Assembly: GCF_004027225.2 (NCBI RefSeq)
Contig: NC_044277.2
Span: 28,968,995 to 29,032,994 of the forward strand
DNA: 64,000 nucleotides
Source: Strigops habroptila
Lineage: Eukaryota; Chordata; Aves; Psittaciformes; Psittacidae
Direction of reading: 5' to 3'
The stretch's first letter is position 1. Each line of letters opens with the position of its first letter. The notes beneath the pieces are model-generated. The model worked only from the letters and a program-made list of their open reading frames with translations. It searched no databases and was not told where the DNA came from. This document shows positions 1 through 64,000 of this stretch, in pieces. The translations under genes and the position numbers were made by a program.

Positions 1-1066
1 GTGTTCACAATTTCTGACCTTTAATATCAGTGTTGTCTTACCAACATATTGTGTGCCCTGGGGAGTGTACTCGAGTATGTCACAGGACTTACTAGGGGAT
101 TTTTGCTTTATGTTATACATCTTCCTTATCCACTCTAAGATGTTTATAGATCACTGCAATAGCCCAGTGAGTAGAACTGTTCTTCCAGAAGATCAGGTTC
201 TGGGGAAATTATTTATATTGCTTTCAGATATTGCTTCTCTACCATATTTTTCACTGTACTTATGTAAATAATGCAATTTTTTATTCTTTAAGGGTACAGA
301 TCCTCAGTAAAGAGCTATGTGTAGGAATATCATAGCTGTCAGGGTTTTTTTTCTACTGACCTTATCATACCTGTGGGTCTGACTGTGTCGTGTTGCTAAG
401 GTGTCTGGAAACTGGGTTATGACTCATCCTTGTCCTCTGCCTTAGAGCACCTTTAAGGGGCTTAAAGGAGGGTCAGAAAATAAAAATACAAGTGAAGGAA
501 CAACTACCCAGCTTCCTAACCCTCCCATACTTCAGAGTCCACATAGTTCAAAGTGTTGAGGCATTGTGGGCATGAGATGACAGTAGGTTCCCAGGGCATC
601 CCCATTGCTCCTTTGCAAGCCAGCAGTGCTGGCTTCAGCAGTCTCCCTGAGATCTCCCGCAGTTAGATATTCACATTAACCAGTCAGCCCCATGTTAGCA
701 CAGCCTCTTTCTGCTCAAGGATGCAGCCCTGGCATAACAAATTGCACTTGAACAGCTTGAGAGCTGCAGGTGGCTAAAGAGCCCCAAAACTACCACCCAC
801 CATCTAACAGCAACCAGCAGTTTCCAAATTTGTTGTAAGTCCTTGCAGCTAGTAACTACAAACATTTATCATTTTCTCCATCTGAAGAAATGAGGCTGCT
901 GCCTTCTCAACCTAGAAATGTGGGGAGGGCAAGTCATAGGAGAAAATTACATTGAAAGGAGTCTCACAAAGACAGATGGGGACAGAAAGAAGCTGTGCTC
1001 AAAGAAATAGAAGTCTAAACCATTCTCCATTCTCTGTGTTGCTAAAATTTCATTTTACAAACAGAA
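1..1066. other. No gene recognised
   Basis: No convincing exon, RNA gene or repeat was seen in this AT-rich stretch. The short open frame at 53-271 has no recognisable domain and no splice context. Confidence 0.4.
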
Positions 1067-1330
1067 ATGGCTGATCAGGATTCTGATCCTCATCAGAAAT
1101 TTGATGAAGCCATCAATGACTTTACTAAAACTGCTGATTTTTGAGTGACACTGCACACTTACATAAAAATGCTCTATCAACATTGGGTTTAAATATATGC
1201 ATAACTGGCTCCACAGTATGATGAGAATGATCAAGTTCTCAGAGCAAAAATCAGGATGCTATATAAAGAGAAATGCCATAGGAATGACATGTTTTATGTA
1301 TTTATGAAACTTTGCCATTAGGAAAAGTAG
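1067..1330 (+). pseudogene. Coding-like relic, unrecognised
   Basis: An ATG in good context (GAAATGG) just after an acceptor-like CAG opens a 25-codon frame that ends in TGA at 1142-1144. Coding-like text continues past this point in other frames up to about 1330, for example Y-D-E-N-D-Q-V-L-R-A-K-I-R-M-L-Y. This would need at least two one-base shifts, which suggests a decayed gene copy. I do not recognise the family. It may instead be chance, or exons of the gene that follows. Confidence 0.2.
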
Positions 1331-3328
1331 TCAAACGTGAAGCAGTCTTAGTCTGCTTTCATATATGCACTTTTCCATAGGATTCACACAGCACAAGAGT
1401 ATGCGTGAAAATACATAACATCTAGATGAAATACAAAAGTGACATAAATGCCTTATTTTGGTAACAATACATTAAAGGGATTGCTCTGCCCCTTTAGGAG
1501 CCTGATGTGATGCAAGCAGCACTGGTCAGCCAGTGCTAGAAAAAGACATTTTATTCCAGGTGACATTCAGGTAGAGATGTCTCCGTTAAAAAAGTAGTCT
1601 TTAAAGCCTTTACATATTGTATCAATCACAGAATCTAAACGAAGAAGTTGTTTCAAAACAGTCAATTAATGGTAAATGTTAATACTGACACAGAAGAGAG
1701 AAACAAGGGGTTAAATGCCAACCTAATTCTTGAGTTGTGATCTAGAAACTACTGAAGAAGTCAGGCAACCAGTAATGATAGAGAAGGAACAAAAAAAAGC
1801 CCTCCAAAATAATAAGCCAATACCATGTTATATGATTTTCAGCAGTTTGATCAAGAAAGATGAGTAACCACAACAAACTTGGAAATACGTCAGGCTGAGG
1901 GTGCCTTGGAAATGTATTAGGTGGCCATGGGTACCTATCTTTGTAATGCACCAGTCTGTGAAGAAGGATCTGATCCTTTCTGTTGCTGATGTTTAATTGC
2001 AACACGGATCCAGGCTTATGCTGGGGAACATCCATTGAACCCACTGGTGTTCTGCAACAAAATGCATGAGGCAGTGACTCCCTCAGTGAGCCTCTTTAGC
2101 CCGTGGGAGCTGGATTCATAGGGTCACTGCTTTGTTCAGCAAGCGCATTTGGGTCCATTCCCTTTCTGTTTTCCTGCACTCAGGGAGTAATTTTTCTGTG
2201 CAAATAATGGAGGAGAGATTCACCCAAAACCTTCCCTGTATATTAAACACGTTTAGTCATGTTAACCTGTATCTTTCTGCTTGTTTCTGGGATGGCACTG
2301 GTCAACTACAAAACCTGTGCTCAGAATCAATGGTTAGTTGCCATTAAATTTATCCAGATGACACTGGGTCAAAATTCTTGTTGAAATTTCTGAATACAGC
2401 TAAATAAAATTTCTTTAGTGCCAGAACAATCTTCTAACTAATACCAATTTAGTATGAAGTCCTTAAAAAATGCTGTGTGCCAAAGAAATTACGACTATGC
2501 CTAACTGTGCCAGCACTATGTGGAGCTCACTTATGTTCTGAAGCTAGAGAAGTCATATCAGATTTGCGTTAATGGATTTTCCCAGAAAACATTTTCTCAA
2601 ACTGGTGCACAGCTGAACAACCAGAGCTTGTGTAATTCTCCTCTTGAATGCTTCACAATGTAATTTTTTGGTCCTCTAAATATGAGATTCCAACTAAAGT
2701 AACAGTGCATGTAATGTTGGCAATAGAAGCAGGTAATGTGAAATTCATACCTCAGACCTGCTTTCCTATGCCACTTAGGTTGAGCCAAAATGCTACTCTC
2801 TTGTTGGAAGCTAAGTGAGTATCAGATGCCTTTTATTTCCCTGACATGAGTGCCGCATACCACAATGTGCTCCAAGCCTTATTTGCATTTGAAGAAGAAT
2901 CGGTCTTTTGTGTGCTTTTACTGCAATCATTGCTGTTGTAAGGATATTCCTTTCCTGGCAGGTATAGATTGCCTAATTGGTCTTGTCCATTCAACTCTGT
3001 TTTTTCCTACATTATCATCCAGTCTGTAAGACTTGTGCTACCCTGATTTCTTTTCCTAGAGTCCTAAACATGTGTCATAAAGATAAGGAAACGTAAGGTG
3101 AAAAGAACGCCACATTTTTTTCTTTGCTGTGTTTCTTGCTTCCTCTACCGAGTGCTGGCTGTTCTGCAAAATCTCAGGACACCTAGGGAGAAGGAAACCT
3201 GAGCATCAGAGTTTGGCCTGCAAGTCATCCTTGGTGGGTTAATTAAAAGAGCTTTCCTCATGATGAAGCAATGATCAAATGGTAGGGGAATAATCTGATC
3301 TTTTTTTTAAATTGTGCTGTTACTGCAG
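1331..3328. other. No gene recognised
   Basis: Nothing supportable was found. The open frame on the minus strand at 1742-2044 has no recognisable domain. Bases about 3224-3300 are similar to about 5110-5185 (see the repeat entry). Confidence 0.35.
3224..3300 (+). repeat. Local duplicate of about 5110-5185
   Basis: This stretch (catccttggtgggttaatta and onward, through gatgaagcaatgatcaaatg) recurs with a few differences at about 5110-5185. The pair flanks the NOL8-like exons and the CR1 insertion. It is either a small tandem duplication or two copies of an unnamed repeat. Confidence 0.6.
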
Positions 3329-4322
3329 AGCCCTACATAGTTGAAACAATAAACCCTGTAAAATTCATATGGCAAGAAGATCCACATTTCCAAGACAGCA
3401 GTTCTGAGGGTGATGATGAACTGGAGGCATCAGAAAGCAAAGGGACAAAGAAATGCAAATTATTTCTGTAGTTGTTGTCTATTTGGTTGTGGTAGGTTGA
3501 TGCTATGAGAATATTAATAGCAGCACCTGGGTCACGGGGAAACTAACATCTTCATTCCACATCTCTGGACAAGGGAAGTCATCTGCGAAAACCATTCCCT
3601 GCTGCACAGAATGTAGTAGTCAAAAATGCCAATACCACCCGTGATGTGAAATTGAGTATAAAAGCTGAGTTTCTAGCTCAGTGCAAGAGAACTCAGCTGG
3701 GTAGTGGGTTTGGCCCAAACTCAAATCATATGTGAAGTTTTCTAAAGAAACATTTTTTTATAGGAGGCTGTATTGGGTTACAGTGGAGTAATGTCCTTCA
3801 GCACATACGATTTCTCTGGAGCCTTACAGCCTTACAGCTTGAACTTGGGCTAATGGAATTTGATGGTAGCTCTTATGATGCTAAATTTCCTTTGTGTTTT
3901 TTCTAGGCTTTTCTCTTTACCACAGAGAGAAAGTGCTAGATCTTTCTTCTTCTCCAAAGAGGATGAACGCCTAAGAGGTATAACAGAACTTAGTCACCCT
4001 CTTTTTGACGATTTATCTAGACATTTTGGATCCTTTCAGATATACATCTGATACTTAATTTTTCCCTGTGTTTCTGGTGTTCTTGTTAAGAATATTGACT
4101 ACTCTTATCAGCCACATATGCCAACATATGGTTTTTGATCCTAAATGATAATGACTTTGTTTCTGTGTTGCTCATGAGAGTCACGAAGAGGAACACATTC
4201 AGAAGAATGTAACCATGTTAATTTTTTCTTTTTGTGCAGAGAGCCCTAAGTTATTTTGTAAATCAGTAGACCTCAGTGAAGAAAAAGATGGTTGGGAAGA
4301 CAGACGTAGATTATTGCTTGAG
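3329..4322 (+). CDS. NOL8: NOL8 C-terminal exons (partial gene or fragment)
   Basis: Three exons are read: 3329-3467, 3907-3977 and 4240-4322. Each acceptor is an AG after a pyrimidine-rich tract. The donors are gtagtt (weak), gtataa (weak) and gtgagt (strong). All junction phases agree and no stop interrupts the joined frame. The peptide contains W-Q-E-D-P-H-F-Q-D-S-S-S, then S-F-F-F-S-K-E-D-E-R-L, then P-K-L-F-C-K-S and W-E-D-R-R-R-L-L-L-E. This order matches my recollection of the C-terminal end of nucleolar protein 8, an RNA-binding factor in ribosome biogenesis. The expected last exon, a short basic lysine-rich tail, was not found before the CR1 at 4.4 kb or before the PHF7-like gene. 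Upstream exons were also not found. It could therefore be a partial duplicate or a truncated gene. The NOL8 name rests on memory of the family. Confidence 0.55.
3981..4078 (+). repeat. Source half A of duplicated block (copy at 8981)
   Basis: This block (acagaacttagtcaccctct and onward, to tgtgtttctgg) recurs at about 8981-9072 with a handful of differences. In the copy it is joined directly to sequence matching 5533 onward, skipping about 1.45 kb. Confidence 0.8.
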
Positions 4323-4395
4323 GTGAGTGTTTCAACATCCGTTATTTGGTAACTGGAGCCCTGAGGAGGACTTGGGGTGTTGGCTAAAAGCTCAA

Positions 4396-5036
4396 CATGA
4401 CCCGGCAGTGTGCGCTCGCAGCCCAGAAACCAACCATGTCCTGGGCTGCATGCGAAGGAACGTGGCCAACAGGTCGAGGGAGGGGATTCTTCCCCTCTAA
4501 CTGCGCTCTGGTGAGACCCCCCACTACAGTCCTGCGTCCAGCTCTGGAGTCCTCTGTCCAGGAAAGACATGGACCTTTTGTTGGAGAGGGCCCAGAGGAG
4601 GGGCACAGGAAAAATCAGAGGGATGGAACACCTCTTCTATGAGGAAAGGCTGAGAGAGTTAGGGCTCTTCAACCTGGAGAAGACAAGACTCTGGGGAGAC
4701 CTTCTTGTGGCCTTTCAGTTCTTAAAAGGGGCCTATAAGAAAGATGGGGAGACACTTTTTAGCAGGGCCTGTTGCGATAGCATGAGGGGTAATGCTTTCA
4801 AACTAAAAGAGGGAAGATTGAGGCTGGATGTGAGGAAGAAATTCTTTACAATGAGGGTGGTAAAATCCTGGCACAGGCTGCCCAGAGAGACAGTAGGTGC
4901 CCCATCCTGGAGACATTCAAGACCAGGCAGGATGTGGTTCTAGGCAACCTGATCTAGTTGAAGATGTCCCTGCGCATTGCAGGGGACTGGAATAGATGAC
5001 CTTTGAAGGTTCACCCAAACTATTCTGTGGCGCCTT
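4396..5036 (+). mobile_element. CR1 LINE 3' fragment, sense
   Basis: The stretch has the familiar 3' text of avian CR1: ggcacaggaaaaatcagagg, then the aggctgagagagttagggct block, then cacaggctgcccagagagac, then gactggaatagatgacctt. It ends with the CR1 terminal octamer ATTCTGTG at 5022-5029. Open frames here (4397-4642 and 4569-4943) are remnants of element sequence, not host genes. It is 5'-truncated, as is usual for CR1. It sits directly downstream of the last NOL8-like exon. Confidence 0.85.
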
Positions 5037-5109
5037 TTCTCCTACTCTGGTTGTGCCCAAGACACTATCTGGTGTTTGTCCTGGTGTCGCAGGTGAATTA
5101 TTCAGGGAA

Positions 5110-5185
5110 GTCATCCTTGGCAGGTTAATTAAAAGGGCTTTCTTCATGATGAAGAGATGATCAAATGGTAAGGAATCAATGACTG
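5110..5185 (+). repeat. Local duplicate of about 3224-3300
   Basis: Matches the 3224-3300 block (catccttggcaggttaatta and onward) with small differences. Confidence 0.6.
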
Positions 5186-5238
5186 AATGAAAATCAGAGG
5201 GTAAGCAAATGGTGATTAAGCAACCATGGAATGGTAAG

Positions 5239-5330
5239 TAGAATCACAGAATCAATTAGGTTGGAGGAGACCCTACAGGTCATCAAGTCCACCCATTAAC
5301 CTAACACTGCCAAGTCCACCACAAAACCTT
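5239..5330 (-). mobile_element. CR1 LINE 3' end, antisense
   Basis: The text aatcacagaatcaattaggt tggaggagaccc, followed by catcaagtccaccc, is the reverse complement of the typical CR1 3' end. It is a short fragment. Confidence 0.75.
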
Positions 5331-5532
5331 GTCCCTAAGCTGAGCCTTGACTCTGCACTTGCTGCAGGAGCAGCCACCCCGGTGATGTGGATGCCGAGGC
5401 CTCGGGACCCTGCCTGGGCGCTTCACAGCCACCCCTGTGAGGCGGTGGCTGTGCCACAGAGGGTGGCGGGTGGCCGAGGATGCCATGCCTGCACTGGGGG
5501 TACACACGGGCAATGGTGCCGATGTCCCAATG

Positions 5533-5817
5533 GCCACTGTGACCCGTCGGGTCAGGCCTACAGAAAGGAGCGCTGGGCACAGTGTGTCACTGCAACCTGG
5601 TGAGGTGCGGAGTGGAGAGGGCAGGGCAGGGACAGGGCTCTCAGGGGGCTGCCGAGGGAGGAGGGGGGCCCCACACCGCAGGGCTCCGGGTCTTTCCTGC
5701 AAGCTCAGCCGTGACTCGCTTCTCCCTCAGAGGTAGCAGAGGAGCATCTGGAGGAGGCGCCCCAGCACTGCTGGGACAGGGACTCTCCAAACGCCCACCG
5801 TTGACGTGTGCTGTGTC
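5533..5817 (+). repeat. Source half B of duplicated block; probable 5' UTR region of the PHF7-like gene
   Basis: This GC-rich block recurs almost exactly at about 9073-9358. It contains a donor-like CCTG|gtgagg and an acceptor-like ctccctcag|AGG, so it may include non-coding 5' exons of the gene beginning at 5846. The copy ends where the two diverge, just before the exon that carries the start codon. Confidence 0.75.
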
Positions 5818-5845
5818 CACACAGAAGTGTAAGACGCCTGACTCG

Positions 5846-6953
5846 ATGGAGCAGGGTGAGAGCAAAGTCCCCCTCCCACAGGCTGGCAGAAGGGCTCCCA
5901 GGGCGGTCAGCGTGGGGCTGGGAGCGTTGGCAGGAGGAGGCAGGAGCTCCTCACTCGTGCTGGGGCAGGGCCCCTCCTGTCCTCGGCAACAGGGGCCCAG
6001 GTTGGGCAGCGGGCAGCAGGCACCTGCCAGGACACTCGTGCCTGCAATGCCCTTTGCTCTCCAAGGCGTCCAGCCCTGCCCAGCAGCCAGCTAGGCATGG
6101 ACAGAGCAGCCCTTGGACATGCCCCTGGCCCCGCAGAGGTGCTCATTCCCGGTGGCATTTGCTCTCTCCCCTCCAGCATGCGTGCTGTGTCGCCGGGCAC
6201 ACGCAGACCCAAACATCTGCGGGCCCAAACTGAGGAACGGAGGGATCTGTGCCCATCGCTTTTGCCTAGTGAGTTTCTGTGGGGCTGGCTGCAGCTTTCT
6301 GACAGGCAGGCCCTGCCGCATACTCCTCATCGGCTCCTCTCTTTTCTGTAGTGTTTCGCCAATGGGAAACAACAGCAAGAGACTGCAGATGAGTTTCATC
6401 TTAAGGATATTAGCTGCGTGATCAAGCGGGCGGCGTACAAGGTGAGCACCTGAGACGATCAGGGAGATTAGTGCCAGGAGAGCTTGGCCGGAGCTTAGCC
6501 CAGATGCCAAGAACAAAATCCCAGCCCTTCCAACCAGCCCTGGGACAAAAGTCTTGCTCCCAGCAGCTCCACAGAGGCTCCAGCACAGGAGCCTGCTCTG
6601 CGAGGCGGATCTGTGGCCTGTGACCCAGCAGAGGCCACATCTTGCCCCCTGCCCCGAGGCGTGGGGCTGGCTGTGGAGGCCCTGAGGCTGCTGCTGATGG
6701 CGGCTGCTCTGCTCTTTCCAGGACTGCTTCATCTGTGGCGAGAGCGGGGCCACCATCACCTGCTGGCAGAAGGGCTGCAAACGCAGATTCCATCTCCCCT
6801 GTGCTGTGGAGGGTAGATGCATCACCCAGTTCTTTGAGCACTACAGGTAAGGGCAGGCAGGCCCCGTGCGTGAGGCTACTTGCTTTCAGTACCCTTCCTG
6901 CCTGGGCCAGCCAAAGAAGAAAGAAACCTGCAGTGACTCTTCCCAGTGGCTGA

Positions 6954-6990
<37 letters not shown>

Positions 6991-8330
6991 CAGGAAGGGG
7001 CTGGGGCTCCTTAACACGTCCTGCGCCCTCCTTGCCCCCACCGGGGAAGGACCCAGCGCTTTGCACGTCACCCATCTTGTTCCATTTTCCCCAGGTCCTT
7101 CTGCTGGGAGCACCGCCCACAGCAGGCAGTGGTGGTGGCTCCAGAGAACACTGCCTGCCTCATCTGCCTGGAGCTTGTGGAGGGCAGAACAAGCTACAGG
7201 ACCCTGGTGTGCCCAGCATGCAAACACGCCTGGTTCCACAGGGCCTGTGTCCAGAATTATGCCCTCCATGCGGGTTTCGTCTGCTTCTCGTGCCCGCACT
7301 GTCAAAATCAATATCAATTCCTGACAGAAATGCGCACCATGGGGATCCGAATCCCCAGGAGGTTGGTTTCTTCCCAGCACAAAAGGCAGGAGGGTCCCAG
7401 TGCTGTGCACAGTCATGGCCCTCCACTGTCCCCTGAGTCTCAGCTTCAGCTTCACAGAGGTGTTGGAAACGGGGTGGTGGGGATGAATGTGGAAGCCCTG
7501 CATCTGCCTTATGCCGGGGCAGCAGGGCCTCATCAATTTTCCCTTTCCTCACCAAAAGAGGACCATCATGGACAGAAGACGGTGGCTACGCACAATTACG
7601 CAAGAGGCACAGCCGCTGTGATGCCAGGCAGTGCCTTTGTCCAGGAGGCAGGGAGGAGGCAGAGCAAGAGGGGTAAGTTGACAAAGCTGCACCCCAGGGC
7701 TCAGCACAGGATCTCTGTCTCGCCAAGGGCTAGAAGCAGAAGGGCTGAGAACAAGAGCTCTGCTGGAAGATCCCGTGCTGTGGGCACTTTGTCCTCAGAG
7801 CCATGATCCCCTTTCCTTCCCCAGGCCCTGGCAATTGCTGCTGTGCTGCTCCTGCGCTGCTGAGGGCACCCACAAACGCTGCTCCTCCCTGAAGCACAGC
7901 ACAACTAGCTGGGAGTGTGACACCTGTGCTGGCGCAGGCACCTGTAAGTGTCAAAGCACCCGTGTGCTCCTGGGCTGGGGCCAGGGGCCGGGCCAGGCCA
8001 TGGGTGCCCGGTGTGGGCTTGCCAGAGCCTCGCTGCTCCAGGAGGGCTGGGGCACCTCTCTGGCCCATCCCTCCCCAGGCCTGGGGGAGCGTACCCTTGA
8101 CCTTCCTGCTTCCTCTTGCAGCCTCTGGTGCCAGCTCGGCGCTTGCAAAGAGGGGCCCCCCAGCCAGGCAGTGCCGGGGCTGTCTCACTTCTCCCCAGCA
8201 CCTGGGACCAGCAGCCCCAGCACTGGCAGCCAGGCACCACTGGGACCAAGCCACGCTTCCCCCGTGCAAGAGGGCAGCAGCCGCTCCAGCCCCCCAGGAC
8301 CTGACCGACGGCAAAACCAAACCCGATTGA
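5846..8330 (+). CDS. PHF7-like PHD/RING-type zinc-finger protein, 8 coding exons
   Basis: Coding exons are 5846-5855, 6177-6268, 6352-6441, 6722-6846, 7095-7361, 7559-7672, 7825-7943 and 8122-8330, with GT/AG boundaries throughout. They total 1026 nt, or 341 codons plus TGA, with no internal stop. Residues about 4-112 are an extended PHD (C-V-L-C-R-R-A-H-A-D-P-N-I-C-G, then C-A-H-R-F-C-L, then C-F-I-C-G, then F-H-L-P-C-A and F-C-W-E-H-R). Residues 127-176 are a second Cys/His finger (C-L-I-C to C-P-H-C). A third Cys cluster (L-L-L-C-C-S-C, W-E-C-D-T-C) lies near 236-270. This order is that of PHF7/G2E3. Mammalian PHF7 is a testis-biased histone reader with ubiquitin-ligase activity. The 3' tail is proline/alanine-rich and divergent. 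The start is the first ATG in frame, but an upstream 5' exon could extend the protein. This is one of a gene type that I recall as multicopy in birds, and the nearby duplication of its 5' end fits that. Confidence 0.8.
6955..6993 (+). repeat. Hexanucleotide microsatellite (AGAGCC)n in an intron
   Basis: About six copies of agagcc in the intron between the fourth and fifth coding exons of the PHF7-like gene. Confidence 0.9.
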
Positions 8331-8523
8331 GCCGTCAAACCCAAACTCCCTACGCGCGGCCTAGAAGAGAGCAGGAGAGGACCAAGAGCACCATCACCAA
8401 GCACTGAGTGGAGCTCCCGCTTGCAACATCAGGCCCAGACTCCCAACACACGGCCTGGACACCTCCGCGCGACCAGCCATGCTCCATCCCCGAGTGACAG
8501 CTCTGATGCCTGCCCGCCGGCAC

Positions 8524-8529
8524 AATAAA
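8524..8529 (+). terminator. Polyadenylation signal AATAAA of the PHF7-like gene
   Basis: The AATAAA lies 194 bases after the stop codon, in the same orientation and followed by a T/G-rich stretch (gtgtccttcatctctgg). This is the expected 3' UTR length and position. Confidence 0.7.
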
Positions 8530-8980
8530 GGTGTCCTTCATCTCTGGACTGAGAGATCGCAGGCTCGTTTGTTGGCTTCCTCCTCCTCCTCTCCCTTTCT
8601 CAAGGGGCAGCATCAGGGGCTGAGCCCAGAGCATTGTCCTCTCCCTGGGGGTTGGCAGCCCCTTCCCCAGACCTCCCTCCTGCACCCACCCAGCCAGCCT
8701 GGCCCTCGCAGCTCGCCCCGCAAAGTCACGCACCCCGGTCCCAGTGACTTCTGACATGCTCCAGTTCTGCTCCCCTCTGGGCAAGGCCCTTCAGGCAAAC
8801 CACAGGGGGTCGTACAGGTGCTGTGCGCATGAAGTGCCTTCCTGATCGGTCTTAATACAGCTTTAAAGCTGATTCATTGCGGTAAGGAGCAGCATCCTCT
8901 CTGAGGAAGGTAGGGGAACCTGGGAGACAGCTGATGGGCTTTTCTGCCCACAAAGAGACAGCGAGGAAGGACAGGCAAAC

Positions 8981-9358
8981 AGAACTTAGTCACCCTCTTT
9001 TTGACGAGTTATCTAGACATTTTGGATCCTTTCAGACATATATCTGATACTCAATATTCCCTGTGTTTCTGGCCACTGTGACCCACGGGGTCAGGCCTAC
9101 AAAAAGGAGCACTGGGCACAGTGTGTCACTGCGACCCGGTGAGGTGCGGAGTGGAGAGGGCAGGGCAGGGACAGGGCTCTCAGGGGGCTGCCGAGGGAGG
9201 AGGGGGGCCCCACACCGCAGGGCTCCGGGTCTTTCCTGCAAGCTCAGCCGTGACTCTCTTCTCCCTCAGAGGTAGCAGAGGAGCATTTGGAGGAGGCGCC
9301 CCAGCGCTGCTGGGACAGGGACTCTCCAAACGCCCACCGTTGACGTGTGCTGTGTCCA
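8981..9358 (+). repeat. Rearranged copy of 3981-4078 joined to 5533-5817
   Basis: The first about 92 bases match the intron after the second NOL8-like exon. The remainder matches the 5' region of the PHF7-like gene. About 1.45 kb present in the source (4079-5532, including both CR1 fragments and the third NOL8-like exon) is absent. Either the duplication preceded the CR1 insertion, or the copy was later deleted. Confidence 0.8.
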
Positions 9359-9594
9359 TGTTTGTGGTCTCTCGCTGGGGGTCAGCAGCTCTTAACAGGA
9401 GTGGAGCAACTCCTGTCCTAAAATATGTGTCCATATTTGCAGCTTCACAGCCTTCTTCATTCAGCAATTAACCAGCAGATTTTTGCTGTTGATATAACAA
9501 AGGGCTTTTGTGCTCTTTGGATTTAGGTAAACAATCAGATAATTTGAAGAAGCACTGTAGGTGGAAATAGTATGTTTTTCCCACTGCACTGTGA

Positions 9595-9690
9595 ACAATA
9601 ATAATAATAGTAATAGTAATAATAAGAAGAACAACAACAACATTAATTTTTCTGGTACTTTTTTTTTTCTTTTTTTTTTTTGTTTTCTTT
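9595..9690 (+). repeat. AAT/AAC microsatellite followed by T-rich tract
   Basis: Imperfect (aat)n with (aac)n at 9595-9643, then poly-T runs at 9659-9681. A minus-strand open frame rich in leucine here is only translation of this repeat. Confidence 0.85.
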
Positions 9691-10693
9691 AATATGCTTA
9701 AATGAATGTTCCTTAGATAATTAGGCTCTCAGGCTACTTAAATTTGGATCACTCCAGTGGCTACTTCAGCTGTTTGGAAGCAACACACAGCAGCTTCACA
9801 CAGAGAGTGAAATAATATCAGCTTTGCTTTCCCCCAGGAAACAGAGAAAGATGTTCTCCACTCAAAACTAGTGTAATTTATCATTTCCTGTACACTAAAA
9901 GGCTGCAAGGTTCAACATAAAGGTAAAGGTGAAACACTAAAACAAATCTGGAAGACATTAGGTTATATGAAATAGAAATTTGTGCTGCAAGGGACATGAA
10001 GAACAGAAATTTTTTTATTGGTTCCTTGTCAGTATTTAAAAACAGAGTGATAGCAATGGTGTACTGGTACTGCCTGGAAGGATCAAAGGGAGAAGTTTCT
10101 GTAAACAAAGGTAAAAATTTATAGTTTTAATCATTCCAGCTTCCATAAGAAAAACTTGAAAATATTTTCAATCAATATCCATCAATATTTGGATGGAAGA
10201 TGTCTAAAGAAACCCAAGTGACTTTGGCTGAATGTAATTGGCTATTTTCTGTTCACAGAGTATTCATATTTCCTCAAATTTATGTGACAAGGACTTTGTG
10301 CTGAACTGTTGAAATTTGAGTGATTAAGATTTGGTTGTAATTCATCCAATTTTTCCTAAGGTATTCCCTGGCTGGATGACTAGGTATGAATGCAAATTTT
10401 CAATTACATACATGCTTGTCTCAACAGCTTGGAAATACACTATCCAAATCTTTCTGCCAGCCAGATAGATATATCTGGGGCTTTTAACAAAGTTTTACAG
10501 GAAGAAAACATGCAAGTAGGCTTAAATGTATAAATGGCTTAAAAACAGGATTAGAAAAAAATCATTAATAGGTTTATGAGGCACTGTTGAGTACAGTGCC
10601 TCCACTTGACCTCAGCTTACTAAACCCCTGATTTCTGGAATGAGGGAGTACACAAGCAGGATCCCTCAATATTTGTGGCTTCCTTATATTTCA
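9691..10693. other. No gene recognised
   Basis: AT-rich sequence without a recognisable exon or repeat family. Confidence 0.4.
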
Positions 10694-11905
10694 CAGAATC
10701 ATAGAATACTAGGTTGGAAGGGACTTAAAGGATTATCTGGTTCAATCTTTCTTGGCAAAAGCATGGTTAGACAAGATATCCCAGCACACTCTCCAGCTGA
10801 ATGTTAAAAGTGTCCAATGTTGGGGAATTTACCACTGGAGAGATTATTCTAATGGCTGATTGTTCTCATTGTGAAAAATTTTCCTCTTGTGTCCAATCGG
10901 AATCTTGTACCCATTACCCCTCATCTTTCCCATGTGACTCCTTGTAAAAAGGGAATCTGCATCTTCTCTGTAGCCACTCTCCAAATACTGGAACATGATG
11001 ATAAGGTCTCCCCTGAGCCTTCTCTCGTCAAGGCTGAACACACCCGGCTTTCTCAGTCTTTCCTCATACGCTTCCCAGTCCTTTGATCATCTTTTTGGCC
11101 CTTCTCTGGACGCCTTCCGGCTCATCCATATAATTTTTGCATAGTGGGGACCAAAACTGAACACAGTATTCTAGGTGTGGCCTGACAAGCACTGAGTAGA
11201 ATGGGATCATGACTTCTTTATGCCCTTGTTGATGTAACCCAGCATCTTGTTGGCTCTCTTTGCCACAGCAGCATACTGTTTACTCATCTTGAGCTTGCTG
11301 TCCACCAGGACCCCAGGTCCCTTTCCACAGAGCTGCTATCACAGCCAGGTAGATCCCAGCCTGTGCTGTACTCCTGGATTATGTTTTCCCAGGTGCAAGA
11401 CCTTACACTTGTCTTTGTTGAACTACATAAGGTTCTTCTTAGCCTACTCTTCTAAACTATCCAGGTCTTCCTGCATAGTTTAGAATGTCCTTCCAAAATG
11501 TCCACTTCCCCACTCAGTTTGGTCATCAGCAAACTTTATCAGGGTACACTCGATCCCGTCATCAAGATCACTTACAAATATATTAAACAGTAAAGGGCCC
11601 AATATTGATCTCTGCAGGACCCCACTCGTAACAGGTTACCAGATGGAAAAAGAGCTATTCAAGACCACCCTCCTACCACAGCCAGTCAGCCAGTTCCCCA
11701 CTCACCACACAGAACACTTGTCTAGACTGTAATGCAGAGGTCTCTCCAGGAGGAGGCTGTGGGAAACCGTATAAAAAGCTTTGGAGAAATCCAGATAGAT
11801 AGAAGTTGGTAGCAGATGCCTGCTGTAAGATCTCCCTTGGAGAGGACCCCTCTGGTCTTGACCTAGAGGTATCCAACAGGGCTTCCACAATTGCCATAGT
11901 TGACT
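10694..11905 (-). mobile_element. CR1 LINE, long fragment, antisense
   Basis: It begins (plus strand) with cacagaatcatagaatacta ggttggaagg, the CR1 3' end reversed. The usual 3' UTR and ORF2 3' text follows, and at 11,500-11,900 there is decayed CR1 reverse-transcriptase sequence. On the minus strand this reads L-S-G-F-S-K-A-F-Y-T-V-S-H-S, then [16 protein letters not shown]. Stops and frameshifts make it dead. It is about 1.2 kb long, compared with about 4.5 kb for a full element. Confidence 0.85.
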
Positions 11906-12310
11906 TCTATATATTAAAGGTTCTCCTTACATAAAGCCTATAGTCATCCATTGTGATTCTCCAGTCAGATGAATTGTTCACCATGTTTCAGTTATTCCTA
12001 TGATACCATAACTCTCTGACTGGGCACAGAGCTCCAGTTCCTCCTGTTTGTTCCCCAGGCTGTGTGCATTGGTATACATACACTTGAGCTGGTTGGTCTT
12101 CTGGTTCTCATCTTGGCAGTGCAGCTAAGGAACATTTGTTGCTGCTCTTGTTGGCCTGGCTTATTCCCCAGCTGGTTGTAACAGTGCGAGTGTTGCCACT
12201 TTGGACCCTGCCCTGAGCCCTTCAGTTTAAAGCCAGCCTCACCAAGTTGGACAGCCTGCTGCCAAAGATTCCCTTGATTCTTCTAGACACATGGATCCCA
12301 TCCCTCCCTA
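11906..12310. repeat. Unassigned repeat-like segment next to CR1
   Basis: Text such as ccaggctgtgtgcattggta and cacttgagctggttggtctt resembles interspersed-repeat sequence, possibly the further 5' part of the same CR1. I cannot name the family. Confidence 0.35.
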
Positions 12311-15300
12311 ACAGGCTATGTAGGCATTGAAGAATGTCCTGTCATCATAAAAGCCAAAACCCTCACAACGGCACCAGCCATGAAGCCAGAAGTTGATTTG
12401 CATTTTGCAAAAATGTATTTTCTTCTGGGCACAGCCAAAGAGAACGTGCAGGGAGATATAAACAACCAGAGATAAAAACAAAAGCGTGATCAGGAAGGCT
12501 GCAGTACTTGAGCCAGGCTTTAACCAACAGCATAATATCTTCTTGTGTGGGAGCTGCCTGGCATGGTTGCCTGGCCACAGCTGAATGCAGGACCTGCTGG
12601 GACTATAGTGGGGCTTCACTGGTCCAAGTTTACTTGGGGATCTGGACAGTAACAAAACACTAATTGGCAGATGTTAGTATTAGTGGAACAGTAATAAAGA
12701 TGATTGTGTTATTCCTCTGTGCAGCCACAACCAGTCTGTTGTGCAATTATCTGAAGAAAATGCCCACAACTGAATAAACTACTGTGTCAGGGCACATCAA
12801 GACCCCAAGCCTGTATCCTTTTGGTAACACTGCTGTTTAATCCCACTGCATACAAAAGGGGTTCCTCCTGATTTACAGTAGGACAGACTGCAGCAAAATT
12901 TGCACCTATCTTTTCTTTTAGTTATCTAGTGCATTTTGGACTTTGATTTGAGGTTTTTAGCAAGAGGCTTACTGCTGAAGAAAAGCTCTGTCCTTCTGTA
13001 AGATGTGGCAATATTATTCTCAGCCTGAAGGCTGAAAATCAGGTATCACATTAACATTTGAAGGTCTTGGGTTTAGAGGTAGATCTTTGCCTGGTGTTCC
13101 ACAGACATAAGCACAAGCACCAAGCAATATGAAGAATTTGCCTTATTTGCTCTTAGGTTGGACTGGTGAAATTTTTGTATTAGGCACATCTTAAGCAAGT
13201 AGGTTTTTGAGCAGCAGAAGTAATGGTATTAATTTCCTGAGGATTCCCTCGTGTTTAAGAAGATATTAAAATACCTATCCTAGTATTTTCATGTTCAATT
13301 AATTCTCACAGTACGGGTAAGAGCAGTTTGTACTTTCCATCCAGATGCTTATCTCCATGAAATTCATACAGATTTAAATCATTATCTGTCAAGAGTGCTT
13401 CCAACTGGACACAGTATTTAAAATAAAAAGATGGGGGATTACAGGCAGACAAGCGAGTTAAAAATGTCGCATAACAAGAACTACATTTTGACCATTGTAT
13501 GTAAGCACCAGAATTGCCCCAAAATTCAGGATCTGGCCACAGGCCAGACACTCCCTATGTTGATCTTACCAAGAGATACCACAAATCTCTGTGCCTCCAG
13601 AACCTTCCCCTTCCTTATCTGCTTTAATCAACTGTGATTTAGTGTGCAGTAATTTATCTCTGAATAAAGGTGAAAAGTTGCAATCAACTCCTTTCACTGG
13701 AATTTTTGCAGAAACTGGCAGATGATACAGCTCTGCCATGTGCTAGAGGTGCGGTCAGGAAAACATTCTTTGAATGAAATTTGGATTCTTCAATATTGGA
13801 TGACAACCAGGACTTGAAAATACAGCTTGCTGAGGCATTGCGGGCCTGCTAATTAAGCTCTTGGTTACTCCAGAGCAGCTTTAAAGAATGATTTGACAGC
13901 ATAATATGAGTAAAATAAGACTATTGCTAGAAAAGCAAACCAATGAAACATCATTTATTGATACACCTAATCAAAACATATTTTGTATGATTTTAGCTTA
14001 AACTGATCATTTATAATATACATATGGAGTGAGATAAATAATTTACATACTCATCTGTTGTATCAAGTGTTGTGTGGCATAGGTCCACCCGTTAATAAAA
14101 AGACTAGCACAGAAAGTCAAGGCACTCTTCTGCTTTTCCTTAAATAGTCCTGCAGTGGCCTCTCTTGGAGTAATTAAAAATATCCAGTATCACAAGTATT
14201 TTCAACACCAGCAGTAAGAGGAGACCTCTGTTACCTTAAGGAATATATTTCACATTCACAAAGGTCACACTCCATTCGAGTCCCTGGGACTTCTCCTGTA
14301 GTGCAGGACCCAGACCAATATTCAGCTGCACCAAGGCAGATCCCTCAATGCATGTCCTCCCCAACAGTCTGAGTAAATCATGCCTTGGTACAACAAAAGC
14401 CCATTTGGAAGAAAAAGCCATTGGTATCACACAATGGGCCCTTCATAAGGGCTTCTTCTGTACTTTTCCGAAGTCAGGCATAACCCAGCTGTTACCATCT
14501 GCTGGAAAGAGCTCTTGGCAGAGAGCACCTTATAAACGCCTGCCAAGCACCAGCCCCTTGACAAAGTGGACCATCCGAATTCTCGCAGGATGAATCCCCT
14601 TTGGAGACACGTGATTTCACTGGCCAGAGGGCAGTTGCTAGTTATGCTTGCTGCCCATGTGTCTCCAGGTGGCTGTATGAAGGTAGGGGAAGGCTTTCAT
14701 GGACTGAATCCATAAAAGTGAAATAGTAATTTTTCATGGGTAATTAGAAAAAGCTGTTTTGAATTTTAAACACAGATACCCTCGTGATTGCAAAAGCAAC
14801 ACCTTTTGGGGGCATTTAAATTCCTCTAAGCCATCTTTAATAACCATTATGGTTTTATTAAATTTCTAGCCCTAGGACTAACTATTAGCATTGATTTAAA
14901 GAATAAATTGATGATTAAAAGTTTTCCATCAAGATTTCATCCCAGTCTTGCTTAAGTACTGGAAACTGTCAAGACACCGGCATGAAAAACAGTTAATCTC
15001 AGCCTAAAATTAAGCAGTTGAATTTATCTGCATAAATATAAATTGACATCGTTAATCCCACACAGAAAATTCTCTATGCCCAATTCCAGATCCTGTCGCT
15101 TAAATTGCATCGGTGTTGAAGTATGGAGATCCTCTTAACATATGATTTATTTTTAATGCTTTCACTGAAATTATAAAACTATCACATTTCTCTTCAATGG
15201 ATTTAAGCTTTTCCTTTCCAGCCACACAAGCGCTGCACAAAGACACAAAACTGTTGAGGCATCACGTCTGGAGTAGTCTTCAAAAGAATAAATGATTGCT

Positions 15301-18300
15301 TAACCGGCATTATAGGAATTTGCCTTGGAAACAACCATATAGCCTGACATAAAATGTGAAAGAAGAGGAACAGACAGCTGTAAAAGGAAGCCATGATATA
15401 TGCCAGAATGAAAAGTCCATCACATATTAAAATACAGATTGATAGTTCACACCCCCATTATTTAAGTTGCTTTGGACTTATCTGTGGCAAATAAAATAAG
15501 ACACCAAGTTTTGAACCTTTTTCAGGGTACAATGCCCATTGTAAACACAGTAACTGAAGTCTTGATTTAAATTGCTCGTCATTTATATACATGTAGGTAC
15601 TCTTCACATGACAAGTGCACACACTGCTTTAATACCTACATCTGTTCCAGCTCATTAAACCCAGCTGTTCTTTACTTTTCCTCTCTTCCCCTTATGGTTC
15701 AGTGGTAGTAAAACCATTTCTTCCAAGCCATAAGTGAAAACCAGAGAAGGCATTTCCTACAACCAGCCAGAAAAAAAGACTAGTATTGCCACTTTTCTTG
15801 ATTTCCTGTGCTTAAGTGTAAATTGATCAGGGAAACATATCACTGCATAGAAACAAAGCCAGTTTTACTCTGGAATGCTAAGCCATGCACACAGCTATGT
15901 TGGCATACTTATAGCATTGCGATGATACATACTGGTTGAAATGGCAATGCAGAAGTTCTCCTAGGCAAATTGAGAAATACTGGTATGAATACTGCTTTTT
16001 AAGCATTTAAAATGGCAGACATAACAGAACCGACTGTATACTTATAGTCTATCTATCTATGCATACCACGTACTGAGTTTAGGACACTAATGTCAGCATT
16101 CGGGCAGCATCCTGGGTGTTTTCTGTTTGGAGTCCTTCTTCATCCGTTGATTTGCTATTCCACCACCAAGTGACCAAATGCTTTTTAGCACAGAAACACT
16201 TTCATGTGAGAGCAGAGAAAATACTGCCTTTTCCAGTTTAGCACCTGCAATAAATGCACATGAATGGACTATGATGTGAAGACCATAACTGGTAAAAAAG
16301 GCAATGTTTAAAGTTTGCCCAGACCTTCAGCCAAACTAAAAAAAAAAAAAAAAAAAAAATTTCTTGATTTTTATATAAATAACTGTTGTTTCTGCAAACT
16401 AATAATCTAGGAGGCAAACGCTTCTGGAAGACACACATCGAAACAAGAAAGAAAGGCTTAGTGAACTGTCAGAGGTACTGTAGAGGTAGCTGTGACCTTG
16501 CTATAGGAAAGATCATGAAAAGGTATTTTCTTTCATGACTTTCCTAGGACAAAGAAAATATTGTGATTCCCTCATTGTAGATCAGGATTTGCACATTTTC
16601 TAGACTACAGTAGCCACTGAGGGCTTTGGGGAAGGGAACTTCATCCACCAGGGGAGAGGAGGAAGAAAAAGAAACTACAATGATGCACAGGTTGAGTCGG
16701 AGCTCAGCCACCTCTGTGAGCAAGCAGCTAGAGGAAAGAGGGACAGACTGCTAATGGCCAAGGAGGGTAAAGTGGTATCAGAGTGCCACAAGTGTAGCTG
16801 GAGGGTGAGGAAGTATGAGTAGAGGGGACTCTACAGCACATCTCTCTAACTCCAGCACCATTTCTATACTATTGCACTCCAGACCTGAGAAACCACCTGG
16901 GAAGTGCTGTGGTGGGCAGGAGGTTGGTCAGGATGTTTGCAGGGCCTTTGGCCTCTTCCTCTTCTGCCCACTGCAACAGGGGGGAGAAGAGCAAAATACT
17001 CCCCATCACTGGGGAGGTGACACTGTATGGTGCTGGGATCCTCTTTGCAGGTAGCATGGCAGGCATTTTGGTGCCATTTGCAAACTTTGCTTACTGTCTA
17101 CTTAGTTTTTAACGAAGCTATTTTTATTCTTTTAAAACACCCTACCTGCTGTAATACAGACCTTGGTTACACACTCCATTGGCAGATAAGTACTTAAGGA
17201 AACACAAAAAACAGGCAGGCTGTTCCAAACTTTCAAAAGACTTCAAAATTACATAAAGCTGTTGCCAGTTGGCATGGATGTGACAAAGTAACACAATATC
17301 ACATTTCCTCACCTCTTTCCTTGTGCAACGCTGCTTGCCACACAAAGCTCCAGGCACACAAAGCCATTGCAATGCCTACCTCTTCTGGACTGCTCCCAGT
17401 GATGACAGATGAGCTTTTTTGTTGCCTGTGCCAGGCCTGAGAACTGATAGTGTCCTAAGCCCACGCTGGCAAAAGCTCTTTGCATTATCCTGGTAAATGT
17501 TGTGCCATTTACCTCCCGCCCCACTGCTTTGAAAAACACCAGGCTTCCTGGCACCTTGGCTGGGTTACAGAGAGTGCCATTTTGCTTTCAGTTTGCCTAA
17601 CACTGGTTCTGCGTCCATTAAGGAGCATGTCAGTGCACAAATGAGCCATCTCCTGCCAGGTGCTCTCCTAGCAGGGAATGGCCTCATCATCCAGGCTACT
17701 AGAGGGTACACTGAGCTCTCCTGAAACAACAGCATGTACTCATATTTTTTAAAGGCAAAAAGATGCTTTCATATTCAAATAGATCTGGGCCACACAGCAC
17801 CATGCGCACTGCCAAGGTATCCTGCAGTGGTATTCAAAAAGGCTGTGTCTATAGTGATAAATTAGACGTGCCTAGGAACACTCCCAGGTGCTGAGGCCAA
17901 CTGGCATAAAATGGCTTACATCTATGCTAATAAATTGTCTCATCTTCCAAAGCAGGGTTGCTGCACGCAAACCACCTACACCACTCCGACCGTGCCCAGG
18001 CATTACTCAGGAAGCGTGCCTGCTGTGATGGGCCAGGAGTCGACGTAACGGTTTACTAGAATATATACTTGGAGGCATGCTGCGCACACTGGAATCTGCA
18101 AGCACAGAGGCAGCTGAATTTGCCCTCCTGGTCAAATAAGCCATCCTCAGCAGTCTTACTCATTCACACTGATGTGTCCACAAGAGCCTGAGTAGTGCAA
18201 TCACTGTGCGTATAGGAAAGGAATGTTTACAAATGCCATTATTGGCACTTTGGGACTGTTCTCTCTGCAATCTGGATATCACTGTACGGGTGATAGGAAA

Positions 18301-21300
18301 ATCAACCATTTTGCAGCCACAATACATTAGTTATTACCTCACAAACTTCCACCACCACTATATCAATTGTTCAATACTGGTTGGCATCAGACTGACTTGA
18401 TGATGGCTTGTAACAAAGTCACTGCCTGCCAGATCTCAGTTGCAGTCTGTGTGGGCTGGTGCTGCTGCCTTTGCATGTACTTTGCACAGTATCTTTTCAA
18501 TGAAGATACTGCTCAGTGTGCACAAGCTCTTCTGTCAGTCCTAGCTACCTAGGGTCTGCAGAGTAAACGGAGCAGGGGTAACTGCAAATGTGAAATCAGG
18601 GAAATGTTAGTAGTGGAAATTCCTCAATCTGAAGATCTATCTTCTTTAATATTTCCATTAGTGATTTCAGCACAAATAAGAGTAATGTTGGTGAGATTTT
18701 TTAATACATGAAGCTGGGTGGTAACATGAAAAGAGAGGAGGTTTGGAGGCTTGGATATCCTATTGGAATTACCCAATGAACTTCAGTAATGCAGTAGTAG
18801 AAACAGGATGAATGTCAATAAAATGAAGACTATACATTTGAGAATTGTGTCACAGCAAGGACCTTATTGTTGTCAGCCAGAGAGGAATGGATGTGTTGCC
18901 AACTGACTGGAGAATGACTGTGAACCACCATGGGAGACAGTCATATAAAAAGCAATTGAGGCTGCAGGAAGTGTTTTCAGGGACGGTTTCTTACACTGTG
19001 CTTACTGGACAGTAAGTGAAACAGGCAGGAGGGGCAGGAGAACGGGCAGTCTCTCTGATGACAGAAGGCTGGCAGCTCTTAACTTGGTCATCCTAATAAC
19101 GGGGGAGGTTAGGAAGGGAAGTACACCAATTGTACAATAGAGGTAGAACAGGAACACTTCAGAGAAAAGAAAATGTTGGCACAAGCTAACGTTTTCATGC
19201 TAGATATAAAAAAAAGTTAGGTTGGGAATTAAAAGGTGTTCCTCTTCTCTAAATCAGTCCTGTCTGAAGCAGCTATTTGAGTAGAGTAAGAATGACATAA
19301 AGGAAAAGATTTTTAGGCAGTGCTTATTAAGTTTGAAAGAAGAACAGCATGACATGCTTGCCTATGAGGGCAGGGAACAGGGCCTGGCGATCCCTTGCAG
19401 TCCTTGCAGATATTTCCCTTGCAGTCCTTTTGTCCTACCATGAAGAAACAGAAGTCTGTGCTTACTTATGTCCTTGTCCCTGTGACCTGGGGAGCACAGA
19501 AGAGTATCCAGAGAGGCTGCAGCCTGCATCACCTATCTCCATGTACTCTCCCAGATGGTCTCCATGTCCTCTCCGAGGTGGTCTCATGTCATGGCCTGCC
19601 CCAGCTGTCCTCTAAAGATCTTTTCCAAGTTTCACACTCTTCATTTTCATCCATATTTGAATAAGTGAGAAGTAACTTTTCCATTTACTGCCCCATATTG
19701 TTAAATTCAGCAGTGGAAACAGACAGCAGTGAGGAGACCACACATTAGTTTGAGATGTTGGAGGGCTAAGAACTAAGTCAAATTGCACTGAGTGCGATGT
19801 GCACCATGGGAGTAGGGACACCAGAATATGATCCTAAAAATCTGGCATGCCTGCCCTGAATTGTGATAGCACCAGTTTGGACATGAGGGCTGGTTATGGT
19901 CAGGCTGGCTGCTTGGCTAATTCAGCTGCAGGGTCCAGGGAAAATCCTATATGGCAGCTAGGAGGAGACTCTGCTGACAGCCAGGTTCATGCCGGCATTG
20001 TGTGGAATCATTACAAGAAAAGCAAGTAGGACAAACACATGTCCCGGTGGTCATCTCTCCCGATTAGAAAAGACTGAGTATGTCTGAAGGGATAATTAGA
20101 AAACATCATATTAACCACCAAAGCCCTGAGGCTTGTCACTATGAAGTGAAATATCATTAATTGATACAAATTGTTTGTTAAGGAGTGACTCATTTGTCAT
20201 GGCTTGCACAGTGCCTTGGATGAAGAAAATCCTTAAAGACAGAATAAAACCATTTGCTGTAGTTGTGGAGGAGTCTCTGGAACAAACTGCACATATGCTT
20301 TCTAGCTCTGCTTGATGCCTGCCAGAGCAAGGTTTTTATCATTCGTTTTCTGGTACTAGTATGGATGTGAAATGAGCAACCATCACAGTTGGTAACTGAT
20401 GCCAGTTCTGGCTGGGAAGGATGTGAAGAGCTCTCGCAGCAGAATCAAGGGTGCATTTATTGGAACCCTCTGAAACTGACAGCAACACAGGCTTTTCCAG
20501 AGGGCAGAGTCCACAGTAGTCCTGCAGAGAAAAAGAGGGAATAGCATTGCCCAGAAGCAGAGAGCTGGGGGTGCCAGCCTAGACAGCCAGGCAGTGTTTC
20601 ATGGATAGGGGGTGCTGTCCCCCTACGCCCAGCAAGGAGAAGAGGGCATGGCCAGTGATGGGGATGCGCTCAAAGGCAGCCCAGGGTTCACCAGACACAC
20701 CTGTATTGAGACAGGTCTGGGTCAAGCAAGGAAGTCACACCAGGTAGAGGGCTGAGCACACCTCAGTTCAGGTATGAGGCTTGTATCAGTCAGGGCCCCA
20801 GGGAAGGCTGTAAGTGCACTCTCAACTCTCAGAGCAGAAGCCTAAAATGGACATCAAGAATTTGGCTTTCCCACAAATGGTGATTTGCATCCTTCATCCA
20901 AAGGATAAGTTCTGGGTTTAGAACCAGGAAATAGCGTGGGCAGAAGATTCTGCCAGCAGTTTTCAAACTGCCTGCCTCAGTTCCTGTCTCTAGGACAGCA
21001 CTTGCCTGCAGCCCTGTTTCATGACAGGAATCAGTAACACAGTTGGGAACGAAGAGTGAAGTGACATGGGGTGACATGGGATCACCTTCTGCAATGGGGG
21101 ATGCAATGATCCACAGTAATCCCACTCACTACAAAGAGATGAGACTTGCTAAGTACTTGCCAAGTAGGATAGAGACTACTTTGGAAAATCATTCATTGCA
21201 ATCCAGCTGAAAATGTGAAGGTTTTGAAGCAGTGAACTCCAGCAGGCAGACAGCCTTACAGGTGTCTGTTTGCAAGGGACAAAATACTGCCCAAGCACCT

Positions 21301-23535
21301 GCTCTTCACTATGATACTGAGGACACATTTTTTTTCATGCACTCCTGCTTTAACTTCCTTACCTGCAATCACACGTGCATCCTGGAGGAGTCCACTAACC
21401 ACCAATCTTTTATCATTTTGGTAACACATCTTGACATTTTTGCAGGTGAGTCTCTTAGGTCTGTAAACCAGCCGCTTTGCTGGCTTGGCTTTATGAGGTG
21501 CAGCCTGTCTCAGGTGGGTCTAGTGCTGCTTTCTGCTGCAAGCAGGCAATTTTACTTTGAAGACTGCTCCAAACACACGAAAGACGTTGAACTGTGTAAA
21601 ACTGTGTAAAACTGGAAGTTTTAAAATTTCTGTTGGTGGTACACTCTATGGAAGCAAGTGGTAATGTCAGTTTTGTTACCAACTTAAGGAAGCGCAGGAG
21701 CAGGTATTCGTATGGGAGTCTGCTCTGTTGGTGCCAAGTTGTTCCCATTATACACTTGCATGCATTTTTCACTAATCTGGAACTTGCTGATGCCCCTCTT
21801 TAGCTCCCAAGATAGTTTCCAGAACATGCTTTCCCAGAAACTATTCTCTCTGCAAGAGCTCTCTCTTTTTCTGCCTGTGAGGGATTGCTTTCGCTTTCCC
21901 AGTAGTATCAGGTGGGTCTGAAGAAAGAGAATGAGGAAGAGCAGAATGACTGAGTACATGGGAGGTCCCAAACCATTTCCTCCATGGTGAGGCTGTTTTA
22001 AGCAGTTGCCTCTTCCCTCTCTCAGTCTTAGCCCTGACATCCCCTCAGCAGCATGATCACAGATAGGGGTGGACCAGGCAGCCAGATGGACCAGGGAAAT
22101 TATCAGAATTAAAAATAACCCTTCCCTAGCGAGACCATTTCTGCCACACCAGCTTACACTGTCCTACCTGCCAGCATTACCAAGGCTGCCCTTACAGGCA
22201 GTGCACACCCAGACGTGCCTGCCCAGCTGTCACAAGACACTGTGCCACTCCTCTCCCTGGCTCAGCCCTGCATCCTCATCCTCATTATGCAGAATAACTG
22301 GGACTGTACAACAAATGAGAGATTTCCATCATAGATCTGTTCTGGATAACATGAACAACATAGTAAAGTGTTTCTTAGATTTTTGTACTTTGCTGGCTGT
22401 AGGAAATCAAAGATAATGCGTCAGGGCTCAATATATTCATTTGATCTTGTGTGGATGCGGTCAAGGCACCATTACTGGTCAGGAGCAATTACTGCTGCAA
22501 AGATAAAACTCATTTCCACCTACAGAACCCTATGTTGTAAGATAAGGTTGTGGTCTGGACTTAAATTGAACATACCAGTAAGAAACATGTGTTGGTATAA
22601 CTTGATCCTTATAAGCCCAATACAAATTACTACAGCAATCATTAAAGTAGCTGAGAGTACAGAAATATTAGAGCTATGAAACTGCATGTTGTAATTACTG
22701 GTGTTATCTCAGTGTTTTATATTCAAAGTTCTCTGTTCTGGATGCTATTAATGAATATTGATTTGGAGAACAGAGAATGAACTTCTCAGCATTAACAGCA
22801 GTTTAGTTGTGTTTAAACCAAGATGGTTCCTTTTTTCTTCTTCTGCCTCAGCCGTATCTTTAGACCCCCATCTAACAGCAGCTGTGATTTATTTTTAGCT
22901 TTTTTTCTTTGCATATTTAAAAGGGTGTTTCCGTATGGTGTGAAGCATAAGCTAGTGCAGCAATTAACTGGCAAAGAGACTGTGCTTTACAATTCCAAAT
23001 AAGTCAGAAATTAATTTCTGCTATGAATCAGACATCTACACAAAGTGAATAATACGCCTCTACTATACATGAATATTGTGTATCTGTCCATTCGAGGGAC
23101 TCAGTGAAGTATACAAACTGAACTCAAAAGAAGACATCTAGCAGTGAGTTTAAATGCCTGTAACACCACAGTACTAGCTGACCATTGTAGGGTTGTCTTT
23201 TTAATTCATATTATATAAATTGAATATTGCAGAAATCAGCAATATCCTTTCAGAAGCACTACCCTGTACATCTAATGGAGCACGATCCAAAGGCTACATT
23301 TGCATCTAAATACAATGATCCATGCAGAAAATATCTGGCTTTTATTTATAAATTACAATGAGTTTTTCTTTTATACTTAAAATGCTTCTCTTTAGAGAGA
23401 AGGAAGCTCTGTCTTCCAAGAGATGACGAACAACTGTTTTCATATTGTCGAGATAAGGTACAGCGATTTTACCCATCAGGATATGTTGCACATAAGGAGT
23501 TTTAACACTGTGACTATATAAATGTTTTCCTCTGC
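12311..23535. other. Long gene-free stretch
   Basis: I found no exon set, RNA gene or well-preserved repeat that I can name. There is a 22-base A run at 16,338-16,359. Open frames here are short and without domains. The stretch may be intergenic or intronic. Confidence 0.4.
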
Positions 23536-23540
23536 CATTT

Positions 23541-23959
23541 TGTCGTGGTTTAACTCCACTGGGCAACTAAGTACCACACAGCTGTTCGCTTAATCCCCCT
23601 CCCCGTGCCACCCCCAGGGAGATGAGAAGAAGAACTGGAAAAAGGTAAAACCCTTGGGTTGCAATAAGAACAGTTTAATAATTGAAATAGAGTAAAATAT
23701 AATAATAATGATAATAGAAATAATAATGCGGAAAAGAAAGAGAGCTATAAAACCCAAGAAAGACAAGCAACGCACAATACAATTGCTCACCACCCGCCGA
23801 CCGATACCCAGCCCGACCCAAGCAGCGATCTGGGCCTTCCGGGACAACTAACACATCAGTGTGTTATCAGCACTGTTCTCAGACTAAAGCCAAAGCACAC
23901 CACTGCAGCAGCTACTAGGAAAACAAACCAAACCCTCGATCCTAGCAAAAGCCAGGGCA
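23541..23959. mobile_element. Solo LTR, ERVL-type family, internally deleted
   Basis: Begins TGTCGTGGTTTAACTCCACT and ends CCAGGGCA. It is flanked by the 5-bp direct repeat CATTT at 23,536-23,540 and 23,960-23,964. Compared with the copy at 39,384 it lacks the middle block with gactccccccagttt and gggcatgacgtgctgtgg. A 5-bp target duplication fits class III (ERVL) elements. The family name is from memory. Confidence 0.8.
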
Positions 23960-24382
23960 CATTTTTAACTAGGGAAGCAGCTTTCAGTAAATAAATGATG
24001 TGGGTACACTGCAAACTCTTTTTATACTGCATCTTAATTAAGATCTAATTAACAAGTCCTCATAAAGAAATAATTAATTTCTGGATCTTCCTTGCTTTTC
24101 TGTTTTATTATTCTAAAGAAATCTCTGGGGTTTCTGCCCCAAAAGACACAAAAAGCCTACACAACTAGAGAGCATACTGATCCTTTATTTGTGCACATTA
24201 GAATTTTAACAATACAAATCAATGTAAATTTTTTCAAACATATAAAAACCCTTAGACTTCTCTATCTGGTACAGTTCTCCCTTAGGCAGTTAGTTTCTGA
24301 CCTCAGTGCCCTCATCAGCAGGATGGGGAGAAAGGGTTTTGTTTCCCTATTCTGTTTTGCTGATTTATGGTGGTTTACAAGT

Positions 24383-24781
24383 ATTCTGGTTTAAGCTGGT
24401 AGGCAGCTGACCACCACACAGCCATTTTCTCACCACCTCCCCGTGGAATGAAGCATTAAATTAGAAAAAAGGTAAAACTCGTGGGTTGAGATAAAGGCAG
24501 TGTAGTAAGACAGAAAAGGAAGGGAAAATAATAATGATGATAGAAGAACATACAAAAGTTGGGGTCAGCTGTTCTGGTTGTGTCTCCTGCCAGCTTCTTG
24601 TGCAATCTCAGCCTCCTTGCTGGCAGGGCAGTATGAGAAGCTGACTTAGTGTAAGCACTGCTCAGCAACAACTAAAACACCAGTGTGTTATCAACATTAT
24701 TCTTATCCTAAATCCAAAAACACAGCACTGTACCAGCTACTAGGAAAAAAATAACTCTATCCCAGACTAAACCAGAACAAT
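24383..24781. mobile_element. Diverged LTR of the same family
   Basis: Shares the order of landmarks with the neighbouring copies (tctggtttaagc, caccacacagcc, gtaaaactcgtgggttgaga, caacaactaaaacaccagtg, taccagctactagg, ctaaaccagaaca). It differs more from them and no clear flanking duplication was seen. It is the oldest of the four copies here. Confidence 0.65.
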
Positions 24782-26024
24782 GTAGGCACTTTAAACCAGT
24801 TGAGCATCTTCTCAAGGCAGACTAAACCACCCTACGTCTCCTTTAAGGCTGTCCTAATAGGGCACCCCTTTACACAGCCAATTAATAAAACAGAGTGAAG
24901 CTCGCAGAGACCCAGCCACACACAGAAACCTGCCTTCTCTGCTCATTGCATTCTTTCCACCCGAGGCCCCTGAGCCCTCAGCTATCACTTCTGCTTGGCC
25001 CCTCTCCAGGCTGGATTAGATGCACCAGTGGGGACAAGCTGTACCCAGCCAGAGCTCCTCTGCTGCTGTCTACCTCAGAAAGGGGCGCAAAAGCCAGCTG
25101 CCTGCAGTGCTTAAAAATGAGGAACATGTCTGGGAAAAACCTCAGAAAATACTGGGTTTTAAGCAATTGCATCATAGCAAATCTCTGGCATGTGGGATAG
25201 ACTCTAACTCCTCTTCATCATCCACAGCCACTCCTTCTTTTCCTGTTCCTTCTGAGTATGTCTGCATTGCAGTGACTTTTCGCAGAAGCACTGCCAGGCT
25301 GGGTTAAGCTCTCTCAACTTCTGCTAACTGCTGCTGTAGCAGCAAAAAGCCCTGTTACAAATTCTGCTTCAGCAAATTTTTGCATGGCTTTGTGTTTTAA
25401 ACTGTCCACAGTGCAATTAGTCACAAATTTTAGAAGTGCAGGTCCATGGTCTAGTAACCAAAAAAAAAAAAAAAAAAAAAAAAGCCCAATACAATTTTAT
25501 GAAGTTCTGGTTTTGGAAAGGTAATAATTATATTTGATAATTACATTCCCATGATAAAAACTGCCTTTCTGCTTATCTCTGCTCAAATACACTTTTCTAA
25601 ACAAAACAAAGCTCACCAGTCTTTTTCCTCTTCAGTACTCAACAGTTTCCAGTACCCACCTTCAAGGATAAAGGTGAATTTGTACACAGTTCTCTCCAAG
25701 GACTCTGTCATTATGCTCTGTTTATCCCAGGGTCTCCAGGGACCTGTTCCCTACTTTACTCCCTGCAATGCTTCTCTGACAGTGGCAGGAAGGAGAGAAA
25801 CTAGAGGGAGGGAATTGGGATATGCTACCCCAAAACCAGGACTAGTTTTGTTCAAGCTAGAAAATCCAGGACCGAAGCCTCTGTGCTCTGGCTGCAATAC
25901 TAGGTACTCCCCTTATTGCAGCAGGGAAGCAATACGCATTTGTCCAAGTTCTGTGGAGGACCAAGTTCCTACATACTTCTTTAAATCTCAGGCATACTTG
26001 TTGCATGCTGGAATTCCTCCACCA
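24782..26024. other. No gene recognised; A-run at 25,460-25,483
   Basis: Contains a run of 24 A. A plus-strand open frame at 25,551-26,321 runs into the proviral LTR and is not credited as a gene. Confidence 0.4.
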
Positions 26025-26028
26025 CCAT
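26025..26028. repeat. Target-site duplication CCAT, left
   Basis: CCAT directly precedes the TG of the left LTR and recurs directly after the CA of the right LTR at 35,584-35,587. A 4-bp duplication is typical of gammaretroviral integrases. Confidence 0.85.
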
Positions 26029-26743
26029 TGTTAGCCGAGAGAAGAACACATAACCACTCTAAGGAGGTTATATGTGGTGCTTTATTCCGAGGCCCCGGGA
26101 ACCAGGGGTACCCACCCAAATCTGGTTCCGAAGACCGTTACAACGTGCTCACAATTTATCCTGTAAAGTATTACATATGCATCACCTTTCCCACTATGCT
26201 GATACATATTCATGACCTATCCCCGCTTCGTATTATAATGAGTACAAAAGTCATTTCCATATGTTCTGCGCTTGCGCAGTGCCTCCTGGTGGTCGTGGGC
26301 AGGGGTCTCAAGATGAAGTAAGTAGTCTTCCTCAGATGAAGTAAGACGTCTTCCTCGCTGTGTACTTTTCACCTTTTGAGTCCTGGATAGGTTCCAACGA
26401 TGATGCTTTCACCAGCATTCTTCTTATCTCTTTCTGACTGGTACTGGTATGCATCTTCGTTTCTTATCTTAAAGGTTCTGCTTTGAAGTAACCTGGGGAG
26501 TACTGCTTCGCCTGGGGAGTACTGCTTCGCTTGGATAGTCTCATATATTTATCTCCACGTCCTAGTTACCAAACTTTCCAGTAGCCTTGAGTGCAGACAC
26601 CCAGCTCGGCCAAGGTCTGTCTTTGCTGTCAGGACTTTTTATGCGGTACTAAAAAAACTCAGCAAGTTTCAAACTGTTAGCAACAGGCTTAACGGAACAT
26701 AAATCAAGCAACTCACAAGTCTAATTACTCTATATATCTAACA
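26029..26743 (-). mobile_element. 3' LTR of the provirus
   Basis: TG...CA ends and 715 bp long, identical to the other LTR. Read on the minus strand, AATAAA is at 26,086-26,081, which places R/U5 at the low-coordinate end. U3 has two short tandem duplications: a 19-bp unit at 26,492-26,529 (exact) and a 23-bp unit at 26,311-26,356 (two mismatches). The second includes a GACGTC CRE-like core in one copy. These are enhancer-like in position. No strong TATA was seen; TATAATA near 26,236 is a candidate. Confidence 0.95.
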
Positions 26744-26755
26744 TTTCCCCCCTTT
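26744..26755 (-). promoter_or_regulatory. Polypurine tract
   Basis: On the minus strand it reads AAAGGGGGGAAA and abuts the TG of the 3' LTR, the correct position for priming of plus-strand DNA synthesis. Confidence 0.9.
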
Positions 26756-26785
26756 GAAAATACTTCATCTTTTGCAAGTATTTTC
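26756..26785 (-). other. Perfect 10-bp inverted repeat between env stop and purine tract
   Basis: GAAAATACTT and AAGTATTTTC are separated by 10 bases. They lie two bases beyond the env stop codon and end at the purine tract. The RNA could fold into a 10-bp stem. In some simple retroviruses an RNA export element sits in this interval; a role here is only a guess. Confidence 0.6.
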
Positions 26786-26787
26786 AC

Positions 26788-28827
26788 TCATGTAGTAGTT
26801 TCCTGATAGGTAAGAGGAGGAGTTATTGGGTGTCGTGGATATTCTCGTGTCACTGCTCCAATGATTTTATGTGTCCAACTGGTATTCCGGGTTATTTCTC
26901 TTCGAATGCAAAAATATACCAAATAGATTACGAGGAACACAAGCAATAGGGTACACACTGTCTCTATGAGGGAATGAATCCACCCAGTAAGGTGAATTCC
27001 CAATCCATCAAATAATGCTCCTACCCAATTTTGACTTATTTCTTCCTTTTCCTTGTCAGCCTCCTCTTCAATTTTCCCTAATTGAGCAATGTCATATTCT
27101 ATATCTGCAGTTACGTTTGGTATATGTACACAGCAGTGATCGATTCTATCTTTGAGATATCCACAAACACCATGTTCCTTTAACAGCAATGTGTCTAATG
27201 CCATTCTGTTTTGCAGAGTCATTTTGGTTGTTGCCTGTAATTGCAAATTTAGATCCCTAAAGCCTTTTTTAGTCACCTTGGCCAATCTCTCAGTTTGTCC
27301 AATTAAATTATAAATCGCTTCCCTATTGCGATATGCAGCTATTTGAGCAAAAAGGGATTCAAGTGCCCATCCTACTTTCACTCCTGTCTCAGGCTCTTGC
27401 CAAGTGTCATCTATATTGTCTATATCATCGTCAATACTTCTTTTGGTTCGAATCTGCAAAGTTTCTAGTTTGCCCCTGAATGGGGAACGTTTCCAGATTG
27501 GACATAAAGTGGGGAGTCCTAAGGTAATTTCCCGCACTGGCCCTGTTATTGGAAGGTGAGTGGTCCAGGTACCATCACTGAGTGCCCAAACAAGATGTCC
27601 CATGCTGTGTATCATCAAATGTCTGCAGTTTATTCCATCAGCCGGGGCTTGTATCGGTTTTCCTCCAACTTTAAATCCTCGGCATGCACATCCTACCTTT
27701 AAAGCAATTCTAATTGGGGGCATTGCAATCTTTTCTGGATCAGTATCACAATCCATTATTCTGGTGCAATTCCACCAAGGAACATTTTTAACAGTATCTA
27801 GACTGACTCTGTCTAATGACAACAGGTTCGTATTTCCTGCTATATTATATTTCCCTGACCATCTGAGACACCAAGATGTGTTTCCACCATACCGAAATTT
27901 TTGTACAATACTCAGTGACCAAATTGTATCCCAATTTTGTTCCAAATTGTCCTTTGTTTGACAGTTCCAGGTTATTTCTTTTGTCTGTGTTTTTACTTCA
28001 ATTTTTTCATCATATAAACATTCACCTACTCCTGGTCCTTTCTGTGTGAATTGAAAGTTTAATTGCTGTTCACACCATGATTTTAATATAGGGCCCATGA
28101 GTCCCTTTCTGTCATATTCTGTTTTTGTTACGTTTTTTATCACCTCTATCTCCTGACACTTAACTGTCTTGTCTTCTTCTGGGAGTGGTATTGTTATTAT
28201 TCCCCACTCAATCGGTTCTCCAGCTGCTTTTGGTATTGGGAGGCATGCCGTTATTCTGCTTGTATTTTGCATTTTTGCAAAATCTTTGATTAATCCTATC
28301 ATTAGATTTTCTTCCGGATCACGCTGGGGTACCTGAATTATCTGGGGTGATTCGGCCGGTTTTATAGCTCGTCTGATTCTAGTTTTAGTAATGTATATTA
28401 TCTTCTCACCGTAGTCTATACTATTGTTTGTCTTGACCAGACAACGATATTTTCCCCGCATTTGTTCAGTCAGATTGGCTATCCTTAATTTAGTCTCTCC
28501 TTCAGTAAGATTTCGCGACCAGAGCCTGTTCATTACTTTACTTCTAGATTGCCAATTTTCCTGCAACTCCTGTTCATGCCCTACTAATCCTTTGTCCTTG
28601 CTGTCGAAAATTATCTCAGGTACTTCAAAACTTTCCGATTCCTTTTCCCAGATAACCCTTATTAGTTCTCCTCCCATTGGCACGGTAAACCTGCAAGACA
28701 GAGTGGCATTTTGTCCAACAATATACGTCACCACCTCCCTTTTTAATGAAACTTCTAAGGAACCAACAATTATTATAGGTAAGACTAACCAAATCACAAT
28801 TACAGTGCTATACATATAACACGACAT
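26788..28827 (-). CDS. env: Env glycoprotein with an N-terminal Ig V-like domain, intact
   Basis: This is an unbroken 679-codon frame. Residues 1-23 are a signal peptide. Residues about 24-148 form an Ig V-like domain: Cys45, Trp60, then L-R-I-A-N-L-T and Y-R-C at 127-129, the usual disulfide and tyrosine-corner pattern, resembling B7/butyrophilin V domains. R-I-R-R at 150-153 is a furin-type site. The surface subunit follows, with glycosylation sequons but no CXXC. R-T-K-R at 460-463 is the surface/transmembrane cleavage site. The transmembrane subunit has the L-Q-N-R immunosuppressive-type region at 538 onward, then C555 and C565-C566 (nine residues between, where six is usual), a membrane span at about 618-641 and a tail of about 38 residues. 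The ATG lies one base after the pol stop. Env normally mediates receptor binding and fusion at the cell surface. The Ig domain is an addition that I do not know from this family. Confidence 0.9.
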   Translation of the reverse strand: MSCYMYSTVIVIWLVLPIIIVGSLEVSLKREVVTYIVGQNATLSCRFTVPMGGELIRVIWEKESESFEVPEIIFDSKDKGLVGHEQELQENWQSRSKVMNRLWSRNLTEGETKLRIANLTEQMRGKYRCLVKTNNSIDYGEKIIYITKTRIRRAIKPAESPQIIQVPQRDPEENLMIGLIKDFAKMQNTSRITACLPIPKAAGEPIEWGIITIPLPEEDKTVKCQEIEVIKNVTKTEYDRKGLMGPILKSWCEQQLNFQFTQKGPGVGECLYDEKIEVKTQTKEITWNCQTKDNLEQNWDTIWSLSIVQKFRYGGNTSWCLRWSGKYNIAGNTNLLSLDRVSLDTVKNVPWWNCTRIMDCDTDPEKIAMPPIRIALKVGCACRGFKVGGKPIQAPADGINCRHLMIHSMGHLVWALSDGTWTTHLPITGPVREITLGLPTLCPIWKRSPFRGKLETLQIRTKRSIDDDIDNIDDTWQEPETGVKVGWALESLFAQIAAYRNREAIYNLIGQTERLAKVTKKGFRDLNLQLQATTKMTLQNRMALDTLLLKEHGVCGYLKDRIDHCCVHIPNVTADIEYDIAQLGKIEEEADKEKEEISQNWVGALFDGLGIHLTGWIHSLIETVCTLLLVFLVIYLVYFCIRREITRNTSWTHKIIGAVTREYPRHPITPPLTYQETTT

Positions 28828-28828
28828 C

Positions 28829-31800
28829 TTATCTGCATTTCAGTCTCAGCTTCGTAGGTCCTAAGGCTTCTGATTCCCAATGTTTCGGGACTTTCTTCAC
28901 TCTAGTGTAGTGAATCCAGGAGTTAATTCCTTCCACTTTTACAGCGGTGAAGGTAGTTAACAGCACCAGGTACGGTCCATTCCACCGTTCCTTAAGTGGT
29001 TCCTCGCTCCAATCACAAACGTAGACTTGGTCTCCTGGCTCGATCTCGTGTACTGGAGTCTCCAACGAGAGCGGTCGGTTCCAGATCAGGGCACTACGCA
29101 ACCGGATCAAAGTTCTACTGAGAGATAACACGTAATTATGTACATCCTGAGTTCCTTTGATATGTACATGTGGGTTTGGCTGGGGAGCCTCATATGGCTT
29201 TCCAAACAGGATCTCATATGGGCTTACCATCATTCCACTTCTAGGTTTAATTCTGATCCTTAAAAGGGCTATTGGTAATGCCTGTGGCCATTTTATTTTA
29301 GCCTCCTGGCATATTTTGCTTATCTGTCTTTTAATTGTTTGATTCATCTTTTCCACCTGTCCACTGGACTGTGGCCTCCATGGGGTATGAAGATTCCAGG
29401 ATATTCCTAACAGTTTACTGACTTCCTGAACTATAGTTGATGTAAAATGCGGTCCTCTATCTGATGATATACCCAACGGGACTCCGAATCTAGGGATGAT
29501 CTCTTTCAACAACCATTTCACTGTTTCCTTAGCCTGATTGGTGCGACAGGGAGAGGCTTCTGGCCATCCAGAAAAAGTGTCAACCCCTACTAACAAGTAT
29601 CGATATCCCTGTATCTTGGGTAATTCCACAAAATCAATTTGCCAATAGTCACCCGGCTCTATACCTACTCTGATATTTCCCATTTCTACTTTCCTTTTGA
29701 CTACTGGATTGTTTTCCAAACAAATTTCGCATTTAGATCCTATGGATTTTGCCATTGTTAACATCTGTGTAGAGATCATTCCTCATTTTAAATATGTTAC
29801 CAATGCTTCTGCCCCCCAATGACATTTTTGATGTTCAATTTGTAGAATCGTTCGCATGATAGCAGGTGGTACCACCACTTGTCCAGTAGTGGTTACGTAC
29901 CATCCTTCCGAGTTCAATCGAGCCTTTACTAATTCAGCCAATTTAACATCTTCTTCTGAATATCTTGGTTTTTGGTTCATATAATTCTGTAATGGGCTTA
30001 CCTTCGTTGGTATCAGAGCCATAACTGTCTGTACCTGTCGTGCAATTCGTCTAGCCATCCGATCCGCAAATGTATTTCCTTCGGCTATCTTAGAACTTCC
30101 TCCTTGATGCGCTTTACAGTGCATGATAGCCACCTGTTCTGGTAATTGCACAGCAGTTATTAAATTCAGAACTTCCCTTTAGTATTTTATATTTGTCCCT
30201 TGTGAGGACAGGAGCCCTCGTTCCTTCCATAGAGCTCCATGTATATGGACCACACCGAATGCATATTTCGAATCAGTCCATATATTTACCCGCTTTCCTT
30301 TGCTCAGTTCTAAAGCTCTGGTGAGAGCTATTATCTCTGCCCGTTGTGCTGAAGTCCCTGGGGGCAAAGCTTTTGCTTCTATTAGGGCGTTTTGTGTAGT
30401 TACTGCATACCCAGCATAACGGACCCCACCTTCCACAAAACTGCTTCCATCAGTAAAAAGTTCCTGATCAGGTTGCTCAAGTGGGGCATCCTTCAAATCG
30501 GCCCTCGTCGCATATGTATATTCAATCGTCTCCACATAATCGTGTTCTAATATGCCGTCCTCTGTGTTTGTACCTAGAAAAGCTGCTGAATTCAACAAGT
30601 TAGTCGTCTTTAGAGTCACATCATCTTGTTCAGTTAATACTGCCTGGTATTTCATCATCCGACTTGGGGATAGCCAGTACCCCCCTTTTTGTTCTAAGAC
30701 AGTCATTACCATGTGTGGCACATATACATCAATATGTTTTCCTAAGGTCAATTTTCTTACTTCTTGTATTAATGTCACTGTTGCTGCTACTGCTCGTAGG
30801 CACGATGGCCATCCAGCACTTACCGGATCCAGCTGTTTGGAGAAGTATCCCACTGGTCGCTTCCAGCTTCCCAGTCTCTGCGTCAGAACTCCCAATGCCA
30901 ATCTCTGTCTCTCATGCACAAACAGCTGGAAGTCCTTGGTTAAATCCGGTAATCCCAGGGCGGGTGCTTTTATTAACGCTTCTTTTAGCTTCTTAAAAGC
31001 TTCCTTTTGGGACCCTTCCCAAATGAAGGTCTGAGATTTCTGTGCCTCATATAAAGGTTTAGCTATCAGTCCATAGTCCGATATTCATAACCTGCACCAA
31101 CCCGCCATTCCAAGGAATGTTCTCAGTTCATGTAAATTCCGAGGCTCTGGAATAGCACAAATTGCCTTTATACGATCAATTCCCAACCTCCGTTGTCCCT
31201 GGGAGATTTCACAGCCCAAATACATTACAGTAGTGCAGGCAATCTGGGATTTCTCCCTCGAAACCTTATACCCATTTAGTCCCAATTGATTCAGGATCTC
31301 TATTGTTACTCGTACACACAGTGATTCTTGTTCAGTTGCAATGAATATATCATCTACATATTGCAATAAGAGATATTGTGTTCTTGGTACCTGAATTTTC
31401 CTTTGAGTTACCCAGAGTTCCAATTCTTTCGCCAGCTGATTTCCAAAAAGCGTCGGGCTATTCTTGAATCCTTGTGGGAGTCTCGTCCAGGTTAACTGAG
31501 TCTTACGTCCATTGTGCGGGTTTTCCCATTCAAAGGCAAAGAGTTTCCTACTACCTTTGTCAAGGGGGATGCAGAAGAAAGCATCTTTTAAATCAATTAC
31601 TGTGAACCATTTATATTTCTCCTTTACAGATGTCAACAATGTATATGGATTAGCCACTACCGGATAGATATCCTTTGTTATTTCATTTATTGCCCTTAGG
31701 TCCTGTACTAACCTGTATTCACCATTCGGTTTCTTTACTGGAAAAATTGGTGTGTTATATTCTGATTCACATTCTTCTAAAATTCCAAACTTTAAAAATT

Positions 31801-32359
31801 TCTCAATTGTTTTAACTATCCCATATCGTGCCTCCAATTTTATGGGATATTGTTTTATCCGTACCTGTCTTGCCCCTTCTTTCAATTCCACTACTACCGG
31901 CTGAGCCATCTTTGATTTTCCCAGAATTTCTGTCTCCCAAACTGTGGGAATCACTGCTTCCTCTACTTCCCTAGGTATTCGGGCATTTGGACTGTTCTTT
32001 AACACTAGTATCTGTCCGGATTGTGATTCCGGTACCTGCATAATCAATTCCCCATTTTCAAAAATAATTTTAGCGTTTAATTTTGATAATAAATCTCGTC
32101 CCAACAGGGAAACAGGACAGTCCGGCATGTATAGAAACTCACGTATCAATTCCTTTCCCCCAAACCGTAATTCCAGGGGTCGCATGAATGGCCGCACCTC
32201 CTCTCTCCCTGTGGCCCCTATTACGGTGGTAGTCTTATCCCCTATTTTCCCATACAGGTCATTTAACACAGAATAAGTTGCACCAGTATCGACTAAAAAT
32301 TGTACTTCCTCTCCCCCCAGCCTTATTTTCACTAGTGGTTCACCCTTTTCCGATTCTAG
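28829..32359 (-). pseudogene. pol: pro-pol: protease, RT, RNase H, integrase, with three in-frame stops
   Basis: One reading frame runs the whole length with no frameshift, but it is cut by TGA at 31,087-31,085 (RT thumb/connection), TAA at 30,181-30,179 (inside RNase H) and TGA at 29,785-29,783 (integrase zinc-binding region). Domains in order are protease with L-V-D-T-G-A-T, RT with L-P-Q-G-F-K-N-S-P and Y-V-D-D, RNase H with T-D-G-S-S and T-D-S-K-Y-A, and integrase with the zinc-binding HHCC pair and D, D, E residues in the contexts Q-I-D-F, S-S-D-R-G and G-Q-V-E-K. The motifs are clearly gammaretrovirus-like. The protease frame opens right at the gag TAG but one base out of phase with gag. 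As it stands the element cannot make full-length Pol. Confidence 0.9.
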
Positions 32360-32980
32360 TCAGCTCTGACTCCCATATTCTCCCAGAACCATGGCTTTTG
32401 CCACCTCGGATTCCCGAAGGAGTATCCAGATTGCGGGTTCTGTCTCAGTCTCTGAGGGCATTAATTTTTCCAATGCCCCTCCTGTTTACAATAGGCACAT
32501 TGATTAATGCCTAATCTGCCTGATCCTGACCTTGGATTATTAAATGTTCCAAATCCTCTTCCTCGCCCACGCATTATTCCTCTACCTCTTCCCCTATTAC
32601 CTGGGGTACCTTGTCCTCTGCCTTGTATTATAGCCAATAAATTTCGCTGCTGCCTCTGAGCACCGTCTTTTTCTCGGTTATTATACACTTTCCAAGCTGT
32701 TTCCAGCAGCTTAGCTAAATCACGTAACTCAGCACCCTCTAATTTCTGCAATTTCTTCCTGATATCATCCTGAGATTGCCCTAGGAAAATTAGAGCCAGC
32801 TGAGCCTTAGCCTGTTCCGTTTCTACATCCAGATCCGTATATTTCCTGGCCACTTCTTTAAGTTGCTCCAAAAACACGGACGGAGATTCTGTCCTTTCCT
32901 GTCTGACATTATATAACTTTGACCAATTTATTGTTCTTGCCATAAGCCCCAGTGGATTGTTTCCAAAGCACCAAATCTCC
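32356..32980 (-). pseudogene. gag: gag 3' part: capsid C-terminal domain and nucleocapsid, with stop
   Basis: The frame carries the capsid major homology region (S-P-S-V-F-L-E-Q-L-K-E-V-A-R-K-Y-T), then an Arg/Gly-rich stretch and a single zinc knuckle C-A-Y-C....G-H. A TAA at 32,463-32,461 falls just before the knuckle's last cysteine. The frame then runs on to a TAG at 32,358-32,356, at the pro boundary where gammaretroviruses read through a UAG. Here pro lies in the -1 frame, and there is no obvious slippery heptamer, so a one-base loss is more likely than programmed shifting. Confidence 0.85.
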
Positions 32981-33275
32981 CGGAGAAAAAGGAACTTTAA
33001 CATACACAGGTCCCTCTGTACCTACTCCCTGATGGAGCGGCGCCAATAACACACTAGACGTTTGAATTCTTGCCTCTTTACCCTGCATATCTTGCTGTCG
33101 GGTCCGATGTGAAACCGGGGTGAAGGGACATTCCCGTTCTTTTCTACATTCACATCCTTTATTTACTTCTAGGTTCTCATCATCACTGTCATCCCTTACT
33201 TTCCTGCTTCTTAAAGCAGGTGGGGTTGACGGGGCTGGTGGGGCTATCAACAAATCAGAATCATCATCATCTTTC
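32909..33275 (-). pseudogene. gag: gag middle part: acidic/proline-rich linker and start of capsid
   Basis: This frame differs from those on either side. It carries D-D-D-D-S-D, a proline-rich stretch, then V-P-F-S-P-G-D-L-V-L-W-K, which resembles the first residues of gammaretroviral capsid. It ends in TAA at 32,911-32,909. Most of the capsid N-terminal domain, which should lie between this point and the homology region, is missing. An internal deletion of a few hundred bases that also changed frame is the simplest reading. Confidence 0.75.
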
Positions 33276-33955
33276 TGAAATGTTGAACTTGCCCACCTCG
33301 GCGCTGCTCATCCTGCCGCTGCCGCTCTTTTGTCCTTGGCGGCGGGGCTCGCCGCGCCTGCGGAGGTGGGAGGCGACGTCAGTTGCCGCAGCCGGCGCCG
33401 CGCCGCGGACACGTCACGTGGCCCAGGCGCGCGGGGCGGGGGGGCGCGCGCGGACAAAGGTGGGACCCGCGGCGGGGTGGGGGGGGGCGCAGTGTGTGTG
33501 GGACGGGGCACGGGACGTGAGCGCTGCCGCTGCCACGGCCTGCTCCGAACGCCGCGGACACGGCGGAGCTACCGGCACCGCCGCGCCCTCCCGACACCCC
33601 CCCCACCCCCGATAGCGGGGCGCAGACTGATGCAACACCGGCGGGCGACTGTCACACCGCCGGACGGCGCCTCCCGCGCCGGGGCCGCCTCTGTGTTTAC
33701 CTCCCCTCTTCCTCACCGGCGACACCGGGCATCCCCGGCGCTTTCAATGGGAAAATGCAAACCGGTCGCGGGACATCACCGCGCCGCAGCCGCTCGGGGT
33801 TTTTCCATCCCGGCGGCGTGTCCCTGGGCGCACCCGCCACCGCGTGTCCCGGCGGAGCACGGTGGGACTGGGCGGCAAGGTGGGGGCTTCCGCCGGTAAA
33901 GGCTGCGCCCTGGAAGTCGCCCCGTTCTTCCTGCCGCGCCGTACCTTCTCCACAA
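33276..33955 (-). other. SLC38A2: Captured host DNA: 5' end of SLC38A2 (exon 1, intron 1, start of exon 2)
   Basis: This GC- and CpG-rich block is unlike the AT-rich provirus around it. On the minus strand it has a donor G-G-G-A-G|GTAAAC (intron starts at 33,700), an acceptor CCTCCGCAG (ends at 33,358), then 46 bases of leader and an ATG at 33,311-33,309. The ATG opens M-S-S-A-E-V-G-K-F-N-I-S, after which the sequence changes back to gag. This peptide matches, as I recall it, the start of avian SNAT2, the sodium-coupled neutral amino-acid transporter encoded by SLC38A2. Intron 1 contains TGATGCAAC (plus strand 33,628-33,636) next to a purine-rich G tract. SLC38A2 intron 1 is known for an amino-acid response element of this type. 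The break within exon 2 is not at a splice site. Edges are approximate; the MA-side edge lies near the first GC-rich bases at about 33,955. Confidence 0.75.
33628..33636 (+). promoter_or_regulatory. C/EBP-ATF (amino-acid response) element core TGATGCAAC
   Basis: Fits the consensus TGATGNAAN bound by ATF4-C/EBP dimers. It sits in the captured SLC38A2 intron beside a G-rich purine tract, the arrangement described for the SLC38A2 nutrient-sensing unit. Activity in the provirus is inference. Confidence 0.5.
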
Positions 33956-34350
33956 GGTCCGGAAAGCAAAACATTATTCACAGCCATGCATCCCATACAT
34001 TTCTTCTCACCCACACAGCCTTTACATTGGTCACTCGATTTTGCACTAACAACCATTATTCCACACGCCTTTCTCCATTCATCATTGTCTCTTAACATAA
34101 AGAACAGTTCCACATATGGGACCTCGTCCCATTTTCCTTCCCGTTTGCAAAATAACATTAATTGCATAATCGTATCATAGTCTAAAGTTCCATTCTCCGG
34201 CCAACGGACTTGATCCTCTAATTCATATTGCATCCACCACACATTACAGTAATCAATCAATTTCCCTTTTTGCATCTCTTGTCCAAACCGTCCCTCCTTC
34301 CAACGACTCAAAATACACCCTAACGGCGACGACTTTGGTATTGATGACAT
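33956..34350 (-). pseudogene. gag: gag 5' part: matrix domain, running on into host sequence
   Basis: The ATG is at 34,350-34,348. The first about 130 residues form a gammaretrovirus-like matrix domain (P-L-G-C-I-L-S-R-W-K, W-P-E-N-G-T-L-D-Y, F-C-K-R-E-G-K-W, V-P-Y-V-E-L-F-F). Residue 2 is Ser rather than the Gly needed for N-myristoylation. The frame does not stop at the host junction but continues through the captured 5' segment as about 85 non-viral residues to a TAA at 33,699-33,697, which overlaps the host intron's donor. The product would be a 217-residue matrix-host fusion of unknown use. Confidence 0.8.
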
Positions 34351-34400
34351 TCCAAGCTTATTTCAATACAGGCTAATACAGACAAATTCAATTTCAAAAT

Positions 34401-34690
34401 ATGAAAGTATACCAAATACTTTACCAGACCATGAAAGTATACCAAATACTTTACCAGACCACTGTTTGCCTGAACCTGCAGGCTTTATACCAAATAGTTT
34501 ACCAGACCAGACCACTGTTGCCCTGCAACAATATACCGAATAATTTACCAGACCAGACCACTGTTGCCGAACCTGCAGGGCTTTCGCCACTGTCTGACGG
34601 ACGGCGCCTAGGCTTCCCTTGGAGCTCCGTAGCCCAACCACGCACAGCTTTCGCCGTGTCTAACAGGCAGGCTTTTACCAGACCAGGAAA
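34401..34690 (-). repeat. Tandem repeats in the proviral leader
   Basis: A 30-bp unit (34,401-34,430) is repeated exactly at 34,431-34,460. Related units with ttaccagacc recur near 34,499, 34,547 and 34,677. Two copies of a cctgcagg-bearing block alternate with them. On the minus strand each unit shows CTG|GTAAA, a splice-donor-like motif, so the leader has about five possible donors. The packaging signal is expected in this interval. Confidence 0.8.
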
Positions 34691-34846
34691 TGGTACCAAT
34701 ACCAAATAATAAAGCACCGTCTCTTACCAATGCCGTTGGTCCGTCGAGAGCACCGGAGGTCGGTCGCGGTCGATGGCTCCCCGAGAATCACTCGGTGCCG
34801 GCTGGAGCTGGATCGATGCGCGAGCCGCCTCAGCAATGCCCGCGAG

Positions 34847-34864
34847 GTCCCATCTGGGTCGCCA
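34847..34864 (-). promoter_or_regulatory. Primer-binding site
   Basis: TGGCGACCCAGATGGGAC begins four bases inside the 5' LTR boundary, where a tRNA 3' end (CCA) should pair. I could not assign the tRNA with certainty. It is not the tRNA-Pro site usual in gammaretroviruses; an arginine tRNA is a possibility. Confidence 0.65.
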
Positions 34865-34868
34865 AAAC

Positions 34869-35583
34869 TGTTAGCCGAGAGAAGAACACATAACCACTCT
34901 AAGGAGGTTATATGTGGTGCTTTATTCCGAGGCCCCGGGAACCAGGGGTACCCACCCAAATCTGGTTCCGAAGACCGTTACAACGTGCTCACAATTTATC
35001 CTGTAAAGTATTACATATGCATCACCTTTCCCACTATGCTGATACATATTCATGACCTATCCCCGCTTCGTATTATAATGAGTACAAAAGTCATTTCCAT
35101 ATGTTCTGCGCTTGCGCAGTGCCTCCTGGTGGTCGTGGGCAGGGGTCTCAAGATGAAGTAAGTAGTCTTCCTCAGATGAAGTAAGACGTCTTCCTCGCTG
35201 TGTACTTTTCACCTTTTGAGTCCTGGATAGGTTCCAACGATGATGCTTTCACCAGCATTCTTCTTATCTCTTTCTGACTGGTACTGGTATGCATCTTCGT
35301 TTCTTATCTTAAAGGTTCTGCTTTGAAGTAACCTGGGGAGTACTGCTTCGCCTGGGGAGTACTGCTTCGCTTGGATAGTCTCATATATTTATCTCCACGT
35401 CCTAGTTACCAAACTTTCCAGTAGCCTTGAGTGCAGACACCCAGCTCGGCCAAGGTCTGTCTTTGCTGTCAGGACTTTTTATGCGGTACTAAAAAAACTC
35501 AGCAAGTTTCAAACTGTTAGCAACAGGCTTAACGGAACATAAATCAAGCAACTCACAAGTCTAATTACTCTATATATCTAACA
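34869..35583 (-). mobile_element. 5' LTR of the provirus
   Basis: Same sequence as the 3' LTR over all 715 bases. On the minus strand AATAAA is at 34,926-34,921. The U3 duplications lie at 35,332-35,369 and 35,151-35,196. It should drive genomic RNA towards lower coordinates. Confidence 0.95.
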
Positions 35584-35587
35584 CCAT
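35584..35587. repeat. Target-site duplication CCAT, right
   Basis: Directly follows the CA end of the 5' LTR and matches 26,025-26,028. Confidence 0.85.
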
Positions 35588-37540
35588 GACACAATGCTGC
35601 AGGTGCGTCCCAGGACACAACACAACCTCTACCCACCCACAGCACATTGGTGTCTTGACTCGTGTGCATTAACCTGTAATGAATTTGGTGCCTTTCCGAC
35701 ATCCATACAGATACCAGACATGAGTATGTTGATCCTACAAGCATGACTCTTCAGGGTGCTATAAGCAGAGGCCGGCTGCATTTCATATTCAGTTTGGTTG
35801 AATAGCTTGTCCTCCTCCCATCTTTCCCACTACATGTGGTCTTGAGAGAAGTCCACTGGGGAGCAACCACCGTATGTAACAGCCAAAAACGGAAGTGCTT
35901 TCTTCATCTTTTTGTGAAAACAAGCAGCATTCGGGGCCAGATGAGGACATGGAGGAGGAAGTTGCTACCACATTGCAGGATTAGAAGCACAGCATGCGAC
36001 ATGGAACAGGGGCTGGCAGGAGGACAAGAAGGAGGGGAATTCCACCTAGTTCCCTCAGTGAATCCAAGTCAAGTGTACATGCATCTTCGTACCAAGGCAG
36101 AGGCTCATATAATCTACTTCAAGCTTTCATGTCATCAAATAACAATGGTCTGATGGATTAAAACCTTAAAACCATGTCTTTGTAAACATGGGTGTCTGGT
36201 AGCAACTTGTGTTGTATAGTGTAACTCACCACTTTTCCTCCTCAATTCAGATGGCCAGAGCAGAGCAGACTGGAGTTTTTTGGGGAGCAAAGGGAGCCAA
36301 ACTCCTCTTCTCCTTTACCAACCAGCGCCTCCCACATGATGTCTATTCTGTGTCTGTGGTGCTAGTAACTAATACTGCTGTTGCTATGTACAGATGGGCT
36401 TGCTAAGGAAATGAAATCTCTGGACTGTTAAGAAAGCTTTCATAGTTCATTCACAGGTGATTAATTGTTTACCTGGTCATCAAATTACCCTCTGAGGGTG
36501 TGCTGGGAAAAGAAGTCCCAAGAATAAAGTACACTGTCAAAACTGTCCTGATGTAGTTTTAATTACTTTGGTGTTAGACATAAACTCAACTCCAGCTGAC
36601 AATTATTCTACGTATATTTTATTGTGGGTCTAGATGTACACATAAAATTAATTGATTCAAAATGGAATACAGTGTTTTGGCAGCCAGCTTTTGTTAAGGA
36701 GTGTGCGTCTATCATTAAAGGAGGGAATATAACTAATTTATGAATGACAGCTGGAACGTAGTATTGAATAGCAACATGTAAAGTATGCTAGATATTGAAA
36801 ATAAATAAAATATTTTTTATCATCTCTTTGCATATAGGTGGTGGCACTGTCAGGAACTATTCTTTCATCCTTGCAGGCACAAACTTAATATGTGAGAAAC
36901 TAGTTAATATGTTGCTGCACAATTCCTTCTGTGGGAGACCCATGTCTTTGCTAATATAATAGGAAAAGCATACCTTTCAGAGTTTCTACCCATGGCTTAG
37001 CCTGGGAAGGTGAAAACTGCAGTAGTTCTCTGTGAGCTATGCTTCTCTCCAAAAAAGAATTCCTACCACAGAGGTGCCAGAATACATGCCCTTGTCAGAG
37101 TAGACATGTCCTGCCCATTGAAAATCTTACCAGCCACTAGACCATGTCTTCTCCTTGGTGAGGTGTAGGTTGGGCCCAAGCCACTTCTGTCCTCCTTTGG
37201 ATTGTCATCTTTCAGTCCCAAAAGAAAAATGTGAGGGTAGCATCTTCCAAATATCGCCCTGGACATAAGAGTGACCATGTTGGGCCAGATCAAATGTCTG
37301 TTTAATTCCATTTCTTCAATTCTTCAGAGACTAAGTCCAAACGCCAAAAGACGGGCATGAGAGAAGGACAAGCACATAATGGTATTTCTGTGAAGGTCTC
37401 TCCCAGCTTCCATTGTGTTGTGGCTCGCGGGCTTACTTAGCTAGAGGTGGTATTTAATAGCCTATTAAATGCACTGAATGGTAGGTACTTAATATATAGC
37501 ATGTACTTAATAGTCCTCAATAGATTATTCTTCCATTATT
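35588..37540. other. No gene recognised
   Basis: Unique-looking sequence flanking the provirus. No exon or named repeat was supported. Confidence 0.4.
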
Positions 37541-39383
37541 TTATCCCAGTTGCTTTTTTAACCCATGCACATTTTTACCATCTCACATACCCAGTGGCAA
37601 ATCATTTCACAGCTTAAACAGTACCATGTATGAAAAATATTTCCTTTTGTTAGTTTTGAATTTGCTGCCTGCTAGTTGCATTTGCTGCTGATTCTTATAC
37701 TGAGACAAAGAACGATCATGACCTATTCACTTTCTCTGTGTCCTTCATGACTCTAATCTCCATTACATTTCCCTCGGTTCCTTCTTCCTTTTTTTTTTTC
37801 TATCTTCCCTTTCTCCCTCTGTACATATTTTTCAGTTCTCCTTTATACATATTGAGATAGGGAGACCAGAACTGCATACAAGGTTCAAAATGTGGATTAA
37901 TGTTATACATAATAATAAATTCTGATTTGATCTTTATTCCTTTTCATAGTAATTCCTAACATTAGACTTGCTTTTTTGATCACTAATGTGCATTGAGCTG
38001 ACATTTTAAAAGAATTATTTGTTTTAGATGGTTCAACTCACTCAGAACCCATCATTGCAGATCTAAAGTTAGAGTTGGTTTTTCCCATGTGCATCACTTT
38101 ACATTTACCTACATGGCATTTCATCTTCTATTTCATTACCAAATGTTGTGGTTTAACTCCAGCTGGCAACTAAGTACCACACAGCTGCTCGCTCGCTCCC
38201 GCTGCCACAGCGGGATGGGGAAGAGAGTCAGAAAAAGAACCCGTGCTTTGAGATAAGAACAGTTTAATAATTGAAATAAAGACAATGATAATGATGACAA
38301 TGATGATAATAGTATTTTTTTAAACAAAAGAAAAAGAGAGAAATAATAAAACCCAATTAACAGCAGTGATGCACAATACCATTGCTTACCACCCACTGGC
38401 CAACACTCTGCGCAGCAATCGGTCTCTTCCCGGTGACTCCCCCCAGTTTATATAGTGGGCATGATGTGCTGTGGTATGGAATACCCCTTTGGCTAGTTCA
38501 GGTCAGGTGTCCTGTCTCTGCTTCATCCCAACCTCTTGTGCGCCTCCTCACTGGCAGAGCATGAGACTGAAAAGTCCTTGGTCAGGGTAAGTGCTACTTA
38601 GCAACAACTAAAACATCGGTGTGTCATCAGCATTGTTCTCAGAGTAAAGCCAAAATACAGTACTGCACCAGCTACTAGGAAGAAAATTAACTCTATCCCA
38701 GCCTAAACCAGGACACGAAGCTTATTCATTCTGTATCTATTCATAGCTGGCCTTTTCCTTTCCTACATGAACACCTTAGGATCATCACACAATGATACCC
38801 TGCAATTCATCATTGATTTCAGATCAGTTGTGAATATCTTGAACAGCACAAGCTCTCACAGAGATGTCTTCAAGTTTCTATCTCCCAGAGTGACCTCTCC
38901 CTTCTGTGCAAACAAAGCATTTATTTCTACCCTTTGTTTGTTATCTTTAAAACAGTCATTTATCCAGGTGAGAAACATCTTTTTTGTCTCATAATAGCTT
39001 CGAGGTTTAGGAGCTTTTGCTAAAAAGCTCTTTCAAATAGCTTTTGAAAGTCCAAGAAGAATGTATCAACACAATGAGTTGTCCACATGCTTGTTGACTT
39101 CCTCTCATGCTCCAGTACATTTTGGAGACATGATTTGCCTTGCCTAGAGAACTGTTAACTCTTCTTAACATTAATTAAACTTTTTGATGCATCTGCTGAT
39201 TCTGTTCTTTAGAAATGCTACTATAAATTCATTTTATTGACCTCTTGTATAATCTCCTTCACAAGCCCGGCAGTGCCATCAGCATAAATTCCCTATCTGT
39301 GATTTTCCTTTGGGTCTCTCGCATGAGCAATGAAATATTTGTCAAAGCTGACAGGTAAGCATTGACCTGGACACCTGGATATC
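37541..39383 (-). mobile_element. Old CR1-like LINE relic, interrupted by an LTR
   Basis: The text follows the same order as the antisense CR1 at 10.7-11.9 kb but is far more diverged: gaccagaactgcatacaagg, later cattgagctgac, catgtgcatcactttacatt, then tcatcattgatttcagatca. The relic is split at 38,144-38,715 by an LTR and meets a second LTR at 39,384. It is a dead, ancient element. Confidence 0.55.
38144..38715. mobile_element. Solo LTR, ERVL-type family
   Basis: Begins TGTTGTGGTTTAACTCCAGC and ends CCAGGACA, with the family landmarks ccacacagctgctcgctcgc, gataagaacagtttaataat, gactccccccagttt and accagctactagga. Flanking pentamers (ccaaa and cgaag) match only in part, so the target duplication has decayed or the edges are off by a few bases. 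Confidence 0.8.
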
Positions 39384-39947
39384 TGTCGTGGTTTAAGCCC
39401 AGCCGGTAACTCAGAACCTTGCAGCCGCTCACTCACTCACCCCTTTCTTCCTCCCCCCGCTCCCGGAGGGATGGGGAGGAGAATCAAAAGAGTGTAACTT
39501 CCACGGGTTGAGATAAGAACAGTCCAGTAACTAAGGTATAATACAAAACCACTACTGCTACCACTAATAATAATAATGATAAGGGAAATAACAAGGGGAG
39601 AGAATATAATTGCTCTCCACCCGCCAACCGATACCCAGCCTGACCTGAGCAGCGATCTGGGCCTTCCGGGTGACTCCCCCCAGTTTCTATACTGGGCATG
39701 ACGTGCTGTGGTATGGAATACCCCTTTGGCCAGTTTGGGTCAGGTGTCCCGTGTCTGCTTCCTCCCAGCTTCCCCTCCTCCCTGGCAGAGCATAAGACTG
39801 AGAAAGTCCTTGGTCGGAGTAAACAATACTTAGCAACAACTGAAAACATCGGTGTTATCAGCATTGTTCCCAGGCTGAAAGTCAAATACACAGCATTGCA
39901 CCAGCTACTAAGGAGAAACAATGACTGCTGTAGCTGAACCCAGGACA
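39384..39947. mobile_element. Solo LTR, ERVL-type family, with clear target duplication
   Basis: Begins TGTCGTGGTTTAAGCCCAGC and ends CCCAGGACA. It is flanked by ATATC at 39,379-39,383 and 39,948-39,952. The 5-bp duplication fits ERVL integration. The open frame on the minus strand at 39,484-39,948 is LTR sequence, not a gene. Confidence 0.85.
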
Positions 39948-39952
39948 ATATC

Positions 39953-42900
39953 TCACTGAACTATGAATGATCATTTCTCAGAATGAATTTTTCCAGGTTT
40001 ACTGCAGATTTGCGCAGGAATCTTTGCAAAGACTGCAGCCACTTTGCCCTCTTTGGATGTCTGTGTGGCTCTAATAGACACACAGCTTTCCCCACCTCTA
40101 TCATCAGAGTGATGCTGGCATACATGCTACTGTGTTCAGTCTGGATCTGATTTATAGCATTTCCTCCTTGGGCTTAATCTGTGGCTGGGTGAGGTAGCAG
40201 CAATGTGCTTGAGGCTCATTGGACAGTAGCAGCTGAGGGCTTTGGGCACACCTCATGCACCCAAGGCCAGGTTGGGGTCACACCCTTCTGCTTCTATCTC
40301 TGCAAGAAGATTTTGGGACAGCAGCTTAGTTATTCCCAGCTCCCTAGAGTCTATCCCAATTTTACGCAGAGTAAGAATTGCTTTTTGTCTGTTCTCCTTT
40401 TATAAGCAAGAAGGAGGCAGGTGCCTGGAAAGGCCTATCCTGTGAGAAACAGTGCTAGGAGCTGTGGATCGTGGTATTATGCTTGCTAGACTTACCTCTA
40501 ATTTCATTAATAATTCAAGTATTGTACCTTTCTCATCTCTATAACAGTAGATTTTTTAGACCCAGAAGGAGATTTTTTTTTTTTTCAGTATTTTAAAAAT
40601 AACCTTTTCCACAACTCTACCAGAAAGATCAGTATTTTATAATGGTAGTGTCTGCACATTTACATTACCATTTCAGTTCTAAAGTGAAACTTCTTACCAC
40701 ACTCGGCCAGCTGGTTTGGTTGCCATCCTGGGGTGGTCTTGGTGGGCATAAGATGGCTCCTTTCAGGTGAAACTAAAACAGAAGACACCTAATGTGCTCC
40801 AACCAGAAACAGGCATTTAAACCATAAGAGCAGACTAGACCTGGTCCAGAAACACTCCCCAAAAGATGTAAATTTCTAGTGCCATTACATAATCCTATTG
40901 CAAACCCTGTAAAAATACAGGTTCCTCGTACAGTACGGACACTGGGTCTCCAGCACCAACTGCTTTGCTGTACAAATCACTCTTACTCACTGATATGACA
41001 GTATATAGCACAGGGACAAGTCAGTGGCAAATTACTACAATCTGCTGTGCTCAGATGACTGAGAGGAGAAAGCGAAATGGATTAGAAAGAGCCCCTATCT
41101 TCAGAACACTGAGAAAAACCACATGTTCTCAAGTGCAAGATAACCAGCCATCACCCTCACCTGCCACCAGCCCTGATGAACCCGCCTGTGCAGACCACTT
41201 CTGCTACGTCTGTGGAGGTGTTTGTGGTTACACCCACCTGTGTCTCCCTCGTGAGACCTGTGTGTCTGGTGTGAGAATCACACCAAAAGCATTGAAAGGA
41301 AGGAAGACAGAAGCAACACAGCTACTTCTGGACTGGGGATTCTAGTAACAGAGACCAGAAGACAATGCTGCAATTAAATTTGACTGAATGTTTCTCAGGA
41401 TGAGGTATCCTACAAGAGCTAGCCCAGAAAACTCAACATTAAATATGTTTAGCTGACAATCAGTTACATTTACATGGTGAAATTATTGGCATATTCCTCT
41501 TTAGTAAGATAGTCATCCATTTTTGGATTACTATCACTTTGAAATCTTTTGTACCTAAATTTGTAAGAGCAAATCAGAACATTAAGCCTTTCTTATAAAG
41601 CTGGGTTATTGATTTGCGTGTAACCATAGCCATCCAGTTCCCTTGCTCTTTATTCTCAATTTGAAATGTTTGCAAAATTGCAGCCTGTTTAACTGTATTT
41701 TGAAGTAGCCGCAGCTCTGTAATTCAACAACATGATAACAAAGGGCATCTTTAAAATAGTTGAGAAAATTAAAAAAAAATGAACATCTACTTTCCAGCTT
41801 CTCCCATTCTCAGAAATCCCATGTGCCAGAGCCTCAGGTGGAAGAATGCTCAGTGGCTTAAGTAAAGCCACCTTGAGCTGCACTGGCTGTGAAGCTAAAC
41901 TGTCAGCACCAACCCTGAACTGCTCCCAGCTAGCTCCTTATTTCATATGCAACAGTCTGCTGCCAGAATACAATCATGTGGCAGTTGGTGTAGCAATACA
42001 GCTTCCTCATACTGAATGCAAGCCTGCAGCGGTTGCTTGGAACACATTCAATGCAGATGAGGTTTAGCAAAGGTGAATTACCAGTGATACCATGTAGGGG
42101 CTTATGTTTGAGGACAGTGATCTTATGAAACTTAAAAAACAGGAAGCTCTGGTGAGCAGGAGGCTGTTACAGTGAAAAAAGGCTTCTTCAAAAAACACAG
42201 ACAGGATAAAGATCAGCTGGATCTGCTTTCTGGCAACAAAGGTAAACTGTGTTGTCAGTCACCAGAGCACTTGCTAACTAGGAAGAAATGTTGAGAAAAT
42301 CTCATATGTTAGATATGTTTTCTTACTAAATTGCTGCTCTACACACATACATATTGTTTCCTGCTCAATATCTTGAATAGAGGTGGATGAAAGAGCAACA
42401 GTGGTAACATTTACACATATTTGGCCACGTGTTCATGGCTTCATAAGAAAGGCTCCTACATTCTAATGTAAAGCCAGTAATGCTACATAACTGGTTGGAT
42501 GCTTCTCCCAGGTGCTGAAGCCACCAGCTGATGGTGTGACTGTACATGGAAAATCCCTCCCATAGCACACAAAACCCCTTTGTCTGATGCTGTTCATTCT
42601 GGTAACCATTCCTGGTCAACCAGACAGGTGTCAATCAAACTAATGCCTCTCAACACAAAGCCAATCTGACTGTGGTTGCAGGGTTTAAGCCAATTTAATT
42701 TAATTTATCAGAGTTGAAAGGAACCTTTGCCTCTGTGACAATGGGTGAGACAGTTTGTAATGATTCTCATTTAATTGATGAATGTAGACTTGGCACTTGA
42801 CAATTAACCAGACGCATTAAGACACTAGGGGTGAAATCCCAAGAGGATTTCACAAGCATCTACATGCTTCTAAGGTTTACTTTCCTATAGCAAATTTATC

Positions 42901-45900
42901 TGCAGCCTTTCTCAGTTGGGCAAAGCTGGAGCTGTTGAGCTGTGTCTCACAGAAGCCAACGTCCTCCATTCAGAGAAATAATCTTGCTGTGCAGGAGAAG
43001 GACCCAAGTTCCACTTCTGCTTTCACTGTGAGACCATGCTCAAAATATACAGCCTAATGACAATTCTGTAATCCTATGTAGCTACACATAGACCTTTTGC
43101 AATTTATATACCTATGAAAAAGTGAGGAATATTTAAGTATGCATTAGCCACAAAAAGCCTACGATAAATTAATCATCATACAAAGCTGTTTTGAGGGAGA
43201 AATGTTACTTGCTGGAAACACTTTTCTTTCCTACATATTTTCCTAGTCCTGAAACTTGACTTGTTTCTATAGTCTGTCCTTTATGGTTGCCTGATTTACC
43301 AACCCTCTTTGATTAGCTTTTCAGTGTTAATTAATACACATTTTCAACCCTTCTAATCACATATTGCTCAAGGGTGGTTATTCTAGAGTCACAGATTTTA
43401 ACTCTGGGGTGCATCACTGCAGGCTTAAGCATAACTCCCTAGGATTTTACCCTTTATCCTGGGAACGCAGTGCTGCACATCTCTCTGATGACTGGATGAG
43501 AGCATTTTTTTAAAGAAGGGAATCTAATCCTGATTTAAAGCTTTAACATGAGAGAGAAGCTAACTACATCCTGTCATAAGCTGTTTCACTGGTCAAGATC
43601 TACATTTTATTTTTAGCTCGAACTTACCCAGCTTCAGCTTCCATCCACTGAATCTTTGTTAGGACTTTGTTTTCTGAACTGTGTTATTTATAGCCTGTGA
43701 CAGATCACTTCAGAAATCTCCTCATTTACAAGCTAATTAGATTTTACAGATATTTCCATCTCTCTCATCAAAAGAAGAGCCCTAGAGAACAGCTTTGGTC
43801 CTCTTGCTCATACCTCTGCCTCTCAGCAGATCTGCACAGAAGCTGCTCCTCACCAGCAGAGTCCCCAGCCTATCAGTACAAAACCTTTTGAGGCTGTCAG
43901 ACTGTCGCTGCCCTCTCTACTGCCTGCTCTGCCGATTGTCCCAACAGCACCAGCAATGGTGCTGGTTGCTGCTGGTGTTTTTCCCATAGCCTTTCTGACG
44001 TGCAGCCTTCAAAGCCTGGATCTTGAGTAATGGGTCTGTCACTGCAGTGTTTCTTCCTGTCCATCTCCTGCTTCTTCAAGCCCCCTGTTAGTCCTCTGAA
44101 ACCACATGTCCCACCACGAGCTCCCATCAGTTGGGAGGCCACCTAAATCCTTTGCACAATCCCTGATGTCCCCACATCAATCCCCATCTTAGGCAGCCTG
44201 TAGTTACTTGGATGTTTCTATTTTTATTTTTAGTCATTGATGTGTGATTTGTCTTTTTTTCATCACATTAGTCCAAGGGTTTATAACTCAATGGGAACTG
44301 TTCTGAGAGTGCCTCCATGCAATATGTATAAGCTAAGATAGTATATTTGTCCCTGTTCTGTCCTCTGGTATCTGCTCTGTCCAAAAGGGCTGTAGTATTG
44401 TTTGAAAGAGTTACCATGTTACGTTATTTAATGTAATGTTTACATTCATTGTGACGTACTTCAGATTTGCTCTCCCTCTTTCCCTCCTTTTCCCTACCCA
44501 TCTCTGCCTGCAGCCCACGCTTTCTGCCTGCCAGCTATAAAGAGATTTCCGAATTTTAAAAATAGCTATTTAAAAGAAACAAACCAAGACTGAAATGAAA
44601 TACAGCAGGAAAGAACTGCTCTAGGGAAACTCAGTAAGTTAGAATACACCAGGGCTTTCCTGCAGGGTTTTAACGATGACTTTTTGTAGCTGCATAGACC
44701 TAAATCTATACATTTCATTAGCTGAACCATCACTATGAGAGGACTGTCTTTTATCTGAGTACAGCTAATTGTAGATTTACTTTGGGATGAAAAATTCCAT
44801 ATCTAAATTAATTTAAATTAAGTTTTATTACATATTTTTGTGTTTCTGTGAAATTTTATTTTCCCATCCCAAGAGTCTACAGTATAAATCTGGGTTTAGA
44901 TGCTTCTGTTTGAACAAGCAAACTCAACAAATTTTGCCCCATGGTATTTAAGGCAAAAAGAAAATGTCATGAGGGCTTTCTCTTTAGAAATAATCAGTTG
45001 AGAAAAGATTAATGAAGATATATTTATGTCCACACTGTCCCCTGCAGTGAGGCTAGGGGGTATAGTCATCATATGCATCAGGATTAATTCAGTTTCTGCT
45101 GTAGCATTGCAGTTCTCTTGAAAATGGAGAGCCACTGACCTATTTTTCAGGTGGCTTGGTGAGAGTCACTCCAAACCCTTCCGGTGTCTCAGCACCATAA
45201 AATTGTAATGTTTTACAGGAACACAGCCTCTTACTGAAATAGCAAATAATACAAAAGTAAGTTGCAAATGGAATTTGGAATCTTGACATTGGGAAAATGG
45301 TAGTTTTCATAACAAGGATACCCAAGGAGCGAGCTGACATGGAAGGCCCCTACTAAAATGTCCTGTGGGAATTTGTCTCAAAGGGCAGTTTCTGCATCCC
45401 CAGAGCTGTTATAATCTTTGATGACCTCCTTCTTCTGCTCTTCTCCTTTTCGTAAGGAAATTGCTTGAAGACTTGGCGTTCCTCCCCCCCCCCCCCCTTT
45501 TTTTATTTCTTCATGCAAAACACCAGCTTTATTAAAACCAGGCTTATGTGCATGTAGAATTACACCAGGTACCTGATGCACAGCAGTCCATCTCAGTTAA
45601 ATATACTAATTCTTGAGGTCACCAGCTTTCTCCATAGCCTTTGCTCTCCGCTAACGCAGTTTCTCAGGAAGGCAGCCTTGGAATTCTTACCAGCCCAAGA
45701 GGAAAGCGGTGAAAGCCAAGGACAGGCGTGTTCAGCACCTTCTGCCACTGTCCACATTTGTGCTCCTCAACCTGAGCATGTGGTAGATGGATGCTGTCAA
45801 ATGAGGCGGTACAGAGCGCCAGGCCTGGAGACATGGACTTTTCGCCCTAAAACAAAGACAAAGGAATACCCATCAGAGAGAGATGTGTGAGCTTATACAG

Positions 45901-47330
45901 ACCAAATCCTTAATTGCTCTCTTAAACACAAGAAAGACTTCTTGTAAGTTAAACCCAGCCAGATTATTATCTTAAGCTCTTTAAGGATTTGCTTCTGATT
46001 TTATAATATCAGCCTCAGTGAAAAGTGGAGCAACGTTTTCTGTAGCTGTGTTAGGAACTCCTGGAGTATGTGATTTTACAGCAGAAGCTCAGACAGACAT
46101 TGTAACTGCTGTATCACTACCACTGTAACGGTAAAACGATCTCCTCCATCACTGTAGTCCTTTTGAGTATTTGTTGGGGTTATTAGCGAGCTTGTTTCTG
46201 CTTCCCTGCACCAGCTGTACAAGGGCTGCCCCAGAAAAGAGGACATGAACGTAACACCCAGGCAGTTCAAAACCCACATTGATTTGTCTTGCCCAGTAAT
46301 TAGATTAATATCTCTATGGCATGGTTACACAGTATAGCCAATGGGGAAGGGAAGAAAAAGGACCTGGTGAAGGAAAAAAGGGACACAAGTCAGCCATGTA
46401 GCTTGAAGGATATGTAGGGAATTGCATATTGTTTCTTCATCAGCTCTTCAGATCTAGTCACTAGCTCAAGGAATTGAGAACAATATTTAAATAAATCTAC
46501 ATTTTTATCAATAATTCTGGGTGATAATTGCAAGGTCACAAAGGCAGGAGTGGGCTATGCCGCCTACAGCATGTAAGAACTGGAAGAAAACAGTGACTGA
46601 AGGTCTGACGATGTCAAAAAAAAAAAAGGGTTTGCACCCCAGGATTGTTCCAGTCACACGGGGCAACTGATACCCCTCTAGCAGGTCCCTTGGAAGTAAA
46701 CTAATGCTTCCAACCAAGATACTAATAATAAAGAAAGTAGCAGACATTTTTAAGAGTGAATGTTGCATAGTGATATAGGGTAGCATGTGCCAGTAGTTTG
46801 AAGAGACTTCAGAAAATTGAGGATTAAATGTCTTTCCTAACATTAACACTGTACTAAATCAAAAGCTTTACTCTTCCTGAATCTGAAATAGATTTAGCTA
46901 TATTACTGAGCCAATAGCCTTTGAAACAGAAAAGCCTTTTTATCAAAAAGGAAATAGTTCCTGAGTTTGCCTGAGGCATGTTTCCTTCTACAAGATTTGA
47001 AAAGGTGGGAAAAGAAAGTGGAGACATCCTTCATCTGATTTATTTTAAAACACATATATTACATTTTTGCATTTCAAATTATAACTTGTTTAAATTTTAT
47101 TCTGTCTGTAATTTTCCTCTATGTAATGGATTTTGTTTTCTTCTCATTTTAAATACATCTCTATCTTGGTGCACCTGAATTATGCATTTAGCTCAAAATT
47201 AATTTCTGGAGTTTTAATTAATTATTATGCCTGTATTAAAAATGAACTTCAAGGTTATTTTTAAAATCCTTTTCTCTTATTTGTAAGATACCAACAGAGA
47301 GGGGAGATATACATAGCAATTAAAATCATT
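39953..47330. other. Gene-free stretch with simple repeats
   Basis: No exon set could be supported. A C14T7 run lies at 45,484-45,504, and short A and T runs occur throughout. The frames at 40,965-41,345 and 45,576-45,890 have no domain and no codon pattern that persuades. Confidence 0.4.
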
Positions 47331-47348
47331 CATGAGGTTCAAAACATA

Positions 47349-47420
47349 TTTATTCTTTTTTTTCAGGTCCTCCAGGCTTCTCTTCTGATTGCTTGACAAC
47401 TCAAAGCCATCCAGAGAAGC
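47349..47420 (-). CDS. Possible terminal exon of an unrecognised minus-strand gene
   Basis: On the minus strand a strong acceptor (gtttttctttcag) precedes 47,420. Taking the one-base overhang of the exon at 47,566-47,749, the frame ends after six codons in TGA at 47,403-47,401. An AATAAA follows at 47,354-47,349. In another phase the same stretch is open for about 46 codons. The intron between this exon and the next would be only about 145 bases. Tentative. Confidence 0.3.
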
Positions 47421-47565
47421 CTGAAAGAAAAACTATTGCAGAAGTAAAAGGTAGAAGACTGTATGGGAGGTGTCACAGCTCTGCATTAGGACTGGCTCAG
47501 CTCAACTCCCTTGGGCTGCTGCTGCTTTCAGAGTAGCTGATGCTCCTATAGTCATTATTTCTCAC

Positions 47566-47749
47566 CTGTAGCCTTTCTGATGGCACTTCTTGTAAGACTG
47601 CTAGCCACAAGACTGACCCCACGCATGGCATTTAGCATGCCATGTAACTCTGAATCTTTAATTTGACGTCCAGCTTCCTGGTAAGGGAGGTGGGAATGGT
47701 CAACCACTTTAGGCTGTAATCCATCCGACCTCTTCCTAAACGCAGGCAG
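47566..47749 (-). CDS. Exon of an unrecognised minus-strand gene
   Basis: The acceptor cttcttttcacag and donor ACAG|GTGAGA bound 184 bases that are open in one frame. The peptide is coding-like, including F-R-K-R-S-D-G-L-Q-P-K, then L-H-G-M-L-N-A-M-R-G-V-S-L-V-A-S-S-L-T-R. I cannot name the family. It has no obvious motif and could be an amphipathic helix-rich C-terminus. Confidence 0.45.
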
Positions 47750-48099
47750 CTGTGAAAAGAAGTCATACATTGGTGAAGCATTTGTCATTCAAATTGGGCA
47801 TTCTCCTGGACTCCTTCCAGCCCCAGGACCTGAACGATCCCCGCAGCCCCTCGCTCAGACAACAAACCAGGGAGACAGACTCTGTACTTTCCCATCCAGG
47901 GTGGGTGGGAATGGGCTGCGGTGCTTCATCCACTAATTCCTGATCTCAGAGCAGACAATTTTCACCTTGAGAAATGTAATTCACATCCTGCACCACCACA
48001 GCTCTCACTCTGGACTGTGACTTCAGCCCTTTTCCTTCCAGCTCTCCATGTTTTCCTGGTGTCTTTGTGAGCAATAATTAATCATTCTTAGCCTAAAGG

Positions 48100-50879
48100 C
48101 AAAGATTTTTTTTCAAGCCTTTGCAAGAATCAACCATTTACCTCAGAGTGTAACAGAGTGGCAATGGTACTGATTTTCCTTTCAATAATTTGTCTTTTTT
48201 TTTTTTTTTTTACCCCAAAAAACTACTTTTGAGCATTAATGGCCACAATATGTTCAGGTTTGTTACACTTGGCAGGTGGGCTATTAATTGAAGTGAGCAT
48301 TAGTGAATTCGGAAAATCTTTTTTACTCAGTTCCTCAGGCAGGTTTTGATTTGCTTCCAAATACTTGCTCTGTGGTCTGGCTAGACGTTCGTAATGGCTC
48401 CTCTATGGTAATGGATTGGGTTTCTTGACGGTGTTTTTCAGTGTATTTTTAAGGACCACTTCAGCCTCTTTACACATGATGCGGCAGCATCTCTGTTCAT
48501 ATTTAGCAACAGAAAGTTGGTCCTTTATTCCCCAAAGCTAGCAACATGCCCTGAACTTTGCTGCAGCAAACTGAAATTGTGTAGTTATCCCATTTTAGTA
48601 TGAAGAGTGGGAGCTCGGCTAGACTAAGTAATTTGTAGATTCAAGCATGATGCTTGTGACTGTCACTAGAAGCCAGTTTGCCATTCTAGTAATTACATTC
48701 AGGTGAGTTTGGGTCAAACTCACTTATTATATTGTTTCTCCTAGAAAATGAATACTATGATCCTACATGTTCTTTCGTGGCAGTTTAAAAATATTGATGA
48801 GGGATTATATCACAACAATCTTAAAGATTTTATTTAGAGTAGTTATGCAAAAAAATAGTTTGTAACTGAATGCAGATTGTCAGTATCTTTAATACTAGCA
48901 ATTTTCATATGCAGATTTCTAATACTTGTGGAAAAAAAGAACAAAAAAACCCAACTAATTTTGGTGTGATTTTGAACCAAAATATTTTCTCAATCAGTTA
49001 TGGTCATTAGTTTTAATTTATTATTTTCATTCTCTTTTCCAACCATCATCTACAATCAATGCTGCACATGAATCATTAGTCCCACTTCTCCAGTTTCCCA
49101 TCAGCATGCTGGAAGTCTGATGGACGAAATTTGGTTTAAGGGTGCAAGTGTTTTCCTTTGTCTCATTCAGGCCATTCCTAAAGCTAAAAACAAGTTAAGC
49201 AGTGAAAATAAACATCTTTTCCAGTAACAAGTCAAGACGCAAAGACCAACCAAGTGCTCCTGCATAGCAATACTGCAGCACTGTCAGCTAAAATGCTGCC
49301 ATGGACACCTGCTCACTCCCTCTAAAAATAAATTGGTGGATTGTGTCACCAGAATTGATGAGCCTAAAAACTCTAATGTCTCATGACAGTATAGGATTCC
49401 TGGGTGGAAAGCTGTGTGTGGAAAAGTGCCAGGCAGAGGTACTGCAGACCTCACTGCGCTCTCCTGTAGTTATGCTGCCGAAGAGTAACCGCAGCCAAGT
49501 CAAGGCACTCCAAGGCTGGCAAAGCCAGAAGCCACAGCCAGGATGCTGGAGCCCACCCCATGCTGAACACTGTTATTTGCTAAGGCTGATTGTGGGTCCA
49601 GGCACTGCTCAGCAGGTACAGCAGCTCCTTTGGTCTTCTCTCCTTCCTCTTTGATAAGAAGCATGGAAGTGGGCTTCCCTGACGCCAACATCTCAAGGAA
49701 TGACTTTGTCCATTTAATAAATTTCTCTCCCTTGGAGAAAGCCTAAGCCCAATGCTTCTGTCAGAAGATAGCTTACTTGCACACAAGGCCTCAGCATTAA
49801 CAAGGAGGCAGAACTAACAATGACCATCTCAGATAAACTGGCCATGCTAGAAGCCATTCCTTTGACAGAACGATGTTACACACCTCAACCATAATGCGCT
49901 TTGTCATTGATTTCAGAAATGCAGCATGTAGCCATCCGGGCTTTCACAGGATTTTTCTGGCCTGTAAGAAAGTTCTACTAGGATATTTATTCTGTCCCCT
50001 TGATGGTGGCAGCTTCTTACTGATGTGCTCCTTGAATGGAAGCAATGCTTTCCTACCAGCCCCCACGCCAACTTTAAACTCCCCTTCCTATCCCTAATGG
50101 CTTGATTTCCAAAGGTGATGGTACCCTCAGGTCCTTTTGCTCCTTAAAGAAGTAGGGCTGCTCAGACCTCTTGAAAAGCCAACAATGTACTTACGGAGGT
50201 GTAATTGCTATCTTTGTGAGCAGCTCCAGGCAATGTCATAATACGCTCTGTTAAGTGAGGACAAAGTCCACACTAGATGGATGAGAGGCTAGGAGGGATG
50301 CAGGGCTGGCACAAAGAGAGGAACACACATCAGCCTATTCAAAGTTTTTTCCAGTGTGCGGGGAGAGGGAGTTCAGCAAGGATGAGCCTCTCCGCTGTCT
50401 TAACACAGATAGAGCACATTAAACCACACGAACTGGCATGGGTAAGGGACACCGGAAGGGCTTGTTTAAACCCATGGTACTTACTGCATTAGCTACCCAT
50501 TGGAAATTTACACTTGTGTACTTTAAAGTTGCATTCTATTTATAATGGGTTTGCTTATAATATACACAAATGATAATTACGGGATATACCTCAATGTATC
50601 TTCAAAAGATACTTCAGTTTCCCCAAACCACAGAACCCTGCAGGCTGAGAACTCAGATTTTTCCCCAGTTACTTAATAAAACTTCTTTAATGAGTATTTC
50701 TACATGAATAAGATATGTAGAGCTAGGACCACACTATTATTATATAAAATGGGAATGAACTTAGGGATTGCGGAAAACTGCAGAGCTGCCTACTCCCACA
50801 GAGTTTGTGCCAGTTAACACAGGTAAATTGACCTCTAAAGTTGCAACTATAAGCACCTAAGCGTATCTGATGGCTTGCT
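48100..50879. other. No gene recognised; presumed intron of the minus-strand gene
   Basis: Contains T- and A-rich runs but no supported exon or repeat. Confidence 0.3.
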
Positions 50880-51045
50880 CTTGCCATAAGGGGGAAGTCT
50901 TGTTCCTTCTCCTCCTTCTCTTTCTCCTGTAACTCAGACCTCTTCCCAGAAAAAGACCCTGCCTCCTCACTTGTGGTCGCTCTGGAGGTTAGTGGACTTG
51001 CCTGTGAGCTGATCGAACTCACCGACCCAGCAGAGAAAATATCAG
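50880..51045 (-). CDS. Possible Ser-rich exon, same minus-strand gene
   Basis: On the minus strand an open stretch reads P-D-I-F-S-A-G-S-V-S-S-I-S-S-Q-A-S-P, then an acidic/lysine-rich run E-L-Q-E-K-E-K-E-E-K-E-Q-D-F. The composition is that of a disordered coding exon. The acceptor is plausible, but the donor (CTTAG|GTGCTT) is weak and its phase does not match the 47.7 kb exon, so intervening exons or an error would be needed. Confidence 0.25.
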
Positions 51046-51929
51046 GCAGCTGTTTCTTTCTGGGTCATGTTTCTGCTTGGTTAGTGTACAGCAGTGGTGA
51101 GTGAAGGGCTTCATTCATTCACAGGTAGCAGAGCTGATTGATAAAAAAGAAATGATAGGATCGCATGGCTTGGAACAGGGCCTCTTCATTTTGGTCGAGG
51201 TGAGCTGCTGGCTTAGTACATGCCATCCTAGGAAACTGAAACCGAAAGTTTCTAAATTTGAGCACCTAATATTAAAACTACCTCCTCTGCACAAACGCAG
51301 CTGAGGCCAATACTTTGCTTCTGGAGCGTAAGGCCTCCAGCAGCTTGTATAAGCCCCACTGTCCCCCTGCCTGGCCCTGGTGCTCCTTCCCACACTGGCT
51401 GGCCAGGGTATTTCTATGCCTTCACTGGGAGATGGGCTGGGAACTGATCCAGCTGAAAAAGAACTTCTGTATCCAGCTCACTTACAAAGAGTTGCACTGG
51501 AACCATGCGGAGCAGCACAGGGGCTGAGCAGGGACAGACGTACGCAATTCCAGCTCGGGTCAGAGGGTAGCTTGTACGTGTCCAGCTCTCCCAAAATGTT
51601 ACAAGTCAAGGGCTGTGACCTCCAGCAGCTCATATGCCTTTTGCTCCAATTACTGTGTTAGCCTGCTGCCCTAACTACCACCACCAACAGCTGTTTGGGC
51701 GAAAGGTTAAATGTGTGCGTGATTTTTCTTGGTTCTTCAATGGGAAAAAAAAAGAAATGGAAGTGCCTAAGATGGAGGGTGGGTCACTACTGTGTATGAA
51801 CGTTATTCTTGTATTATCTACATGATTATAACCGTGAAGTTGCATGACATACACAGGCTGCAATGCAGGCTTGCAAGGTTTTGGCTGTCCTGCCTCTCAT
51901 GGTCCTTTATTCTGTTTTTTACATTCCTT

Positions 51930-52065
51930 TATTGCATTTTGGCTCATGTTAAACTGTAAGACCCTTGTGGCAGGGACCACGTCATTTATGTGTCAGCGCA
52001 ATGCCTCACATAATGGAGCTTTAGCAGTGATGGGGGCCTCCGGGAGCGCCTGTCACAGAAATGAC
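51930..52065. repeat. Ancient interspersed-repeat tail (amniote CR1/L3 or MIR-like)
   Basis: The text aaactgtaagacccttgtgg cagggaccac, then cgcaatgcctcacataatgg, then gggggcctccgggagcgcct, matches a very old amniote repeat 3' tail that I recall (ctgtaagctcctcgtgggca, then gcctagcacaatgggg). The family name is uncertain. Confidence 0.45.
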
Positions 52066-52079
52066 AGGGGGGAATAGTT

Positions 52080-54259
52080 TCACTCTTGTGGAGTGCAGAA
52101 TTAATCATGTCTAAGAGTGCTTGATTTTCACTAGCCTTTTTGAAGTTCATCTTTGCCTCTTGCCTGCCCAGTTCCTTTCCCTCCATCTCTCTGCCTTTAC
52201 AGACACACTCCTCCTCCATTTTGATTCCATGGATGATCGTTCCCCTTTTGTCAAGAGATCACAGGCTGCCTCCCTTCCTTCATTCTGCACGTCTCCCCTT
52301 TCCTTCCTGATATTTGCCTGTGTGCTGAATAGGGCTGCAAAAATGAAAAAAAAAAAAAAAGAAAAGAAAAAAGAAAGGTTAGTTAATGAGCAAACCCCAC
52401 TTCCCTAGATGTGAAAGAGAAATGTATAATAATTGTTTTCTTCCTAAACAGAGAGGAAGATAAATTAAACCAAATGGTATTTGGAGCTGGAGGGCAAAGG
52501 GGAGAGAGGAGGTGGGAGAGAAGAAAAGAAGAGGCAAAGGAGAGCTGCTCCTGTGCTTTGGAGCTGTCTTTGGCTTTGCTTACATTTCAACATGAGTGTA
52601 GGTTAAGATGAGAATATAGATTGTTATGGTAATACCCTTTTTATTCCATACGTAGCAACCCTTGTTCAAAAGCAGGTATATGGTTTTGATTTGGCTTACA
52701 CTTTTTGGAAGCTTTTTCAACTGATAAAATCCAAATAAACTAAATATCCAGAGGACTAGGAATGTCTACAGTAGGTTTAAAGAGATGGAAAGTTCCTGTG
52801 GGTTTCGGTGTACTGGCATGCTTTTTGCATCCCTTGTGAAGACTTGAAAACTGCATTTTGTTGATGACATCAAACTCTGCCAAAAGATACAGCTGAAGGG
52901 GAGTAGAACATTGGTTCCCAGTCTTTTGGGACCTACACATTACTTGTAGCCTCCAAAATTTCCTACAAATCACAATGAGATTTCTTACTTTAAACTGAAA
53001 ACACTAGGAAGGCACCAAACAGATATGATGGCCTACCACAGCTTTATAGGACATCTATGATCCTTGAGTGGTGCTGGGGAGCCACTGGTCTGGAATAAGG
53101 GAGGATGGATGTAAAGATTAAGGACTCCATATGTGCAAACCTTCATTGACTGCAACAAGAAGAAACCAACACAATTGGAGGGGAAGGAGTTAAAGTCTTT
53201 CAGGTAGTTGAGTTCATTGTAGAGTCACCATGTGGGACATGGATGTAGATGTTGGGGGTTCCACAAAGCCTGCTTGTTGCTAGTGGAAGGATTGGATGGG
53301 AACGCTCTGCAAGAAGGACAGGTAAAGGAAATCAGAGAACAAAGTCTGGGAAAAACATCATTAGGATGGCTACAATGTGCCAGTACAGAGGCTTGTTAGG
53401 AAGCAAGAAGAAAAGCAACACCAGCTTGGTAAAATAACAACCATCAGCTGGATATCAGAAGAGCTGGCAGCTACATAGTAAAATAATATGCATTTTGTTG
53501 CAGGGACCATGTGGACAAACTGAGATGGGCTGGAGTCTGCTAGACTTGGACTGTGTTGCCCCATGAGGACAGAAGTTGTTGGACAAAGAGTTTAAAGGCG
53601 GCACAGAAGGAAAAATAAAAAAGCAAAAAAAAAAAAAAAAAAAGAAAACAGAGGAACCCAACAGCTGGCAATGCTGAAAGACGATACGAAGAAAGGATCA
53701 GCTCTGAGGATTCATTGGGCGGATGTGTGTGGAGCCAATAAACTGAGCCAAAGATTAGGTGAAGATGTAAATGCTGATGGCACTGCTGTATATGGATTAC
53801 TAAAAACTCCAAACAAAGAAACCTCTAACACTTCCCTGCATAGGTAAACCCTTGCTTGGTAAACATCAAATGCAGATTCAGACTCAAATCTTGAGCCAGC
53901 CACGCATGTGACACCAGCGCTACTGCAGAATGGAATACGGGGTTTGAACTTGTTCTCAGGAAGTAAGAAACTTACTGGGTGTTAGGTCAGTCCTTACATC
54001 TGGGTGGAAACTTATAGTAATTGTGCAATTTCCCTAAATAATCCCCCGAGATCTAAGTTAGGCATTTTACCTTTGCAGCCTTTCCTGCCTTTGCTCTTAC
54101 AGTGCTTTTCATTCGAAGCCCTTGCACTTCCCTACACCATGTAAAATATGATTACTTCTTTCACTTAAAGACCTCGGTACAACATTAAAATCCCTCCAAT
54201 AACTATGGGGAGGTCCCTTTTGTCGTAATACCTGTCTTCATTAGTCACGGTCGCTTAAA
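52080..54259. other. No gene recognised; purine-rich and A-rich tracts
   Basis: A/G-rich runs at 52,342-52,378 and 53,613-53,650. No supported exon. Confidence 0.4.
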
Positions 54260-54269
54260 GGGGGAAAAT

Positions 54270-55165
54270 GAAACAGGACGCTTGGATCCATCCCTTTTTC
54301 CTCCTTTCCCACGCTGCCCACCGGAGCACCCTCCAGCCGAGCAGCGGGGCCGCCCGTGTGCAGCACCGGGGGGCGGTGGCCTCACCGAGCCGCGGCAGCC
54401 GCGGGCACGTCCGTGTGTCCGTCCCCTCCCTCCACCAGCCCCGCGGAGCGAGGCGATGCGGTGTCAGCGCCGCCCGCGCAGCCTCCGCAGAGGCGCGCTG
54501 CGGTGCGCGGGGGGGGCGCGCAGGGGCTGGCGGGCCCGCGCTGCCCGCGCTGCCGCATCGTTCACCTCCCGGCGCCGGGCGCGGGGACATGCGCACTGCC
54601 GCGCGCCTGCCCGCGCAGCGTTCCGCGGCCGCGCGCCTCCCCCCGACCCTCCTGCCGGGCGGAGGGGAGGGATCGCGGGGAGGAGGAGGGAGAGGAGAGC
54701 AGAGGAGGGAAGAGGAGAGGAGACGCGCCGCAACTTGCTGCTGCTCCTCCCTCCCTCCGTCCCCTCCTTCCCTCCCTGCGCCCGTGCCCGGCCCCTGCGG
54801 GCTGCGCTCCGCGGGCAGCGCTCCGCGGGAGGCGGCATCCCCGGGCGCGCCCCTCCGCGGGGCTCGCGCTTCTCGGTGAGTTTGGGGGCGGTGCGAGAAG
54901 TTGCCGTGCCTGTGTTTGGGGGTTAGAGGGTGAAAATGTGTGTGTGTGTTTATTGGGGGGGTGCTGTCGCTGCGGGCGCGGGTCGCTGCGCGGCTGCGGG
55001 AGGCCGGTGGCGGGGCCGCCGCAGGGCTGCAGGGCTGCTCTGTCTGGCCGCGGTCCGTGCTGCGGGTTATGTGATGACTGGGGGAGTCATTCGGAGCGGT
55101 CACAGGTGCGGGGCAGGGTCGTGTGCGGCATCCCCCGGCGATGGGATCCCCCGCGGGTAAGCCCC
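54270..55165 (+). promoter_or_regulatory. CpG island with probable first exon and splice donor
   Basis: Very GC-rich, dense in CpG and in GC-box-like GGGCGG and CCGCCC motifs, in an otherwise AT-rich region. On the plus strand CTTCTCG|GTGAGTTTGG at 54,876 is a near-consensus donor, so a non-coding or short coding first exon probably ends at 54,875, with a long intron beyond. Long open frames on both strands (up to 294 codons) reflect scarcity of stop codons in GC-rich DNA. I cannot tell which gene this promoter serves. Confidence 0.65.
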
Positions 55166-58100
55166 GCGTTTTCGTTCACATGCTATTACATGGTGGCAGA
55201 CTCGAGTTTGTTTGGCATTGGCATCTGTTCTTGGTCTTGAAAACTCTTCTAAGAGGAGGGGATCACCAGGGGCTGCTTTTCAAAGCGTCGCGAAGGGAGC
55301 TGCGCGCACAAATGAGTCCGGACACCCCATTTGCCGTGTGTGCTGCTCGGCTTGGAGCATTCGCTTCCCTTAGTGCTCCTAGGATGGGAAAGGAAAAAAC
55401 ACTGGCAAACGGTCATACCAGGAAAGTTGTGTAGCTTGAGATGTTACGTAGGCTAATGGAAGCTATTATCTAAATAAACAAACATAGTGATTTATAGGTG
55501 TCTGAACTATAATGCTTTGAACGATAGAGCTCTTTAACCTTTCTTTCTAATCTGTCCCTCAGAGATTTGGGTTTAAGGAGAGTCATACATCATCTGTGGT
55601 GCTGAATACTTGAGTTGATTACATTTGTAAAAGGAATGGCCTTTGAAATAATACCGAGCCATTAAGCAATAAGTGCAGAAAAAGAGTGAGAGCAAAGATA
55701 AAATTTTGGCAGAAGGTATTTCCCCACCTTCCGAACAGCCATGCTCAATTAACTTTTATCTAGAGTTCTTATTTTATTAAATTGTATGTCAAAAATGTAA
55801 GTGTACCGTGTGAAACTAGAAGCAAATCCTCCTCAGTCCTCTCAAAGTCTGTCTGTGTTGCAGTTAAATGATTGGAGCAGTGTCTGTTAAGAGCATCTGC
55901 AGAAGCAAGCTCTGCTAAAGGTACCCAGTAGGTAAATGGAAGTACATTTTTGTTGTATTTGCTTCTCTTAGACAATACAGAAGCAGAAACTTCAAATTCC
56001 AGGGTTTCTTTTCTTACATCTTTAAAAATTTGCCCTGATAAATATACCTATATGTGAGGTGCGCAACTTCATCATAGCAAAAGTGCCTCCCCTTACTGGA
56101 AAAGTGATTAATTCAGGTGTAAACTTATTCAACAAATTCTGCAGCCTGTGGAGCATCTCCTGTAAGGGGTGTCTCCTGCCCTCAGCAGAAAGGGAAACAG
56201 TGAGTACAGTATGGACAATATCTTGCAGGCCTGAAGTGCAAGAGCAATTTTATCTTTAACCAGTGTCTCAATACAGGATTTTTTTTAACATAAAATCAGT
56301 ATTCAGGTCAGCAATGGGGATCTGCAACTTTCGAATGAGAAGCTGATCTGAAGGCAACACATTGCTCATATGAGTAAAGGTTGAGGGATATGACACTGAG
56401 CAAGCTCACCTGTCTTTTGTTCTGTTCCTTTTATGAAATGTCATTTAATGAGGGGAAGAAACAGGTAATCCATTGCATTTTAAGGCACAGTGCTCCTGGT
56501 AAGCCTTACTGCCAGGCATTTGAACGTGAATGTGGCTTTAGATTGTGTATTCTATACAGATGACTGCTACTAGATAACTTAAGCTCTAAATTTATTCTAC
56601 TATTAAAGTTATATTGATCAGAAAGTGGCAACGGGATTTCAAGTCCTTATAAGAAATGCTCAAAAATCTAGAGCTAATTTATATTTTAAGAACACTGTTC
56701 TGAGAACTCCACAAGAAATGCAGTCAAGTTCTTCTTACTGGCTATGCTGTGGCGGTTAGTTAAGGAACACTCTGTCCTGGGGCTTTGTGGACTTCATGAC
56801 ACACAAGTTTAATTTGTTTATCAGCTCATTGATGCCCCTGGTAAAGTGCTGTAGAGTTCAATAGTTGGAATACAGGATGGTCTTTTTATGTCCATTAAGG
56901 ATAGGGATGGAGAATGGAGGGGTTTTTTCAAACTGGTTCCAACACCGTTTCATTTGTAACTGTAAAACATAATGTAAGAATAAGATTAATAGACAAGGAA
57001 GGCTTGAAAACATTATTTAACACTTAATTGAAACAATGAATCATTCAAATACTATTACCTGGGCTGCTATAGTGATGCCTCTGTTTCTAGGTGTTGAGAC
57101 GGGACCAGATTTTGGGTGTGGGGTGCTGGGGTAGCTCAGCCCAGGGTGGTGGCAGAAGGGCAGGAGTGCTGCCCTTACCTGCAGGTTGCCAACGTGGCGC
57201 TGAGAGAGCCCCTTCCTAAGTTTGAGTGTCTGCTGAATGAATGGCAGCTGCTGGCCCGAGCCCTGCCTGGAGCTGGCAGGGAAGGTGTGTTGGATGGGGT
57301 CTGGGCTATACAGCCTGTAGCTTGGAGGCAGGCTGCCCTGGCTGCCTGTGGCCCATCCCTGCGTCCCAAGGATGCAGGTCTTATACTGTATACAGCGATG
57401 TCAAAAAACTTGTGTTCTGGTGAGGAAAGAAGTTCAGGATGGCTTCTTCCTTAGGAAAATGGTACATTTATAAATGTCTATGTGATCAGATACTGCTCAT
57501 ATTGATAAAAACATGGAAAGGATGAGCAGCGCACACTCCTGTGTACTACTGCTAGTAAAAAAACTCTAGACTTGAAACTGCTGTGCACTCGTGTAGGCTC
57601 TTGGAGGCCCTGTAAAATCCTGCTATGCAGATGCGGAAGCTGAAGCCTGAAGATTTGGCTGCAAACTTGACTGAACGGAATTGAGATGTCCTTGGTTGCT
57701 GTTCCCCCACCTCCATCCTGGTATCCCTCACGCTCTGAATTGCTGTGCCCTTCCATGGCTTCTCTGTAGGTCTCTCATGGGTGTGTGTGGTGCATCCAGT
57801 TCATCCTCCCCCTGGCCCCTCACCTCCCGAAGAACAGTTACCTGGGCTGGGGAGGGTGAGCTGTGGGTGGTGGGACCTCCAAAGGTTGCTCCTGCAAAGG
57901 TGCACCAAGCACAGCTGTCAGGTGAAGGTGATGAGTGATGAGAGGCGTTCCTTTGCTTCGTGGATGTGATATAACCAAGTTGTAATTAAAGCATCAGCAG
58001 TAGATTATTAGGGCAGATAAATACTGCCTTGTTACAGCCCTCTTGGGTCGTATGTAAGCAGTATTCATTTTAGAAAGGATGAATGAATAGTCAGTGTGAA

Positions 58101-61100
58101 GGATAAGGATCAGGATTGTTAATCACTCTGAAAGTCTTCTGTGGGAAAATGTAAACTTACAAGGAAAGATAGTGTCCATAAACGTCATTTAAATATTTAC
58201 ATAACTGGAGGGTAAAAATTTGATATTAAAAGCATGCAAGTACCAAGTCATATTTAGGTGCCTGTCAGAGATCACTAGGACTTGTACAGCTGGGGTTGGT
58301 TGGTGGTGGGCTGTATTTCTACATAATGCTTTGCTAGCAGCAACGAAGAGCTCTTCTTTACCACCACCTATGAAAAAAATCTAATTGTTCTTGTCAAAGC
58401 GCAGGTATAAAAAAAAACCCAAAAATTTGGGAGACTACATTTGCTTAAATTTTTCTGCTTCAGGTTGGGTTAACTCTTCAGTTCTGGTGTTCCTGCATAA
58501 GCAGTGTACCAGTGGCTATAGGCTAGGGGCATGGTGATTGATCATTCGCTTACAGTTTGTGGCTGTTGATAAATCTGCAGTGTGAGAAAGAATGACTCCA
58601 CGTAGGAAAGGGTGGTTTCCACCACCATGTATAACTGGAAATTATTGGAATTGTTTCTCTGCTGATCCTTGATTTCATAATTCTCACAGAAGTTTCTTTT
58701 GTGCTTTTCCAGCTCTCAGAATGTGATAAAACCCTTGGAAAAAAATCTGTGTGCTTTCATGTAAATACGATGAGGATGAGCCTTTGAAAACATATCTAAG
58801 CTGATGTTAATGAATAAACAAACTTGGCCAGAGTAAATCTTTTCATCTAACTTCAAGAGCCACACAGTAATGAAGTAAATATAGATGTACTTAATGGGCT
58901 TCTTTCATCCCAACACATAACAAACCCGCTAAAGTAATGCAAACAAATCTAAAATGGATTTCTAAGTGGCTGATTTTTGGTTGGTTTTTTTTTTTGGTAC
59001 TAAAGCAGTTTAGCCAGGCTAGGGTGGGAGTGGAGCTGTGGAAGTGCCGAGGTGAGGGCTAGCCTAAGTGGGAGGGGACAGAGAGCGTGTGAGAGACCTG
59101 ACTCTTCTCCTGCGGTTCTGCAAAAAAGGCAGAAAGTGCTCATTCCACATGTTTAAAACAAGTTATTTGAAGAGCTTCTCCCAAGACTTGTCCCTTTAAA
59201 AAGCAGCTTGCGGATGAGGCTTTGCGAGGCAGGGAGCTTACTCTGCAGGATACGTCCTGGCAGTGCCCCAGCCCGGTTCCCGCCTTCGTAGTGTACCTGA
59301 GTTTGATGTTAAAGGTGGCCTCGGAACCATCGTGGCACCTGTGGTAGGCACAGTCTTTGAAGTATGACTGCAGCAGGGGTTTTGATTTTGGCAACATCTT
59401 GTTGGTTGAAAGCTGTGGGAAAGAGGAGCTCAAAAAACAGTTCCGCAGATCTGGATGTTCACTGCATGACAGTAGATTTGGTTTCGTTTCAAGACTTGCA
59501 GGATGGCTGTTTCTAATGACAGCATTTGTAAATAGATTAACAACTTCTTGTGGAAAGAGTGCCTAGCAAATACAACTGGTTTTGCTGTCCTTGCTTTTTG
59601 AAGACCAAGGTGTAATGTTTGCATTTCCCATATAACAGAAAGAGTCTTTGGATCTTCTCTTTAAAAGCACAGTTATGAAACAATTTTACTTTAAAGACAA
59701 GTGGTTTGTTTTGAAAAGGATAACCCTTGTTTTGAGGAAAAAAAAAACCCAAACAAAACCCAAACACATAACTTGGTCTTGTCTTTTCTTAGTAGGAAAA
59801 GTTCAAGTCCATTTCATTCCACGTGGAATAAAATTCCATTCAAAGCTGGTCAATATTAGACTACTTAGACAACTGTGTCAGCATAATTACAGAAATACTT
59901 CGGTATGAGCTTTTTCTTTGCAGAGATCTTGATGAGTGGGAAATATGTTAAAAATTGGTTTCTGTGACTGTTGGAGGAATTTTGTGAAAGAGCTATAAAT
60001 CCAGGAGACTGTTGTACTTTAAAAAACATAACAGTGAGTTACTAACACCCAGATTCAACTCACTATTTGACACCTCAAATAGTCAGACATCCAGTTTAGC
60101 TCACATCTGGTTGTGTTGTGCCATGTGTATAGAAGTGAAACATGCTAAAAAATGTTCAGCTTTGGATGTGTTCATGTGGGGATTTACTCATAAATAATTG
60201 ATAACCCCCTGAAACAAAATCTCTTCATTACTTGGTGGATTGCTCATCTCTTCCCTCCCGTGCTCATTGTTCTTGCAGGCAGGGGGAAGAAGGAGGCGCT
60301 GCTTTAATGAAGGTGTACGTCAGCCTCCGCTGCTTCTTTCAAAAGGTCATCTAACTAAACAGTAGCAATGAAATGCTTGACAAAAGATAAACATTTTATT
60401 GTCCTATGGAGATACGTGGCATTCCAGTGTTTTAGAGGAACCACTTAGCTGCTGTGTTTAAGATGTCTTTTCATCTTAGCATAGAAGCAGTGATGAATTA
60501 TTAGATCAGTGTAATATTTGTGTCTCGTGCACTGCAGGACAGGATGTCAAATTAAGGGTCATTTGATGTGCAGTACCAGTTAGAACTGAAATATTTGGGC
60601 TCGATCTTTCAAGATTTTACCACTGTTAGGCATCGTCGCTCAGACTGTTGGCTGCAATGGGACACGTCTTTGTGAGCAGTGGTTTCTCATTTGAGCAAGG
60701 GTTTGCATGATTTGAGCTCCTGTTTACCAGACATCAAAGCACAGTGATGGATTTCCTTTCCTGGAAAAAACGAAAGAGCCGTTCTGCTATCCACTGACTT
60801 AATGTGTATCTGAGTCGATCTAACAAAATCTGATTTTAATGGAAAAAGTGTCTTAATGAAACATCAGTTCATCTTTCTGATGACTTGATTGCTATAGAGT
60901 TATTAGCCAAGTTCTGTAACAGTCCTTAAAGGTGCTAATACTTGCTTGCAGTTTAATAGCCCTGACTATTGCTAATGTACAGGAAATGTTCAAATCACAT
61001 CATTGAGAGAGAACCCTAACAAATCTTACAGCTACTTTAATACGAAGTTTCAGATGTTGCTCTTTTTTAATTGGAAGGTGAATGCTATAAAGGCTTCATC

Positions 61101-64000
61101 AGTCTGCTATTTCCAGATGACAGCATTTTCTATGGAGTAACTGTAAGTCCCAGAGTGCCGATCCCAGTTTTCAGCTTCAGTGTCACAGCTCAAACTTTTC
61201 CTTTTTCACTTGGCAGAAGTGTGTATCTGTGGTGGTGTCTGGATTTGTGTCTTCCAGAAAAAATAATACTGTTTCAATCAAATAAAATGAGAATAAAATT
61301 CTGAAATAATAATCACACTCTGGCCGATACAGGAGAAAACAGGGCCTTCACTCCTCCTTCTATAAACCAAAGATTAAGCTTGCTTATAAAGGGTTAACAG
61401 AGCTCTCTTCTGTTAATTCGTAATGGTGGAGTCGAAATGCTTGATTCTACATCAGTGGAAAATCCATTATCAATCAATGGGAATTTTGCAGCTGAAGCCA
61501 AAGGGATTAGAGCCTCGTCGTTCGGAAGTGACTGAAGGAAAGAAAGACCTGGATATGCTTTTTGTCACATGGCTGTGAGCCACCACCAGGCCATGGCCAC
61601 AGAAAATGGCACAGGAAAATCTTCGTTTACCTCAGGCAGGCTATTTCCAGAGATGTATGAAAGGGCTGGTCCCGCTCTGTGGAGAAACCTTACCTGGTGT
61701 TCTGCTGAGAGGGAGTTGTTGCTCATGTCCAAGCAAAATTACTTCAAAGGGGAAGAAGTACACAGAGAAAGATGACCTGGAGCCCTCTCCTAGGAATTGT
61801 GCCATGGTAGGGGAGAGTTAGTGAGGAGGTCAGATGTGCAATGGAAGCAGGAGGTAGGAAGAACAGTGGAAGAGGGGTGCAGATTTGGGGTTGAGGGCTG
61901 CAGAGGAGCACTGGTGCCTACACCACGCTGTCGTACCTGCTGCCACCCAGACACATTGGTTCAGGGGACTGGAGCGTAAGGGAGATGCCGGAAGAAATTG
62001 CTAAAGAATTTGCTATTGATGGTATCCTGATGATGTCCTAATGAACTGCATTGTCTGCAGAAGTTTCTTCCTTTAATGAATAATAGCTACTTTTCCTTCT
62101 AGTACAGTGCATAGACCAACATTCAGACTGTTAGAGCTTACAAACTGTAAGAAAACCTGGGGTTCCAGACTTACTTTAGTGAGGAATATTCATCAAGCAC
62201 ATTCTGGGCCAGAGCTAGAAAAGGGTTGTGGAGAAAAGCATGATCTCCATGACTTCTGCTACAACGTTTTGTAGGTACTTTTCCAGGGATGGAAGCTAAT
62301 ACATCACAAGAAGCTATTCAGAGTAAAATTACTTTTTACAACAATTTGGTAAATGTGAATGTATTGTTTTGATCTGTTACAATAGGCAAGATTGGGTCAT
62401 TTAGTTTGGTAATTACAAAGATGAAATTAATTTCATTTTCCTTTACTCTTGTTAAATGCGAAATAATTAAGTACAAATCATGGAGGGTTGGGCTCTCTTG
62501 TTTGTAGCTTCATCATTTATTAATCTAACACATTAGATGAGAGGCTTTATAGATTTGCTTGCCTAAGGAAAAAGAAGAAAATATAGAAAGGCCAAACTAG
62601 ATATCTATATTCTATCTCTCACTGGCATGACACACGCTTTGAGGTACAGTCAAATACCGCCTCATTTTCAGTTCAGTTTGTAACAAAGGACACTGCTTTT
62701 CCCCTCAGAAAGGTAAGTTGTGACTTAATGCTTAGATATTCTGAACAAGCTCATATTTGGATAGGCAAGATCACTTGTGTAGTTCCTCCCTCTCACACCG
62801 TTCATGTAAGGATATAATGTTGTAATGGGGCAGGCAAAATAAAACTACATATGTGCATGCCATAAAAACATATGTCTTGGCCATCTTAATTGACTATCCT
62901 AGTTACAGGAGGAACTGTGCCTTCCTCTAATTTAGCCTTTTCAGAAAATGGTGTTGGCCTAGTACAGGCAGCGGTGCAGTAAGAGCTCTGTGGGGGTAGA
63001 AGTGCTCTTCTTTCTTACCCTTATGTAGCTGGAGGGGATTTGAAAATTGGATATTTCTCTCCATCTCTGCAGCTCCAAGTAGCCCTGACACTGCCAGCCA
63101 TGGATTAGTGAAATAAATACCTCACGTTCATAGTGAAGTGGAAAGCATAAAGAGCATTTTCTGCCTTTTTCCCCTCTTTTTAATGTGTCATTTGCTAGCT
63201 GGCACAGTAACCTCCATTTCGTGTCTCCTGTGACATGACATGTTGCAGAGCTTTTCCATATGGACTAATTAATCACTCAAGGGAGTAGCAGCATGTGACA
63301 CTATGCATGTGGACTTGAGGTAAACAATTACCTATAGACCACCTATAATGAATCTGTACTTCAAATGTTATCTGTTAATGCAGTTTGATTTTTCTAGTGT
63401 GATTTTCTTTCCTTTTTGTTTTATCTGTTTTCTTAGCTATGTCCCTGGGAGGCAAATGGGATGCATACACAAAGTCGCCTTTTGGTGTTGCCGGTGTAGC
63501 TGAGTTTGGAAAAAAATATTCCTGGCAATTTAGTACATGAAGTTTACCAATGCTTTGGGAGGTGGTTTTATGCTAATTATGTGGAGGTGCAACAGTTCAG
63601 TTTTCCAGAGTATGTTGGTGGACAGTCTGTCAAATCTTTTAAATTGTTCCAGTCAGTTATATTGACTGAAGTAAAAGCAAGAATTAATCTTTTTTTCCCA
63701 TTCCTAACATGAAGATTTAATAGCATACTCTTGATTTACATTTCAGTATCAATTGTGTATTTTCATTTGTGTAGTGAACCTTGAATCCCTGACCCACTTG
63801 TGACACCATCTTTAATTTTGCTTAAGAAGTCTGTCTCATTTCTGGAAAGCAAATACACCAGGAATTGATTGGCATTAACAGTCAGGTAAATGGCAGGGAA
63901 AGAAGTGATGAGTGGGTCTGGAGTGGGGCCTCACCAGTTACAATGAATTGACAGATGTTGGTTCACAGGTGATCCTGTTATCTTCTTCAACAGGTTTGGT
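55166..64000. other. No exon recognised; probably intron 1 downstream of the CpG island
   Basis: About 8.8 kb of AT-rich sequence without a supported exon, RNA gene or well-preserved mobile element. Short open frames show no domain. Confidence 0.4.

What the first reader, a model, noticed from the sequence alone, without database searches (positions are those of the whole stretch)
28369..28758. Retroviral Env carries an immunoglobulin V-like domain ahead of the surface subunit
Seen: residues about 24-148 of an intact Env frame show the Ig V pattern (Cys45, Trp60, L-R-I-A-N-L-T, then Y-x-C at 127-129), placed between signal peptide and surface subunit. Known: Ig V domains are a vertebrate immune and adhesion fold; retroviral surface subunits do not normally contain one. 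Inference: a host B7/butyrophilin-like exon was captured and kept. It could bind a host receptor, shield Env or act as an immune decoy. I am not aware of this architecture being described.
Basis: partly seen in the sequence, partly recalled or inferred. Interest (0 to 1): 0.88.

Follow-up and report, generated by a model that had tools for sequence, protein, structure and literature searches.

The report
Retroviral envelope fused to immunoglobulin domains
A family of young endogenous retroviruses in this genome makes an envelope protein with one, or in some copies two, animal-type immunoglobulin domains fitted in front of the normal envelope next to a protease-cutting motif, an arrangement I did not find described for a retrovirus.

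Summary
Env (window 26788-28827, minus strand, 679 aa, no internal stop) carries a V-type Ig domain at residues 24-146, between signal peptide and a full-length surface subunit. The provirus is young: two 715-nt LTRs without a mismatch.

Beyond the finding:
(1) The same genome holds 22 places with this domain. Three of the 22 have a second Ig domain (C2/I-set type) directly behind it.
(2) Ig-less relatives in the same genome have signal peptide then SU, or a short leader then SU. So the Ig part is an added module, not the ordinary receptor-binding domain.
(3) A furin-type R-x-[K/R]-R motif separates Ig from SU in 21 of 22 copies and precedes SU in 7 of 8 leader-type relatives. The precursor may be cut into Ig, SU and TM.
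(4) The domain is under purifying selection (dN/dS 0.41) but evolves faster than the start of SU (0.11), and was exchanged between lineages.

The donor is unsettled: closest solved relatives are CAR, butyrophilin-2A1, nectin-4 and PD-L1, so a B7/butyrophilin exon is not shown. Cleavage and function are inferred.

The parts
26029..26743 (-). 3' LTR, 715 nt
   Evidence: No mismatch to the other LTR over 715 nt; 4-bp flanking repeat CCAT read from the flanks
26791..27438 (-). TM subunit (residues 464-679), with C-x9-CC motif
   Evidence: Pfam TLV_coat at 524-646; PDB matches to retroviral TM and filovirus GP2; motif (and frame)
27439..27450 (-). R-T-K-R, furin-type site between SU and TM (residues 460-463)
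   Evidence: Read in the Env frame; cleavage not tested
27439..28368 (-). SU subunit (residues 154-463), full length compared with Ig-less relatives
   Evidence: Homologous SUs in the same genome; no Pfam match on 27388-28353
28369..28380 (-). R-I-R-R, furin-type motif between Ig domain and SU (residues 150-153)
   Evidence: R-x-[K/R]-R in 21 of 22 copies; cleavage inferred
28390..28392 (-). Point at which three other copies carry 285 nt more, a second Ig domain; absent here
   Evidence: DNA alignment of 7 shown copies
28390..28758 (-). Ig V-type domain (residues 24-146)
   Evidence: related copies
28759..28827 (-). Hydrophobic N-terminus, presumed signal peptide (residues 1-23)
   Evidence: Read from the sequence; no predictor run
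28829..29779 (-). Integrase piece of pol
   Evidence: Pfam rve and MLVIN_C
31085..32332 (-). Protease and reverse transcriptase piece of pol
   Evidence: Pfam RVP and RVT_1
32461..33003 (-). Gag piece
   Evidence: Pfam Gag_p30
34869..35583 (-). 5' LTR, 715 nt

Best explanation
A class I-like retrovirus captured the ectodomain of a host Ig-superfamily surface molecule (V, probably V plus C2) and placed it in frame between its signal peptide and its complete SU-TM fusion machine, in front of a furin-type site. In the secretory pathway the precursor is cut at two sites, giving an Ig module, SU and TM. SU and TM do entry as in Ig-less relatives. The Ig module, shed or loosely held on the spike, binds a host cell-surface partner (an Ig-superfamily receptor or adhesion molecule), most likely to dampen or misdirect immune contact. 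Shown: domain identity, position, conservation of frame and motif, selection, a second Ig domain in three copies, exchange between lineages. Inferred: host capture (donor not found), cleavage, shedding, partner and purpose.
For: Ig identity. Added to a complete Env: four Ig-less relatives (L061, L062, L063, L067) run from signal peptide straight into SU. Two-Ig forms. Furin-type motif after the Ig part in 21 of 22 copies and before SU in 7 of 8 leader-type relatives. Constraint on V: dN/dS 0.41, bootstrap 0.28-0.60, against 0.11 (0.05-0.22) for the first 60 SU codons. Exchange: window copy and L015 are 99% alike in the integrase end and the SU start but 90% in V. Recent insertion in three branches: LTR differences 0/715, 1/705 for L020 and 0/363 for part of L019's LTR.
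Against: No donor gene identified (a relaxed search with L020's V did not complete). No evidence of cleavage, secretion or binding. The structure model is of low confidence. The window copy misses the V-set and Ig_3 cutoffs. All three two-Ig copies have a stop or a lost canonical Cys in the Ig part. A gammaretroviral RBD core is itself said to resemble a V-type Ig fold (PMC7683403, passages).
Confidence: 0.45

Rival explanations
1. Attachment module: the Ig part stays on the Env trimer as a second receptor-binding domain and binds a cell adhesion molecule, as V domains of CAR, JAM and nectins do (recalled), so changing which cells the virus attaches to.
For: V domain of L020 is closest to CAR, V of L019 to nectin-4; V-then-C2 order as in CAR and JAM (order recalled); fastest-evolving and exchangeable part of those compared.
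Against: Furin-type motif between it and SU kept in 21 of 22 copies; SU is complete without it in relatives.
Confidence: 0.3
2. Shield or passenger: the Ig part, with four glycosylation sequons, only covers SU or is carried along without a partner.
For: Four N-glycosylation sequons in the window domain; one- and two-Ig forms both spread; weaker constraint than SU.
Against: dN/dS clearly below 1 in the domain, 0 of 1000 bootstraps at 1 or more; conserved cutting motif.
Confidence: 0.17
3. Ordinary receptor-binding domain of a gammaretroviral Env, whose core has an Ig-like topology.
For: [quoted passage not shown]
Against: The domain matches Ig models and Ig-superfamily chains by sequence, and no retroviral RBD is among the rows shown (capped lists). 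Ig-less relatives keep the SU that follows. A second, C2/I-set Ig domain follows in three copies.
Confidence: 0.04
4. Host-kept gene: the env is now a host gene, and the Ig part serves the host.
For: Intact env while gag and pol of the window copy appear only as separate open pieces.
Against: Identical or near-identical LTRs and many copies point to recent mobilisation rather than a long-kept single gene.
Confidence: 0.04

Closest known systems
CrocERV31 capture of nectin3 and CrocERV29 capture of KIT-ligand (PMC4299795, passages seen)
   Same: ERV lineages carrying a host-derived gene under purifying selection; nectin3 is an Ig-superfamily protein with three Ig-like domains
   Different: There nectin3 replaces env, and KIT-ligand is a separate frame between pol and env; here the Ig part is fused inside an env that keeps SU and TM
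Gamma-type retroviral Env (PMC9967133, passages seen)
   Same: Signal peptide, SU, furin-type site, TM with heptad region matching retroviral TM
   Different: No CXXC in the window SU, C-x9-CC instead of CX6CC, and an N-terminal Ig module
Gammaretroviral receptor-binding domain, e.g. EnvP(b)1 (PMC7683403, passages seen)
   Same: Beta-sandwich likened to a V-type Ig fold, N-terminal in Env
   Different: The domain here is recognised as Ig by sequence, and the SU of Ig-less relatives continues without it
CAR, butyrophilin-2A1, nectin-4, PD-L1 V domains
   Same: Best sequence matches of the V domain
   Different: Scores are low, and no one family stands out for all copies; the donor is not identified
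Ig-like proteins of DNA viruses (adenovirus, herpesvirus, poxvirus rows in BFVD)
   Same: Virus-borne Ig-like folds matched by the low-confidence model

Membership tests
Ig V-set domain | Pfam V-set score at or above the curated cutoff | tested here: inconclusive
   L020 32.8 and L019 28.9 pass (cutoff 26); the window domain has 24.1 and does not, though it passes PF00047 ig
Ig V-set domain | Canonical Cys, Trp and Y-x-C | tested here: met
   Cys45, Trp60, Y127-x-C129; among the 10 copies L019 has lost the second Cys
Ig V-set domain | Ig sandwich fold | tested here: inconclusive
   Model pLDDT 45.8, best matches mostly Ig
B7/butyrophilin family | Closest to B7/butyrophilin rather than other Ig-superfamily V domains | tested here: inconclusive
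   Window: butyrophilin-2A1 first; L020: CAR first; L019 V part: nectin-4 first
B7/butyrophilin family | Host gene of this family as nearest relative in a tree | not tested
   No host exon in hand; relaxed own-genome searches unanswered (and others)
Gamma-type Env | CXXC in SU | tested here: not met
   None in the window SU piece nor in L063; other relatives not scored for it
Gamma-type Env | CX6CC in TM | tested here: not met
   C-x9-CC in the window frame; C-x9-CC in 8 of 9 loci where the pattern was found and C-x7-CC in L064
Gamma-type Env | TM homology | tested here: met
   Pfam TLV_coat 30.2 bits, cutoff 22.5
Gammaretroviral RBD | The domain is part of SU in relatives without extra modules | tested here: not met
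   L061, L062, L063 and L067 have SU directly after the signal peptide; no V or second-Ig profile match better than E 0.68 in 20 loci
ERV with captured host gene | Identified host donor | tested here: inconclusive
   Second domain: best non-Env match 28% identical; V: only Env copies at E <= 0.001
ERV with captured host gene | Capture at the cost of env, as for CrocERV31 | tested here: not met
   SU and TM retained in one open frame

The most novel reading that the evidence does not exclude
A lineage of recently active retroviruses has turned a captured V-C2 surface-receptor ectodomain into a third Env subunit, released by furin from the same precursor as SU and TM, exchanged between lineages as a cassette, and used as a virus-made Ig-superfamily ligand or decoy.
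Probability: 0.4. Interest if true: 0.92.

Novelty: new variant of a known kind. Interest (0 to 1): 0.8.

Why it matters
ERVs are known to capture host genes, and DNA viruses are known to use Ig domains. A retroviral Env that keeps its whole fusion machinery and adds one or two Ig domains in front of its own cutting motif would be a new Env architecture. It opens a direct test of whether retroviruses present or shed host-derived immune or adhesion ligands, and of how modular the N-terminus of SU is. Young copies with one and two Ig domains, beside Ig-less relatives in one genome, allow natural comparisons.

Tried and rejected
Rejected: ordinary RBD (see rivals). Rejected: assembly artefact; 22 places on 9 contigs and matching LTR pairs. 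Tested and not supported: that the short leader of Ig-less relatives is a remnant of the Ig domain; of six leader-domain comparisons the best was reached by 99 of 2000 shuffles, the other five by 632-1123.

Led nowhere: viral-contig scan with the whole Env, 9 pattern matches, none a relative; tRNA scan of the window, none; PDB search with an Ig-less SU, only two haemoglobin rows at E 1.8-1.9; Pfam on two SU pieces, no family. Eight paper searches gave no description of an Ig domain in a retroviral Env in their listings; only open-licence PubMed Central papers are held, listings were capped, and this is no proof of absence from print. Papers seen as passages only: PMC4299795, PMC10072453, PMC10536682, PMC9967133, PMC8310711, PMC7683403. 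All others were seen only in search listings. Among the 50 rows shown in each I saw no retroviral Env named; many rows have no name, and this excludes nothing.

Not answered: V domain of L020 against the own genome at E <= 10 and Pfam V-set in the own genome, machine busy.

Full report
What is there. The window holds one provirus on the minus strand, 26029-35583. The two LTRs are 715 nt each and do not differ at any position; the flanks show a 4-bp repeat, CCAT. Gag_p30, RVP, RVT_1, integrase core with MLVIN_C, and a TLV_coat TM match place it near class I (gamma-like) retroviruses. The env frame is open for 679 codons; gag and pol appear as separate open pieces, which I describe only.

Copies. 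The domain was found at 22 places in the same genome, 14 of 22 on contig C25. Eight of 22 lie in open frames of 683 aa or more (L001-L006, L020, L021); L001-L004 are identical to the window in the searched stretch, L002 being the window copy itself. Three places (L017, L018, L019) have 285 nt more, in frame, between V and the residues TKTR. The extra 94-95 residues are a clear Ig domain (L019's alone: Ig_3 41.2, Ig_2 34.8, ig 30.9, I-set 30.8 bits, each above its cutoff). A search for this second domain found these three at 88-100% identity among 62 matches up to E 10; the next best is 28% identical and lies in a cluster of Ig exons on C5 that looks like titin (my reading). Each two-Ig copy has a stop or a lost canonical Cys in its Ig part. 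LTR pairs differ at 0 of 363 positions (part of the LTR) for L019 and 1 of 705 for L020, while L020's LTR is 92% like the window's over 478 nt and L019's 74% over 576 columns. So three distinct branches inserted recently.

Addition rather than replacement. The SU piece of the window matched 91 pieces in the genome. Twenty further stretches with Env were fetched and searched with V and second-Ig profiles; nothing better than E 0.68 and 2.8 was found. In L061, L062, L063 and L067 the hydrophobic signal peptide runs directly into an SU start homologous to window residues from about 173. In another group (L054-L060 and L065; the relevant leader is seen best in L065, L054 and L057) a leader of some 45-50 residues and, in 7 of the 8, R-N-K-R precede SU. 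Two of the 20, L068 and L069, are close relatives (94-95% in SU) whose match begins only at SU position 158; the other loci were not sorted into a type. The leader is not detectably related to the Ig domain.

The cutting motif. R-x-[K/R]-R directly follows the Ig part in 21 of 22 copies, in three spellings (RIRR, RVRR, RVKR); L010 has lost it. With R-T-K-R at residues 460-463 the precursor has two furin-type sites. That the first is cut is inference.

Selection and exchange. With 8 of the 20 copies complete in V (L014 and L022 were dropped as partial), V has dN/dS 0.41 (bootstrap 0.28-0.60) and the first 60 SU codons 0.11 (0.05-0.22); with 12 copies 0.46 and 0.13. These are pooled Nei-Gojobori pairs, which are not independent. 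Window copy and L015 are 99% alike in the integrase end and the SU start but 90% in V: the V region has been exchanged, most simply by recombination.

Mechanism. The fusion machine is complete without the Ig part in relatives; the Ig part is bounded by a conserved cutting motif, constrained yet fast, and exchangeable. The reading that fits best is an accessory ligand module, released or loosely held at the spike, acting on a host surface partner. An attachment role is the main rival. Which partner is open: V-C2 order and CAR-like scores point to adhesion molecules, butyrophilin and PD-L1 scores to immune ligands.

What is known. ERV capture of nectin3 in place of env, and of KIT-ligand beside env, is described for crocodilians (PMC4299795, passages). 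A gammaretroviral RBD core has been likened to a V-type Ig fold (PMC7683403, passages); I treated this as the main alternative for the fold and reject it on sequence, on Ig-less relatives and on the tandem domain. The Env is gamma-like in TM but the window SU lacks CXXC, and TM has C-x9-CC, as in 6 of 7 loci outside the close family where the pattern was found, so it is not a canonical gamma-type Env as described in PMC9967133 (passages). I found no description of an Ig domain inside a retroviral Env in eight searches of open-licence papers.

Noticed in passing
G000 contig C25 (37.4 Mb), L004-L007, L009-L013, L015, L019-L022: 14 of 22 Ig-bearing env places lie on one 37-Mb contig. It may be the W chromosome, described as a refuge for full-length ERVs in birds (PMC8310711, passages); identity of the contig, and that the host is a bird, were not tested.
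   Followed up: no
L007, L008, L010, L014: These four copies share the same break inside SU followed by out-of-frame sequence, so a form with a damaged env seems to have multiplied.
   Followed up: no
L005, L006, L013, L020-L022, SU about 65-95 residues after its start: A Ser/Pro/His-rich stretch of about 20 residues more in SU than in the window copy, a second variable region of this Env.
   Followed up: no
L054, L057, L065: Ig-less relatives have a leader of about 45-50 residues with one Cys between signal peptide and R-N-K-R; its nature is unknown and it is not detectably related to the Ig domain.
   Followed up: partly
window 34833-34868: Sequence next to the 5' LTR starts GTTT then TGGCGACCCAGATGGGAC on the minus strand, a presumed primer binding site; the tRNA was not determined.
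   Followed up: no
window about 4001-10000 and 54001-56000: Two G+C-rich stretches (53-60% and 56%) with overlapping open frames on both strands; nature not examined.
   Followed up: no
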